Source: Isoetes taiwanensis
Taxonomy: Eukaryota; Streptophyta; Lycopodiopsida; Isoetales; Isoetaceae
Length of the DNA stretch: 64,000 nt
Direction: 5' to 3'
Assembly: GCA_021234155.1 (NCBI GenBank)
Contig: JAJEKV010000041.1
Span: 2,296,447-2,360,446, forward strand
In this document: positions 1-64,000 of the stretch, in pieces
How the letters are laid out: each line of letters begins with the position of its first letter
How positions within the stretch are numbered: position 1 is the first letter of the stretch
The notes under the pieces: model-generated
Told to the model about the DNA's origin: nothing
What the model saw: only the letters and a program-made list of their open reading frames with translations
Database searches by the model: none
Position numbers and translations under genes: made by a program

Positions 1-2
1 TT

Positions 3-326
3 GGTATCAACATTGAAGAGGAGAGTGCATATTTGGGAGAAGATTTGCTTGAGGATGATACTGATGAACATGTTCCTTTAGAATCATCGTTGGCACATTC
101 ACAAAGAGAGGAAGTTGATAAAGAAGCAACTTATGTGCTTCGATCTCCATTCAATTCGCCAATCCATATTCGTGGTCATGATGAGGATTATATTGAAGAT
201 GAAGAAATTGCGGGACATGTACATGATCATTCTGAAGCAATTAGTGGTTTGGCTCTTCGTCTATATCTAGATGATGACGAGGTGGAGGACATTGAGCATG
301 ATCTAAGTGAACAAATTGATATGTGA
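3..326 (+). CDS. C-terminal part of an acidic protein, probably carried by the CACTA element
   Basis: The reading frame is open from the first bases of the window to a TGA at 324-326, so the start is missing. The visible 107 residues are very acidic (for example LLEDDTDE near the start, DDDEVEDIEHD near the end) and contain no catalytic motif. Its position just inside the right end of a CACTA element suggests the end of a transposase or accessory protein, but no domain was recognised. It could also be an unrelated captured exon. Confidence 0.35.
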   Translation, partial: GINIEEESAYLGEDLLEDDTDEHVPLESSLAHSQREEVDKEATYVLRSPFNSPIHIRGHDEDYIEDEEIAGHVHDHSEAISGLALRLYLDDDEVEDIEHDLSEQIDM

Positions 327-946
327 TATGATTAATCAGCATTGTCAATCTTATTGCTATAACTATTATGGTATAGATCATTTGATGTTGAGCATTGCAT
401 TATCTTCCTGATCACTTTGCTCCTTCATGTTGCCAAGTACCCTTCACCATTATCTTCCCCTCCAACTGACTATTGTTCGAGTATCCAAATCATTCTTGGA
501 TTCTTCGAAGTAATATCCCTTGGTGCAATACTATATCTATAATGATGTATAAAAGTATTAGGCAGATGTTGTAGTGACTTAGTTATAATATTGCTTAAAT
601 TTTGTTACAACAACCACCTCAAATTGCAATATAAAATTGACAAATCCTCCTCAAAATTACGTCAAAATATTAGATGAAATTTTGGATAACATTTTGTCAT
701 AAGTCTTAAGAAAAGGTTGCCACAACTTTGCTATAATATTGTTCAAAAGTTGTTGCAATAACCTACTTAAGTTGCGCTAAAAAGTTGACAAAAAGGAGGT
801 CATTCTTTTGACGAAATTTTTGACGCTATGCACTAGACACAATTTTGACACAATACAAACACGTTGTGTCAAGATAATAGCGTTCGACACAAAGTTGTCA
901 CTGGACCTATGGCTTGTCACAAGGGTTGACACTATACCCCCCATCC
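327..946. repeat. AT-rich subterminal region of the CACTA element
   Basis: No gene is visible. The stretch is AT-rich and repeats short related words (TTGTTACAACAAC, TTGTTGCAATAAC, TTGACACAATAC, GACACAAAGTTGTC) in both orientations. This matches the transposase-binding subterminal arrays of CACTA elements. Confidence 0.45.
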
Positions 947-956
947 TCTTGTAGTG
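947..956 (-). repeat. CACTA terminal inverted repeat (right end)
   Basis: On the minus strand this reads CACTACAAGA followed by GGATGGGGGG. The first ten bases are the consensus end of En/Spm elements. Confidence 0.6.
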
Positions 957-3487
957 ATTGGACAGTCCTCATCATCAGGCCATACTAGCACAAAGTATCC
1001 TTCCTTGATGTCCTCAAAGGGATCCCACTCAGGAAGATCAAACCACTTCGGCTTTGAGGCCTTACTTCCCACAAACCACTTGGAACCCTTGTTGGGACCC
1101 AAGTGAGCATTCTTAGACGTGCTTGCACCTTGAGAACCCTCCCATCTTGACTCTGGCAAGAACCCGTCTCTTAGCTCCCTCCCACATGGCTGTTCAGTTT
1201 CTAAGCATGTCACAACTTTCTCCCAGTACTTGATTAGGGAGTCCATTTGATTTTTCTTAAGAGTGGAGGTGTGCTTTCCATTTGAACATCATCCCGGTCG
1301 TTATGTAATCCTTGATGCCCTTCACCGGTTGGCTAGAGTCTTTGCTGTCTTGAAGGGAGGTATTGGTTTTGGCTGCCCTTTAGGAATGAGAACTTCACCA
1401 AAGAAACACCCCTTTGCCACAACTTCGATACCTTGTCCGGGCATCCACAACTTGTCACCTGGTCTCCACTTATATTGCATGATTGGTATTCCATCCCTAA
1501 CCCAAAACTTGAATCAAGTGGCTTTGTGTGTCCTGTCAAGCTGGTCCTTACCATCTAGCAAGTATCCTTCTACAAATGATTTCCAATCGCAACCTCATCC
1601 ATCAAGAAAGCCATTGGGTTGGGGTCAATGCGACTCTCAAACACATCCATTAGTTCAGGGGAGAGTGGTCACGTTTTCTCTCTTGAGCTTGATGGAGAAA
1701 GTTCCAAAGAATCCATCTATATCATCATGTATGCCCAACCATCATGAATCCCACTTTCACAACTTTGAATACTCCCCACATTTGCCAAGTATGACATAGC
1801 CCCAAACATCCATCTATTCTTGTTTTTTTTTCCAGCGGTTGTCCAATGAACACATAGCTCCTCGGGCATTTGATTTCTCAAGTAAGGGGAAATCATCCCA
1901 AGTCCTCCTTGATTCACGGACACCTTGGATGTGAGCTTTTTAGCTGCCTTTGGTAACAAAGCGGTTGATCATCCATCAAAGCCTCAAAATGGGTCTTTGT
2001 CAAGGGGAATACCTCCTCCCTTCTATCGATCCTTTCTCTAGTGTTCTCGGGCACTTGAAAATAGAGCTCACATGGAAGTTTGGATCATCTCTCCATAGAT
2101 CAAGCACAAAATGACCATATGTTCGGTTCCATGACCATGTGTTAATACACCCGCCGGACTTACTTTCATCCGAAAAGCGTTTTGACAACGCTTGGGTAAA
2201 GGATCTAGCTTTGGCAAGAAAGTCTTGTGTTGGTCCATCTTATCATGAATTATACACAAAAATTTGTCCTGGCTGCATCTCGAGAAAATGTTCTCCCTTT
2301 GCCAATACAATTTGCTCTACATGATATTTGGTCCCTTTGGTGATCGCAAATTGCTCCCTAATTGCCATTCTTTCTTTCTCTATTGCGGTTGATGCAAGTG
2401 TATCCTTGAGTTGAATGCAAGTGTTGCACTTTGAGAATGGCATGTGTTGTAGGACACTCACGCCCCGAGAAGTGAGTGCTCCATAACTTGCTGAAATGTG
2501 ATTGAGAAAGAGGCCTACCTCCAAGGTAGTTTCGGGATGGAGTTGACCTCCTTAAGGCACTCCTTTTTTGGATATAGTGTTGTGGCAACACTCTTTGCAC
2601 CACTCGCACACCGTGCTTTCGTTCACCTTCCGACTTGTGGGGCATAGATTGAGACATGTATCTCACAAAGCTCTCGAAGACTGCAATGGCCTTGAGAGTA
2701 TTTGCTCTAGGTTTCAAAGTGAGTGCATTACCATGTTGGAACAAAGCGTGCCCTTTTCTAACCTTTTGCTCCCAAAGATTCACGTAAAATGAAGACTTGC
2801 TCACCCCAAGAATCCATCTCAATGCTCTCATACATACCTTCATGCCCCTCAATTGATATAGTAGCCGTCTGTGTTTTCATCATATTTGGAATTCCTACAC
2901 AAGGAGTAAATGAAATTAATCCTATCTTTTTGAAGTTTGTCCAATGTATTGGGACCTTATCCGCACGAGGTCATCCGCATTGTACTGCCTTTGTGCAATC
3001 TAGGTTGCAACACTCTTGTCCCCTAATTGCCTCGGGTTTTCTCCGGTTGGTGCCATACTTTCCATCCTTTCTAAATATTTGTCACTTCTAGGCCTCTTGG
3101 GCACCCTTTGGTCGCCTTCTATGAAAGACATAAGCGTCTCTTCCTTGTGATCAAAGGATGCTCATCGACCACCAAATCTTCCACATGGCCTTGGGTGGGC
3201 CTTGGGGTGTGTAGTTCAATAGGGCATTCTAGAGTATCACCATTCTTGTGTGTAATATATCTAATTGGCCATCTCAAGCGAGCTTGGGACTCCAAAGACC
3301 ACGAGCACACAATGCAATCACTAGAGCTTCCACGGGACATGATTGTATCAACTTCGATAAGAAGCTTCACAATGCCAACTCCAAGATGTTCATCTCCCAG
3401 CCTCTCATCATTCACACTATCAAATGGATCAAGCTGCAGCTTATTATGCCCTCTGCAAATACAGATCAGTTTGCAAGGGTGCAACAA
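957..3487 (-). pseudogene. DUF7869-like transposon-derived protein, broken
   Basis: Read on the minus strand, successive fragments resemble in order a family of mobile-element proteins with a DUF7869 domain. A Cys-containing segment FSKCNTCIQLKD lies near 2440. DKMDQHKTFLPK near 2240 matches the family's D-x-M/L-DQ-x-KT-x-LP motif. AGVLTHGHGTEH lies near 2130. KKNKNRWMFGAMSYL near 1840 matches the conserved DNxGKDNKNR region. DGFFGTFSIKLKRENV near 1690 matches the 'DDIDxFF' block. The C-terminal piece is at 957-1246. The pieces lie in different frames with several stops, so the gene is dead or needs correction. The CACTA element interrupts its 3' end. The family's biochemical function is not established. 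The assignment rests on motif recall, not a search. Confidence 0.5.
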
Positions 3488-3589
3488 AAGGCAACCCTTC
3501 TTCCTCCATTGGAGCCTAGGGCAATGGCCTCTTTGGACTTCCTTGGCTCCATTTTACTCATCTCACATGCTCCCTGAATGAAAAAGCTC

Positions 3590-3800
3590 ACATTAAAACC
3601 ATATAGCCCCAAACACCACAAATATGACCATGTGAACCATATAAAACCATACAACTAAAATCATATAACCATATTAAACCATACAACCATACTCATTCTA
3701 AACCATATGTAAACATTGTAACCATATATAACCATTGAAACTATTCAACCATTGAAACCATATTAAATATATAAGGTAACATATATAAACATATAACCTA
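3590..3800. repeat. AACCATA-rich short-period repeat
   Basis: The words AACCATA, CATACAACC and AACCATAT recur irregularly across about 200 bases. It is a degenerate simple repeat, not telomeric (no TTTAGGG), and not coding. Confidence 0.6.
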
Positions 3801-3820
3801 ACCTTTCATATCTTGTCATG

Positions 3821-3908
3821 GCCACGTGGCGCCTCCTCAGAGGCTGAAAGCGTGGCCATGTCAGCAACCCGCACTGCCACGTCATGGAGGGCATGGCCCA
3901 CACGTGAC
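3821..3908. promoter_or_regulatory. Cluster of ACGT-core (G-box type) motifs
   Basis: A perfect palindromic G-box GCCACGTGGC lies at 3821-3830, with TGCCACGTCA near 3876 and CACACGTGAC near 3899. Three ACGT-core elements within 90 bases resemble a bZIP/bHLH-responsive plant promoter, and the exon-like pieces downstream on the plus strand agree. No TATA box or start site is clear. Confidence 0.35.
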
Positions 3909-4025
3909 AGAAGTTTATTATTGCACTTTTACGAGGTTCGAGGGTGCGGTAATTAATCGTGCTTGCACCCTCTTCCTCTCCCCAGACCATTCTTCCTCCC
4001 CTGTTTTCTCGATCACTCTTGAGCT

Positions 4026-4661
4026 TTGTATTTTCCTTTGGCCCGCTTTTTCGATCAGGCGATCGATCGAACCGAAACCATTCCAAGGCCATCTTATGAC
4101 AAAGAGCTTGGTCGATGGATCGGGGACGCTTCAGCCGCCGAAGTTCGCAAGCAGATTGAGTGTTCGAGCGGGCGTTACTGCCTCGAGAAGAAAGTGAGGC
4201 CCTTTTTAGTCTTTGCTTTTTAGTTTTTACGTAAGTCCTTTAATGCATTTTTACTTATATTACGTTGTTAGAGGCTCTTATTAATCCCCACGATACAATT
4301 CTGGCCGACAAATCCTTATTCACGCTTTGCGAACGACTATACCCACATGGAATCGAACACGGAAGCCTCCTCATCATCCAGCAAATCCAGGTATGTTTTT
4401 GTAATATCATACCCTTTTTTAATCTCATTTCTCTGTACTGTTCTCTGTTATCTCATTAATCTCATTTGTCTCCACTTTGTTCTCTGTTTTTCTCATTAAT
4501 CTCACTAATCTCACATTATCTGTTTTTCCTTTTGTATTGTTTTTCTGTTTTTGTTATCTTTTTCTTGCTTGTGGTTGAATTGAATACATTGTACAGGCAA
4601 AAGTGAGAATAGTGGTTAGAGTAGTAGCAAGCAACCGAGATGTCACTCATCAGAGACAGGT
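4026..4661 (+). CDS. Orphan exon-like pieces of an unrecognised gene (fragment)
   Basis: Three stretches look like plant exons on the plus strand. One runs to about 4192, ends before GTGAGG and encodes a segment including DKELGRWIGDASAAEVRK. A second, about 4271-4389, lies between a TTGTTAG acceptor and an AG|GTATGT donor and encodes EALINPHDTILADKSLF. A third, about 4598-4660, lies between TTGTACAG and AG|GTTTTAG and starts AKVRIVVRV. The last is faintly like the opening strand of a kinesin motor, but nothing that follows supports this. No start codon or terminal exon was established. It may be a fragment captured by a transposon or the truncated end of a gene. Confidence 0.25.
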
Positions 4662-4930
4662 TTTAGGAAGTAAGATATTGCAGAGCATTAATGAAGAGAT
4701 TCACAAAAGATATAGCTAAAGCTGTCTAAGAATGTTTCATAAGAACATAACTAGGAATGTTTTTCTCCAAAGAAGAACTAAGAATAGAAATTGCTTCCAC
4801 GAGAATCTACATTTCTAACTCACAAAGATATCCTCCATCTGCGGGAGACATGCGGGGAGTGGCGAGTTGAGAATACTTGACTTGCCAGCGGTCCAGAAGT
4901 ACATGCCTTCTTTCGACTTCATGAGTGAGA

Positions 4931-5909
4931 ACTTCTCGACTCGCGAGGCGAGAAGAGGGAGTGTACACTCTGGATTTGTTGGCCGGATTGAGGGATTCTC
5001 GACTTCGATTCGATTGCACCACCGACTACCCAATGTCTTCACATTCTTTTTAAGCTCTTGCGAGCCTTCTCGACTTCGTGAGTCGAGAATGTCATACGTC
5101 AATGGCCCTTTGTGCGATCCACGGGTGCCTCCACCCAGTCTGAGTCACTCTCCTTCGAACCATGCTCATCGAATATTGCGAAGAGGACTGGCTCCGACTG
5201 AGTGGAGGCCTCGGCGACTAACCAACTTTCTCGACTCGTGAGTCGAGAAAACGCAGGCTCTAGTGCACTCTTGAGCTGGCCTGCAGACAGTCTTAACGAC
5301 TCTCCTTCTATCTTCCTCGGACATTGCGAAGGGAAGTGGTTTTGACTGTCTGCAGGCCAACTCTTAGCAACCCAATTCTCCTGTGTGTGGTCGCAGTGGC
5401 CTCTACCCAATCAAAGACCGTCTCCTTCGAACCATCTTCGTCGAATTTTGCGAAGGGGATGGGCTCTGATTGGGTGGAGGCCTCTACAACTAACCACAGG
5501 GAAACCACAGAGCTTCTCAGTATGCATTTCGGCCAAGGAGTGGGAATGCCTTACCCAACCGGCACTCCATGTGTACCATCAGGAGTTCTCGATGGCTAAG
5601 GGCATTCTCGACTTTGCGAGTCGAAATGTAGAATCTAAAACCAACGATTCAGCATTCTCAACTTCGCTGGTCGAGAATCCTCGACCAATTCTCACATTAT
5701 TGTGGTCGCGGTGGCCTCTACCCGGTCGAGCCACTCTCCTTGAACCATCTTCGGCGAATATGGCGAAGGGAGGGGCTTTCGGGACCGGGTGGAGGCCTCT
5801 ACAACTAACCCCGGGGAAACCCCGCGAGAGCTTTGGCATGCGCATTTCGACTTGCGAGTGAGAATGTAGGCGAGAAACCAAGCATTCTCGACTTCACCAA
5901 GTCGAGAAT
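4931..5909. repeat. Upstream copies of the CTCGACTCG palindrome family
   Basis: Imperfect copies of the palindrome built on the arm TTTCTCGACTCG lie at 4931-4954, 5067-5089, 5227-5250, 5604-5627, about 5664-5690 and 5884-5909. Most changes are CG to TG or CA at the centre (CTCGTGAG, TTCGTGAG), as expected from cytosine deamination. The copy at 5227-5250 is otherwise complete. They are interspersed with the separate hairpin array at 5127-6092. Confidence 0.75.
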
Positions 5910-6092
5910 CCCCCGACCAATTCTCTGCCGAGAATCCCTTACGACCAAGGCTTGCATTCTCTACAACTTCTGCACTTTACGTTTCTCTTTTTTTTTAGTC
6001 CCAAGTGCCTCTAGCACATGCGAGCCACTCTCCTTGAACCATCTTCCTCGAATATTGCGAAGAGGGTGGTTCCGACCTGAGTGGAAGCCCCT
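5127..6092. repeat. Array of five covarying about 85-110 nt hairpins
   Basis: Five units share a core (CTCTCCTTCGAACCAT then CGAATATTGCGAAGGG) flanked by inverted arms. Copies are at 5127-5209, 5273-5363, 5390-5490, 5705-5815 and about 6005-6092. The arm sequence differs between copies yet stays self-complementary: CCAGTC pairs with GACTG in copy 1, CAGACAGTC with GACTGTCTG in copy 2, CCCAATC with GATTGGG in copy 3, CCCGGTC with GACCGGG in copy 4. Copy 5 is the weakest. The core itself pairs CCTTCG with CGAAGG. No coding potential is convincing across the array. Confidence 0.75.
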
Positions 6093-6396
6093 CGGACTAA
6101 CTACAAGAGGATGCATTTGAACCGCATCTCCTGGGCCTTAGACCTAGCCTGATCTATGTACAACATTCCAAGAAAACAGTCCAAGAAAAAATACACCTAA
6201 AACGGAACTGTTCTTTACCCCCGATCCATTGTTTCCTAGCCGAGCATCTCTCAACCCAGAGAGTAAATCATCTCTCGAAGCTGAAAAATGTTGGACAAGG
6301 AAACGATGAATCCGTCGAGCTTATCAGCAGTTCCATTATTTAAACACAGACGGCATGTTCTACAAGCGAAATAACATAGGCATCTCTGAAACTCAC

Positions 6397-6700
6397 CTCT
6401 TCACGCAGTAATTCCTTGGGCCACTGTATCACGGATCCCGCAGCCTCACCTAGAGTCTTTGCTTCTTCTGTCGGTCTCATCAAGAGTGTATTCGCATCTA
6501 ATACTTGTGTCACTGCGATTCTCGCGTATCCCCGTTCCATGGCGCAGCAGTGTAGAGTTCCCGTGTCTGGCAGCTCCTCTCCGCTTCCTACCTTAGCTCC
6601 GTGCTCATCGATCAAATCAACTGCTTGCAATAGGACGCGCGGTCAGGAAAAACACACATATGCAAGGCGCTGTTAGCAGCTTACCGCGTCGCGGCGCCAT
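6397..6700 (-). CDS. DUF8039-like protein, 5' part (two exons)
   Basis: On the minus strand an ATG at 6700 opens a 16-nt exon (MAPRR) ending at a GTAAGC donor (6684-6679). A TTGCAAGCAG acceptor starts exon 2 at 6620, which runs to an AG|GTGAGT donor at 6397. The two exons give exactly 80 codons. Residues about 38-76 (GYARIAVTQVLDAN, LMRPTEEAKTLGEAAGS, VIQWPKELL) resemble the DUF8039 domain found in plant transposon-associated (TNP2/CACTA-type) proteins, with the RP-T-E, LGEA and WP landmarks. Function is unknown. Read-through without splicing would stop at 6340. Downstream exons were not found, so it may be truncated. It is divergent to the gene starting at 7017. Confidence 0.45.
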
Positions 6701-7016
6701 TCCGGAAGTCGCTTACAGTCGATGCTCGCCTCCGAACTCAAGGTCGCCAAATGCATGATCCAAGATAAACTACGCTCCGCTCACTAAGTCCCTTGATGTG
6801 ATTAAATTTCGAAATAGTGTTTGGGCGGGCTAAAGGCGACCGTGCTGTACCCTTAGCCCGCTTTTTTTCATAAATGATTGCATGTCCTTAAATTCAAACT
6901 AAAGAACACGCCCGATCTTTTTTACATGCAGTCCTAAAACTCACAACGCGCGGAGGAAACTTAATTTACTGATACAGGGGGGTCCGATCGGGAAGAGGAT
7001 GAGGGGGCATACAGAC
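6701..7016. promoter_or_regulatory. Short shared intergenic region between two divergent genes
   Basis: Only 316 bases separate the minus-strand ATG at 6700 from the plus-strand ATG at 7017, so both promoters must lie here if the genes are real. It is mixed GC-rich and AT-rich; no clear TATA box was picked out. Confidence 0.35.
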
Positions 7017-10000
7017 ATGGCGACTCCGTCCAAGAAGCGAGGCGCCGGAGGGGATGCTAGTTCTAGCGGCACCAAGAAGAAGAAGACAAACACCCCAGGT
7101 GAGCTCTGAGGTTTATCTTTTGTCGGAATACCTTAACTGATCCATCCTTTCTTCTTGCAGCATTCACCGCGGACTCACTAGTGATCACTGGCCGAACTCC
7201 GTTCTTCGTCATCGAGGGACTGGAGACAGAGCTTCTTGACACACCAGCAGATTCTTGGTGGTATGTCGAGGTATCAACAAGTGGGAAGGAGAAAGATCTG
7301 TTTCTCCACCAAAGAGACAAGAAGAGCTCCGGAGACAAGTACAAGAAAATCGGTGTTGTGCTCTCCGTCTCAGCGCCAGATTCGAAGCATTTAACACTCT
7401 TCCAAATTATTCTCACTCTTCCATGAGCAAGGCGAAGGGCACCGAAAAAAGGCAGGCGCCTTTAAATTGTCAGAACCTTGGGTGGAAGGATCTGGAAGGG
7501 ATGAAGGAGGCCGGAACCCTAACATCCAGGGAGCTTGGAATGGAGATTTCCAGAGTCAGGGAAAAACTGTTCAATACGGGAGCTTCACTTCTCATCGCTC
7601 AAGACTCTACAACACTCTGCAGTGGGGAATGAAGTTGTGGTTCATACAGAAAAAAGTCCGCCAAAGACCAAAGATGGAGAAGATGACACCACACGGGAGG
7701 AATCAGATGACGAAGGAGACGAAGATATGGTCGACTCCCCAATAATGGATCCAGATGATCAGATCAGGATTTCACAGAGAGGGGCACAGAAAATGGAGCG
7801 GCTGGCTCAGTATTATCCGTTGGGAATATCACACAAGTTCTTCTTTGGACATTAGGATTTGAAGGTTTGCACGGAGATGCCGTCTTGTTCAACCATGGAA
7901 TTTAATCCAGCACACACATTTGGAGATTCGAACTCGATGGTGCGACATCCTGTTGCAGATCCAATGCCTGCGGATGTCATACCTTTTAGCAGATCGACCG
8001 GTCAGTTGTTCAGCTGGAAGTCTGAGGAAGACCTGAAGGGAAAAGACGTCCGGTTCTGGGTAGTGGACGGTCAGCATTCAGTGAGGGCGGCGCAAGTATT
8101 GCAGACGGAGAAGGAGGTGCCGCAAAGGATCAAGGATAGATATGCCAGGCGAGAGTGCAGAGTTCTTTCAGCGGAGACGCCAGCAACCGAACTGGCCAGC
8201 ATTAGTCACTGCCAGAACACAATAGCAGCGAGTGCCAGCTACGTGAGGTAAATAACTCTGATTCTTTCCATTCTCGACTCGCGAGTCGAGAAAGCCATAC
8301 CATCCTAACATTTCCCGATTATCACTGGGGTTTCTCGACTCGCGAGTCGAGAAAGCCAGGGGAACACAGAAAATCAAAGGATGCAGAGCTTTCTCGACTC
8401 GCGAGTCGAGAAAACCTAGAGAAAATTAGACATTCAAGGGACTTTCTCGACTCGCGAGTCGAGAAACCCCGGGGCTACTATTTACTGTTTATTTCGGGTG
8501 TTTGTAGATACTATCATGCTCTGACATTGGTACATTGACTGAATGCAGCCCTTATCCTGACCAGATCATACACGCTAGGCAACAGTGGAAAGCATTGGGT
8601 TGTCCTCAGCGTCCTAAAGGAAACAGGGCTCCCTCGGATAAGTGGAAGACCTTTGAGAAACTATGCAGATATGTTCTCACTGGAGGGCAGGGGAAGATGA
8701 TGAGGGAGAGGATGAAGAGGAGAAGAAGAAGAGAACACCAAGGAAAGGCAGGGAGTCTCTCTCAGACCAATATGACCTCATTCTTAGCACTGAGGCGGTC
8801 TGGGAGAAATGGACTGAGATATGGGCTCAATGGACAAGAGGCAAGCTGAAGGACAGCAATGGAGAATTTCCATCCAGGCCGGACCCCAAGTTGTTTGACA
8901 AGCAGTTCATGAAGAGGATACAGGGCCTCACGGACAAAGAAACGCTTGACCTGCAAGGCAGAATCTTGGATGGAACAATCCTGCTAAGGAAGACTAGGAG
9001 TTCTAAAATGCGGGGCCTAAAAGGATTATGCCACGATACCCTAAAGCGGCAAATAAGTGCGTTAGAAGAAGGCATCACGGAGTTCTGCAACGTTGCATCC
9101 AATGAATACCATGACCTTGATTTTTACAAGGAAAAGGCTGCCCTTGATGAGGAAGACATGAAGGAATTGAACCGTCTATGTCAACCCTACATCAACACCA
9201 AGCTGAAGCGTAACGTCAAAACCCTTCCTTTCCCTGAACGTGCTATGGCAATTCTGAAGAGGAAGCTTGGATTCGGGGTGGTCCCATTTAAGGCCGACGA
9301 TAGCTCCCCCCCATTTCTGGTAACTTTGGGACACAAGGGATTTGGTGGTCTGGAACTGGCACCTGGACCAGTGGCACTATTTGTCATCAATATGATCGAA
9401 GACCCCACCCTTTTTTATGACAAAGCTGACATAGAGCAGTGGTACAAGACGTGTCTGGACATGACCGACCTGGATACTTTCAGTTTCCTTGTCTTTTGCA
9501 TGCCGGGCAATCAGACAACCGTTGTCTCCCAATGGGCAGCTGATATTAACTTCACCAACAAGATCATGTACTCCATATACGAACTTGATCATGAGTGTAG
9601 ACTTGGCTTGCCGAAGGCACCAAGCTTTGCCAACATAGTTTTGGTTTTGATTTCAAGATCGGCTGTAGACCTGGATAAGTGGTGGTCTAGCGAGCATCAT
9701 TATCTCGACAGGTTCATGATCTCTCAAGAGCAGATGGAACCCTGGAAGGGGGGCAGATTTATGGAGGATGTTCCATCGATGGACAAGGTCAGCAAAGATG
9801 GTGCGACAGGTCCTATACATAGAATTCCTATCCGGCCAAGAGTTATCAAGTACTTCATAACCACCAGTGGTCGAGGAAGATCAAATTGTATGCGAAGTGG
9901 TACATGAATGGCCTGTTTCTCTCGGGGGCTATCTTTGTTTGGAATGAAACCTATATCGTGGTTGGAAATAAGGACATGGTTGAAACCATTCGGTCATACC

Positions 10001-10092
10001 GGATCCGCTTCATGAGCATTTCAAGGGGAGGAAGACAAATGGAAGCAAAGAAAGGCGACGAGGACGAGGGAGACCAAGGCGACGAGGCGTGA
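7017..10092 (+). pseudogene. Multi-exon gene of unknown family with a DGQH motif; frames interrupted
   Basis: Exon 1 (7017-7098) starts MATPSKKRGAGG, is Lys-rich, and ends AG|GTGAGC. Exon 2 starts at 7161 after TTCTTGCAG and encodes ITGRTPFFVIEGLETELLD. From 7535 a frame runs through a TAG at 7853-7855 into a block with FWVVDGQHSVRAA near 8055-8093, reminiscent of the DGQH(R) motif of ParB-like/DndB-type folds. A clean intron 8248-8548 (AG|GTAAAT to AATGCAG) carries four palindromes. A frame change near 8690 leads to a 400-residue block (8699-9860) rich in acidic and aromatic residues, and another near 9850 leads to the end at 10092. The long intact stretches suggest recent coding. The breaks may be decay or sequence error. 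No function can be assigned. Confidence 0.45.
8271..8466. repeat. Four tandemly spaced perfect CG palindromes inside an intron
   Basis: Copies at 8271-8292, 8331-8354, 8390-8413 and 8443-8466 consist of the arm TTTCTCGACTCG followed directly by its reverse complement CGAGTCGAGAAA. Spacing is about 52-60 bases. All four are perfect with CGCG at the centre. They lie inside the predicted intron 8248-8548 and occupy nearly half of it. Confidence 0.9.
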
Positions 10093-10176
10093 ATGTCGAA
10101 GGTTTAGACAAGGATCTTTGCCGAACACATTCTTGAGAATCTGAGATTGAGGTGAGTTTATTTTGTTCTATCGGTG

Positions 10177-10257
10177 TTTCTCGATTTCGCGAGTCGAGAA
10201 AACTCGTTCCTTTCAATACCTTTTTTCTTTTCATTCTCGACTTCATGAGTCGAGAAA
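10177..10257. repeat. Two palindrome copies after the DGQH-motif gene
   Basis: Copies at 10177-10201 and 10233-10257 follow a candidate donor (GAG|GTGAGT, about 10150). Both have an extra base and substitutions at the centre (ATTTCGCGAG, CTTCATGAG) but intact outer arms. They lie between two coding blocks, as elsewhere in this locus. Confidence 0.8.
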
Positions 10258-10504
10258 ACTTCGCTTCCTTTCTCGGCGGATGTCATCATTTCGGGGAGTT
10301 CCATGTCAACGACTCCGGATCATTGTCATTGGATACCGGGCGGTTCACGTCGCGAGGAGGAGAGTGCACTCCACAAAGACAATCCGAGCAAGACACGCTC
10401 CACGCCTTTAAAGGACCGAAAAGATAATGATCCCGCATTTGGATCCCGATGAACCGGAAATATGGTCGAGCCAAACTCCAACCGGGATCCGTTTTGGTCC
10501 CGCC

Positions 10505-11141
10505 AAGCTTGTAATATTTGACGTCAATGGAGTATTAGCTACAAGTATACCACGATAAAGACGCCCCGAGATTAACACCTCGCAGATCCCGGCGTAAGCG
10601 GAGCATAAAATAGTGTATCCGAGGCCTAGAGCTAAGGAAATTATTGAATGGTGCATTGAGCGGGGATTCAAGTGGGCATATGGTCTTGTATGGCAAAGAA
10701 AATATTGTCAATGTTCTTGGTGTTCTCGGCATTTCAGTTTTGAAGTTCAAGTTCGTTTGGGGAAGCAAAAGGGTCGAGCATGTGTCGGACCTCGATCCAG
10801 CCATCACAAAGGGGAAGCCTATAATGGTGAAAAGGCTGGACAGGGTTTATGAGCAATTCCAGGACTATGGCAAACACAACACGCTGATCATAGACGACTC
10901 CGCCTACAAGTGCTATCATAACGCGCAAAATACAATCATTGCTAAGCCATATCGACCAAGAATATGAGAGACGGATAGGTGGTTGTCCTTCGGACTGTGT
11001 CCTGTCTTGGCGGAATCCCTCTTTGCCATTCTTGTCGCCGATGTGATTAGGAACTATCCGAGCCTCACGGAACCCGATCCAGAGAGCAAGGCGATCATGA
11101 AAGCTATGGACGACAAATATTTTGGTGAACAAGAAGAGTGA
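10505..11141 (+). pseudogene. FCP1-like (NLI-interacting-factor / HAD phosphatase) domain, interrupted
   Basis: The segment begins KLVIFDVNGVL, corresponding to the DxDG nucleophile motif of the HAD/FCP1 family, here with Asn instead of the second Asp, which would be expected to impair phosphoryl transfer. YPRPRAKEIIEWCIERG near 10615-10665 matches the RP-G-x-x-FL helix region. After a frame change come WGSKRVEHVSDLDP, LDRVYEQF and NTLIIDDSAYKCYHN, the family's acidic DD motif. It ends near 11139 with MDDKYFGEQEE. There are at least two in-frame stops and one or two frame changes. It follows the DGQH-motif gene on the same strand with palindromes between, so the two may be parts of one transcription unit or mobile element. 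Family assignment is fairly secure; function is not. Confidence 0.6.
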
Positions 11142-11243
11142 CCTCTGCTTTCAGATAGTCAAATTGTGTGAATATTGTAAACAAACGTGAAATGTATTGA
11201 ACATTTTGTAATGAATATACTTGTATATTGAGTTTTCGATGCC

Positions 11244-11449
11244 TTTCTCGACTCACGAGTCGAGAAAGGCATGCTTGTCCTGTTGATGAGACCATTTGTA
11301 TGTTTGATTGTGTGACTGGATGCAGCCACAATGTATTATGATAATGCTTCTACATTACGTTTCCTGGGCCTTTCTCGACTCGCGAGTCGAGAAAGGCACT
11401 GGTTGTACTTTCACTTTTATGGGCCTTTCTCGACTCGCGAGTCGAGAAA
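11244..11449. repeat. Three CG palindromes downstream of the FCP1-like ORF
   Basis: Copies at 11244-11267 (centre CACG), 11371-11394 and 11426-11449. In the first two the palindrome extends outward into GCC/GGC, to about 28-30 bases. They fill the gap between the FCP1-like ORF and the next ORF. A decayed half copy lies near 12204. Confidence 0.9.
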
Positions 11450-11580
11450 GACACTACTTCCCACGTCATTGGATGCAGTTGTATGGAATGAATGTTCTCC
11501 ATTGTAATTTGATTTCAACATTCTTTTCTTCGTTTTGACTAATGGCACCGTAATTGTTAATCATACTCTCCTTGCTCCAG

Positions 11581-12020
11581 GTGGTTCGTGCACGCAGATC
11601 CGACACCGTAGCATTGCATCCCTTCGGGCATCACGAGAGGACCGCCTCCAAAGGCGGACAGATCCCGCTCAAGGCGGAAGAAATACCGTTCTGGCACAGA
11701 TCCCGGTCACGCTACACTCTTGCCCGGCCTTTGGGATAAGGTTGCTCGGGAATTCAGAGGTTGCTCGCTACACCCTGGGGATAAAGAACAGGCGAAGAAC
11801 AAAGAGAAAGTCCAGGAAGCTCAAAGCATCTTGCAAGCATTGCATAACATCCACGGAGGTTGGGGAAGGAGCATATTCGATGGAAGGAGGCTGGGAGGCG
11901 AGTGGAGAAGTCGGGTGGACAGGTCGGGCGGAGCTCGAGAGGCACCTCCACGTGAGGCATTCCACACCCCTTCAGATTGCCCCAAGGCTTACGGTCCGGC
12001 GTGAAGAAGCCGCTAGTTAA
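11581..12020 (+). CDS. Small Arg/Lys-rich ORF with a Cys/His motif, unrecognised
   Basis: An open frame follows a plausible acceptor (CTTGCTCCAG at 11571-11580) and ends at 12018-12020. The product is basic, with a Lys/Arg run near KNRRRTKRKSRK followed by CKHC, and about 30 residues later HLHVRH, a spacing that loosely recalls a zinc finger. A frame without splicing starts at an ATG at 11535. It may be the last exon of the locus at 7017-11141, or unrelated. Confidence 0.25.
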
Positions 12021-12344
12021 TCCCCTAAGGTGGACCACCTACGAAGATGATGTAATGTAGTGACAAAGAAGACCACCATGGTCTCTGCGTCCGATGTAAA
12101 ATACATTGTACCTGTTCAATTTATTAATAAAAATTCTTTTTCAACTAGATCTTTGGTTTCAAACTTTAATGAATTTCCTTTGTTTCAGTTGCATTGTTCT
12201 TGTTCTCGACTCGCTAACCAGAGAAAACTGCAGCAAAGCTTGAATGCAGAGTTTTATTCAAAAATTCGAATTAAGGATAGTTTTCGGGTCGGGGTGCTCC
12301 TTTTTGTGTAAATTAACAGGGTTCCGGAAAAAAGTGGGAATGGA

Positions 12345-14054
12345 ATGAGTCCCACTTTAATTAAATACGACTTACTGGCACAAGTCAGGGAATATGAGCA
12401 TAAGTTTGAACAGATGCATGGGCCTTGGTGGCATCAATATATGGAGGAAAAGTGTGCATGTGAGTGTTTTAAAGCAGAATTGCTTGAACCTCTGTCTGTT
12501 CAAGAGGCAATGGATGGGCCAGATTCTGAACGGTGGAAAATGGCAATGCAAGAAGAAATAGATGCTATGCATACCACACACGCATGGGATCTAGTAGACC
12601 TGCCAAAAGATAGGAAACCAGTTGGATGTAAATGGGTGTTCAAAATAAAGCAAGGGAGTGATGGCTCCATTGAAAGATACCGAGCCCGGCTGGTGGCTCA
12701 AGGATTCTCTCAGCAACAGGGAATTGACTTTGATGAAACGTTTTCCCCCGTAGCAAAGATGACCTCAATCCGCACTGTCTTGGCAATAGCAGCACAAGAG
12801 AACCTGGAAATCCATCAGATGGACGTAAAGACGGCATTTTTGAACGGATTGTTAGAGGAAGAAATATACATGAGGCAACCAGCAGGATTTGATCAAGCAC
12901 AAGGCAAGGTATATAGACTGAATAAAGCTTTATACGGTCTTAAACAGAGTCCAAGGGTGTGGTACAATCGAATAGATCAGTTCCTTAAAAACCTCAGTTT
13001 TACTAGATGCATATCAGAGTGGAATGTTTATGTGAAATGGAACATGCAAAATGTTCTCATGGTTATAGTATATGTGGATGATCTCATCATAATCGGCAAG
13101 GGCATGGAAGGGATCGATGCTGTCAAGAAAGATTTGAAGGCTGAGTTTCGTATGACAGATTTGGAGGAAATCAAGACATGTTTAGGACTGCAAGTGCACA
13201 GAGATAGGGCAGCAAGAACATTACTCATACATCAAGAACATGCAATTCGGAAGTTATGCAGCAGGTTTGGGATGAAGGAATGCATGACAAAGGAAACTCC
13301 ATCAGCTCTTAATTTGAGACTTAGTAAAGAGATAGAACCTCGAACTAGAAAGGAAGAACTTGAGATGGAAAAAATTCCATATAGGAATGCAGTTGGGTGC
13401 TTGATGCATATCATGGTCAGCACTAGGCCTGATATAGCACAAGCAGTTGGTGCTGTGAGCAGATTTATGCAACATCCAGGGCCAGATCATTGGAAAGCAG
13501 TGAAAAGAATTATTAGATATCTGCAAGGTACTGCTACATTAGGTCTGAAATATGCTCCAGATTCCAATTATCCAACAGTAAAATTGGTATCATTCGTAGA
13601 TGCTGACTGGGCAGGGGATCAGGATACAAGGAGATCCACCACAGGTTTTTCTCTCATGCTTCATGGTGCAGCAATTACATGGACGAGCTCAAAGCAAACC
13701 TCTGTGGCTTTATCATCCTGTGAAGCAGAGTATGTAGCCACACCTGCAGTTGTAAGGGAGACAATTTGGGTCAGACAATTCTTAGCAGAAATCGGGTATG
13801 ATCAGGCATGGCCCACAGTTGTATACAGTGATAACAAGAGCAGTATTGCCCTTACAGAAAATCCAATACATCACATGAAATCCAAGCGCATTTCTATCCA
13901 TCACCACTTTACAAGAGAAAAGGTTCTGGATGGATCTATAAAAATGAAGTATCTTCCAAGCGACGAAATGCCAGCAGACCTGCTTACAAAACCTTTGGGT
14001 GCAGACAGGTTTCAGGTTCATAGAGAGACTCTAGATTTGGCGTCTCCATTATAA
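12345..14054 (+). CDS. Ty1/copia reverse transcriptase-RNase H polyprotein, 5'-truncated
   Basis: An uninterrupted 569-codon frame carries the C-terminal half of a copia pol. The RVT_2 start is at about residues 55-110 (KWVFKIKQGSDGS, YRARLVAQGFSQ, FDETFSPVAK). HQMDVKTAFLNG holds the first catalytic Asp, YGLKQSP and VYVDDLIIIG the YVDD box. RNase H has VDADWAGD, TSSKQTSVALSS and CEAEYVA with its acidic residues. Gag, protease and integrase are missing upstream, and the frame's first residues have no copia match, so the element is 5'-truncated. The long intact frame suggests a recent insertion. The 3' end runs into a polypurine tract and LTR at about 14060. Confidence 0.9.
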   Translation: MSPTLIKYDLLAQVREYEHKFEQMHGPWWHQYMEEKCACECFKAELLEPLSVQEAMDGPDSERWKMAMQEEIDAMHTTHAWDLVDLPKDRKPVGCKWVFKIKQGSDGSIERYRARLVAQGFSQQQGIDFDETFSPVAKMTSIRTVLAIAAQENLEIHQMDVKTAFLNGLLEEEIYMRQPAGFDQAQGKVYRLNKALYGLKQSPRVWYNRIDQFLKNLSFTRCISEWNVYVKWNMQNVLMVIVYVDDLIIIGKGMEGIDAVKKDLKAEFRMTDLEEIKTCLGLQVHRDRAARTLLIHQEHAIRKLCSRFGMKECMTKETPSALNLRLSKEIEPRTRKEELEMEKIPYRNAVGCLMHIMVSTRPDIAQAVGAVSRFMQHPGPDHWKAVKRIIRYLQGTATLGLKYAPDSNYPTVKLVSFVDADWAGDQDTRRSTTGFSLMLHGAAITWTSSKQTSVALSSCEAEYVATPAVVRETIWVRQFLAEIGYDQAWPTVVYSDNKSSIALTENPIHHMKSKRISIHHHFTREKVLDGSIKMKYLPSDEMPADLLTKPLGADRFQVHRETLDLASPL

Positions 14055-14069
14055 GCAGAATAGGGGGTG

Positions 14070-14265
14070 TGTTAAAAATAGGCATCTATAAAAGATTCTG
14101 CTTATAATAACAGAAACATAGACGTTGCTTTTCTGTTATGCTATAAATGACTTGTTGTTGTAATCATATTGAAGATAGAGGGGGAGACATAATTTGATCA
14201 CCTCGATTCTTCCAATTCTTGGTGTCTTTGTTTTCGTTTCAATAATGATTGTAGAAAAGGGGTCT
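14070..14265 (+). repeat. Start of the copia 3' LTR (end uncertain)
   Basis: The polypurine tract AATAGGGGGTG at about 14059-14069 is followed by TGTTAAAAATAGG, a normal LTR start. No 5' LTR is available to define the other end, which I place near 14265 (TCTACA) only tentatively. Confidence 0.4.
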
Positions 14266-14575
14266 ACACCTTTAGAAATTGTGGTAGCTGAAAGAACAAT
14301 ATGATTTCTTTTCTGGGAAGATGTTTTCAAGAAGAGCATAAACTTTCTTTTACTGTTGTACACGCCTCAAAAGTGTTGACCAATTTCCATAAAACCAATT
14401 GGTACTGCAATGTTCGCAGGACTACTCCTCTTGGCATTCCTTTTGGGGTTCTCACGGCGAATGATCCTCAATCGTATATATCAATTGCGGTGCCTAAATA
14501 ATGTGTTCATGCTATTGCCAACTTTAAATAATGTGTTCATGCTATTGCCAACTTTAGAATGAGCTCGCACAGGCT

Positions 14576-15515
14576 CATGATAGAACTTTGATGGTCGAAA
14601 TAGATAGACTACGCAATTATGAATTGGGTGAGGAGGAATCAAAACAACATGCAGTCTTTAAATGTCATAAGCAAGATCCAATCCCATAAGCAAGATCCAA
14701 TCCGACAATAAGCAAGATCAAATTCGAGATATGGACAAGTTCAAATTTAGTTGAGATCAAATTTAGTTGAATTCTTATTTGACATTACACTTATTACACT
14801 TGACATTGATTGGCAAATTTACAAATGATAAATGGCTAAACATTGTCCTTTTTTGACATTACTCGGTTCTTGAGATCAATCTCACCGTTGATCAGTCATG
14901 TTGCTAGTGCTTGGCTTTACAAATGAGACATTTTATGCTAGAAACAGTTCACAGGCCAAAGTTTTTTGCTCCCTTTCCATAACATCCTAGAATGTTACGG
15001 TGAGAAGTAGCGATATACACATACCATAAAATCCTAGACTATTATGCTACAATTGTAATTAAACAAAACGGCCCTGCCTTCTCCCTTTTTTCTTCAATCC
15101 TTGTTTATGTTAAACCGAATCTTGTTTTACAAATTTTATGTTCCTTTTTCTTCAATCCTCCAATGGCATGATAGAACTTTGATGGTCGAAATAGATAGAC
15201 TACTTTAATCTTATGAATTGGCCCTAGGAGGAATCAAAACAACATGCGTTTCCTTTAAATGTCATACTGGTTCCCTAAGATCCAATCCCCTGCTTCAAGA
15301 TCCAATCCTATTAGGCCCTTTTCCTAAGATCAAATTCGAGATATGGACAAGTTCAAATTTAGTTGAGATCCAACTCGACAATAAGCAAGATCAAATTCGA
15401 GATATGGACAAGTTCAAATTTAGTTGAATTCTTATTTGACATTACACTTATTACACTTGACATTGATTGGCAAATTTACAAATGATAAATGGCTAAACAT
15501 TGTCCTTTTGCCCCC
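14576..15515. repeat. Two direct copies of an about 300-bp non-coding segment
   Basis: The segment starting TAGAACTTTGATGGTCGAAA at about 14580-14850 recurs at about 15169-15510, including TTCGAGATATGGACAAG and TTGACATTGATTGGC. The second copy contains a local repeat of the ATTCGAGATATGG part and several short insertions. The region between the copies (14851-15168) is AT-rich and non-coding. The origin (tandem duplication or LTR remnant) is unclear. Confidence 0.7.
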
Positions 15516-16080
15516 CATAACCATTTGGCTCACGCGATATACACATACCATAAACATTCAAGAGTATTTTATTGTAATTTTAAAAACAACATAGCGTGAC
15601 ATGTTCGATGTTTATGTTAAACCGAATCTTGTTTTGAATTTTATGTTCCTATTACCAATTCCAATGGCATGAATAATGCAATTGAGTTTTGCATGTTTCA
15701 AAATTTTTTTAAGGTTTGTAAGGTTTGTCGAACACTTGGGGGAAGTACTGGAAATCTACTAAGACATTTAATTCAATTTAAATCTAATCAACATCGACCA
15801 CAACGTATTCTCAAGCTGTAAAACCTCTTGATGTAAGACACGTTGAAAAAATTCGCTTCAGAATGATAACATTAATTTTCTAAAGCTCCAAATCCCAAAT
15901 AAGGGTAGCACCCCCAGTGGCAACTTGGCACATCACAAACGTCAACACAGAATAAAATAAGCCTTTGTCTTATACTCTGAAAAACATAGCAGCATATTCT
16001 TTCCTAGTGGACAGAAATAAAAGCCCACAAAATTTACTAGGAAAACCCTCAAGTTTGCAGGGAAAAAAGATGGCTTGCAG
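15516..16080. other. AT-rich non-coding spacer
   Basis: No ORF, repeat or RNA gene stands out. It includes the 3' flank of the REF/SRPP gene. Confidence 0.5.
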
Positions 16081-16088
16081 CATAGATA

Positions 16089-17300
16089 TCAGGCCTGATG
16101 GGCAGAAACAAGACTCTCAAGTTTCTGCACAGGGATCATGGGCATATAGGAGGCCAGTGGAAAACTGTGCTGCTTAAAAGCTGCAATCAAGTCATTCATC
16201 CTTTCCATGCCATACAGAGTAGGAGGAGCTATCACATGAATTGCTTGAGAAAGTATTGGCACCTGCAGCATTGTTTTCCATGCTTTTGCTGTTAATTCCT
16301 CAGCTACTGGTTCATACCTCGTGTAGTAATCCTTGGCAGTTTCATAGGCCCCATCTTTCCTCATCTCCATAGCCATGCTTTTAAGCCCTTCCAAAACCTG
16401 CAGCAGCATATTGTACCCTTCATCCACCTTCTTGTTCATTTTCCCTGGCATGTTCTTCCTCACCGCTTGGATTGTTTCATCCACCTGGTCATTTCAGTTT
16501 AGATCTGAACGCTATGCTTGTTGTGAAATTTTAAATATCGACTAACTTTGCAGTTAATGTAGCATACGATACCTTGTTATCAAGGGCCTGAAGAATTTCA
16601 TATCTCCTTGCTTCCAGCTTTTGATAAATAGGCCCTGTTATCGCTTTCACCGTTCCTTCAACACTCTCAACTCCAGGCTTCAGAGGTCCGGAGTTTTCCT
16701 TTGCAAATTCGTACATAGAGCATAACATAGCAGTAACTCTCAGAGCTATCGCATGAACTACGCCCAAATATTTCAAAGAGCTTTCCTGATTTAAGGAAAA
16801 AGTACACGCGCACACACAGACAAAGATTAGATAATATTAAACAAAAAAATCAAACCCGTACGAAGAACTTATACGCAAGAAGGACAAGGAAAAAAGCCCC
16901 AATCCACTTGGATTACGACTTTTACATGGAAGATCTGCCGGAAGAACAAGCACTGTGCAAACCGATCACCATCGCAAGCTAAACTACAAAACTAACCAGA
17001 TTGCAAAAACATGTTTCGGATAAAAAAGAAAAAAAAAATCCGAACAAAATTAAATTCAGATGAGCTTTGAAGCAGTGCAATAGAAAATTGTAGCAAGAAT
17101 CCTTAAAAATACAGGGTGCTCTAAAAAGAAAGCACGCTAAAACATGCAGCATTTGAGATCTCCATGTGGAAACAAAACATGCAGTTGAGATTTCAATGTC
17201 GAAAGCTAAAAAAAAAAAAACCCTTCAATGGAAGAGACAGAACCTGGGGAGGTTCTTGAGGAATATTGTGCTTCTCATCTTGGACATTAGCATCCGCCAT
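16089..17300 (-). CDS. REF/SRPP family (rubber elongation factor / small rubber particle-like) lipid-droplet protein
   Basis: Three exons with clean GT-AG junctions: 17300-17244 (57 nt, MADANVQDEKHN...), 16785-16573 (213 nt) and 16484-16089 (396 nt including TGA), giving 221 residues, the usual size. Exon 2 carries the family signature LKYLGVVHAIALRV, MYEFAKENSGPLKPGVESVE and VKAITGPIYQKL. Exon 3 continues KVDETIQAV and covers the helical C-terminal half with YYTRYEPVAEELTAKAW. REF/SRPP proteins are small lipid-droplet-associated proteins. In non-rubber plants they are linked to droplet formation and stress. No frame breaks are visible, unlike almost everything around it, so this looks like a functional host gene. 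Annotated start: the first ATG of exon 1. Confidence 0.92.
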
Positions 17301-17566
17301 AGCTGCTCGGATTTGAAGCTCCGGAGCAAAAATTAAACTCAGATGGAACACTCGAGGGCTAAAGAGTCGATATATTGTTTAGCCGGGACGGTGGTAGTTA
17401 CTGTGACTGCTGCGTTGTTGCAGTAAGGGCGACTGTGGTCGTATGATTGCGTGGCAGTTACGCGACCGTTTACAGATATTATATTGTTATTTATCCATTT
17501 ATCATAGCCTAATATTTCCAATCATCAATACGACAATAAATACATAATGGTGCATATTCATTTTGG
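17301..17566. promoter_or_regulatory. 5' flank of the REF/SRPP gene
   Basis: This is the only space for its promoter before repeat DNA begins at about 17568. It is AT-rich with short runs such as TATATTG near 17370. No specific motif is asserted. Confidence 0.3.
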
Positions 17567-17567
17567 G

Positions 17568-17670
17568 TGGTCACTCCCAGTGTATGCCAAACTTTAAATT
17601 CTCAAATGGATTATTTCTTATGCTTTGTGGAAAGTGGCAAATTCAATCGGAAGATTCCTGTTACAACAAG
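17568..17670. repeat. Dispersed repeat shared with 60655-60770
   Basis: The words AGTGTATGCCAA, TCAA(T)TT...GGATTATTT, GGCAAATTCAATC and AAGATTCCTGTTA occur here and about 43 kb downstream in the same order and orientation. It is an unclassified old repeat. Confidence 0.6.
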
Positions 17671-17971
17671 GAAAGGATGTGCTGTGCTGCCACGTGACAT
17701 TTCTCTACAATCCAAAATGGAAAGTGAGAACACAATTCTGTGGCTTACAATTTACTCCCGGTTGTCCAAACAGTGTTAACAGTGAATCAAACTCCGCTTT
17801 GGAAATCTTGTCACTTACAGTTCTTCAGCTTGCACATCTTGTTTTACAGCTTTGAATCGTGTGAGTGGGTTTGGATGTAAGAAGTAAGGCTTCAGATCGA
17901 CCAGCATAGCATTTGAAACAAATCTTATACCTTGCTAAAAGGAAAAAATCCTTTCTAGAATACTTTTACCT

Positions 17972-18169
17972 TGTTGAGGATGATCTTGCACCTCTTGGTG
18001 TGGATCAATGATGTGGCATGCCCCTTTGGGCTGAATGGTCATGTCTCCAAGAAACACATCTCCACGATCAGACACAACTCTTCATAAACCATCCTATAAT
18101 GTACAAGCCAAGGTTGAGGTCTATTCCAGTCAATCAGATCAATATATACTTCCGCTATTCATATTGTCA
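17972..18169 (+). repeat. 5' LTR of the gag-only copia element
   Basis: It begins TGTTGAGG and ends TTGTCA just before the primer site. It aligns along its length with 25015-25186 apart from short indels. Confidence 0.8.
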
Positions 18170-18182
18170 TGGTATCAGAGCC
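18170..18182 (+). promoter_or_regulatory. Primer-binding site (initiator tRNA-Met)
   Basis: TGGTATCAGAGCC, adjacent to the LTR end, is the standard plant LTR-retrotransposon primer site. Confidence 0.85.
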
Positions 18183-18476
18183 TCAAGCTTGAAGTCTTGG
18201 GCATACAAGAAGGAGATTCGGCAAGGGAAGAAATTAAATCAGAAGAAATGTAAGAGAGCCGAAATCTTCTAAATCTGGCAGGGCGATCACCCTCTGATTG
18301 CACCTGCATGAGAAATTGCTGCCTAGAGTTGCGGCCAAAGAAACGCCAATGTTCCCCTTTTCTTTTGTAGTTGAAGACGTTAAACGTGGCATTTCTCATG
18401 CCAATCATAAGTTTTGGCAACATTTTGATATTTTAAAATTATTGGTTTAATAAACCATTAAATATCATTGGAAACC

Positions 18477-19280
18477 ATGGATACTCTATCTAAGGGTAAA
18501 TATTATGTGATCGAAAAATTCAACTGCGAAAACTTCCACACTTGACAAGTCAAGATGAAGTTCCATTTAATCGAGAAAGATTTATTTGGAGTCGTCGATG
18601 GTTCTGAGAAGAAACCAAGTGATGTTGCCGGAGCTTGTGAAATGGGAATTAAAGAACAAGAAAGCTATGGCCATGATTGGATTGGGATTAGGAGACTCGC
18701 AAATTCACCATGTGGATTTCTCCAAATTTGCAAGAGATATCTAGAATATTCTCGATCAAATCTTTGGAGTGCAAGTCAAGCATTCAAAGTACTTTTAAAG
18801 AGAAAACTATTTGAAATTCGAAAGGATGAAGGAAAAAGCCTTGCTGAACATCTAGACGAGTTAAGATTTATTCTAAATCAATTGCTCGGGATTAACGCAA
18901 GAGTAGAGGAAGATGATGCAAAAGCAATTTTACTCCAAAGTCTTCCACCTTCTTTCGCTAATGTTGTACTCACTCTCCAGATTGTAGAACATCTTACTTT
19001 TGAGCAGATTATTGCCTCTTTATTGGAAGAAGAGTGCAAATTGCGAAAGCAAGATCTTTCCTCTGTGGCAATGTTTACTAAAGGAAAGGATAAACAACGA
19101 GAAAGTGAAGAACAAAATGATGGCACTAGCATTATGGCAGAAAGAAAACCAGAAAAATGCCGCTATTGTGGAAAAGCTGGAGTTTGTCGAAAGAAGAAAA
19201 ATGATGAACCAAAATCTAAAGAATCTGAAGTTAAGAGCTTTACTGCTATAATTGAAGATGATGAAGCCTTAGGCTTCTAG
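18477..19280 (+). pseudogene. Copia gag (UBN2-type), with one stop and a lost zinc knuckle
   Basis: The ATG at 18477 opens MDTLSKGKYYVIEKF, then a TGA at 18543 where the family normally has Trp (before QVKMKFHLIEKDLFGVVDG), so TGG to TGA is likely. After that the frame is open to 19280. The body has SASQAFKVLLKRKLFEI, LAEHLDELRFILNQL and LQSLPPSFANVV, as in copia Gag. The CCHC knuckle is incomplete: CRYCGKAGVCRKKK lacks the GH-x4-C part. The frame ends with an acidic tail, with no protease following. Confidence 0.8.
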
Positions 19281-19417
19281 AATTAAGGTTATGAATGCAG
19301 ATAAGAAGACGTCACTAAAGGGTGATTGGGACTCCAAGCAGACAATTGCTGGACTATGAGACAAGTTGATTGGAAGAATTAACAATCTTATTGGGTCTTA
19401 GGTCCTATAATAGATAC

Positions 19418-20845
19418 TGTGGCGTCCCCTACTTCTTCTACGATGCTCCCATCGTATTGGAAGGCGGAGTTCATCCCCCTGGCAGCCAAGCTGACAGAGG
19501 CCGCCCACCTAACACCAATCCTTTAGCAATGGATCGATGAGGAAGAATGGACTGGTTATTTGTCCCGTTTTCCCTCGAAACCGTCCTACCTGCGAAAGCG
19601 TAAATAAACGTAAGCACATGATATCAAATGCAAACAGAATCACCTCGAAGGATGACTATACTATAGCATACATGTATGAACACATCAACAATATCATCAT
19701 CACATGGGAGATCCTACCCAAGGCTTAGATTCCAGGATATGGACTAACAGCTTGGGTCTTCAGAAGTCATTGCAAACAGAATTCATGAGAGTGGATTGGG
19801 CTGGCATAGGAACATGGTTGTTGGGTAGTCCGCTCCATCCGCCCCTTCCGGTGTACACTTTGCAGAGTAGGTTGAAGAGTTTAGGGACTGGAACGTAGCC
19901 TGCCGGTACTATTGGGTTTCATCTCCCTAGCCCTGATGAGGTAGGAGGAGGATCACCCCCTTCAGAGGCATGCATGCCCATCACAGGCAGCTAGAGGGCC
20001 ACTGCCCATCTTCGACTCGAACCTCATTGAAGGTGACGCATCACCCAAGAGGTGTCGAGCTCATACCTTGTCCACACGCAGTGGCAAACCATTAAGCCTA
20101 GCCCGCTAAGATCCTGGGTAGGCTTTACACACCAGAGGGATCAGGCAGTGATGGGACAAGTCCTCCTTATTCCACCGGTCTAGCCCCGCCACTCACAATT
20201 AGGCGGGCTCTTGTACATGGGCTACATTAACTGGGAATTAATGAGGTTATCTAGAATCATCTACTACTGAAGATTTCAGGGTCTTTACCCCCCTTCCCAG
20301 TACACAGAAGAGCATAGAATGGAACATCATCATTATAAAAGAACTGAGATATTGAATAATATCTAATCTATCTACCTAAACATACATGGTTAGGTTCATT
20401 CGTTACGGCTTGTGATCTTAGGATCTATAAGGCCTGCTAAGACTGATCTACCATGTTATCCTAGCTCATGTCGTGCTAAAAGTTGGCTTTGCACAACAGA
20501 ATCACAGGTTACCTAATCCCTGGCTTGCTCCTGCTCCTCGAATCGTGTCCATGACTTCGCTTGGATTGAAGGCAGCTGCTCCTGGGTGATCTGTTGTGCA
20601 AGGCGGCTTGGCGGCACTTGGCAATGCGAACTAGCAGCTTGGCTTGGCCGGAATGGCCCAAGGAAGCCAAAATGCAAAAATGGAATACTAGTATACTTAA
20701 GATTATATAATTTATGTGGTTATAAGGGGTTCACAACCCTAAATAATTTAAGAGCTAGGCTACTAGCTCATTTCTAGGTGTGAATACAGGCAATTGATCA
20801 CGGCGTAAGAAAATTATGCTTTTTCCATCATGCATTCTATCTACA
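19418..20845 (-). repeat. 3' LTR of the pol-less element (left copy)
   Basis: Starts TGTGGCGTCCCCTACTTC. It matches 23461-24740 closely to about 20690, after which the last 150 bases diverge, so the end is approximate. Confidence 0.7.
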
Positions 20846-21744
20846 CTTAGAGGCAAAGCCTCTCCCCACCTTAGTCGTCGCACCCGCTAAGGCTAGAATA
20901 CATCCCCCCATTGAGCCGGTGTCGACTAATTTGGAGACGACTTGGCCGTTGCATTGCTTCCATTAATTCGCTCCCCCGCTTTGGTGCAATTGGCTACCAC
21001 GTCAGTCTTGCATGTTGAAGATCTCATGGACGTTAAACATCCATCTTACACTCCATGTGCTTTGGCTACTTGCGGAAGGAACTCTATTCTAACAGCCGAC
21101 TAATTTGATGGTGATTCAACACCTAAGATCTTTACCCCTAGCTCATGCAATCTAGGCTTCCTCGTTCAATCTACTCCTCCACCTGTATGTTTCGGCCTTG
21201 CGTTCTTCCATTTGAACTCCTATGCATTGAGTCGGTGGAGGGATCGAGATCTTCTTTCTGTTGTGAGCTCGTGGATGTGGTAGGCAGGTGCTTGATAGTC
21301 AAGAAGGTTCTTCATGCAGATGATTACTATATGTCTTCCATTCGATGAAGATTGTTGATAGGCCACTTGTGCCCGGTACTACTCGTTTTATTTATAGAGG
21401 TGTTTGCCATAGTGTTTTCTCTCTTGGGTCTGCCTTTTCACTCTCCTCCTTTCTTTTGTCAGTACGTCGCCTGGGTCTTCAATGTCTTCAATATGTCATG
21501 CCCCTTGCTCTTTTGTGGCTCTAGCCTTGTACTCCAAAAGCTATTGCTTCTATTACTATACAAACCTTAGTTTGGAAGACAAAATTTAGGGTTTGAGCAA
21601 TTTTGATCATTTTGAGGTAGAGTATAATATTTCTAGCCTAATTTGAGGTTATAAATGGATTCTAGACTGTTTAATGGTCCTATTGTAACAAATTTCAGGC
21701 AATCTGAGCTGTCTAGCTCAAGTTATGAAGGTTCAAAGTTTGGA

Positions 21745-22011
21745 CCCCTCACATAGTGCGCCAGAGGCTTGTTCAAAAATTTTGAAAGGGCCTAGGGCGT
21801 GAGTGGTTGCCACACGTTTAGGTCCTAGATGACTCTAAAAAGGTGATATGAAGGCAGAATCCTACTTATCTCGCGGAGTTAAGGTAGTCTATACCCTTAG
21901 TTTCTAGATTTGGACAAGTCTAACATAGATTAATGGTCAAACACTCACACAGTGCACGAGGGGCACTTTCAAAACTTTTGAAAAGGGCCCTGGCGCACTA
22001 TGTGAGGGGTG
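21745..22011 (-). repeat. Hairpin pair downstream of the CENH3-like ORF in the pol-less element
   Basis: Two about 62-70 nt hairpins at 21745-21806 and 21942-22011. In the second, CTCACACAGTGC pairs with GCGCACTATGTGAG around a TTTCAAAACTTTTGAAA inner stem. The start spacing (197 bases) is the same as in the inner gypsy element. Confidence 0.75.
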
Positions 22012-22179
22012 GGGCTCAAAACAATCACTTTTTGGCCAAATTAACTAATTTCAATTATACATGCCATTACTATAACCTTATTAATTACAATATTACACCT
22101 TGCAACTTAATCAAACACTTTTTATGTTTACAAAATTTTTATAAGCACATTATTTTAGCAATCTTCCTTCTTTGTGAAC

Positions 22180-22948
22180 CTAGCCAGCTTCATATCCCTG
22201 GGCATACAGATGACTAGCTAGGAAGTCTTCAAAGTGTTGGACTAGCTTCTGCTCAGCTGCTTCCTGCAATGCAAGCAACATATCATCTGTCACTCACTTC
22301 CCTTTGTCGAATTCTTGCAAGATTTCTCGGGTTAATCTGGAAATGCAGCCCTTGGGATCAGCAGTCCGTAGCTCCTCTTGAAGTGTCGAATCTCCCCAGC
22401 AGCTTTTGCAAAATATGAGTCCGACTTCCTCTTATTGGTTTCTTTGGTGGTACGGATCTCTCTGGAGGCGGCTTCAAAGTGTTCTCCTTTGTTGGCCTTC
22501 CTCCTTCCACGTACATCACTTTATTTGCTTCATAATACCTTGAGTATGCCTCGTACATCTTCATGTACTCCTAGTACTCATTCAATTTCTGCTTGTACTC
22601 CTGCTCATTCTTGAGTACATAAGATCCCCGTGCTGGCTTGCCCTTCTTGGGGCCAGTTGTTGGCTTTGGCCATTTCGGGCAGGGAGGTGGTGTTGCAGCT
22701 TCTTCATTGTTGGGGTTGGAAGGTCTCGAGCCTTCTGCTGTAACGTGGAATTCTCCATGTTTCGTCATCCGACTCTGTCTCTGATGAAGAAAATGGTGGC
22801 CTATCGGGCTCCTGCTCCCTTATGCTAACCCCTTTGCTTGGTGTTATCTTTGTTTTCCTCTGGGGTTTCTTTGGCAGTTCTTCCTCTTGATCATTTTCCT
22901 TTGTCGACGCGCTAGCTTCTCTGATAGCCCGAGTCTCTGGTAAGTTCT
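22180..22948 (-). pseudogene. CENH3-like histone H3 ORF in the pol-less element, frames interrupted
   Basis: On the minus strand, after a degraded N-terminal start (TRAIREASAS, compare TKQTAKEAS in the gypsy copy) and a Lys/Pro-rich linker, comes a histone fold. GEIRHFKRSYGLLIPRAAF corresponds to the N-alpha/alpha-1 region. RLTREILQEFDKG follows, then LLALQEAAEQKLVQHFED for alpha-2. The LLIP and EIRHF forms match plant CENH3 rather than canonical H3 (which has EIRKY and LLIR). The C-terminal alpha-3 region is truncated after YAQGYEAG. An extra block YMKMYEAYSRYYE in the linker also occurs in the inner gypsy copy. There are at least two frame changes and a stop. Histone identity is strong; present function is doubtful. 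Confidence 0.75.
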
Positions 22949-22970
22949 TTCAGGCAAAAAGTACTGCTAC

Positions 22971-23250
22971 CACTCACACAGTGCGCGAGAAGCACTTTCA
23001 ATTCTTTTGAAAAGGCCCTGGGCGCACTCTGTGAGGGGTTACTCCTTTTTGGCTTTAACTTTGGTTTTCTAAACAGTTTCTTAGTGTTAGAGCATGCTTT
23101 CCTAGCTTAAATTCAAACTTTAAGCTACCCTGAGCTATCAAATTACTCTAATTATGCATCCTTCTAGGTCAAAATTGGTCAGACACTCACACAGTGCGCG
23201 AGAGACTTGTTCAAAAAATTGAAAATGCTTTGGGCACATTCTGTGAGGAG
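22971..23250 (-). repeat. Hairpin pair upstream of the CENH3-like ORF in the pol-less element
   Basis: Hairpins at 22971-23039 and 23184-23250. CACTCACACAGTGCGC pairs with GCGCACTCTGTGAG in the first. Together with the pair at 21745-22011 they bracket the histone ORF. Confidence 0.75.
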
Positions 23251-23446
23251 TTGCTCCCTAATGGCCAGATTATCATGGTTTCTACTATTTCTTCCTAACT
23301 TAACATTATTCTACTTTACTGTTCTAAGGATTGAAAAAAAAAATTCCCAATTTTCGAGGTTCATGCTTGGGTTGTTATCCCAAGGCTGAAGGTCTACTGT
23401 TAGTCCTATTAGGGAAATGGTCAGTGCCCGATCTTACAAAGATCAT

Positions 23447-23459
23447 GGCTCTGATACCA
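23447..23459 (-). promoter_or_regulatory. Primer-binding site of the pol-less element
   Basis: The plus strand reads GGCTCTGATACCA, which is TGGTATCAGAGCC on the minus strand, two bases from the right LTR. This fixes the element's orientation. Confidence 0.85.
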
Positions 23460-23460
23460 C

Positions 23461-24976
23461 TGTGGTCCCCTACTTCTTCGCGATGCTCCCATCGTATTGG
23501 AAGGCGGAGTTCATCCCCCTGGCAGCCAACGACAGAGGCCATCCACCTGACACCAATCCTTTAGCAATGGATCGATGAGGAAGAATGGACGGGTTATTTG
23601 TCCCGTCTTCCCTCGGGATCGTCCTAGCTGCGGAAGCGTAAATAAACATAAGCACATGATATCAAATGCAAACAGAGTCACCTCGAAGGATGACTATACT
23701 ATAGCATACATGTATGAACACATCAACAATATCATCATCACATGGGAGATCCTACCCAAGGCTCAGACTCCAGGATATGGACTGACGGCTTGGGTCTCCA
23801 GAAGTCATTGCAGATAGAATTCATGGGAGTGGATTGGGCTAGCATAGGAACATGGTTGTTGGGTAGTCCGCTCCATCTGCCCCTCCCGGTGTAGACTTTG
23901 CAGAGCAGGTTGAAGAATCTAGGGACTGGACCGTAGCCTATCGGGTGCGTAACCAAAGGGGCTACTACTGGGTTTCATCTCCCCAGTCTCGATGAGGCAG
24001 GCGGGGGATCACCCCCTCCAGAGGCATGCATGCCTATCACAGGCGGCTAGAGGGCCACTGCCCTTCGACTTGAACCTCATTGAAGGTGACGCATCACCCA
24101 AGAGGTGTCGAGCTCATGCCTTACCCATACGCAGTGGCAAACTATTAAGCCTAGCCCGCTAAGATCCTTAGTAGGCTTTACACAGCAGAGGAATCGGGCA
24201 ATGATGGGACAAGTCCTCCTTATTCCACCGGTCTAGCCCCGCCACTCACAGCCAGACGGGCTCTTATACAGGGGCCGCATTAACTGGGAATTAATGAGGC
24301 TATCTAGAATCATCTACTACTGAAGGTTTCAGGGCCTCTACCCCCCTTCCCAGTACACAGGAGAGCATAGAATGGAACATTATCATCATAAAAGAACTGA
24401 GATACTGAATAATATCTAATCTATCTACCTAAATATACATGCTTAGGTTCATTCGTTACGGCTTGTGATCTTAAGATCTATAAGGGTGCTAAAACTGATC
24501 TACCATGCTATCCTAGCTCATTGCCGGGCTAAAAGTCGGCTTTGCACAATGGAATCACATGTTACCTGATCCTTGGCTTGCTCCTGCTCCTCAAATCGTG
24601 TCCATGACTTCGCTTGGGTTGAAGGCAGCTGCTCCTGGGTGATCTGTTGTGCAAAGGCGGCTTGGCGGTGCTTGGCAATGCAAACTAGCAGCTTGGCTTG
24701 GCCGGAATGGCCTAAGGAAGCCAAAACGCGAAAATGGAAAGTGTTTAAGGTTTCCCCTTTTGTTCCTTTTAAATGACCTTTTTTGGTTTGACCAATGGGG
24801 CTTTGCCATTTGGCAAAGGGATTTAATTGCATATCTTTAATAGACATGTGCAATATACGAGGTTGCCCCCTAGGTGCAACCCTTTATGGCTCTCAAGTAC
24901 TTGTCAAGGTGACATATACGCGTTGCATGGCGGTATAATATATGTATTGGACCGTATATTATTCTGGAATGTCATA
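23461..24976 (-). repeat. 5' LTR of the pol-less element (right copy)
   Basis: Starts TGTGGTCCCC and ends GGAATGTCATA, equivalent to the GGAACGCCACA end of the large gypsy LTRs after C-to-T changes. Contains the near-palindrome GGTTGCCCCCTAGGTGCAACC at about 24861. Confidence 0.7.
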
Positions 24977-25014
24977 GATATGATGTATTATAGAGATGCT
25001 CGATCATGGGAGGG

Positions 25015-25186
25015 TGTTGAGGATGATCTTGCACCTCTTGTGGCATGCCCTTTGGGCTGAATGGTCATGTCTCCAAGAGACACATCTCCAACTCTTCATA
25101 AACCATCCTATAAATGTACAAGCCAAGGCTGAGGATATCCAGTCAATCAGATCAATATATACTTTCGCTATTCATATCTTTTGTCA
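25015..25186 (+). repeat. 3' LTR of the gag-only copia element
   Basis: Starts TGTTGAGG after a GGGAGGG polypurine tract and ends TTTTGTCA. It lacks small segments present in the 5' LTR. Confidence 0.8.
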
Positions 25187-26558
25187 GGAGCTGGAAAATG
25201 ATCAAGCCTTTTCTAGGATACTTTTATCTAGCTCTTACGTGCGAGCCGATCCAAGCAATGAATCTGCCAATGGTTGCAGCTCTGCAATAGGTCCGACAAA
25301 GCAAAAAAGGATCCTCATTCATCTTATTTGAGCATGGTCGCCATAGTGAGAGCAGTAATTTTTATAAACAATAACAAAGGCAAAAAAAATATCACATGAG
25401 CAGGATGGCCATAGCAGTTCATTTTATTGCATGTGGGCAGGGCGCCATAGCTGGATCGCGAGACAAAAACAGAGGATCAATCTAGTCAAAAACTGAGTCT
25501 TACATAGCTCTTTTAAGATAAAATTTCTTTTTTAGTGCTTGGCTAATGCATACTAGAACGAACAAGCTAAATGTAGCTGTGGAGTCCTTGCCAGAATTCA
25601 GTAACAATGCCATAGCTCCAAAATTGCTCCCTTCTTGCTCCTCATCAGCTGCCTCCATTTATTCTTCCTCTTCAATATTTTGCTTTCTATCCAAAAGCAT
25701 GTCCTCACAATCTTCTGGATGATCGTTTTGGTCGATGCCACAGTGGCATCTGCGGGATGGAGGAATGGATCTCTTGAGCAATTTCTTGATCTTCTTCTTG
25801 GCTTCTCTGAGGCACTTGCTTCCAGGCATGGCAGCAGAAAAGGGAAGAATGGACAGTTTCAACCGGTCGCACTTTCCAGTGCGGCCAGTGACACGCTCCC
25901 GGCTGCCGCCAATCGGGGGACCCCATCGTCCACATAGGGAAGTACTCGATGGGCTCAGGATACTTTTACCTTGGTTTCGGGGACCCGGAGGTAAAAATCT
26001 CGTCCTCGGGATCTCGGGTCATTCCCAATGGGATCCGTTGGGGAGACCCTGTTTGAAAGTATGGGCACACGCCATGTAGGTGGAGGCCCTGAGACCATCC
26101 TCCGAGATCACCTCTGAGCCTATTTTCTCTGTGTATGTCGAAGTAGCAGGGTTGAGGAGTGGAATGCGGCAGGCATGGACAAACTAGAGGAGAAGAGAGG
26201 AGAGGTAATCGATGGACAAGCCATTTTAAGGTAGAAGCTTGCATGGCCATTTAGTTTTCAATATTTTTTTGCAGCTAAGGGGCTGAATTACAACTCGAAT
26301 CAACCCCAAATGTTTTGTTTGATCATGGGAATCTCCATTTGTATCTTGAAGAGCATCAGGTACCTACTATTCAAGGGGGTGGCCAGATGCTGGTGTGGAC
26401 CTGCTACATCCATACCAACCGAGTCTAAGCTTTTATTCTTGGGGAGCAGAAGAATCGTGAAGCACCTTCCAATTTCTACCTCAGGAGTTCTGAGCCTGAG
26501 AGAGTGTTAATAAGACCCTACAAGGATTCCTATTTGATCTTGAAGAGATATGGACATT
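25187..26558. other. Intergenic DNA with no supported gene
   Basis: A short minus-strand ORF at 25659-25862 encodes a Lys-rich stretch followed by CHCGIDQNDHPEDC, which I do not recognise and which has no supporting splice sites. The motif GGATACTTTTA occurs near 25216 and 25938 and in similar form (GAATACTTTTACCT) just left of the copia LTR at 17957. Otherwise nothing stands out. Confidence 0.4.
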
Positions 26559-26563
26559 AGTTG

Positions 26564-26876
26564 TGTGACGTTCCAAAGACAAAGATCCTGTGGGCTATAC
26601 CGCATTGCCTCGCCACACGCATACACACTCCACTCCGGACGCGGTACGCTAGCGTGTAGCCAGGTGAGTAGCCCTAGGGGGCAACTTGCCAGAAATATGT
26701 GCAACTATTAATGTGCACATTTTCCAATGTACACATTAATGTGGGCACACATTTCCAAGTGGACACTTCATGCCAAGTGGGCCACACCCATAGGTGCAAT
26801 TAATGTGCACATTTTCCAATGTACACATTAATGAGGGCACACATTTCCATGTGTGCACATTTGGCCACCTAGCCCT
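26564..26876 (+). repeat. 5' LTR of the outer gypsy element, first part
   Basis: It matches the start of the 3' LTR (51299-51623) up to GGCCACCTAGCCCT, where the inner element is inserted. The matching sequence resumes at about 39993. Confidence 0.9.
26708..26831. promoter_or_regulatory. Two imperfect palindromes in the LTR U3 region
   Basis: At 26708-26739 and 26800-26831, TTAATGTGCACATT and its near-complement AATGTACACATTAA flank TTCC. The same pair is at 51455-51486 and 51547-51578 in the 3' LTR. A position upstream of the TATA box fits regulatory sites or a foldback. Confidence 0.7.
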
Positions 26877-28444
26877 TGTGACGTCCCCTACTCAGATCAC
26901 GGTGCACTCACCGTGATACAAACAGAGTTCTTCCCCACACCAGCTCCATGCTGATACGCTGGGCCCTCCACATATCATTGCACCCGTAACGAAGTCTCGG
27001 TGGGGAAGAGTGAAGGTGTCATTCTACCCCGTCTCCCTCAGGGCCTACCTAGCTGCGGAAGCGTAAACATACATGTCATAAGAGCACATACATCAACATC
27101 CCGTGACCATCTCAAGGATGGTCCTCCTCATATCTGCATAGACAAAGATCAAGACATCACATAGGGGATCCTACCCAAGGCTCGGGACTCAAAGGATGAC
27201 CGACGGCTTGGGTCTCCGTGAGTTCGCTATGATGTAATTCATGGCAATGGATTTGGCTGGCATAAGAACATGGCATAGGGTTGTCCACTCCATCCGCCCC
27301 TCCTGTGCACACTTTGCAGAGTAGGCTGAAAAGTGTTGGGACCTGACTGTAGCCCGCCGGGTGCATAGCCAGAAGGGCTATTCCTGGGGTCATCATCCCA
27401 GTCCCGATGGGGCAGGTAGGGATCACTCCCTCCAGAGATCTACATGCTGACTCAAGGTGACTAGAGGGCCACTGCCCGTATTCGACTGAACCCACTGGAA
27501 AGTGTACACCACTTCACGGGTGTCGAGCCCATGCCTTACCCGCACTCAGTGGTAAGCCATCAGACCTAGTCACAATGATCCCCGGTAGGCTTTACACACC
27601 AGGGGGATCGTTCAAGAGTCAGGACATGAATCTCCTTCTTAGCCAGTCTGGCCCCTTCACCCACAACCAGGTGTGGCTCTTGTACACAGGCCGAATCTAC
27701 AGTGTGCTAGAGAGGCTACTCTAGGAGCATTAACTACAAGCTTTAGGGCCTCTACCCCCCTTCCCAATACAAGGAGTTCACAGAAATACATCATCCAAAT
27801 ATATCACAGAAGAGCTAAAGAACTAGATCTAATCATAGAGTTAGGTTCTTTAGTTAGTGTCCGAGATCTAAGATCTAGATAGTTATTATGGGCAATTTAA
27901 TAGTCTAAACCCACCGATTCTATGACTAGAAGACGGTTTAAGCTATTAAATTGACCAAATACCTGATCCTTGAGTGGCTCCTCCTGACCGAAGTTCAACC
28001 ATCCCGGCGAAATGATCAATTCAGTGGAAACCGATGGCTTAATTCGCTTGGGCGGCGCTCGGGAGGCGGTTTTGGCCCGGGGCAGCCAAACCGAGCTCTA
28101 AAACCCTAAGGACTAAAAAACTAGCAAGCTAGGGTTTTCCTACCCTAAATAGACATGGGGGTTTAGGCTAGGGTTTCCAATTACCCAATTTGGCATGTGG
28201 GATAATTGGAAAGGCCCCACTTGCCTTTAGTGGCTAGGTGGCAAAATATGCCAACATGGAAAGGTGTGCCCTCATTAATGTGCACATGTGCACATTAATA
28301 ATATATGAACACTCCTAGTAAGTTGCCCCCTAGGGCTACTTTTACCGGGCTATCCGCTATGCGCACGCCAATCGGGTGGCGCGGTACGCTGACGGCAAAG
28401 ACAATGTACGCCCCGGGAGCGAGATACGTGGCCGGAACGCCACA
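26877..28444 (-). repeat. 3' LTR of the inner gypsy element
   Basis: 1568 bases ending CGGAACGCCACA next to TTCTCCCCACC, the complement of the polypurine tract. It carries a perfect 26-bp palindrome at 28274-28299 (arm ATTAATGTGCACA) and telo-box words (AAACCCTAA) near the transcription start. Confidence 0.9.
28274..28299. promoter_or_regulatory. Perfect 26-bp palindrome in the LTR
   Basis: The arm ATTAATGTGCACA is followed by its exact complement. The second LTR has the same palindrome at 39819-39844. Confidence 0.85.
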
Positions 28445-29440
28445 TTCTCCCCACCTTTGAAATGATGTCCGCCCGCAAAGATCGTGGGTCTCCCCACCTT
28501 GGGATCTTCCTAACCTGCACCCTGCAATCAACGTGATACCTACAATATAATCTTTATACATTTATCACGATTACTCTAAGGTAATTACTTTTAGAACATT
28601 ATTACGTTATTATATTATGGAATACTTATCAATTCATAACACCATTAACGAGTTATTCACTATGTTAAGTTAGACAAAATTTCAACATTTCATATCTATA
28701 ATTACTGTCCGAGGTACTCTTCATTCCTTGCAACACATTCCAACAAAACTTGTGTTTGCAAGTCTTCGTGAGTCTTCGACCTCCTTGCCCTCCCGGAGCC
28801 TCATCGGCTCTGCAGTGTCGACACCACGTTAGTACCATTAATTATTAATTAAAATTTTTGGTTATATGGTGACCAACCCACCTATCTACATGAATGCATG
28901 GCTAATCTCCCGGCGTAGGAAGAGGATGAATCTTCCATAATGGCCGTGGAGACAGCGCCTATATGCCTATATGCCACTCATGCCTACACCTCTAGTTGCC
29001 CACAAGGAGGATATCCTTCAAGGTGTGGGCCGTGAAGGATGGATTCCTCCTATCAAAACATATATGGGGCTAAAGGTGCTTTCCCTATCAATGCATTCCT
29101 TAATGACCTCTTTTTTCGAGGTCGTCTACTCGCGATGGGGCGTATAGACTTTCTAATCTACCTTCCACTCGCCTAAGCGGAAAACGGTCATGCCTACATT
29201 GACATTACACCACGCCCTAGAGATCACCGTAGTGGTCTCATCATCGGTAACAACGCATGCGATCCATACCAAGCATGGGTTGCATGCGTAGATTAATCTA
29301 TACAAGAATTAACCTACACAAATCGACATGCCTGAGCCGATTTCTTCTGAGATGACCTTGCCGGCCCCATTGCTCCATAAATTGTGGGTACCGCTTTACT
29401 AAATCTTTCTTAAGTACCCACGCATGCGTCTTCCACCGGG
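28445..29440 (-). other. 3' untranslated region of the inner gypsy element
   Basis: About 1 kb between the polypurine tract and the pol end, matching 50440-51298 of the outer element (for example GGCATGACCG and the CGCATGCG words). No ORF is supported. Confidence 0.7.
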
Positions 29441-32400
29441 TAAGTGTTTCCACTTGACCAAATAATGGAGGAATTCGGACCTCCTTGTCTTCTTAAAAGC
29501 TCTATCAAGAATCATTTCGAACTATTTCCAGCTGCTCCTCCGCCATTTCCAACAACGTTTGAGTGTCCAAGACTTCGCCCGGATTTGGAGTATGCTTCTT
29601 CAACAAACTCACACGGAAGACCTTATGGATCTTTAGGTGTGCCGGCAATTCCAACTTGTAGGATTGATTACCTACTCTCTTGATTATTCTCAAGGGTCCA
29701 GCCCACCTTGGAGCAAGCTTCTTGCAATTCCTAATCCTCGAAGCCACCGCTTTTACCTTGATCTTGAGCCAAACATCATCTCCAACTTTGAACTCTCTTA
29801 CCGCTCGATGCTTATCGGCAATGCTCTTTTGTCGACTTCTTTGCCGCTAGCAGATACCCGAACCTCTTCCACGAGCCGCCTGATATCGCCAACATCCGCG
29901 TAAACTTCTACTTTTGACACGGGTTGTGCCAAGTGTCCGGAGTTAGGCACCGATAGCCATAATTGATCATAAATGGCTTACATTTGGGACGATTCCCGCT
30001 TGGTGCTATTGTATGCAAACCCACCAAGTGAATAAATTCTTCCCACATACTTTGCTTATTCCGCATATAGTTTCGTAGCATGTCTTCTAAGATCCCCGTT
30101 GGTCCGCCTCCGCCCGCCATCCGTCTGAGGATGATACGCCGTGGCTCATGGATAGCTTGGTCTGAATTGTCGCGAAAGAGGTCTTGCCAAAAGGCACTCA
30201 TGAACTTCGGATCTCCTCTGGCCGGAGATAATCTCCCTTGGCATGCCATGAAGCCTCAAGATCTCTTTGGTGAAGAGCTTTTGTCAGATCCATAGTCAGA
30301 CTCAGGTATCCCGCAAGGCACAAAATGTGCCATCTTCGACAACTTGTCGACCACTACCATCAAGGCATCCTTGCCTCGGGCTGCTCTTGGGAGTCCCGTG
30401 ATGAAATCCATGCCGATGACCTCCCACTTAGCGCTTTGGCACCGCTTAATGGCTCTAATGCCCCGAATTAAGTTGCTCCGCTTTCGCCTGGCGGGCATAG
30501 CCGACATTCCTTGATGTAGCGAAGCTATTTGCTTCTTCATTCCTCGCCAACAATAGCCGGGCAAGACTTTGAAATATGTTTTCATGAATCCCGCATGGCC
30601 AGCTATTGGGTGTTGCAGCGGTCATGGAGGATCAACTTCCTTACACCGATGATTCGGCACGCACAACTTGTTCTTATGGTATAACAGTTGCCTTCCTTCT
30701 TATAATGCTTGAAGGCCTCCCCGCTTCTTTATCCGTTTCTAGCCTCCTTAGAGAGGCTTACCCATACTTCCCTCGAAATCCACATCCATTGGCAAGGACT
30801 CTTCAATCTTCTTACCAAAGTCGCCGAGAGAGCTTGAAATTGCGCTGCAATGCACTCTAGTTGTCGGGATGCCTTGAAAGCGATTCGCTACCACATTGAG
30901 CTTCCCCGCTTGTAGACTATATCAAAGTCATATTCTTCGAGGAACTCCATCCATCTCCCTCACGCCTGCCTCAGATTGAGGTGTGGTTGCGTGAATACAT
31001 ATTGGAGGCTCGATGGGTCGGATCCAATTGGAACTTCCTTCCCAAGAGGTAGTGCCTCCATATTCTTAACGCCCCGAATAACCGCAAGCAATTCCTCGAT
31101 CGCGGCAAGGTAGCTGCCCGGGGCCGCTCATCTTCCCGAATCATACGCTACCACACGTTTCTTGCATAAGCACCGCACTGTAGCTATCTTTACTCGCATA
31201 AGCTACAAGTTTATCTTTCTCCCGTCCCAAGCAGGTTAAGATCGGGCTGTTGTTAAAGCTTCCTTCAACAATTCAAATCCCTTTTGGGCTTTCTTTTTGT
31301 GCCAATGCTCTACCCAATCTTTTCACTTTCTCTGCGCCTCGCCAGGTCTGTTAACCTGGCTGCTATCTTAGCAAAGTTCTTCACGAACTTCCCAGTAGTA
31401 CCCCGCTAGACCGAGAAAAACTTCGACCTCGCGGCATTCTTCGGCCGCCACTGAATCACCGCTTCAATCTTGGCGGGTCCGCCGAGATGCCTTCTGCCGA
31501 GATCACATGACCAAGGTATTCCACCTTTTCTGCTAGGCGGCGGCACTTCGACAACTTGCATGCATAACCGGTGCCTCCTCAACTTTCTAGCACCCTTCTC
31601 AAGTGTTGCACGTGTTCTTCAAGGGATCCGCTATACACCAAAATGTCATCAAAGAAAACAATCACAAAGGTGTCCAGAACTCCCTCAAGATATCGCTCAT
31701 GAGCCTCATGAACGCTATGGGGCATTTGATAAGCTAAAGGCATCACCGCGGAACTCATAATGCCCATAACCGTCCCCAAGGCGGTCTTGTGGATATCCTC
31801 CTCCTTTATCCTTATCCGATGGTAACCCGACCTTAAGTCGATTTTTGAGAAGATCTTTGCTCCTTGAAGCTGATCCATCAAGTCATCCGATCTTGGAAGC
31901 GATACTTGTTCTTAATGGTGTGCTTATTCAACTGCCTATAGTCTATGCACATCCTCAAAGATCCATCCTTCTTCTTGACAAAAAGAATGGGGCGCCCAAC
32001 GGGCGAGACACTAGGTCTAATGAAACCTAGGTCGAAAGCACGCTTTCCTCGCGAATCGCTTTTTAGTCCGGACAACCTCGTTGTCATTCTATATGGAGCC
32101 TTGCTTGTGGGTTTTGTTCCGGTTCGAGTGCTATCTCGCACTCGACTGCTCCCCCTATAAGGAGGGAGCCGCTTGATCTCATCTCGAAAGAGATCGTGGA
32201 ACTCCGCGGATCAACTTAGCTATTTGCCTCAAGAACTTGTCGAGCATCTTGTCTTCTTTGCTTCCTTCCACCCGCTCACTAATCTCAAGCTTGAAGATGT
32301 ATGCTACCTGCTCACTCTTGATGCACTTGAACACCGCTTAGAAGACATACACCGCATGATGGGAACAACTTTACCCGTTATCTCAATGATCTTGCCGCCG

Positions 32401-33000
32401 GGTGTTGGGAAGGTCACCTTCCGCTTCCACAATCAATAATGGCCCCTCGCTGGTCCAAGGTACTCCATACCTATTATCAAGTCAGATTTGCCAATGCCCA
32501 TTACCTCGGCCCATCATCCGATCTTAATCCCCAGCAAGTCGATGTCAAAGTTGATTCTTTTACCCCGCCGGCAGCCGCTTTATCGCTTCCACTTGCTAAG
32601 ACAACGGGCCTTGGCTTTGACTTTAATGGTTTCAACTTCAACATTTGAACCATTCTTGGAGATGCAAAGTTATGGCTACTTCTCAATCTATTAGGACTAT
32701 AAATGACTTGGCCTTGGCCTTTCCCATCGCGGGAAATTACTTTATACCGCTCTCTCGCTTGCTCAGATCTATTGCGGCAAAGATATGACACTCACCCTGA
32801 ATGTAGTCGCTGGCCTCCTCGCCGCCGCCGCCGCTACCAAAGTGTCCCAATCTCCCAACTCGCTAGGCCAGACTCATGACATATGGGCAGTTCATTGCTC
32901 TATGGCCCGGCTGGAAACACCAAGCAAAGCCGCTTATGCACTCGCTCTTCTCCTTGGGCATGGCTCGCGTAAAGGATCGCGACGCTTTGGAGTAGTTTGA
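29441..33000 (-). pseudogene. Gypsy pol of the inner element (protease, RT, RNase H, integrase, C-terminal domain), broken
   Basis: Read on the minus strand, the blocks in order are: protease remnant SSHNFASPRMVQMLKLKPL (about 32700-32600); RT with [17 protein letters not shown] and [13 protein letters not shown] (about 32050-31900), IFSKIDLRSGYHRIRI and FVIVFFDDILVYS (FFDD box, about 31680-31620); an RNase H segment near 31000-30900; integrase core [20 protein letters not shown] with [12 protein letters not shown] (about 30420-30330); and the integrase C-terminal region KLAPRWAGPLRIIKRVG, NQSYKLELPAHLKIHKVF (about 29720-29600). Frameshifts and stops occur throughout. Confidence 0.85.
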
Positions 33001-33305
33001 CCCTTCCCCGCTTGTCTTTGAAGGACACCGCTTTTCTCCCCGCCGCTTCCCTTGATTGCCACTATATGGGGCTCTAGCCGGGTCCCGGGTCGGGCCGTTT
33101 CTGGGCTGAAACCGCCACGCCTTTGCCTTTTTTATCTTGGTAATGCCGCCGCTTCGCCCACTATTCTCGAGGAGGTCCCGCTCCTTGCAAACTTATTGCC
33201 TTGACTCCGCTCGAGCATCGTTTTGGGTTTATTGCCCTTACAAGCTTTAATGGATCTCCCTCATTCGCACCTTCAATGTAGCTTTCCATCATCGCTGGCT
33301 TTCTC

Positions 33306-34013
33306 CTAACTTTGGCACATACAAAGCTTTAGCCTCATAAATTCCTCTCGTATTTCAGACGATTTGTTGCCTTGCCGCAACCTCAGAACTGCCGTGATCA
33401 TACCGACTTGTGCTCTCTTTGGGACATAATGGCGCTTTGAAGGCTTTAGCAAACTTCTTGAACCCGCAAGCGCCCCTCGCTTAAACCATGAGCCTTGCAT
33501 AGCCCTTCCACCAAATGCGCATGCGCCCTTCAGGTTCATTGCTGCTACCCTCGCTTTATCCTTATCCTTCATACCATAGGCATTGCCGTATTCGCCATCT
33601 CGCTGCTGCAAGCCCTCGCTTCCATGCCTCGACCCGTTTCGCCTCGAGAATTGCTCGAGCTTCCCCGCCTTCCAAACATTTCCCAATGCGTAGTCTACTT
33701 TCTTCCGTAGCCTGAGGTTCTTGTGTCCCTTTGTCGTTCTCCGGTGGTTCCTCCCGCCTTTCGGCCTGCGCCGCCTTGGTTCTGCTTCTTCTTCCTCGGG
33801 ACCTGAGTCTGACTGAAGCTTGAGTCTGAGGAGTCCGAGCCGGGGACCTTCCTCTCTTGCCCTCTTCTTTGTCTCTACTTGTTCTCCGAGCTGATGCTTG
33901 CGGCAGCTTGAGTTGCTACCCACCGAACCTGCTTTCCCTGCCAGGCGGCTAGCAAAGCCTTTATCCGCCGAGGTCCGGCCCTCATTTGGCGAGTATTTTC
34001 TTCTCGGGGTCAT
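33306..34013 (-). pseudogene. Gypsy gag of the inner element, broken
   Basis: A 235-codon frame from 34013, with EYGNAYGMKDKDKARVA and AAMNLKGACAFGGRAMQG then KPSKRHYVPKRAQ, corresponds to the retrotransposon gag core seen better in the outer copy. Local frame changes garble the middle. Confidence 0.65.
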
Positions 34014-34431
34014 TTGTCCAAATTCTTCAAGCAGTGTTTCTTGTCGGGCGTGGCCTGGGCGGGCTCTCGTTTCTCTCAGAAGTTCCCCGCAGCTTGTCGC
34101 TCTCCCAAGGCCAGGCCTCTAGCTGCATACACAAGTGGTTCATATCTACATGGTTAGTTTTCCTTGCTTTCTTGCTTTATTTATGTTTGTTGGCATGGTT
34201 GAGGGGACACAAAATATATCACAAAAACATTTATAGTGCAAGAGAATGTTATATTTATATTTTATATTACACTAATACAAGAACTTGCAACTACTGCTAA
34301 TCATTTCTGTTGATGCCGGTAAGATGGATTATCCTCCAGGAACTTTTTCACTTGGGCTGTTCCCACTGAATGGCCCAAGTTCCTAAGGACATTGGCTGGA
34401 GATCCACCCTGTAATGCTCTTGCTAAATCTT

Positions 34432-35850
34432 CTATTCTGCGGTGGGAGGTATAAGTCGTTGCCACCGGACAGCCTTGCCCGCCGCCCAGAAGGTATGGCT
34501 AAGTCGAAGACGCCGAGTGCTACCGCTCTTTTCACCGTGATTGCATACCGGTGTTAAGGGTAACCGCATGCCCGCCAATCCCGAGAGTGCAATCAGCAAA
34601 CGATACTCCTTCCTCGCCTGGGGTGAATTTATGTGGATAACCGCTATTCTTCCATCCATCGCAAGAGCGGGTGTAATAGCGTAGTGACCGTCGCCGTTGC
34701 AGATAGACGGTCCTCGGCCACTCGGTATCCAGCTCGTGTCCGCTTCCGCTCAAATCATCAACCTCCACCGTGGTGAGCTCCCCCAGTAGTCATTGACTGT
34801 TGCCGAAGCCTCCCCGAGGTCGAATTCGGCCTACCGCCCTATCCCGGGAGGTGCTGCCGGGACGAGCTTGCCGTTAGGATGTTTGAGGTCGCATAACGGA
34901 TCCCCATCTGCTCCTCGAGAGCAAGGAACTCTTCCTCCGCCGGTAGCTTGTTCTCAGCCTTGTCTCCGCTTCCATGATCTCCGCCTCGATGTTGCTGTAG
35001 GCTTGGATGTCGGAGGTAAACTCTCCCGTAAGTGTCGGCTTCCCTTACTTGGAGGGGAAGTCGGATCTCCTGACGGCATGAAGTCGCCCAAGTTCGTTTC
35101 TTCGGAGTTGGTGCAAGCAACTCTTCAGGTCGGTATTCCCTTTCCCCGCGCGACCGGGAGGTTTTGAATGTCGCTAGGAGCGTAAACCTCACCTTCGATT
35201 ATAATGGGAGCTAGGCTTGTGATGCCTAACCCGAGGGGTGGCGCGACTGAGAGTCCGCCGCTTCTTTTCGGGTCTTGCCACTTCCGCCCGCTTGTCGCCG
35301 CTTCCTCCGCTAGGTCGAGCTCAACATCTTCTTCCTCCTCCTCGGATTCCCTCGCTCATCCGAAGTCTTCTTCCTTCCCTTCCCGCCTCCCGCTCAGACT
35401 GCGGTGAGGAGCCGTTGTTCCGGCCGCTACGGCTAATGGATCTACGCCCATGGGGGAATGGAGGTTTCCCCACGATGTTCTCAAGACGGTGGGTGAGAAA
35501 GATTGCCGTGGCGTTGTTGAAAGAGAAGTACTTGGTCCCGCTGGATGCTAGGACCATTGGCTCAAGGTGTGCGGGCGCTTTGTTTGTGAGGTATTTGGCG
35601 CATGTTCGACATCGCCTAATGCCGCCGGCAGTGGACCTGCCTAGGAACAAAATATCCTATACAAGGGGAGTTGCACTAGCTACCGGTTCTACCCTAGCTT
35701 GAAACTCGGCCAGACTCTACTATAAGCCGGGTCGCGTAGGTTGCTTTGACGCCTACCTCCTTCCCCAAGATCCGAAGATTTGGTCGACGCCGGCCTCAAA
35801 GAAGATGAGCGCGGGCGCTGCACTCATCTCCTCGAAATCGAAGTTGCCAT
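34432..35850 (-). pseudogene. Second leader ORF of the inner gypsy element (possible histone fold plus unknown region)
   Basis: An ATG at 35850 starts a frame homologous to 43938-45285. EAGVDQIF matches the outer EADVNDIF. A short intron-like gap (about 35692-35637, GTAGAACC to TAGGCAG) precedes AKYLTNKA and TKYFSFNNATAIFLTHR, which match the outer AKYLTNKAQRLLDY and TKYFSYTRALAIFLSHR. The downstream part retains FLALEEQMGIR and DGRIAVIH...LLIALSGLAG. Several frame breaks. See the outer copy for interpretation. Confidence 0.55.
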
Positions 35851-36160
35851 TGATTAATTGCGTAAGAGGGTAACAAACGGTTGCAAGAGCGCCGTGGAGT
35901 TGGGAAATCGCTAGAAGGGCAGGAGCAGATTTGTAGGGTGCTATCCGAGAAGTGAGGGGTCTATTTATAGAAAAGGGGAAAACCCTAATTTTTGGATGAC
36001 TTGAAAATTTCCTAGGATTGGGTAATTCTAACTTATCCGAGGTCAAAATAGGAGTTTGAGGACTATAGGAGATGCTTGAACAAGGCTAGGTTACCTAAAA
36101 GATGCTATGCAAGAGGTTGAAGGTGACTTTAACAAGTCCCGGTGAAGAATTGGTAAGAGG

Positions 36161-36423
36161 TCTCACAGCCATGCCTCGCTCAATCCTAACTTTTGTTTTG
36201 GCGACGAGGCGCGAAATGTGAGACATCAGTCCCATTTCGATTAAAGGTGTCCAATTTGGGTAAACTAATGGTGTAAGGGTGATGGGCTCATCAAATTAGG
36301 CGTAATCGACCCCTTTATTTGGTCGATTTGAGCTGTTTTGGTCAAGTTTGGGCGAGGTCTCACAGCCTTTGCCTCGCTTCAATCCTAACTTTTGTTTCAA
36401 TGACGAGGCGCTGAAATGTGAGA
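36161..36423 (-). repeat. Hairpin pair 3' of the CENH3-like ORF, inner element
   Basis: Hairpins at 36161-36223 and 36358-36423. TCTCACA pairs with TGTGAGA, and GCCTCGC with GACGAGGC, around an AACTTTTGTTT loop. The stem sequence differs from that of the outer element. Confidence 0.75.
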
Positions 36424-36546
36424 CATCATGTCTCTCGCCCCAAATGTCCTATTTTTCTGAGATAAAAGCTAAAACTTATTAATTTGCTCTAATTACTCAA
36501 GTTTATGTCATCAAAGTAGACAAAATTGCTCTATATTACAAAATTT

Positions 36547-37768
36547 TTAATTATTTACAACAAAAGTTTCTATATTCTCCCTTACGCGGTCGCAAGACTC
36601 ATGTCTTGTCGCATCAAGGTTACCCGCTTGGCGTGGATAGTGCAGGCTGTTGAGTCTTCAAAATGTTGCACTATCTTTGCCTCAGCCGCCTCTTTGCATT
36701 GCCAGCAGCACTGCCTCAGGACTCTAAAGTCCGTTTCTATAGGCTCGCATAACTTCACGCACCAACCGAAGCTTAAGGGGGCAGGGGGATTAGGGAGACC
36801 GAAGTTGCTACCGAAGTGTCTAATCTCCCTTAACGCTCTTCTCTCTACCTCCTTCCTATCCGCTTTCTTCCCCGGGTGGCGGCTTGGGAACCTTGGGCTT
36901 CGTGGTGGCGGCCTTAAGGTTTGCCGCTTCGCTGGTCGCCTCCTCGATGAACTTAACTCGCTTTTTCATAATATTTGTTATAGGCCTCCCATTTCTTCAT
37001 GTAGGCCTCGGCTCCCTCATCTTTCTCTCATAAATCTTCACCTCGCCGGTGACGTAGGCTTCCCTGGGGCGGTCGGGTTGCTTTTTCTATCCCATGCCGT
37101 ACTCGAGGGGGCTTTCAGACTTGGTCTTTTTGGGGTTGCTTTCGTGTCGGGCTGCTTTCAGTAATTTTTGCTCGTCACCGGTTCTTGGAAGAGCTTCCAC
37201 CTCGCAGCGTTAGGGTTGAAGTCCCCATCGAAGAGTCGTCGGAAGGGTTTGGGGGTTCGTGGGGTTGCCGCTCCTTGATGATAATGTTGGGGTTCGCCTC
37301 TTCCTTGGCGGGCAGTCCTTGTTCTCCTTTATGACCTACCTAACTTGCCTTTCGCTTTTTCTTTTCTTTCGCTGGCGGCTTTCTTCCTCTTCTTTTCCTT
37401 TTTCCTCTTTTTGTCCTCCCTTCTCTTCACTTGGCCGTATTTCCGATGAATCTTCTAAGGTCCGCTACCTACTGGCTCCAAACCCGCCACTTGCTCATCC
37501 GCTTGTTCCTGGGCGGATCTCCCGCCTATTTCTTCATACACCTCCCTCGTCCCCGCCGTCCCATGGAGTTTGGTGATGTGGCCTCGCCCTCCACCCGCTG
37601 GTTGAAGACATCGATCAAATCGAGGTGTCTTGCTCTTCGTCAAGGCTTAACGACCCCTTCTTGCTAGCCTCTCTCACGAAGCATCTTCCGAATGATCTCT
37701 CTGCCCCCTGGCTACTGGTGTTTTCGCCTGGGCGACGCTTCCTTTGCGGTCTGTTTGGTTCGGGCCAT
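36547..37768 (-). pseudogene. CENH3-like histone H3 ORF, inner gypsy element, frames interrupted
   Basis: The ATG at 37768 starts MARTKQTAKEASPRRK, identical to the first eight residues of eukaryotic H3 tails (ARTKQTA after Met). A TAG follows, then frame changes through a long Lys/Pro/Ala linker with [10 protein letters not shown]. The fold resumes as [10 protein letters not shown] (N-alpha helix). After a divergent alpha-1 part it shows [14 protein letters not shown] and [18 protein letters not shown] (alpha-2, loop 2, alpha-3 start). EIRHF and VTLMR are typical of plant CENH3 (canonical H3: EIRKY, VTIMP). About 400 codons if repaired, far longer than canonical H3 (about 135), because of the linker. 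Confidence 0.85.
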
Positions 37769-37982
37769 GTTTTACGGATCGTCAATCGGATAAAAGCGAA
37801 AAGATCGCTAAGTTGGGAAGAGCGGATTTCTAGGCTTGGACCTAAAAAATGAGTGGGGTTCTACATCTATTTATAGCTTGGGGAATTTTAGGTCAAAACT
37901 CAAGTTGCTCTGTTTAACATGCTAAGGCACCAATTTATCTAAAACTTATACTTATTTCAGACTTTTTCTTTTTTGGTTCATT

Positions 37983-38222
37983 TACGCCTCGCTCCAATAC
38001 TAATGTTTAGTTTTACACCAGCGCCGAAATGTGAGATCTCATACATTTCTAGGGTTTTAGGTAATTAAAACATGCTATTCTAACTAATTCCTATCTTAGA
38101 ATTAGCCTTACCACATTATTTATCTCAAATTCATCATGTTTTGGTGTTCTTGACTCGATGTCTCAAACCATGCCGCTTCAAAACAAAAGTTAGTTTTTAT
38201 GATTGTGCGAGAAATGCGGAGA
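37983..38222 (-). repeat. Hairpin pair 5' of the CENH3-like ORF, inner element
   Basis: Decayed hairpins at about 37983-38036 (left outer arm missing) and 38161-38222. The start spacing of 178 bases and the residual words match the other pair. Confidence 0.6.
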
Positions 38223-38429
38223 CCACCTCACTTGGAAAAATTTTGGCTCATTCTTTTAATCTTGTTAAATTCCAATTCACTTAATTGTTACTAGCTTAGC
38301 ATAACTACAAAGGTGAGAAAAAAATTTTTTTTCCCACTTTTCGAGGCTTGAGGATCCTATCAAGTTAGTACCATCGGGAACATGGTCGCTGCTTTGCTCT
38401 TGGTCTCCAAGAACATTGCTCGATACCAC

Positions 38430-39991
38430 CGTGGACGTCCCCTCACTGTGATATCGGTGCACTCACCGATACAAAACAGGAGTTCTTCCCCACACCAGCT
38501 CCATGCCGTCTGGGGCCCTCCACATATCAACGCACCAACGAAGTCTCTTGGGAAGAGTGAAGGTGTCATTCTACCCCTCCCCTGGGGCCTACCTAGCTCT
38601 TGGGCGTAAAACATACATGTCAATAGCACATACATCAACATCCCGTGACCATCTCGAAGGATGGTCCTCCTCATATCTGCATAGACAAAGATCAGCACAT
38701 CACATAAGGGGATCCTACTCCAAGGCTGGACTCAAAGGATCCTCGACGATTTGGGTCTCCGCAGTCGTCACGCGACATGAATTCATGGCAATGGATTTGG
38801 GGGCATAAGAACATGGCATAGGGTTGTCCACTCCATCCGCCCCTCCCGTGCACACTTTGCGTAGTAGGCTGAAAAGTGTTGGGACTGGCTGTAGCCCAGG
38901 GTGCATAGCGGAAGGGCTATTCTGGGTCATCATCCCAGTCCTCATGGGGCGGTAGGATCACTCCCTCGAGGAGATCTACATCTTTGACTCCAAGGTGACT
39001 AGAGGGCCATTTGCCGCATTCGTGAACCCAACGGAAAGTGTACGCCACTTCCGGGTGTCGAGCCCATGCCTTACCCGCACTTTTCGGTGGTAAGCCATTA
39101 GACCTAGTCACAATGATCCCAGTAGGCTTTACACACCGGGGATCGCTCAAGAGTCAGACATGAATCTCCTTCTTAGCCGGTCCCCCCCTTCACCCACAAC
39201 TGTGTGTGGCTCTTGTACACAGCCGAGGGCGAATCTATGGTGTGCTAGAGAGGCTACTCTAGAGCATTAACTACAAGCTTTAGGGCCTCTACCCCCCTTC
39301 CCAATACAAGGAGTTCACGTAAAATACATCATCCAAATATATCACAAGTAAGAGCTAAAGAACTAGATCTAATCATAGAGTTAGGTTCTTTAGTTAGTGT
39401 CCGAGATCTAAGATCTAGATAGTTACTATGGGCAATTTAATAGTCTAAACCTACCGATTCTATGACTAGAAGACGGTTTAAGTTTATTAAATTGACCAAA
39501 TACCTGATCCTTGAGTGGCTCCTCCCCCTGAGTTCAACCATCCTGGCCGAGCTGATCAATTCGAGGAAACCGATGGCATAACGCTTGGCCATGGGCTGCT
39601 CGGGAGGCGGTTTTGCTCCCCGGGCAGCCAAAACCGAGCTCTAAAACCCTAAGGATCTAAAAAACTAGCAAGCTAGGGTTTTCCTACCCTAAATAGACAT
39701 GGGGGTTTAGGCTAGGGTTTCCAATTACCCAATTTGGCATGTGGGATAATTGGAAAGGCCCCACTTGCCTTTAGTGGCTAGGTGGCAAAATATGCCAACA
39801 TGGAAAGGGTGTGTTCTCATTAATGTGCACATGTGCACATTAATAATATATGAACACTCCTAGTAAGTTGCCCCTAGGGCTACTTACCCTGCTATCCGCT
39901 GGCGTACACGCCAATCGGGTGGGCGGTACGCTGACGTGGCAAAGCACAATGTACGCCCCGGGAGCGATATACGCGGCTGGAACGTCCACGT
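38430..39991 (-). repeat. 5' LTR of the inner gypsy element
   Basis: It aligns with 26877-28444 along its length. Differences are mostly indels of 1-5 bases, many at CAG, CTG or CCG. The primer-site complement GCTCGATACCA lies just left of its start. Confidence 0.85.
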
Positions 39992-41337
39992 ACCCTTAAA
40001 GGCAAGTGGGCCCATTTCCAATTATCCCACATGCCAAAAGGGGATAATTGGAAACCCTAACCAACCCCCTTGTCTATATAGGGAAGGAAACCCTAACTAG
40101 CCCAATTTTCGATTTTAGGGCTTTAGAACTCTGTTTTGGCTGCCTCAACAAATTAAAACCGCATCCCATCACCGGGAGAATTGCATCCTTAGTTTCCCTT
40201 GATTCGGGAAAGGCCTCACAGGATGCACGAGCTCAGGTCAGGAGGAGCCCCTCAAGGATCAGGTATTTGGCCAATTAGATAGTCTAAACCCTATTTTAGT
40301 CATTGAATCAGTAGGTTTAGCCTATTAGATTGCCCATAGCAGCCCTCTAGATCTCTAGATAGCAGATTCTAACTAAAGAACCTAACTCTATGTTGTAGAT
40401 TAGATCTAGTTCTTTAGTTCTCTGTGAAGTATATGGATGATATATCTCTCATGAGCTCCTTGTATTGGGAAGGGGGGTAGAGACCTAAAGCTTTGTAGTT
40501 GATGCTCCTAGAGTAGCCTCTAGCACACTCAGAGATTCGCCTCGCGGCACAAGAACCACACCGGTTGTGGGTGAAGGGGCCAGATCGGCTTAGAAGGAGG
40601 TTCGTGTTCGACTTTGAACGATCCCTATGGTGTGTTAGTGCTACCAGGGATCATTGTGACTAGGTTAATGGCTTACCACCGAAAAGCGGTAAGGCATGGG
40701 CTCGACACTGCGTGAAGTGGTGCACACTTTCCGCTGGGTTCACTAACACGGGCAAAGGGCCCTCTAGTCACCTTGAGTCAGCATGTAGACCTCCGGAGGG
40801 AGTGATCCCTACCTGCCCCATCGGAATCGGGAGATGGAACCCGTGAATAGCCCTTTGGCTATGCATCCCGGCTGGCTACAGCCAAAGTCCCAACACTTTT
40901 CAGCCTACTCGCAAAGTGTGCACAGAGAGGGGCGGATGGAGTGGACAACCCTAAGCCATGTTCATATGCCCAAATCCATTGCCATGAATCCGCGCCCGCA
41001 ATGAACTCGAGACCCAAGCCGCCGGGCCATCCCCTTGAGTCCGAGCCTTGGGTAGGATTCCCTATGTGATGTGCCGATCTTTGTCTATGCAGAGACCGAG
41101 GACCATCCTTCGTGATGGTCATATGATGTTGATGTATGTGCTAACGACATGTATGTTTACGCCTCCGCAGCTAGGTAGGCCCCGAGGGACGGGTGTAATG
41201 ACCCTTCCACTCTTTCCCACCGGAACCCGCCACGGTGCGCGGTCATGTGGAGGGCCCCGTGATAGCATGGAGCTGGTATGGGGATGAACTCGCTTGTGTA
41301 CGGTGAGGGCACCGTGATACCAGTAGGGGACGCCACA
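39992..41337 (+). repeat. 5' LTR of the outer gypsy element, second part
   Basis: Resumes the LTR at CCCTTAAAGGCAAGTG and ends GACGCCACA, followed by the primer site. Contains the TATA box and telo-box cluster at 40050-40095. Confidence 0.9.
40050..40095 (+). promoter_or_regulatory. TATA box with flanking telo-box motifs in the LTR
   Basis: TCTATATA at 40073-40080 has GAAACCCTAA just before (about 40051) and just after (about 40087). AAACCCTAA (telo-box) is a known element of plant promoters, including those of histone and ribosomal-protein genes. The same arrangement is at about 51680-51725 in the 3' LTR. Confidence 0.55.
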
Positions 41338-41340
41338 AAG

Positions 41341-41351
41341 GGTATCAGAGC
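41341..41351 (+). promoter_or_regulatory. Primer-binding site of the outer gypsy element
   Basis: GGTATCAGAGC three bases after the 5' LTR end, complementary to the 3' end of initiator tRNA-Met. Confidence 0.85.
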
Positions 41352-41540
41352 TATGTTCTTGGAGACCAAGAGCAAAGCACCGCCATGTTCCCAAAGAGCA
41401 CTAACTTGATAGGATCCTTAAACCCTAAAAATGGGAAAATTTTTCTCATTTTTGTAGTTTATGCTAAGCTAGTAAATGCTTAAAATGAATAGAAATGTAA
41501 AAAAGATTAAAAATTAATGAGCCAACATCCGTGTAGGTGG

Positions 41541-41787
41541 TCTCACACGCCGCTACCAGATGTGATTTCTACATTCTAGAAACGGGCCGGGCTAACGGTG
41601 AGACATTCAAATTTTGACACCAAAAAGTTGTAAATTACAAGAAAATACCTTGATAATTCTAATTTTAAGCTAAGAATTAGTAGATTTAGCATGTTACATG
41701 TTAATTTAATAGTGGGCCCCACCATGTCTCACACGTCGCCAGACAGGGTTTCTAGATTCTAGGAATCGGGCTGGGCAACGGTGAGAC
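41541..41787 (+). repeat. Hairpin pair 5' of the CENH3-like ORF, outer element
   Basis: Hairpins at 41541-41604 and 41727-41787. The outer stem TCTCACACG pairs with CGGTGAGA and the inner stem GATTTCTA / TTTCTAGA with TAGAAA / TAGGAATC. Start spacing 186 bases. Confidence 0.8.
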
Positions 41788-41973
41788 CTTGCTTAATTAG
41801 GTGTTTTTAGGTGCTTTAGACAACCCAAAAGGTAGTTTAAAAGTTGACCTAAAATTGGCCCTATAAATAGACCCGACCCCTCCCATTTTTCCCCTGTTCT
41901 TCCCTAGAACTTCGCCAGGACTATCAAGACGATCTTCCGGGCGCTTTAGCTCCGATCGACAAACCGAAAGATG

Positions 41974-43246
41974 ATGGCCCGCACAGCGTGACTGCAAAGC
42001 AAGTAGTCAAGCGATCCTCCGGCGCCACTGCCCTCTTTCACAGGATTCTTCGAACGCCTTCTCCACGACGCATCTAATCTTCGCCGAAGCGAGGAAGCTG
42101 TGGTCGGACCGAGTTTAATTACACAGAGCTCTTGGAGGATGACCGGCCGATGTCATGAACCGCATCCCCGACGGTAAATTGCGCTGAAGAGGAAAGAAGC
42201 GCAGCTAGGAGCAACACCGTGAGGACGCCAACCCACGTGAAGAGCAGAGGGAACAAAGGACCCATCAACAGCCCCAGAGCAACCCCTGTGCTGAGATCCA
42301 CCCGCAGGGAGGAGCAGGGAAGAGAGGAGCAGCACCGAACTCACCCCGAAGAAGAGGCCGACAGACGCCGGGCCCACAAGCACGGCCAAGGAGCCGGCCG
42401 GAGCAGAGGACAAAGAGTCGGGAAGACGACCACTACAGCCGGACCCAAGAAGAGGAGGGCCAAAGCCGAAAGGCAGGCAAGAGGAAGCCGTAAAGGTCGG
42501 GAAGCGAGCCAAGGTCCCGGCCATCAACGAAGCCGCCGGGAGGGGAGACCTCGCCCACCACCGACGACTCGGATGGAGACTACGTGCCGGGCGCAGACGG
42601 GGCAAGCTCTTCAAAGCCCCCGGTCGTAGAGGAAGAGGTCCCGGAGCAGACAGCCCAAGAAGGGGAGGAGACCGGACAGCTAGCGAAGCCCCCACCTTTT
42701 CCGACGTGGGATAGAGTCAAAGCCCCGCGGCCGCGAACGGGAAGCATATGTGATAGACCCCCAAAGGTCTATCGAAGAGGATCAGGGAACACAACGCTTA
42801 TATGGCAAGGTGGGAGGCGATAACGATATTACCGTGAGCACCGGTGAGAATGATTGAAGGCGACACCGACTAAGAGCCGCATTAATCGAAGCCCCTCCAC
42901 CAAAGCCCAAGCCTCCCCGAAAGCACCCGTGGAAGAAGCGGAGCAAGAAGAAGAAGTCGGAAGATTGGGGCACTCAAGGAGATCCGCCACTTCCGTAAGA
43001 GTTACTGGACTCTGATCCCCGATCCGCCGATTCCAGCGTTTGGTCCGCTGTCATACAAAGAATACAACACGCATATGCGCGTGACCGACGAGATCTTCTT
43101 TGTGTTTATAAGAGGCGCCGGCACATAGTAAAGCATTTTGAAGATTCAACGGCCCGCACGGGTGCACGCCAAGAGGGTTACCCTCATGAGGGGATATGTA
43201 TCTTGCCGGGCACATCAAGGGTGAACGCCTTGAGTTTTGTAAATAA
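41974..43246 (+). pseudogene. CENH3-like histone H3 ORF, outer gypsy element, frames interrupted
   Basis: The ATG at 41974 reads MART, then in another frame TAKQVVKRSSGATA, paralleling an H3-type tail start. A long Arg/Lys/Glu-rich linker follows, ending in KKRSKKKK (about 42935). The fold starts ALKEIRHFRKSYWTLIP (about 42970-43020), identical in pattern to CENH3 ALKEIRHF...LLIP. After a poorly conserved stretch come VKHFEDSTA (about 43125-43150), HAKRVTLMR and, in the next frame, DMYLAGHIKGERLEFCK ending at TAA 43244-43246, which lines up with the H3 C-terminus (D-x-x-LARRI-x-G). At least three frame changes. The product would be about 420 residues, with the histone fold in the last 100. 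Placed between the 5' LTR and gag. Confidence 0.85.
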
Positions 43247-43379
43247 TCGGAAAAATTTTGTTAATATAAAGAAAATTTTGTGTAAATAAAGTCTCAAACC
43301 CCGTTTAAATAGGTCAAGATATCGATCCCTAGCTTTTGTTTTAATTAAATTGGAGTTTTGAGCAAAAATTAAGACGATG

Positions 43380-43637
43380 TCTCACACGTCGCGCCAGATG
43401 ATTTCTAGATTTTAGAAATCGGGGGGTTAACGTAGAGACCATGCCCAAAAATGCCCAAAACAGCTCCAAATCGAACAAGTAAGGGGTCAATTCTGCCTAA
43501 CTCGATGAGTTTAGTGGAATTACAGCCTTAGATCACTTAAATTGAGTGAGCCTAGCCCAATTGGGACCCATGTCTCACACGTCGCGCCAGGACAGATTTC
43601 TACATTTTAGAAATCGGTCTGGGCGCAACGTGTGAGA
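43380..43637 (+). repeat. Hairpin pair 3' of the CENH3-like ORF, outer element
   Basis: Hairpins at 43380-43438 and 43573-43637. The second is the best preserved of all: TCTCACACGT-CGCGCC-AG pairs with CT-GGGCGC-AACGTGTGAGA, enclosing AGATTTCTA and TAGAAATC. Confidence 0.85.
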
Positions 43638-43937
43638 CCCCGTACCATTTCTTCACCAAATGATCTCCAAACTGTACAATAGGTTCAGTAGCTGTTCTTA
43701 GCATGCTCAAACTCTAGAAATAGTCTTCAAACTTGCAATTGCATCCCTTAATAGATCAGAATTGCCTAATCTCAGTAAAATCTAGGTCATCCAAAAATTA
43801 GGGTTTTCCCCTTTCTATAAATAAGTCCCCCATTTCTCATTTGGCACCCTGCAAATTTGCTCCCCACTGCTTAGGCGATCTTTCAGCTCCCTGAGGCGCT
43901 TCTGCATCCGTTTGATACTCCCTTCCTTGCTAGATCA

Positions 43938-45285
43938 ATGGCCACTGCTGATTTCGGGCGATGGTACAGCGCCAGTGCCCATGCTGCTGAGGCGGATGTC
44001 AACGACATCTTCCAAGTCTTTGTGAAAGAAATCGACATCCAAGCTACGCTAAATGCAACCCCGGCCTTATAGGCGGTGAAAAGAATTTCAAGCTAGGTAG
44101 GACCCTCCCTTGTTCAAGTTCCCCCTGCATAGATACTTTGTTCCCCTCGCCCATCCCTTCAGCAGCCTTTGGGCGACGCCCCCAACATCGCCAAGTACTT
44201 GACTAACAAGGCGCAGAGACTACTCGACTACATGGTCCCCGACACCCAACAGACCAAGTACTTCTCTTACACAAGAGCCCTAGCCATCTTCTTATCCCAC
44301 CGCAGAACCCGATGGGGCAACCTCTATCCCTCCGATGGAGGTAGACCCCATAGCAGTCCCAAGCAGAAGAGCGTATGCCGCGGTAAAAAGATCAAGGAAC
44401 GGGAAGCAAGAGAGGATGAGGAGGAGTCGGACTCATTTAAGGATACACCTGAGCTCGACTTTATCGTAAGAACGGCGCCAAGCGTGAGCAGAGCCGATCA
44501 ACTTCGAAAGCGCAGCGGTGGCATCGAAGTCGCCTCCCCACTCGGGCTAGGCATCACAAGCCTAGCCCCATCATCATTAACGAGGAGAGGAGTATCTACT
44601 CCTCAGCGACATCCTAACCTTCCCCGCGGGAGAGGGAGCTCGTGTTGGACTAATCGCTTCCACCAATCCGCGGGGGCAGACCGACATGGACGACTTCATC
44701 GCCCGTGGAGCCCTCGCACTTTCCGCTGTAAGTGAGGGAGGCCGACACCTACACGTGGGAGACGACCTCCGATATCCGTGCCTACAAAGAAGATCGTGCA
44801 AATGATGGACGAAGCCGGAGTCGCCAACAAGAGGAGGGAGTTCCTCCAAGAACAGATGGGGATCCGCGGGAAGACCACGAGCATCCTAATGCCGAAGTCC
44901 TTCGACATCACCCCGCCAAAAGGGGAGAAGGAATCGACCTCGTGAGGCTCGACCGCACGCATTGAAGACTACGTGGGAGCTCACCGGGTTGAGGTCGACG
45001 AGCACGGGCAAGCGTAGCCGGGAGGCCAAACAAGCGGAGAAGCCGGCGACACACAACGACAGTCGCCAGTACTACTTGCCGCTGCCGAGGGATGGGAGAA
45101 TAGCGGTAATTCACCGCAAGTTCAGTCCCAGAGGCGAAGAAGGAGTGTTCATGCTGATTGCACTCTCAGGCTTCGGCAGGCATGCTCGAATAGCAACAAA
45201 TGTCGACTATGCTGTCCCGGTCAAGAGGGCAATGGCACTCGACCTCTTCGACGACCGCCATACCCCACCGACGCCGCGAGATTAG
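43938..45285 (+). pseudogene. Second leader ORF of the outer gypsy element; possible H2B-like histone fold plus unknown C-terminal region
   Basis: The ATG at 43938 starts MATADFGRWYSASAHAAEA. EADVNDIFQVFVKEI resembles H2B alpha-1 (IF-x-V spacing). An intron-like gap 44097-44165 (AG|GTAGG to CAGCAG) precedes NIAKYLTNKAQRLLDY, which shares I, L, A, RL and Y at the spacing of H2B alpha-2 (DIFEKLAQEASRLARY). KYFSYTRALAIFL then shares S, A and L with H2B TITSREIQTAVRL. The rest (FLQEQMGIRGK, DGRIAVIH, LIALSGFGRHAR) is unrecognised but conserved in the inner copy. The histone-fold call is tentative. A helical protein with no histone relation is the alternative. Confidence 0.45.
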
Positions 45286-45738
45286 CGATGGATGCGGCCC
45301 TTACATCCCAATCAGGGTAGAAGACTGGTGAGAGCCATCCGGGGAGGCTCGTCGGCAAGCATCATCAGGAACTTGGGTCACTTTCGGTAGGGGCGGCCCA
45401 AGTTAAGAGGTTTCTTGAAGACAACCCGTCTTTACCGAAGCGATTTCAAGACTAGTTAGACTCTTGATCCCGGAGACTTTTTGTATCCGGAAATATTATA
45501 TGATATATGAATATAAATCCTATTGCACTTTAAATGCTTTGTTGATGTATTTTTGCCCCACAACTATACCAACAAACATAAACAATGCAAGAGAACAAAT
45601 GAAACTAATCATATAGCCATGAATTGCTTGTGGTATGCAGCCTAGAGGCCTAAACGCAGAGGAACGACAATCATGTAGATCTTATAGAAGAGCAAACCCC
45701 ACCCGCACTACACCCAGGCAAGGAACCTATTTGAAGAT

Positions 45739-46677
45739 ATGGAACCCATGACCCCAGAGGAGGAGATAGCCCGGATGAGGACGGACCGAGCGGATAAAGG
45801 CATTACCGTCCGCAAAGCGGAGTGGGTTCGGTGGGCAACGCCGATTGCCGCAAGCATCAGCTTCGGGGGCGTGAAAAGACAAGAAGAGGAGCAAGAGAAG
45901 GAGATCCTCCAGCCGGAATCTTCCGACTCAAGTTCGTGACGACCGACTCGAGGAAGAGGAAGAACGTGCTCAGAACCAACAGATGGAAGGCGAGGAATAC
46001 CCCGGAAGGGCGACAAAGAGATACCAGGGCCTCGACTACCGTAAGAAGGTAGATTCCGCGACTTGGGCAATGTATGGAAGGCCCGGAATCGGAACAGTTC
46101 CTCGAGGGGAAACAAAGTCGATTGGAAGCAGAGGCATGGCTGGGACGAAATGAGCGAAAAAATGGAAATGCTTATGGCATGAAGGATAAGGACAAAGGCA
46201 GAGTTGCAACAGCCAACTTGAAAGGAGCCGCTCGGATTTGGTGGAAGGGTTATGCAAAGGCACATGGCTTAAGCAGGGATGCTTGTAAGTTCAGAAAGTT
46301 TGCTAAAGCCTTCAAGCGCCATTACGTTCCGAGGGAACATAAGTCCAAAGATGATGCAGTTAGCTTTTACAAAGTTGCGCAAAGAAGGCAACAAATCAGT
46401 CAGAAATATACAGAGGAATTCATGAGGCTAAGGGTCATGCGTCTCGAAGTTGGGAGAGAAGCATGCAGTAGAAAGCTATATTGAGGGGCTGAATGAGGAG
46501 ATCCGCAAGCTTGTGAGGGCAATAAACCCTAGGACAGTATCAGAAGCGGAATCCAAGGCTATAAGCTTGCAGGGGTCAGGACCTCAGAATAGCGGGCAGA
46601 AGCAGCAGTACTTCCAGGATAAAGGCAAGGCGACAGGAAGCTATAGCCCTGTGGCAGCTATCCAGTCCAAATTTTAG
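45739..46677 (+). pseudogene. Gypsy gag, outer element
   Basis: It starts MEPMTPEEEIARMRTDRADKG. After a frame change the gag core follows: NAYGMKDKDKGRVATANLKG, ARIWWKGYAKAHGLS, FKRHYVPREHKSKDD, YTEEFMRL, then YIEGLNEEIRKLVRAINPRT in another frame. This is the structural capsid-like domain of gypsy elements. Two or three frame shifts. Confidence 0.8.
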
Positions 46678-46685
46678 AGCCCCAT

Positions 46686-47264
46686 ATGGTGGGGAACCGG
46701 GAAACAAAGGAGAAGCAGGTGTCCTTCAAGGACAAGCAGGAGGGGTCAAACTACTCCAAAGCAGTGCGATCCTTTTTGCAGGCAATGCCCAAGGAAAAGA
46801 GGCAGGAGTGCATAGAAAAGCAACTGTGCTTCAGGTGCTTCCAGCCAGGCCATAGGACAGCAAACTGCCCCTACGTCATGAGTGCAGCTCTAGCGGAGTT
46901 GGGAGATTGGGCCTACGGTCCGGACGACGACGGCGAAGAGGCCCGCGACTACATTCAGGGTGAGTGTCATATCTTTGCCGCAATAGATACAGAGCAAGCA
47001 GAGAGCCAGTATAAGGTAATTTCCACAGTAGGGAAGGCCAAGGCCAAGTCCTTCATAGTCTTGATAGACTCAGGAAGTAGCCATAACTTTGCATCCCCCA
47101 GAATGGTTCAAATGTTGAAGTTGAAGCCGCTAAAGTCAAAGCCAAGACCCGTTGTCTTAGCAAGTGGTGCAAGGCGGGGGCGGGCAAGAGAATTAACTTC
47201 GACATCGACTTGCTGTGGATTAATATCCGGATGGGGCGGAAGTAATGGGCATTGGCAAGTATGA
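46686..47264 (+). pseudogene. Zinc knuckle and aspartic protease of the outer gypsy element
   Basis: CFRCFQPGHRTANC near 46830-46870 is a complete CCHC knuckle. FIVLIDSGSSHNFASP near 47050-47095 is the retroviral-type aspartic protease active-site region (D-S-G). It is open for 192 codons, then shifts frame. Confidence 0.85.
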
Positions 47265-48570
47265 CTTGATCATAGGAATGGAGTACCTTGGGCCAACAGG
47301 GGCCATTATTGATCGTGGAAAGCGGAAGGTGACCTTCCCAACGCGGACGGCAAGATCATTGAGATAACAAAAAAGGAAGTTGTTCCCATCATGCAATTGT
47401 ATGTCTTCTAAACTACCGTTCAAGTGCATCAAGAGTGAGCAAGTGGCATACATCTTCAAGCTTGAGATTAGTGAGCCAAAATCGGAAGGAAGCAAAGAAG
47501 ACAAGGTGCTCAAACAAGTTGCCAAGCAAGTAGCTAAGGCGATCACGGAGTTCCATGATCTCTTTCGGATGAGATCAAGCAGCTCCCTCCATATAGGGGA
47601 GTTGAGTGCGAGATTGCACTCGAAGCGGGAACAAAGCCAACGAGCAAGGCTCCATATAGAATGACAACGCAGAATTGTCCGAGCTAAAGAAAGAAGATTT
47701 TGCAGGAGCCGCTTGACCTAGGTTTTATTAGACCTAGTGTTTCGCCATTTGGGCGCCCATTCTCTTCGTTAAGAAGAAGGATGGCGATCTAAGGATGTGC
47801 ATAGACTATAGGCGGTTGAACAAGCACACCATTAAGAACAAGTACAGCTCCCGGATCGGATGACTTGATGGATCAGCTCCAAGGTGCAAAGATCTTCTCC
47901 AAAATCGACTTTAAGGTCAGGTTATCATCAGATCAGGATAAAGGAAGAAGATATCCATAAGACCGCCTTCTAACGCGGTATGGGCACTATGAGTTCACAG
48001 TAATGCCTTTCGGCTTATCGAATGCCCCATAACGTTCATGAGGCTCATGAACGACATCTTCAGGGAGTGTTTAGACACCTTTGTGATTGTTTTCTTTGAT
48101 GACATTTTGGTGTATAGCAGATCCCTTGAAGAGCACATACAACACTTGAGAAGAGTCTTTGGAGAAGTTGAAGAGGCACCGGTTATGCACGCCAAGTTGT
48201 CGGGTGCCACGCAAATGTAGAAGGTGGAGTATCTAGGTCATGTGATCTCAAAGCCAGAAGGCATCTCGACGGATCCCCGCAAAGATTGAAGCCGTCATTC
48301 AAAGGGCCGGGCGCCAAGAATGTGCATGAAGTCAAGTTTCGCCTAGCCTGTTGTGGTACTACAGAAGTTCAGAAAGAACTTTGTTAAGATAGCAGCCCCG
48401 CTAATGGACTTGACGCGGGCGGAGAAAGTGAAAGATTGGGCAGAGCATTGGCACAAGAAAGCCCAAGGTGGTTTGAATTGTTGAAGGAAGCTTTAACAAC
48501 AGCCCCGCCTTTAACCCCACGGACCGGGAGAAAGATAAGCTTGTAGCAACAGATGCAGTAAGATAGCTAC
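47265..48570 (+). pseudogene. Gypsy reverse transcriptase, outer element
   Basis: Fragments in several frames: [20 protein letters not shown] (about 47765-47825), IFSKIDFK (about 47890), then MRLMNDIFRECLDTFVIVFF and DDILVYSRSLEEHIQHLRR (about 48038-48150) with the FFDD catalytic box. Numerous 1-2 base indels. Confidence 0.85.
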
Positions 48571-48577
48571 AGGTGCA

Positions 48578-49297
48578 GTGCTTATGCAAGAAGAGCGTGT
48601 GGTAGCGTATGATTCCAGGAAGATGAACGACGCCGAGACGCGCTACCCAACGCACGATCAGGAGTTGCTTGCGGTTGTCAGGGCATTAAGAATATGGAGG
48701 CATTATCTCTTGGGAAGGAAGTTCCAATTGGATACCGACCATCAGAGCCTCCAATATGTATTCACGCAACCACACCTTAATCTGAGGCAGCGGAGATGGA
48801 TGGAGTTCCTCGAAGAATATGACTTTGATATAGTCTACAAGCCGGGGAAGCTCAATGTGGTAGCAGATGCGCTTTCAAGGCATCCCCTGACAACTAGAGT
48901 ACATTGCAATGCAATTTCGACGCTCTTCAGTGACTTTGGTAAGAGGATTGAAGAGTCCTTGCCAACGGATGTGGATTTCAGGGAAGTATGGGCAAGCCTT
49001 TCTAAGGAGGCTAGAACAGATAAAGAGCGGGAGGCCTTCAAGCATTATAAGAAGGAAGGCAACCTGTTATACCATAAGAACAAGTTGTGCGTACCCGAAT
49101 CATCAGGTGTAAGGAAGTTGATCCTCCATGACACGCACAACAGCCCAATAGCTGGCCATGCGGGATTCATGAAAACATATTTCAAAGTGCGCAGCAGCTA
49201 TTATTGGCCAGGAATGAAGAAGCAAATAGCTCGCTACATCAAGGAATGTCAGCTATGCCAGCAGACGAAGGCGGAGCAGCCAATTCTGGGGCATTAG
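48578..49297 (+). pseudogene. Gypsy RNase H and integrase zinc-binding domain, outer element
   Basis: An open 239-codon stretch. RNase H-like part: VVAYDSRKMNDAETRYPTHD, ELLAVVRALRIWRHYLLG, DTDHQSLQYVF, NVVADALSR. Integrase N-terminal HHCC: H in LILHDTHNSPIAGHAG and CQLCQQ. The best preserved pol segment in either copy. Confidence 0.85.
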
Positions 49298-50434
49298 AGC
49301 CATTAAGCGGTGCCAAACGCTAAGTGGGAGGTAATCAGCATGGACTTCATCACAGGACTCCCAAGGACAGCAAGAGGGAAGGATGCCTTGATGGTAGTGA
49401 TCGACAAGTTGTCTAAGATGGCACATTTTGTGCCTTGCAGGACCACAGATACAGCCATGGATACAACAAAGCTCTTCACCAAAGAGATCTTCAGGCTTCA
49501 TGGCATGCCAAGGGAGATCATCTCCGGCTGAGGGATCCGAAGTTCATGGCGCTTTTGGCAAGACCTCTTTGCGACAATCCGCACGGCTATCCATGAGCAC
49601 GGCATATCATCCTCGACGGATGGCCGCACGGAGCGGACCAACAGGGATTTTAGAGGACATGCTACTGAAACTATGTCCGGAATAAGCAAAGTATGTGGGA
49701 AGAATTTATTCACTTGGTGGAGTTTGCATACAATAGCACCAAGCGGGAATCATCCCAAATGTCGCCGTTTATGATCAATTACGGCTATCGATTGCCTAAC
49801 TCGGATACTTGGCACAACCCCGTGTCAAAAGTGGAAGTTTCGCAGCGAGATGTTGGCCGATATGCGGCAGCTTGTGGAAGAAGTTCGAGGTTATCCGCTA
49901 GCGCAAGAAGTCGTCCGGAAGAGCATCGCCGACAAGCATCGAGCAAAGAAGAGAGTTCAAAGTTGGAGATGATGTTTGGCTCAAGATCAAGGTGAAGCAG
50001 CGGTAAGCTCGGGATCGGGAATTGCAAGAAGCTTGCTCCAAGGTGGGCTGGACCTTTCGAATAGTCGAGAGTAGGTAATCAATCCTACAAGTTAGACTTG
50101 CCAGCACACCTAAAGATTCATAAGGTCTTCCACGTGAGTCTGTTGAAGAAGCATACTCCAAATCCAGACGAAGTCTTGGATTCTCCAACGTTGTTGGAAA
50201 TGACGGAGGAGCAACTGGAAATAGTTCCGTAATTGATTCTTGATAAAGCTTTCAAGAAAACGAGGAGATCGAGAATTCCTCCGGTATTTGGTCAAGTGGA
50301 AACACTTACCAGTGGGAAGACGGCGATGGGTACTTAAGAAAGATTTAGTAAAGCAAGTACCCACGGTTTATGGAGCAATGGGACGGCAAGGTCATCTCCA
50401 GAAGAAATCGGCTCAGGCATGTCGATTTGTGTAG
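49298..50434 (+). pseudogene. Gypsy integrase core and chromodomain, outer element
   Basis: The core starts [20 protein letters not shown] with [12 protein letters not shown] and KEIFRLHGMPREIISG. Later frames have MWEEFIHLVEFAYNS. The C-terminal end has REFLRYLVKWKHLPV followed by WVLKKDLVKQVP (about 50265-50365), a chromodomain pattern (YLVKWK-x-LP...W...DL). The chromodomain places the family among chromoviruses. Stops and shifts throughout. Confidence 0.75.
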
Positions 50435-51298
50435 GTTAATTCTGGTGTAGTTAAGATTAATCTACGCATGCAACCTAGGCTTAGTATGGGTCGCATGCGT
50501 TGTTACCGATGATGGGACCACTACGGTGATCTCTAGGGCGTGGTGTAATGTCAATGTAGGCATGACCGTTTCGTTTGGGCGAGTGGAAGGTAGATTAGAA
50601 AGTCCACTGTCCCCACGGAAGTAGGCGACCTCGAGAGAAAGGAGGTCATGAAGGAATGCATTGATAGGGAAAGCACCTTTAGCCCCATATATGCTTTGAT
50701 AGGAGGAATCTATCCCAGGCCCCCCACACGAGAAGGATATCCTCCATTTGGGTAACTAGAGGTGTAGGCATGAGCGCATATAGGCATATATTTTGTCTCA
50801 TGACCATAATGGAAGATTCACCCTCTTCCCACGTAGGAGATTAGCCATGCATCCATGTAGATAGGTGGGGTGGTCACCATATAACCAAAATTTTATTAAT
50901 AATTAAATGATACTAACGTAGTGTCGACCACAGAGCCGAAGAGAGCTCGGGAGGGCAAGGAGGTCGAGAACTTTGAAGACTTGCAACACAAATTTTTGTT
51001 GGAATGTGTTGCAAGGAATGAAGAGTACCTCGGGACGTAATTTTAAAATTTTGATAAACTTAATCGTAATGTTAAGTTAATTTTGGAGTAACTGTTTAGT
51101 AATGTTGTGAATTGATAAGTTATTTCATAATATAATGATGTGATAATGTCATAAAAATATTACCTTAAGGTAATTTTAATAAATGTGTAGGAATTATAGT
51201 AGTAATCGTATGTATCAGGGTGATTGCAGGTTACGATGATCCCAAGGTGGGGAGACCCACGATCTTTGCGGACAAACATCATTTCAAGGTGGGGAGAA
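50435..51298 (+). other. 3' untranslated region and polypurine tract of the outer gypsy element
   Basis: Non-coding, homologous to 28445-29440 in reverse. The polypurine tract AAGGTGGGGAGAA lies at 51286-51298, directly before the LTR. Confidence 0.75.
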
Positions 51299-52944
51299 TG
51301 TGGCGTTCGGCCACAAAAAGATATCGCCCGGGGCGTATACCGCATCTTGCTGCCCACGCCGCATTAACACCACGCCACTCCGGTGACGACGGTACGCGCA
51401 GCGTGTAGCCGGTGAGTAGCCCTAGGGGCAACTTGCCAGAAATATGTGCAACTATTAATGTGCACATTTTCCAATGTACACATTAATGTGGGCACACATT
51501 TCCAAGTGGACACTTCATGCCAAGTGGGCCACACCCATAGGTGCAATTAATGTGCACATTTTCCAATGTACACATTAATGAGGGCACACATTTCCATGTG
51601 TGCACATTTGGCCACCTAGCCCTTAAAGGCAAGTGGGCCCATTTCCAATTATCCCACATGCCAAAAGGGGATAATTGGAAACCCTAACCAACCCCCTTGT
51701 CTATATAGGGAAGGAAACCCTAACTAGCCCAATTTTCGATTTTAGGATCCCAGACTCTGCCTGGGAGAATTGCATCCTTAGTTTCCCTTGATTCGAGCGT
51801 CTCAGCAGGATGGTCGAGCTCAGGTCAGGAGGAGCCCCTCAAGGATCAGGTATTTGGCCAATTAGATAGTCTAAACCCTATTTTAGTCATTGAATCAGTA
51901 GGTTTAGCCTATTAGATTGCCCATAGCAGCCCTCTAGATCTCTAGATATGGATTCTAACTAAAGAACCTAACTCTATGTTGTAGATTAGATCTAGTTCTT
52001 TAGTTCTCTGTGAAGTATATGGATGATATATCTCTATGAGCTCCTTGTATTGGGAAGGGGGGGTAGAGACCTAAAGCTTTGTAGTTGATGCTCCTAGAGT
52101 AGCCTCTCTAGCACACTGTAGATTCGGCCTGTGCACAAGAACCACACCTGGTTGTGGGTGAAGGGGCCAGACTGGCTTAGAAGGAGGTTCGTGTTCTGAC
52201 TCTTGAACGATCCCTATGGTGTGTTAGTGCTACCAGGGATCATTGTGACTAGGTCTAATGGCTTACCCCGAAAAGCGGGTAAGGCATGGGCTCGACACCG
52301 TGAAGTGGTGCACACTTTCCGTGGGTTCAATCGAATCACGGGCAAAGATGGCCCTCTAGTCACCTTGAGTCAGCATGTAGACCTCTGGAGGGAGTGATCC
52401 CTACCTGCCCCATCGGAACTGGGGAGATGGAACCCAGGAATAGCCCTTTTGGCTATGCATCCGTGAGGCTGGCTGATCCAGTCCCAACACTTTTCAGCCT
52501 ACTGCGCAAAGTGTGCACGGGAGGGGCGGATGGAGTGGACAACCCTAAGCCATGTTCATATGCCGCCCAAATCCATTGCCATGAATTGCATGCGCAATGA
52601 ACTCACGGAGACCCAAGCCGTCGGTCATCCCCTTGAGTCCGAGCCTTGGGTAGGATTCCCTATGTGATGTCTTTGATCTTTGTCTATGCGGATATCACGG
52701 AGGACCATCCTTCGTGATGGTCATATGATGTTGATGTATGTGCTACTGACATGTATGTTTACGCTTCCGCAGCTAGGTAGGCCCTGAGGGAGACGGGGTG
52801 CAATGACCCTTCCACTCTTCCCACTGGAACCCGTCACGGGTGCAGTGTCATGTGGAGGGCCCTGTATTAGCATGGAGCTGGTATGGGGGATGAACTCTTG
52901 TTTGTGTACGGTGAGGGCACCGTATACGAGTAGGGGACGTCACA
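51299..52944 (+). repeat. 3' LTR of the outer gypsy element
   Basis: 1646 bases from TGTGGCGTTCGG to GACGTCACA, intact and followed by the AGTTG target duplication. It serves as the uninterrupted reference for the split 5' LTR. Confidence 0.92.
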
Positions 52945-53229
52945 AGTTGATTCATGTGCTTCCTTTTGAAGTCATTTGTTGTGCTTCTGTTAGAACTACA
53001 CATAGTTCCACAAGAACTTGTAATGCACAATTTTGAAGTCATTTGTTGTGCTTCAATTAGAATTACACTTAGTTCTATATTAGCATGTACTAAATATTGA
53101 TGTTCATATGAACCTCAAGACAAGACAAGACAAGACAACAAACAATCATGTGGTTGAGGATGGACCACGTCCATAGGGCAGACGCAGGAAAAGAGTTGAG
53201 AGGGGAGAGGATGTACGTAAAGGCTGCCA
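52945..53229. repeat. Short direct duplication and CAAGA microsatellite
   Basis: GAAGTCATTTGTTGTGCTTC followed by similar sequence occurs at about 52969 and 53034. A run of (CAAGA) units lies near 53113-53138. No gene. Confidence 0.6.
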
Positions 53230-54996
53230 ATGCCATTTCACAATCAGGCAAGTCTATCTCCTTCCAAAATTTTCATATATCGCTATTATGGGTTTGATCA
53301 CAAGAATATCCAAGGTGTGCCTTGCCATGGTAAGTCCATTGACCCAGAAAAAAGAATTAAGTTCAAGTTAGCACCTTGGATATTACAAGAATTGAAGGAT
53401 TGGGTCCAAGAAAAGCTTGTGCAATGGCACACGCCACGTAGTGTTATGAACATGCATGAAGAGAGATGGGATTAAAGCTTGATGTGCATGGAATGGAAAG
53501 CATATGTAGGGATGATGCGCTGAAAGTTTGGGAGGTATACAATATTGAGAAAGGGAGTTGTTCGTAACATATGGAAGCTGCATGAAGATCATGTGGGTTC
53601 AATGGCACTAAGATTCGGTTTTTCTATATGAGCAAGGAGAATTGTTTCAGTTAGGAGTCATGACTCCAATCCAAAGGGAGTCAATGTTGAGATTTGGTAA
53701 CAAAAAAGCCATTTGCATGGACTCTACCTTCAAAACAAATGACAAGATGTATGATTCTTCCTCAACTTGTAATGTGTGCTCTATGTGTATTGAGTTGATT
53801 ATTGGTTATGCTTGTGCAAGTTCTATCTTTTCACACTCATCGCCTTCGATGAGTATTGCAATGGTTTGCCATTGGCTTATGTTTTAACCAATTCTCAAAA
53901 GACTAGACCTATAACTAGGTGGATGCAAGCCCTAAAGGATTCTTTATGCCAAGATTATCCTGGTTGGCTTCCTTCTCGCATCATTACAGATGATGCCCAT
54001 GCTGAGATTCTTGTTAAACCTCAAACCTTAAACCTTGTTCCATATGTACTAACCTTGTCTATTCGTATAGGTTTTTCGTAGCGTGCTCGTGCAAATTTGC
54101 ATTTGGCATGTGAGGAGAGCTTGGATTAAGTGGTTGCATAAGAATGTCAAGAACAAGGTCGCACAAAACGAGATGTTCAAGGAACTTGGTAATATTATGT
54201 ATAGGACAGAAGGTTCGCTAGGAGACAATGAGTATGATGAAGAGTATAGGGAAGCGGTAAAGAAAGAGGCAACTAAATTGGAAGACTTCGTAAGAAAGTA
54301 TCTTCAGTACCCTAAATTGGCCGCCCACATGAGTAAGAAGTGGACCAAAACATTTGTCAATGGGTATTGGCTAAAGGATGTACCCCCACTCTAACCAAGA
54401 GATCAATGCTGCCACAGAGGCATGGCATTGTGCCCTGAAAAGGCGCCTGGGCATTTCTAAACATGCACTTCGAGGAAGGAGGATTGAGTGGCTGCTCCAC
54501 ATTCTAACGAACAATGTGGAGACAAACATGGCATACATTAGGTATGGCTTTTAATCTCTATCTTATTTGGATTTTGCCCTCATATAATTATCATGTCTTC
54601 TAGGTCCATGAAGGAAGCCGACCTTGTGATAAACACCTCTCAGGAAGAAATATAGAGTGCGCCATATGAGGTGCAAAGATTGCTGATGAACAGGTCACAT
54701 TTACCAACTTCAAGGAAGGTGAGACAGAAGTACAAAGTGAACGTACTCTAGGGCAAGGTCCATACTTTATGAACGGGGAAAACAAGAATTGGACATGCTG
54801 TGACTGCCCTTGGGGAGCCAAGGCCAACTTGTGTAAACACCAGGTTAAGGTTATCCAAATGCTGGGCAACTACATGGATCAAGATCTCTTACAGGTGCTT
54901 GGGTCCCAATATGGGACAATTGGTGGGGGCATGGAGCACTTGAGGCCATGTGTGGGGAGGAAAATCCATGTGAAGATGTGGCAGACAGAAACTTAA
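53230..54996 (+). pseudogene. MULE-like transposase with SWIM zinc finger, broken
   Basis: Fragments in order: an N-terminal part with VPCHGKSIDPEKRIKF and LQELKDWVQEKLVQW (53300-53475); the transposase core ICMDSTFKTND (first catalytic Asp region, about 53718-53750), LFTLIAFDEYCNGLPLAYVL, ITDDAHAEI (second Asp), VQICIWHVRRAWIKWLHKNV (about 54085-54145); a helical part to about 54390 and an exon-like block ALKRRLGISKHALRGRRIEW (54434-54500). The SWIM finger near 54790-54850 has CDC, eight residues, then CKH, giving the C-x-C-x-n-C-x-H pattern. Stops and gaps between blocks; possible introns. No terminal repeats identified. Confidence 0.75.
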
Positions 54997-55780
54997 TTGA
55001 TTCCAAAATGCTTATATCATTATTTTTTGCTTGTTTAGACAATTGTGTAGCAGAGGCTAGACCACTTGCTTATCTTTGAAATTAAAAAAAAAAATCATTT
55101 GTCATTTCTTTTTTTTTCTTTCTTACTCAGACATAAGATGCAGCGCAATTCTGTAAATTTCTTTTCTTTCTTACTCTGGCAGGACCCCTTTCTGATGGTA
55201 GAGAGCTGTCATGGTAGGGTAGTTTCTATTATCACAATGATTTTTCTATAACATTGTTTGTATATCCATGATTTAGGGCAAAGAAGCAAGGACACATTTA
55301 TTAAGACATACCAAGAATCAAAACATTGGCTTCAACATTCTCAAATATTTTTGCATTTGAGATATCTTAAAGCATAACAAAAATTGCTATAATATACTTT
55401 ACTCTATGGCCATTCTAACAAAATGTTCTTTCGGATGAACCTGAACAGATCTCATGTACATTTTAACAAGATGTTCTTTCTAATGGACGTGAAAAAAATC
55501 TCTTTCTAATCTCTCTCTGGCATTCCTGTTTGTAGACATTACATTTACATCTTGATTGCAAATATTTTTTGCTTTATGCATCTTGATTGCAAATATTTTT
55601 ACATTATGCAATATTTGTATTAACACAGGATATATAGGACGACTGTTTATAATAGATTTTTGGTACTTTTCTGGTAATGTGCAAAATGCAGTAAATTTAG
55701 AATTGGCTTGTATAACACAATCCTTATCATAGCTGTATTTTTTGGAACAAGTAGTTCTGTTTAAGTATGAGATATATCCT
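54997..55780. other. AT-rich non-coding region
   Basis: T-rich runs, plus a small duplication (ATCTTGCAAATATTTTT-like words at 55552 and 55580). No gene supported. Confidence 0.5.
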
Positions 55781-55786
55781 GCTAGG

Positions 55787-56160
55787 TGTCCCAATATATC
55801 GATGCCCTTGATTCAATCTACATCGATGTCCTTGCAGCCTTGGAAAGTTTGCTTGGTGACATGGTAAGCGACGTCAAAGTCGCTATGATAAAGTATTCTT
55901 GCTCTTTGGTCTATTCTATTCTATTATATTCCTTGGTGCATTTCTTTCTATATGTTATAGAAGCATTAAAGTGCGTTTATGGTCTTTCTTTTAGGCTCTG
56001 TGGGATTGCAAAAGTATAAGACTTTTGGGGACTTTAAATGATCCATGTTCAATCACTAGTGAGTTTTCACCTAATGGTCAGCTTGTGATGACTGATGAGT
56101 GCACCCATAATTCCCCAAATGCAAATTGGCAATACGTTTTTGTTTGCCATAGTGTTTATT
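55787..56160 (+). CDS. Two orphan exon-like pieces, possibly of a WD-repeat protein
   Basis: Between a TGCTAG acceptor (about 55786) and an ATG|GTAAGC donor (about 55863) an exon would encode QYIDALDSIYIDVLAALESL. After a TTCTTTTAG acceptor (about 55994) another encodes ALWDCKSIRLLGTLNDPC and ITSEFSPNGQLVMTDE, loosely like a WD40 blade (LWD-x-x-S-x-x-LLGTL...FSPNGQLV). The frame stops at about 56161. No start or other exons; could be a gene fragment or chance. Confidence 0.3.
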
Positions 56161-56164
56161 AGTC

Positions 56165-57300
56165 ATGGACGGCTAAAATCAAACAGAAGTAAGGGATTCA
56201 AAGACAATAAGCTCCGAAAAGCTTTATGGAGTTGATTTCGAATTCCTTGCTGCTTTAAATTGTGCGATAAGGGATTTTTTTCGACAGACTTGCAAGTCCA
56301 AAATGTGTATGGAGCTTGAGCCAAATTTTCCCTAGAATGTTCAGTCTCGTTATAGTCGTTTTCATTATTTTTCACCAGATACACAAGCACATTCTAAATA
56401 TTGATTGGGTTAGAAACGACAGTCTAATCACCCAATGATAGCACACGTCCTTAGAACTTTCTCATATCATAGGAAATCAAGTCCCATATTTCAAGAACAT
56501 TTTTAGCGCCATTTCAAAGTTATACAAATCCTCCATTGCAATAGCGAGTCAGCGAAGAGAACCGTCATGATATATAAATTAATTTCCAATACTGACTCCA
56601 TTAAAAGACACTAAATGAGTGAGTTCGGATTATACTTAATGCATCTATAATTACGAAAGCAATAGCATCCCATGCTCTCTAGCGAAACTACAACAAAATC
56701 AATTTTTACCACTTGCACGATGATTATAATGAATGAAAAATGATATATAAGATTGATTCTTGCCACTTGTATAGTGATCACAATGGTGCGCAGTTGTGGA
56801 TACATCAATGAGTCTTCCAATGGGCAACCCATTGATCCATTAGCATCTTATTTCCATGTAATATTTTTCAGAAGGAAAATAAGGGGGTTGGGGAACAAGG
56901 TTTGTGTGACGGAGGGTTGCCCTCCATGACCGGAGGGTGAAGTGGCTTAAATCATAGTTCAAAGTCATGATTAACTGGAATCCATAACCCTGAACATTTG
57001 GGAACAAAATTCTTTGTAGCCAGATGAACTATCTTTATCTTCCAAAATGCAGCCAAAGAGTTTGGCAACCTATAAAATAAAGAACACACGAATTTCAGAA
57101 TTGAGTACAATGATACGGAATAAAGCTTTGCTATTAGGCAAGCAGAAAGCATCCAACATAAATCGAAGCCTGTGAAGCTGCAAACACAAATCGAATATCT
57201 TATTGTTTGGCTGGGTCTTATGGAGCATCTTCACTTGTAAAATATTTTGCAGACTAGACTAAAAAGCTTTAGGCACAAGCTTTTGCATACTATTGTACAA
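56165..57300. other. Non-coding region
   Basis: AT-rich, no ORF with recognisable content, no clear repeats. Confidence 0.5.
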
Positions 57301-57307
57301 TTCAATG

Positions 57308-58711
57308 GATGCATTCCCCATCATCTATGCGGATGATGTAGACCTCTTGGCCCATAGACCCAGGAGGGCATGCGAGGCACACCTAGATGCCCGGACACAT
57401 TCTCGCCAGCGACGGACATGCATGTCAACCGGCCAAGACTAAGGTGGTCCTCATATCCTCCTCACGCCATCCGGCACCTCAGGCACTCACTTATCGGGGC
57501 GGATGGTAGAGGTTACACCCGGCTACAAGTACACGGGGTGGAATTTCCGATCCTCAATGTATTGAGATGCATCCATTAAGCCGGTGTGCCAAGCAGTTGG
57601 AAGGCGCCAGACGCAATGCAAAACAATAGTCATGTGGTCGAAGCCAGATGGATGGGGCCACCCGATCACATTTGTTCCGCACCTTTGGTGGAGCCAGTTC
57701 TTACAGATGGAGTCGAGGTGTGGGGCCCGGTGGTGTCTTTGGCGACTTGGAATGACTTAGAGCAGGTCCAGAAGGCATTTTTGACGCAGGCACTTGGGGT
57801 CAAGCCCTCAGTTCCATATCAGATCTTGTTGCAGGAGAAAGGATTCATGCCCCTGCAGCATGCGGCCCTCGATAGACACATTGTTTATTTCCAGAAGGTG
57901 GCCAGCATGGGCGACACTCGGCTCCCCCACTTAGCTTACGCTGTGGCGATGAGCCCGCAACGACTCAGGGCTTGTTGGAAGGACAAGAGAGCCCAGTGGC
58001 TAAGCGCTAGGCGAACGTAGGACGACATAGGTATATCGGGTATACACGGGCACGGCCGGATGGGTTGAGGGGGTACTTGGACTCTTATTTCCTGGGGAAG
58101 CTCTGGGACCACCATGCTCTGGAACAGGCAAAGGTGGCACACTACAAACAGCACATAAACCCCACCCTGGTTCGAGGCCCACAGCTCTACCTGCGTTCTC
58201 AGTTGCACATGAAGAAGCGCAGGATCATTGCGTCCATTCGAACAGGGGTCCACCATCTTCGACTTGAGACGGGTCGGTGGGTTGGAGAGCCGCCACAGGC
58301 GAGCTTTGTCGGTGTTGCCCAGGGGTTGTTTGAGGATGAAAGCCATGCCTTCGTGAGCTGTCCGACCTATAGTCGATCCGGGCTCGCTACATTCTCTTGG
58401 TGCGACTGGTTCCGCCCTCGCGACGAAGCTACTCAGTACGCCGTCAGTTCGATCCCTTGGCTCCTACCTCCATGAGGTTTTGGATCTGCGGACTCACCTC
58501 TGCCCCCGGGCGCCTACCTGAGGTGCCGGGACTTCATGTGTATATGTATATTTGTACAGCTGCCAGCAGGCTTGTTGCTGCGACAGTTTTTCCCTCCTAA
58601 GAGGGGGTTTTTTAATCCGGGTAGCAACGGGCTTGCTGCACCCGTGTAATTTGGGTCCCATAGGCCGATTGACCTCCACGGACGATAAAAGAACCTTCCT
58701 TCCTTCCTTCC
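57308..58711 (+). mobile_element. 5'-truncated LINE (non-LTR retrotransposon), broken
   Basis: It begins within the RT palm (FPIIYADDVDLLAHRP, the ADD catalytic box). After frame breaks it continues VLTDGVEVWGPVVSLATW, LEQVQKAFLTQALGVK and LLQEKGFMPLQHAALDR (57690-57880), then MKKRRIIASIRTGVHHLRLE and LFEDESHAFVSCPTYSRSG (58210-58385), a degenerate C-terminal Cys/His motif. The 3' region has a stem GGGTAGCAA/TTGCTGCACCC near 58619-58643 and ends in a TTCC repeat (58694-58711). 5' truncation is normal for LINEs. Confidence 0.8.
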
Positions 58712-58933
58712 TATTTCAAATTGTTATTTGCCAGAATGACTACAGTGCATGTATATATTATAGGTCTTGTGATTTTCTTATATGCCTGGTTTGCTGCATC
58801 CAAGCTTGAATAATTGACAAGCAATCTGACTAGATGGTCACCTAAAACTCCGATTCAATCAAGGGGATTATGAATCATGAGAGATTGCACTTGTATGAAG
58901 CATTTTCATCTCTCCATATTCAAAGTATGCCCA
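58712..58933. other. Short spacer between LINE and LTR fragment
   Basis: No feature recognised. Confidence 0.4.
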
Positions 58934-59376
58934 TCTGCAAAGTATGCACAGGAGGGACGGATGGAGTGGTCAACCCTAGCCATTGTCTATAGCCAGCCCC
59001 GCCATTGTTATGACTCGGTCTGCTCTATCTTGAGGCCTAGCCAGCCAGTCATCTTCCTTATGAGTCGGAGCCATGGGTAGGAGCTCTCATGTTTTATGGC
59101 ATAGGATTATCTTCTTTGCAGTTGTGGATATGTGGATGGACTACCCTTCGAGGTAGTATGATGTATTGTTATTGCTAGTTCTGACATTGTTTATGCTTCC
59201 ACTGTGATAGGAGCCCATAGGGGAAGGGCGCGCAAGACACCTTCGTGTCCCCTTCCCGCACTACGGTGATCCCAGAGTGCGGGATAGACGGAGGGCCCGT
59301 GCGGTCGAAGGACCGGATGGGGGATTTCCTGCGGAGTGTACGGCCGGGCGCCGTATATTTAGCAGGGAGCGTCACA
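58934..59376 (+). repeat. Partial LTR related to the gypsy family
   Basis: CTGCAAAGTATGCACAGGAGG, GGATGGAGTGG and the TCGGAGCCATGGGTAGGA region follow the order of the last third of the outer gypsy LTR, ending GAGCGTCACA. Only the 3' part is present, with no internal sequence, so it is a truncated solo LTR of a diverged subfamily. Confidence 0.65.
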
Positions 59377-59764
59377 CATGTTTCTTAAGATGGACAACAA
59401 TACCCATGTTGCATGCTGTCATAACGGAAGCTATATATTAGACCCCGATGATACAAATTTGGATGTATCCGATTCACTCTTTCACTTTTTCTATGATGGT
59501 CCCATAGATATATATCGTGGTGCCATCAATCACTTTACTAATAAAGAAACGTCGTAATAACATGTGGTCCTAAAAATGTGGCAAATACGTCCAAGTGCTT
59601 TGCCATACTAATATCAATAGATTCGTCAACCATAATTTCAAAAATAGGATTCTGCCTAATTATGTTCCATGTGGTTGGCTGTTTTTACATACACGCAACA
59701 GCAATTGAAGCTTTTCAAACTTCGTAAATGTTTCTTCCTTTGCTATCATATATGCACATCTAAA

Positions 59765-60200
59765 GAGTTTGACAAGAGCAATATTAGCTAAAACTCATCC
59801 TTTTTTTTACTACTTCCTCCATAGAATTCTTTCCTTCTACTACCAACCATGATGCAAACTATTGGCCATCACTACTAGCATTCTTAAAAAATACAAAAGT
59901 TCTTACATTCATTGACCCTTGACATCAAATGGACTTTTATTCTTTGAATAAAAGTCCATTTGACTTTTATTCAAGAGTTTGACAAAAGAATAAAAGTCCA
60001 TTTGACTTTTATTCAAGAGTTTGACAAAGAGCAATATTGGCTAAAATTCTTCCCTTTTTTTACTACTTCCTCTATAGAATTCTTTCCTTCTACTACCAAC
60101 CATGATGCAAACTATTGGCCATCACTACTAGCGTTCTCAAAAAATACAAAAGTTTTTACATTCATTGACCCTTGACATCAAATGGACTTTTATTCTTTGT
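59765..60200. repeat. Tandem duplication (about 180 bp, offset about 253) with an inverted-repeat spacer
   Basis: GAGTTTGACAAGAGCAATATT...TTATTCTTTG at 59765-59947 recurs at 60018-60200. Between the copies, AATAAAAGTCCATTT and its complement occur repeatedly (59940-60020), forming a foldback. Non-coding. Confidence 0.75.
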
Positions 60201-60654
60201 GTCCATTTTACAGAATTTACAAAAGACTCACCCATTTTCATAATGGAACTCCAATCGTTATGAATCTCTTACAAGGATCTTGCTGCAGATGTCTGTTCTT
60301 CAAAATCTTTTGCTGCTATCATGATCTTTCTTCTTAGCAATTGGAGTAGAGGCTTCGACATTTGTTTTAGCTCTCCAAATGCAAGACACTTGCAGTATTG
60401 AAGGATGATTTGTTGTGAATTTGTTGCTCTTTTTCTTTGGTCTCATTTTTACCAATCCACACATCCAAAAATATAGTTATCATCTGTAAAAAAAGAGAAG
60501 CAAATGGAAAAATGATTTTACTTTCTTTCTTTCTTCCTTTCCCCTCTTCTTTGTGCGTCTGCTTCTAGGAGAAAAAATGCATCCACAAAATCAAGATGAA
60601 GAGGGCATACTCATTTGTGGGGGCAAATCTGATGCGGTTGAGGGCATTAGTACA

Positions 60655-60770
60655 GGTCCCCTATTCCATTTAGTGTATGCCAACTTTCAATTCCCAAAAA
60701 GGATTATTTTCTATGAAGTTTGTAGCTAGTTGAAAACTGGCAAATTCAATCTAAAGATTCCTGTTATGAA
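60655..60770. repeat. Dispersed repeat shared with 17568-17670
   Basis: Same word order as the copy near the REF/SRPP promoter. The copies are diverged by substitutions and indels. Confidence 0.6.
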
Positions 60771-63700
60771 TTTGAGTGTGATGCAATTCATATATATTTG
60801 GGAAGTTGTAACAATACAGAATCATAGAACCATAATGAAATAATAGAACACTGGAGTAAAGAAACTTTATTCATGCACAAGTGATATGGCAGCACCATTA
60901 ACCACCCAACCGGATCCACTGGGTTATGGAAAAGCACAAGTGCTATGGCAAACAAAAACTCTGGCATCTGGCTTATTGGCCCTCCAGGCTAGTCTCACTA
61001 CTCCAAGTAGCCACAGATCAGAAAGTAATTACAAATCTGTAAAGTCGTTGCAGCAGTAATTTGTGACCCCCTGTCACAAATTCGGTCATTACTCCCTCAT
61101 ACGGATGAACTACGATATGTGCTCCCCAATTCGGAAACTAGACTCCGAGTCGGTTCCAATGAGGTAAAAGGTCGCCGCAATCGGACCTTTGGTTGCTGAG
61201 ATATGTCCAACTGAAGGTTAGGTTCTATTTATAGATCTCTCTGCGACTTTAGCCTTTTTTTGCAGGCAGTTGCCTTTTATATCAAAATATCTCCTTGCCT
61301 TTAATTAGATTACATGACTTATCATATGGGACATTATCTATGATCTTTTTCTCAACCAATAATCATCCCAATGATCATAAATATCAATGGTTCTTCATAC
61401 CCAAATGTTATGTTATCCTATGCCCCTTTATATTATTAGGTGACCTTAGGAATAACATTTACATAGTAATTGCCATAATTCCAATAACCCATTCGCCATG
61501 GACCACTCCCCCGTGCTTGCTCCATATCAATCCATCCCTTCTCCAAAGAGATCGTTCTCGATCGTCCGAGTACACCCCACCCCTTCTCAAGGTGGTTGTT
61601 CCACAATCAATGTGCACCTGGGAGTTTCTTAGACCCTGCGAACTCAGGAAACAGTTCTATATGTTATTGTACTTCCACAATGCCTTATATCTTGGAACCT
61701 TTGCGTCCCTATTCTTTTAATCCCTGCAAAACAACAATTGCATCTCCGCGATACGTTATTATCTTTCGTACCTCCGCGGTACTACTTGATTGTATCTCTA
61801 CGATACAATGTATCTCCGTGATATGGATGCAATTTTGTGAGGCCTATTGTGTTGCAAAAATATATATCTAATGCACTCTTGTTCAAGCCTATTGTGCTGC
61901 AGACACAATTACTGATCTACCAAGAGGCATGCACAATTAGTGCACCATGTTCAGGCCTATTACATTGCAATCGTAATTACCAATCTACCATGGATACACA
62001 CAAGAAATAAAATTTTACTCTTTATTCCACATAGAGAATATCAACTTACAAACTTTACCCATAAGTCTGTCCCATAGGAAACAATTTGAGATTCCGCATC
62101 CAAATTTTGCATCCATATCCTTGACAGGTTGTATATAAAGTGTCCTCCCCAATGCTTAACACTAAACAAACCTGCAAATAAGGTCAAGTGTTAATATAGA
62201 TGACTTCCAAAGTAAAATGTTCATATAAATGACCCCCATGGCAAATCGGCCTCTCAGATCACCGTGATCTGACTCCGCAATCTTAAGCAGGATGCTTTTG
62301 TGGTTCTCCATACTCAGGCTTAAAGGCTAGAATTTACACAGGATCAAATGACCAAGATGAACTTCTAGAGATGGCAAGAGGTTATGGTGGGTATTTGGCT
62401 ATTATGACAAAGCAGAGCTCAATGTTTTGCAGCAGTGGTTTACTTGTCTCCACGACAAGCTATTTGTCTCCATGACAACTCGTCTCCACGTGAGCAAATT
62501 GATTGGCATCATGGACACCAGCAGAAACAAGACACGTATCTCGGAATATCTTATTAGCATCACCACATAGGCCTTGCAGTAACATGGAACTAACGTCCTT
62601 CTTGTTGTAATAAACATGCGCCATACCTTTTAGATGGGTTTTCTTTGACCATTATATAGGATCCATCAGCTGTGCCACAACCCATATAAGACAATCTTGA
62701 TTGCAATTTTTATGTGTAATAGTTATTTTCCCTTTCGGTCAGGAATGTCTAAATAAGGAGAAAGGAGCTTCGATTCATCCATTTTATAATATTCTATCCA
62801 CCTCAAATTTAGAACAATAAAGTCATATTGCCAGGAATGGCATTCAATAAATTTATTGAACATGCACTAATTGGGAAAACCCAAAAAATCTTCGTCCAAA
62901 TTCATTATTTGTTTCATAGCTAAATAAGCAAGCACAATGGACACAAATGTCATCCTTCCCATCTCTTCGTTCATCTTCCTTCGCATCTCAACTGGTGGCT
63001 TCATGAAGTCTAGAATGAACCTGAGAAATATTGATTAAAAGATAATATCATGGGCTATCATAACATTAACTGCCTTCCACAACATTGTTGGCTATCATAG
63101 CAACTACATTAAGAGTTAGAAACTCGTGGTTGCCATTCCATTAATTAGATACAATAATTTAGCACATAGAATCTAGTACACGATATATGCTCCAAATTCT
63201 AAGATAACTATATACATGATATAGAGAAGCGTAATCACTATCCCAATTCATAGAATCAGGAGATAAATATAGATTCTATTCTGATCTATTCATTAATTTA
63301 TAGCAAATATCGAACCTGTGAAGTATGTATTTTGGCATCCAATTGGTTCATCATCACTTTGGCTGTTCCAAGACTACATCAGAAGTTGGCTTCAATTTGA
63401 AATGCCTTACTTTATCTAATCCATTAACAAACATGTATGCTCAAGAATGAAGATACCTAGAAATCGTCCCAATCCAGACTACTTCCCTTAATCATCAAAA
63501 CCAAACTTTGTCAAAACAGATCAGATGTAGATATCATTTTTTTATAAGATAAACAACGCAATTACTACTGAAGAATAAGACCACAAGTTTGAATGGATTA
63601 TTCCATTAATAAATGCTTGATCACCACAACATCATTACTGAGTTGGCAAGTAAGAGCAATTTCCATCTAAATTTTATATGAAATTATTATTCATCAGAAA

Positions 63701-64000
63701 AGCATGGCGTTCCTCCTAACATCAACATTGGAAATTTGGTGTTTTTGCGTTGATTGGAGGAAGAAGAAGCAACTCTTACCCTAGCAAATATAGGCCATGG
63801 AGAAGGTATACGAGATTAAAATTTGGACATCCAGGTTATGAGAGAGAACCAATTTAGAGATTATCATAACTGGACATAAGCTGCTGCTTAAACTCCAACG
63901 TAACTGTTGACCACATACAGAGAAAGATCCAAGTTGCATTAAAGTTCTTAAGTTCCAAAATTTCACTATTTGTTTTTTTTTTATCATTGGATCCAAGCAT
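60771..64000. other. AT-rich non-coding DNA
   Basis: No gene was supported. Local features: a run of related words around ATCTCCGCGATACG / TATCTCTACGATACA at 61740-61830; thrice-repeated CCTATTGTGTTGCA-like words at 61842-61970; and a short resemblance to the internal part of 5S rRNA near 62250-62300 (GACTCCGCA...TTAAGC), too short to call. Confidence 0.4.

What the first reader, a model, noticed from the sequence alone, without database searches (positions are those of the whole stretch)
41974..43246. A Ty3/gypsy chromovirus leader encodes a centromere-type histone H3 (CENH3-like)
Seen: between the 5' LTR and gag, the frames read [35 protein letters not shown] and DMYLAGHIKGER in order at histone-fold spacing. 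Known: plant CENH3 has ALKEIRHF...LLIP and VTLMRKD, where canonical H3 has ALREIRKY...LLIR and VTIMPKD. Inference: the element captured a CENH3 gene, perhaps to integrate into, persist in or interfere with centromeric chromatin. A chromodomain integrase in the same element makes a chromatin-targeting role attractive. I know of no described retrotransposon with a CENH3 gene, but could not search.
Basis: partly seen in the sequence, partly recalled or inferred. Interest (0 to 1): 0.97.

Follow-up and report, generated by a model that had tools for sequence, protein, structure and literature searches.

The report
Retrotransposon family carrying its own histone
A numerous family of jumping genes in a plant genome carries its own gene for a histone, the kind of protein that packages DNA, and natural selection has kept that gene intact, which suggests that the parasite uses it to shape chromatin.

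Summary
Confirmed, and larger than reported. Element B holds a decayed histone H3-family ORF (ATG at 41974, core 42970-43228). Elements A and C of the window hold it too, so it is no insertion in one copy. In the host genome (1.658 Gb; fits Isoetes taiwanensis) a degenerate 33-nt pattern for AKRVTLMR[QK]DM has 909 exact matches, control 0. Six of ten fetched relatives carry the whole ORF (403-451 codons): an H3 N-terminus (MARTKQTARK), a long charged tail, and a fold with CENH3-type residues (RHF, LLIP, EALL, VTLMR) but H3-length loop 1. It lies between 5' LTR and gag-pol of a chromodomain-bearing chromovirus. Copies differ mostly at silent sites (core dN/dS 0.008-0.086), so selection acts on the protein. 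A second branch of the lineage carries another H3, fused to a novel domain. The type-1 leaders also have two promoter-like modules (twin palindromes about 190 bp apart, TATA box). Descent from CENH3 is favoured, not proven; a centromere role is untested. My literature searches found no retrotransposon-encoded histone. The mechanism is inferred: a self-supplied nucleosome variant for targeting or anti-silencing.

The parts
39987..41337 (+). Element B, 5' LTR (ends approximate)
41540..41604 (+). B palindrome 1
41726..41787 (+). B palindrome 2
41861..41869 (+). CTATAAATA, possible TATA box, 113 bp before the histone ATG
41974..43243 (+). B histone ORF, broken by stops and frameshifts; starts MART
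42970..43228 (+). B histone-fold region
43379..43439 (+). B palindrome 3
43572..43638 (+). B palindrome 4
43815..43823 (+). CTATAAATA, 123 bp before the ORF2 ATG
43938..45450 (+). B ORF2, broken; end approximate
45700..51310 (+). B gag-pol region, broken (approximate)
51613..52944 (+). Element B, 3' LTR (approximate)
38434..39986 (-). Element A, 5' LTR (approximate)
36580..37768 (-). A histone ORF, broken; MARTKQTAK at 37768; fold 36836-36580
37868..37876 (-). CTATAAATA before the A histone ATG (108 bp)
36357..36424 (-). A palindrome 3
36160..36224 (-). A palindrome 4
35962..35970 (-). CTATAAATA before the A ORF2 ATG (120 bp)
34330..35850 (-). A ORF2, broken; end approximate
28444..34120 (-). 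A gag-pol region, broken (approximate)
26877..28443 (-). Element A, 3' LTR (approximate)
22179..22403 (-). Element C histone-fold region, broken
22971..23249 (-). C palindromes 1 and 2 (23184-23249, 22971-23037)
21744..22008 (-). C palindromes 3 and 4
19416..24739 (-). Element C with LTRs 19416-20685 and 23459-24739; no gag-pol found

Best explanation
SHOWN: a lineage of Ty3/gypsy chromoviruses in this genome carries a histone H3-family gene between the 5' LTR and gag-pol as a regular gene of the element. The type-1 protein has the first ten residues of H3 (Lys4 and Lys9 kept), a long charged insert-like tail, a conserved block before the fold, and a complete H3-type fold. Selection has kept the protein while silent sites diverged, up to saturation. 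INFERRED: it is made from the element's own internal promoter, pairs with host H4, and is deposited as a nucleosome variant on the element's DNA, or on the chromatin where the element inserts or must stay expressible. The kept H3(1-10) tail offers readers of K4 and K9, including the element's own chromodomain integrase, a normal mark. The long tail, the Lys-to-Arg changes in the fold and the changed chaperone motif make it a histone that the host's machinery handles differently. So it most likely serves target choice and/or anti-silencing. My odds: about 0.95 for the identity part, about 0.35 for this mechanism (lowered from 0.4 when I saw that part of the H3 tail may survive before the fold).
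For: Three copies in the window; 909 exact pattern matches genome-wide, control 0. Six of ten fetched type-1 loci have the whole ORF. Pfam Histone 9e-27, 2.1e-28, 1.4e-28, 2.5e-27 on L048, L041, L044, L049. Fold dN/dS 0.008-0.086 in 14 of 15 pairs of six copies, the other saturated. pN/pS 0.14 N-tail, 0.40 middle tail, 0.14 pre-fold block, 0.10 fold. Against L044 the fold of the other five differs at 1, 1, 3, 9 and 15 residues; the same numbers of random nucleotide changes give means of 18.1, 16.7, 13.6, 28.8, 40.5 and minima of 9, 10, 8, 20, 29 in 2000 trials. Sites that in H3 contact DNA or partner histones (recalled) R69, R72, R83, H113, K115, R116, T118, D123, L126 are kept in all six; K56R, K64R, R63P in all six; K79R and K122Q in five of six; positions 87-90 read EALL (4) or EMLL (2). 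Chromodomain 1.4e-10 in the L044 element. Group I chromodomains, prevalent in non-seed-plant elements, bind H3K9me (PMC12786077, passage).
Against: No expression, protein or localisation data; no nucleosome tested; no structure predicted. Targeting and anti-silencing are analogies. HMMER aligns GGRPTKQQTLK... before the fold weakly to H3 GGKAPRKQLATK..., so the rest of the H3 tail may be displaced by an insert rather than lost. One of the six intact copies (L047) has Ile where the others start with Met. An H4 query of the genome, meant as a control, did not complete (nine calls, 110-127).
Confidence: 0.57

Rival explanations
1. CENH3 mimic: the histone derives from CENH3, uses the CENH3 chaperones and enters or disturbs centromeric chromatin, to the element's gain in inheritance or insertion.
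For: RHF, LLIP, EALL, VTLMR; tree support 93/93 and 89/92 with plant CENH3.
Against: Short loop 1 and H3 N-terminus; H3-side trees not rejected; PDB best matches are H3; listed copies look dispersed; references recalled, host CENH3 not found.
Confidence: 0.2
2. Packaging protein: the histone condenses the element's cDNA or RNA in the particle or pre-integration complex.
For: Very basic tail and fold with H3 DNA-contact arginines kept; every copy line keeps it.
Against: The exact H3 N-terminus and the H4-pairing surface would not be needed for mere packaging (inference).
Confidence: 0.15
3. Regulator: the histone-fold protein, alone or with ORF2, binds the palindromes and drives the leader promoters, as NF-Y-type histone-fold factors do.
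For: Twin palindromes before both leader genes with compensated changes; weak CBF/NF-Y profile hits below cut-off.
Against: The Pfam Histone profile fits far better (94-100 bits against 17); the H3 tail is not explained.
Confidence: 0.1
4. Passive capture: a host histone fragment carried along without function.
For: The window copies A, B, C are all broken.
Against: Low dN/dS and intact ORFs in unlinked copies.
Confidence: 0.02

Closest known systems
Chromoviruses of non-seed plants (Tcn1-like and others; PMC2864245, passages)
   Same: LTRs, gag, protease, RT, RNase H, integrase with chromodomain
   Different: Extra leader genes, one a histone. In that paper 'histone' occurs once, about modifications read by chromodomains. 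Whether this lineage is Tcn1-like was not tested.
LTR elements with additional ORFs, such as an orchid Gypsy lineage with an AlkB demethylase (PMC12786077, passages; PMC7264820, passages)
   Same: Accessory gene carried by an element, in some cases of host origin and acting on its own control
   Different: No histone reported there: the word occurs 0 times in PMC7264820. Most described extra ORFs lie between pol and 3' LTR.
Single viral histones: bracovirus H4 with a 38-residue tail extension; H3s of some DNA viruses (PMC9145170, passages; PMC5423620, search listing)
   Same: A mobile or viral genome with one histone, in one case with an added tail, thought to enter host nucleosomes
   Different: DNA viruses, H3 fold 73-87% identical to possible hosts; here 52 of 89 residues, in a retroelement with hundreds of copies. 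'retro' occurs 0 times in the review.
VANC anti-silencing proteins of VANDAL transposons (PMC10398659, PMC5735166; search listing with starts of abstracts)
   Same: Element-encoded protein that counters silencing and acts through non-coding parts of the element
   Different: VANC is no histone and VANDAL no retroelement; anti-silencing is only a hypothesis here
CRM centromeric chromoviruses (PMC3059260, search listing)
   Same: Chromovirus tied to CENH3 chromatin
   Different: Carries no CENH3 gene (recalled)

Membership tests
Ty3/gypsy chromovirus | Paired LTRs, tRNA primer site, gag, PR, RT, RNase H, INT | tested here: met
   LTRs; primer site TGGTATCAGAGC; domains (complete set in L034)
Ty3/gypsy chromovirus | Chromodomain at the end of integrase | tested here: met
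   PF00385 in type-1 L052 (1.4e-10) and type-2 L034 (6.3e-8); not seen in the broken window pieces tested
Histone H3 | Core histone fold above the curated cut-off over its length | tested here: met
   94.2-100 bits against 26.4 on L041, L044, L048, L049; 42.6 on window A
Histone H3 | N-terminus ARTKQTARK | tested here: met
   exact in 3 of 6 whole ORFs with Met; L047 exact but Ile for Met; L048 and L049 one change each
CENH3 | CENH3-type residues in helix N, alpha-2 and alpha-3 (RHF, LIP, EALL, VTLM) | tested here: met
   against recalled plant CENH3s
CENH3 | Loop 1 longer than in H3 | tested here: not met
   the fold aligns with host H3 over 89 columns without gaps
CENH3 | N-terminal tail unlike H3 | tested here: not met
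   MARTKQTARK
CENH3 | Descent from CENH3 | tested here: inconclusive
   support 93/93 and 89/92; H3-side trees p-AU 0.057-0.084
CENH3 | Sits at centromeres | not testable with these tools
   needs ChIP or imaging
LTR element with conserved additional ORF | Extra ORF present and conserved in many copies | tested here: met
   909 pattern matches; 29 of 150 scored matches in open frames of 400 aa or more without a stop (hand count); dN/dS
Anti-silencing factor (VANC-like role) | Raises expression of its own family | not testable with these tools
   no expression data

The most novel reading that the evidence does not exclude
The element builds its own chromatin: it supplies an H3 variant with a CENH3-type chaperone motif and an H3 K4/K9 tail; its leader genes have promoters with twin palindromes about one nucleosome repeat apart that place or exclude such a nucleosome; and its integrase chromodomain reads the methylated tail of that same histone, so the parasite both supplies and reads its landing mark. 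Two branches of the lineage carry different H3 versions, perhaps separate captures, pointing to a long contest over nucleosome identity.
Probability: 0.2. Interest if true: 0.98.

Novelty: new variant of a known kind. Interest (0 to 1): 0.92.

Why it matters
Histones are thought of as host property that transposons must obey. Here a retrotransposon lineage carries its own H3-family histone as a constrained gene in hundreds of copies. That makes directly testable whether a transposon can change nucleosome composition to aim its integration or escape silencing. It is also a natural experiment on which parts of H3 (K4/K9 tail, chaperone motif, core lysines) matter when a histone serves a parasite, and it may bear on why CENH3 evolves fast.

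Tried and rejected
Chance or artefact: rejected. Insertion in one copy only: rejected (A and C hold it too). Passive pseudogene: rejected. My early idea that the end of ORF2 resembles the RsmH methyltransferase: the ORF2 frames tested have no Pfam match, no homologue and no PDB match; dropped. Homologues outside this genome: the protein search with element A's frame gave 4 proteins of 35 candidates, all of H3 type; viral-contig scans gave none. Host CENH3: a recalled rice core fragment returned 150 scored matches of 4627 candidates; I read four: two type-2, one H3-like piece, one type-1; not found. H4 control: not completed.

Rows dropped: 3 of 16 palindromes (two degenerate ones of A, one of C). 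L042, L043, L046 (fold intact, N-terminus shifted) and L050 (broken) from the six-copy dN/dS. L021 (short) from the 36 type-2 pairs. Of L016-L030 five were not read (L017, L018, L024, L025, L029; the frames printed for them are of the wrong strand).

Full report
WHAT THE WINDOW HOLDS. Self-comparison shows two neighbouring LTR elements in opposite orientation. A is on the minus strand, with LTRs about 26877-28443 and 38434-39989, 89% identical. B is on the plus strand, with LTRs about 39987-41337 and 51613-52944, about 91%. A smaller one, C, is on the minus strand, with LTRs about 19416-20685 and 23459-24739, 91%, and no gag-pol found. The finding lies in the leader of B. Its peptides are all there, in three frames. 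Pfam sees nothing in the separate B frames. A frameshift-tolerant alignment of an H3 core to the DNA scores 149 (A), 94 (B) and 112 (C) against shuffle means of 28.5-30.3 with standard deviations of 3.4-4.0 (100 shuffles each; z 29.5, 17.1, 24.9). The best other place on either strand of the 64 kb scores 43. One frame of A (X at stops) passes the Pfam Histone cut-off and finds H3.3 in the PDB at 1.5e-10. A also opens with MARTKQTAK.

AGE OF THE GENE IN THE ELEMENT. A and B are about 82% identical over gag-pol but only 42-59% per 150-column step over the histone ORF, and C matches A only in short pieces. All three have the gene at the corresponding place, so their common ancestor most likely had it.

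GENOME-WIDE. The genome has 1,658,258,908 bases in 1110 contigs. That text holds the word histone 0 times. A query with A's 127-aa frame gave 150 scored matches of 7753 first-look candidates, all at E 3.6e-32 or better, the query itself included; 29 of the 150 lie in open frames of 400 aa or more without a stop in the match (hand count). A 33-nt degenerate pattern for AKRVTLMR[QK]DM has 909 exact matches, 454 and 455 on the two strands; the backwards control has none (a few other residues also fit the pattern). On the listed part of contig C907 there are 17 in 31.6 Mb, the same density as in the genome, so no clustering is seen there. Of ten type-1 loci fetched, six carry the whole ORF (L041, L044, L045, L047, L048, L049; 403-451 codons; L047 with Ile for the first Met), three have an intact fold with a shifted N-terminus, one is broken.

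THE PROTEIN. N-terminus MARTKQTARK, as in H3, in L041, L044 and L045; L047 differs only in the first residue; L048 and L049 have one change each. Then a fast-evolving charged middle (pN/pS 0.40), a conserved block YPAWDRKK...EAYMKKWEAYSKYYEENRV (0.14), and the fold [89 protein letters not shown] of L044 (0.10). Pfam Histone 1.4e-28 for L044. Host H3 cores of L001-L015 (15 of 15) differ among themselves at one position, and the element's fold aligns with them without gaps. Arg69, Arg72, Arg83, His113, Lys115, Arg116, Thr118, Asp123 are kept in all six; Lys56 and Lys64 are Arg and Arg63 is Pro in all six; Lys79 is Arg and Lys122 Gln in five of six (the roles of these sites are recalled). The H3 tail beyond residue 10 does not follow the N-terminus. 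HMMER aligns GGRPTKQQTLK before the fold weakly to H3 GGKAPRKQLATK, so a long insert may have split an H3 tail. Positions 87-90, the H3 chaperone site (PMC9145170, passages), read EALL or EMLL; recalled rice CENH3 has EALL.

SELECTION. Among the six, 14 of 15 pairs give a fold dN/dS of 0.008-0.086; the other is saturated. Random placing of the observed nucleotide differences to L044 would change 13.6-40.5 residues on average; 1-15 are changed, below the lowest of 2000 trials in each of five cases. The copies are on different contigs or far apart, so selection acts on the element's protein through rounds of transposition.

THE ELEMENT. The L044 element has LTRs 94.6% identical (L051 3299-4780, L052 7966-9451), the primer site TGGTATCAGAGC, the histone ORF, ORF2 (broken there), protease, RT, RNase H, integrase, Tf2-type SH3 and chromodomain (1.4e-10). 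A second branch (type 2) has 70-76% identical pol DNA and carries a different ORF of 453-459 codons from its first Met: a novel N-terminal domain, a linker and an H3 core with RKY, LIRR, VTIMPKD (L022, L026; Histone 1.1e-43 and 2e-43). In L033/L034 it lies inside an element with LTRs 94-97% identical and gag, protease, RT, RNase H, integrase and chromodomain. Type-2 folds show dN/dS 0 to 0.136 where it can be computed among 36 pairs. ORF2 of the two branches is distantly alike (22% over 143 aa, E 2e-5 for a single comparison); L036 has it in an open frame of 506 codons, about 462 from its first Met, without Pfam or PDB match.

ORIGIN. With recalled references, type 1 is one clade (100/99) that joins plant CENH3 (93/93). 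Type 2 (80/85) lies on the other side with H3, where human CENP-A and yeast Cse4 also fell. A smaller set gives 89/92, but trees with type 1 on the H3 side (p-AU 0.074 and 0.057) or with types 1 and 2 together (0.084) are not rejected. Raw similarity to host H3 and to rice CENH3 is about equal. Long branches and 89 columns advise caution. So 'CENH3-like' is right as a description and unproven as descent.

PROMOTER MODULES. In A, B, C and the L044 element the leader has two pairs of imperfect palindromes, members 186-213 bp apart where both could be placed: one pair before the histone ORF (A's is degenerate), one before ORF2. They share CTCACA...TGTGAG ends; 9 of 17 predicted pairs show compensated changes among 13 sequences. 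In the two type-2 leaders that I scanned no such palindrome was evident. CTATAAATA occurs five times in 18000-54000, four of them 108-123 bp before the ATG of a histone ORF or ORF2, the fifth in C; the L044 element has it at 112 and 123 bp. This suggests that both leader genes have promoters of their own (inference).

LITERATURE. Searches (full text of 5.39 million open papers) listed no paper on a retrotransposon-encoded histone, judged by titles and starts of abstracts. Reviews of additional ORFs and of viral histones do not mention one in the passages and term counts that I saw. Subscription papers and preprints are not covered.

JUDGEMENT. The identity and constraint of the gene are solid. 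The mechanism is not shown. The best reading is a self-supplied nucleosome variant serving targeting or anti-silencing; centromere mimicry, particle packaging and a regulator role remain open.

Noticed in passing
41540-41604, 41726-41787, 43379-43439, 43572-43638 (B); 36160-36224, 36357-36424 (A); 21744-22008, 22971-23249 (C); L044 36-293, L052 69-336: Twin palindromes about one nucleosome repeat apart before each leader gene, nearly identical within the L044 element, diverged between elements with arms kept complementary; they look like co-evolving binding sites or structured promoter parts.
   Followed up: partly
43938-45450 (B), 34330-35850 (A), L036:1804-3321, L052:644-2187: A second leader gene, ORF2, without match in Pfam, PDB or the protein collection for the frames tested; open in L036.
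   Followed up: partly
L022:484-1860, L026:502-1860, L033:8077-9480: A second branch of the same chromovirus lineage whose H3 core is fused to a novel N-terminal domain (MPRFKLTVDLKK...), open frames of 468-474 codons.
   Followed up: partly
19416-24739: Element C is a relative without gag-pol that still has the decayed histone gene and palindromes.
   Followed up: partly
38434-41337: Elements A and B stand head to head, their 5' LTRs abutting at about 39986-39989.
   Followed up: no
12312-14054: Copia-type reverse transcriptase in a 580-codon open frame (RVT_2 5.6e-80).
   Followed up: no
8657-9907: Open frame of 416 codons without Pfam match.
   Followed up: no
59763-60199: Direct repeat of about 185 bp at 95% identity.
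   Followed up: no
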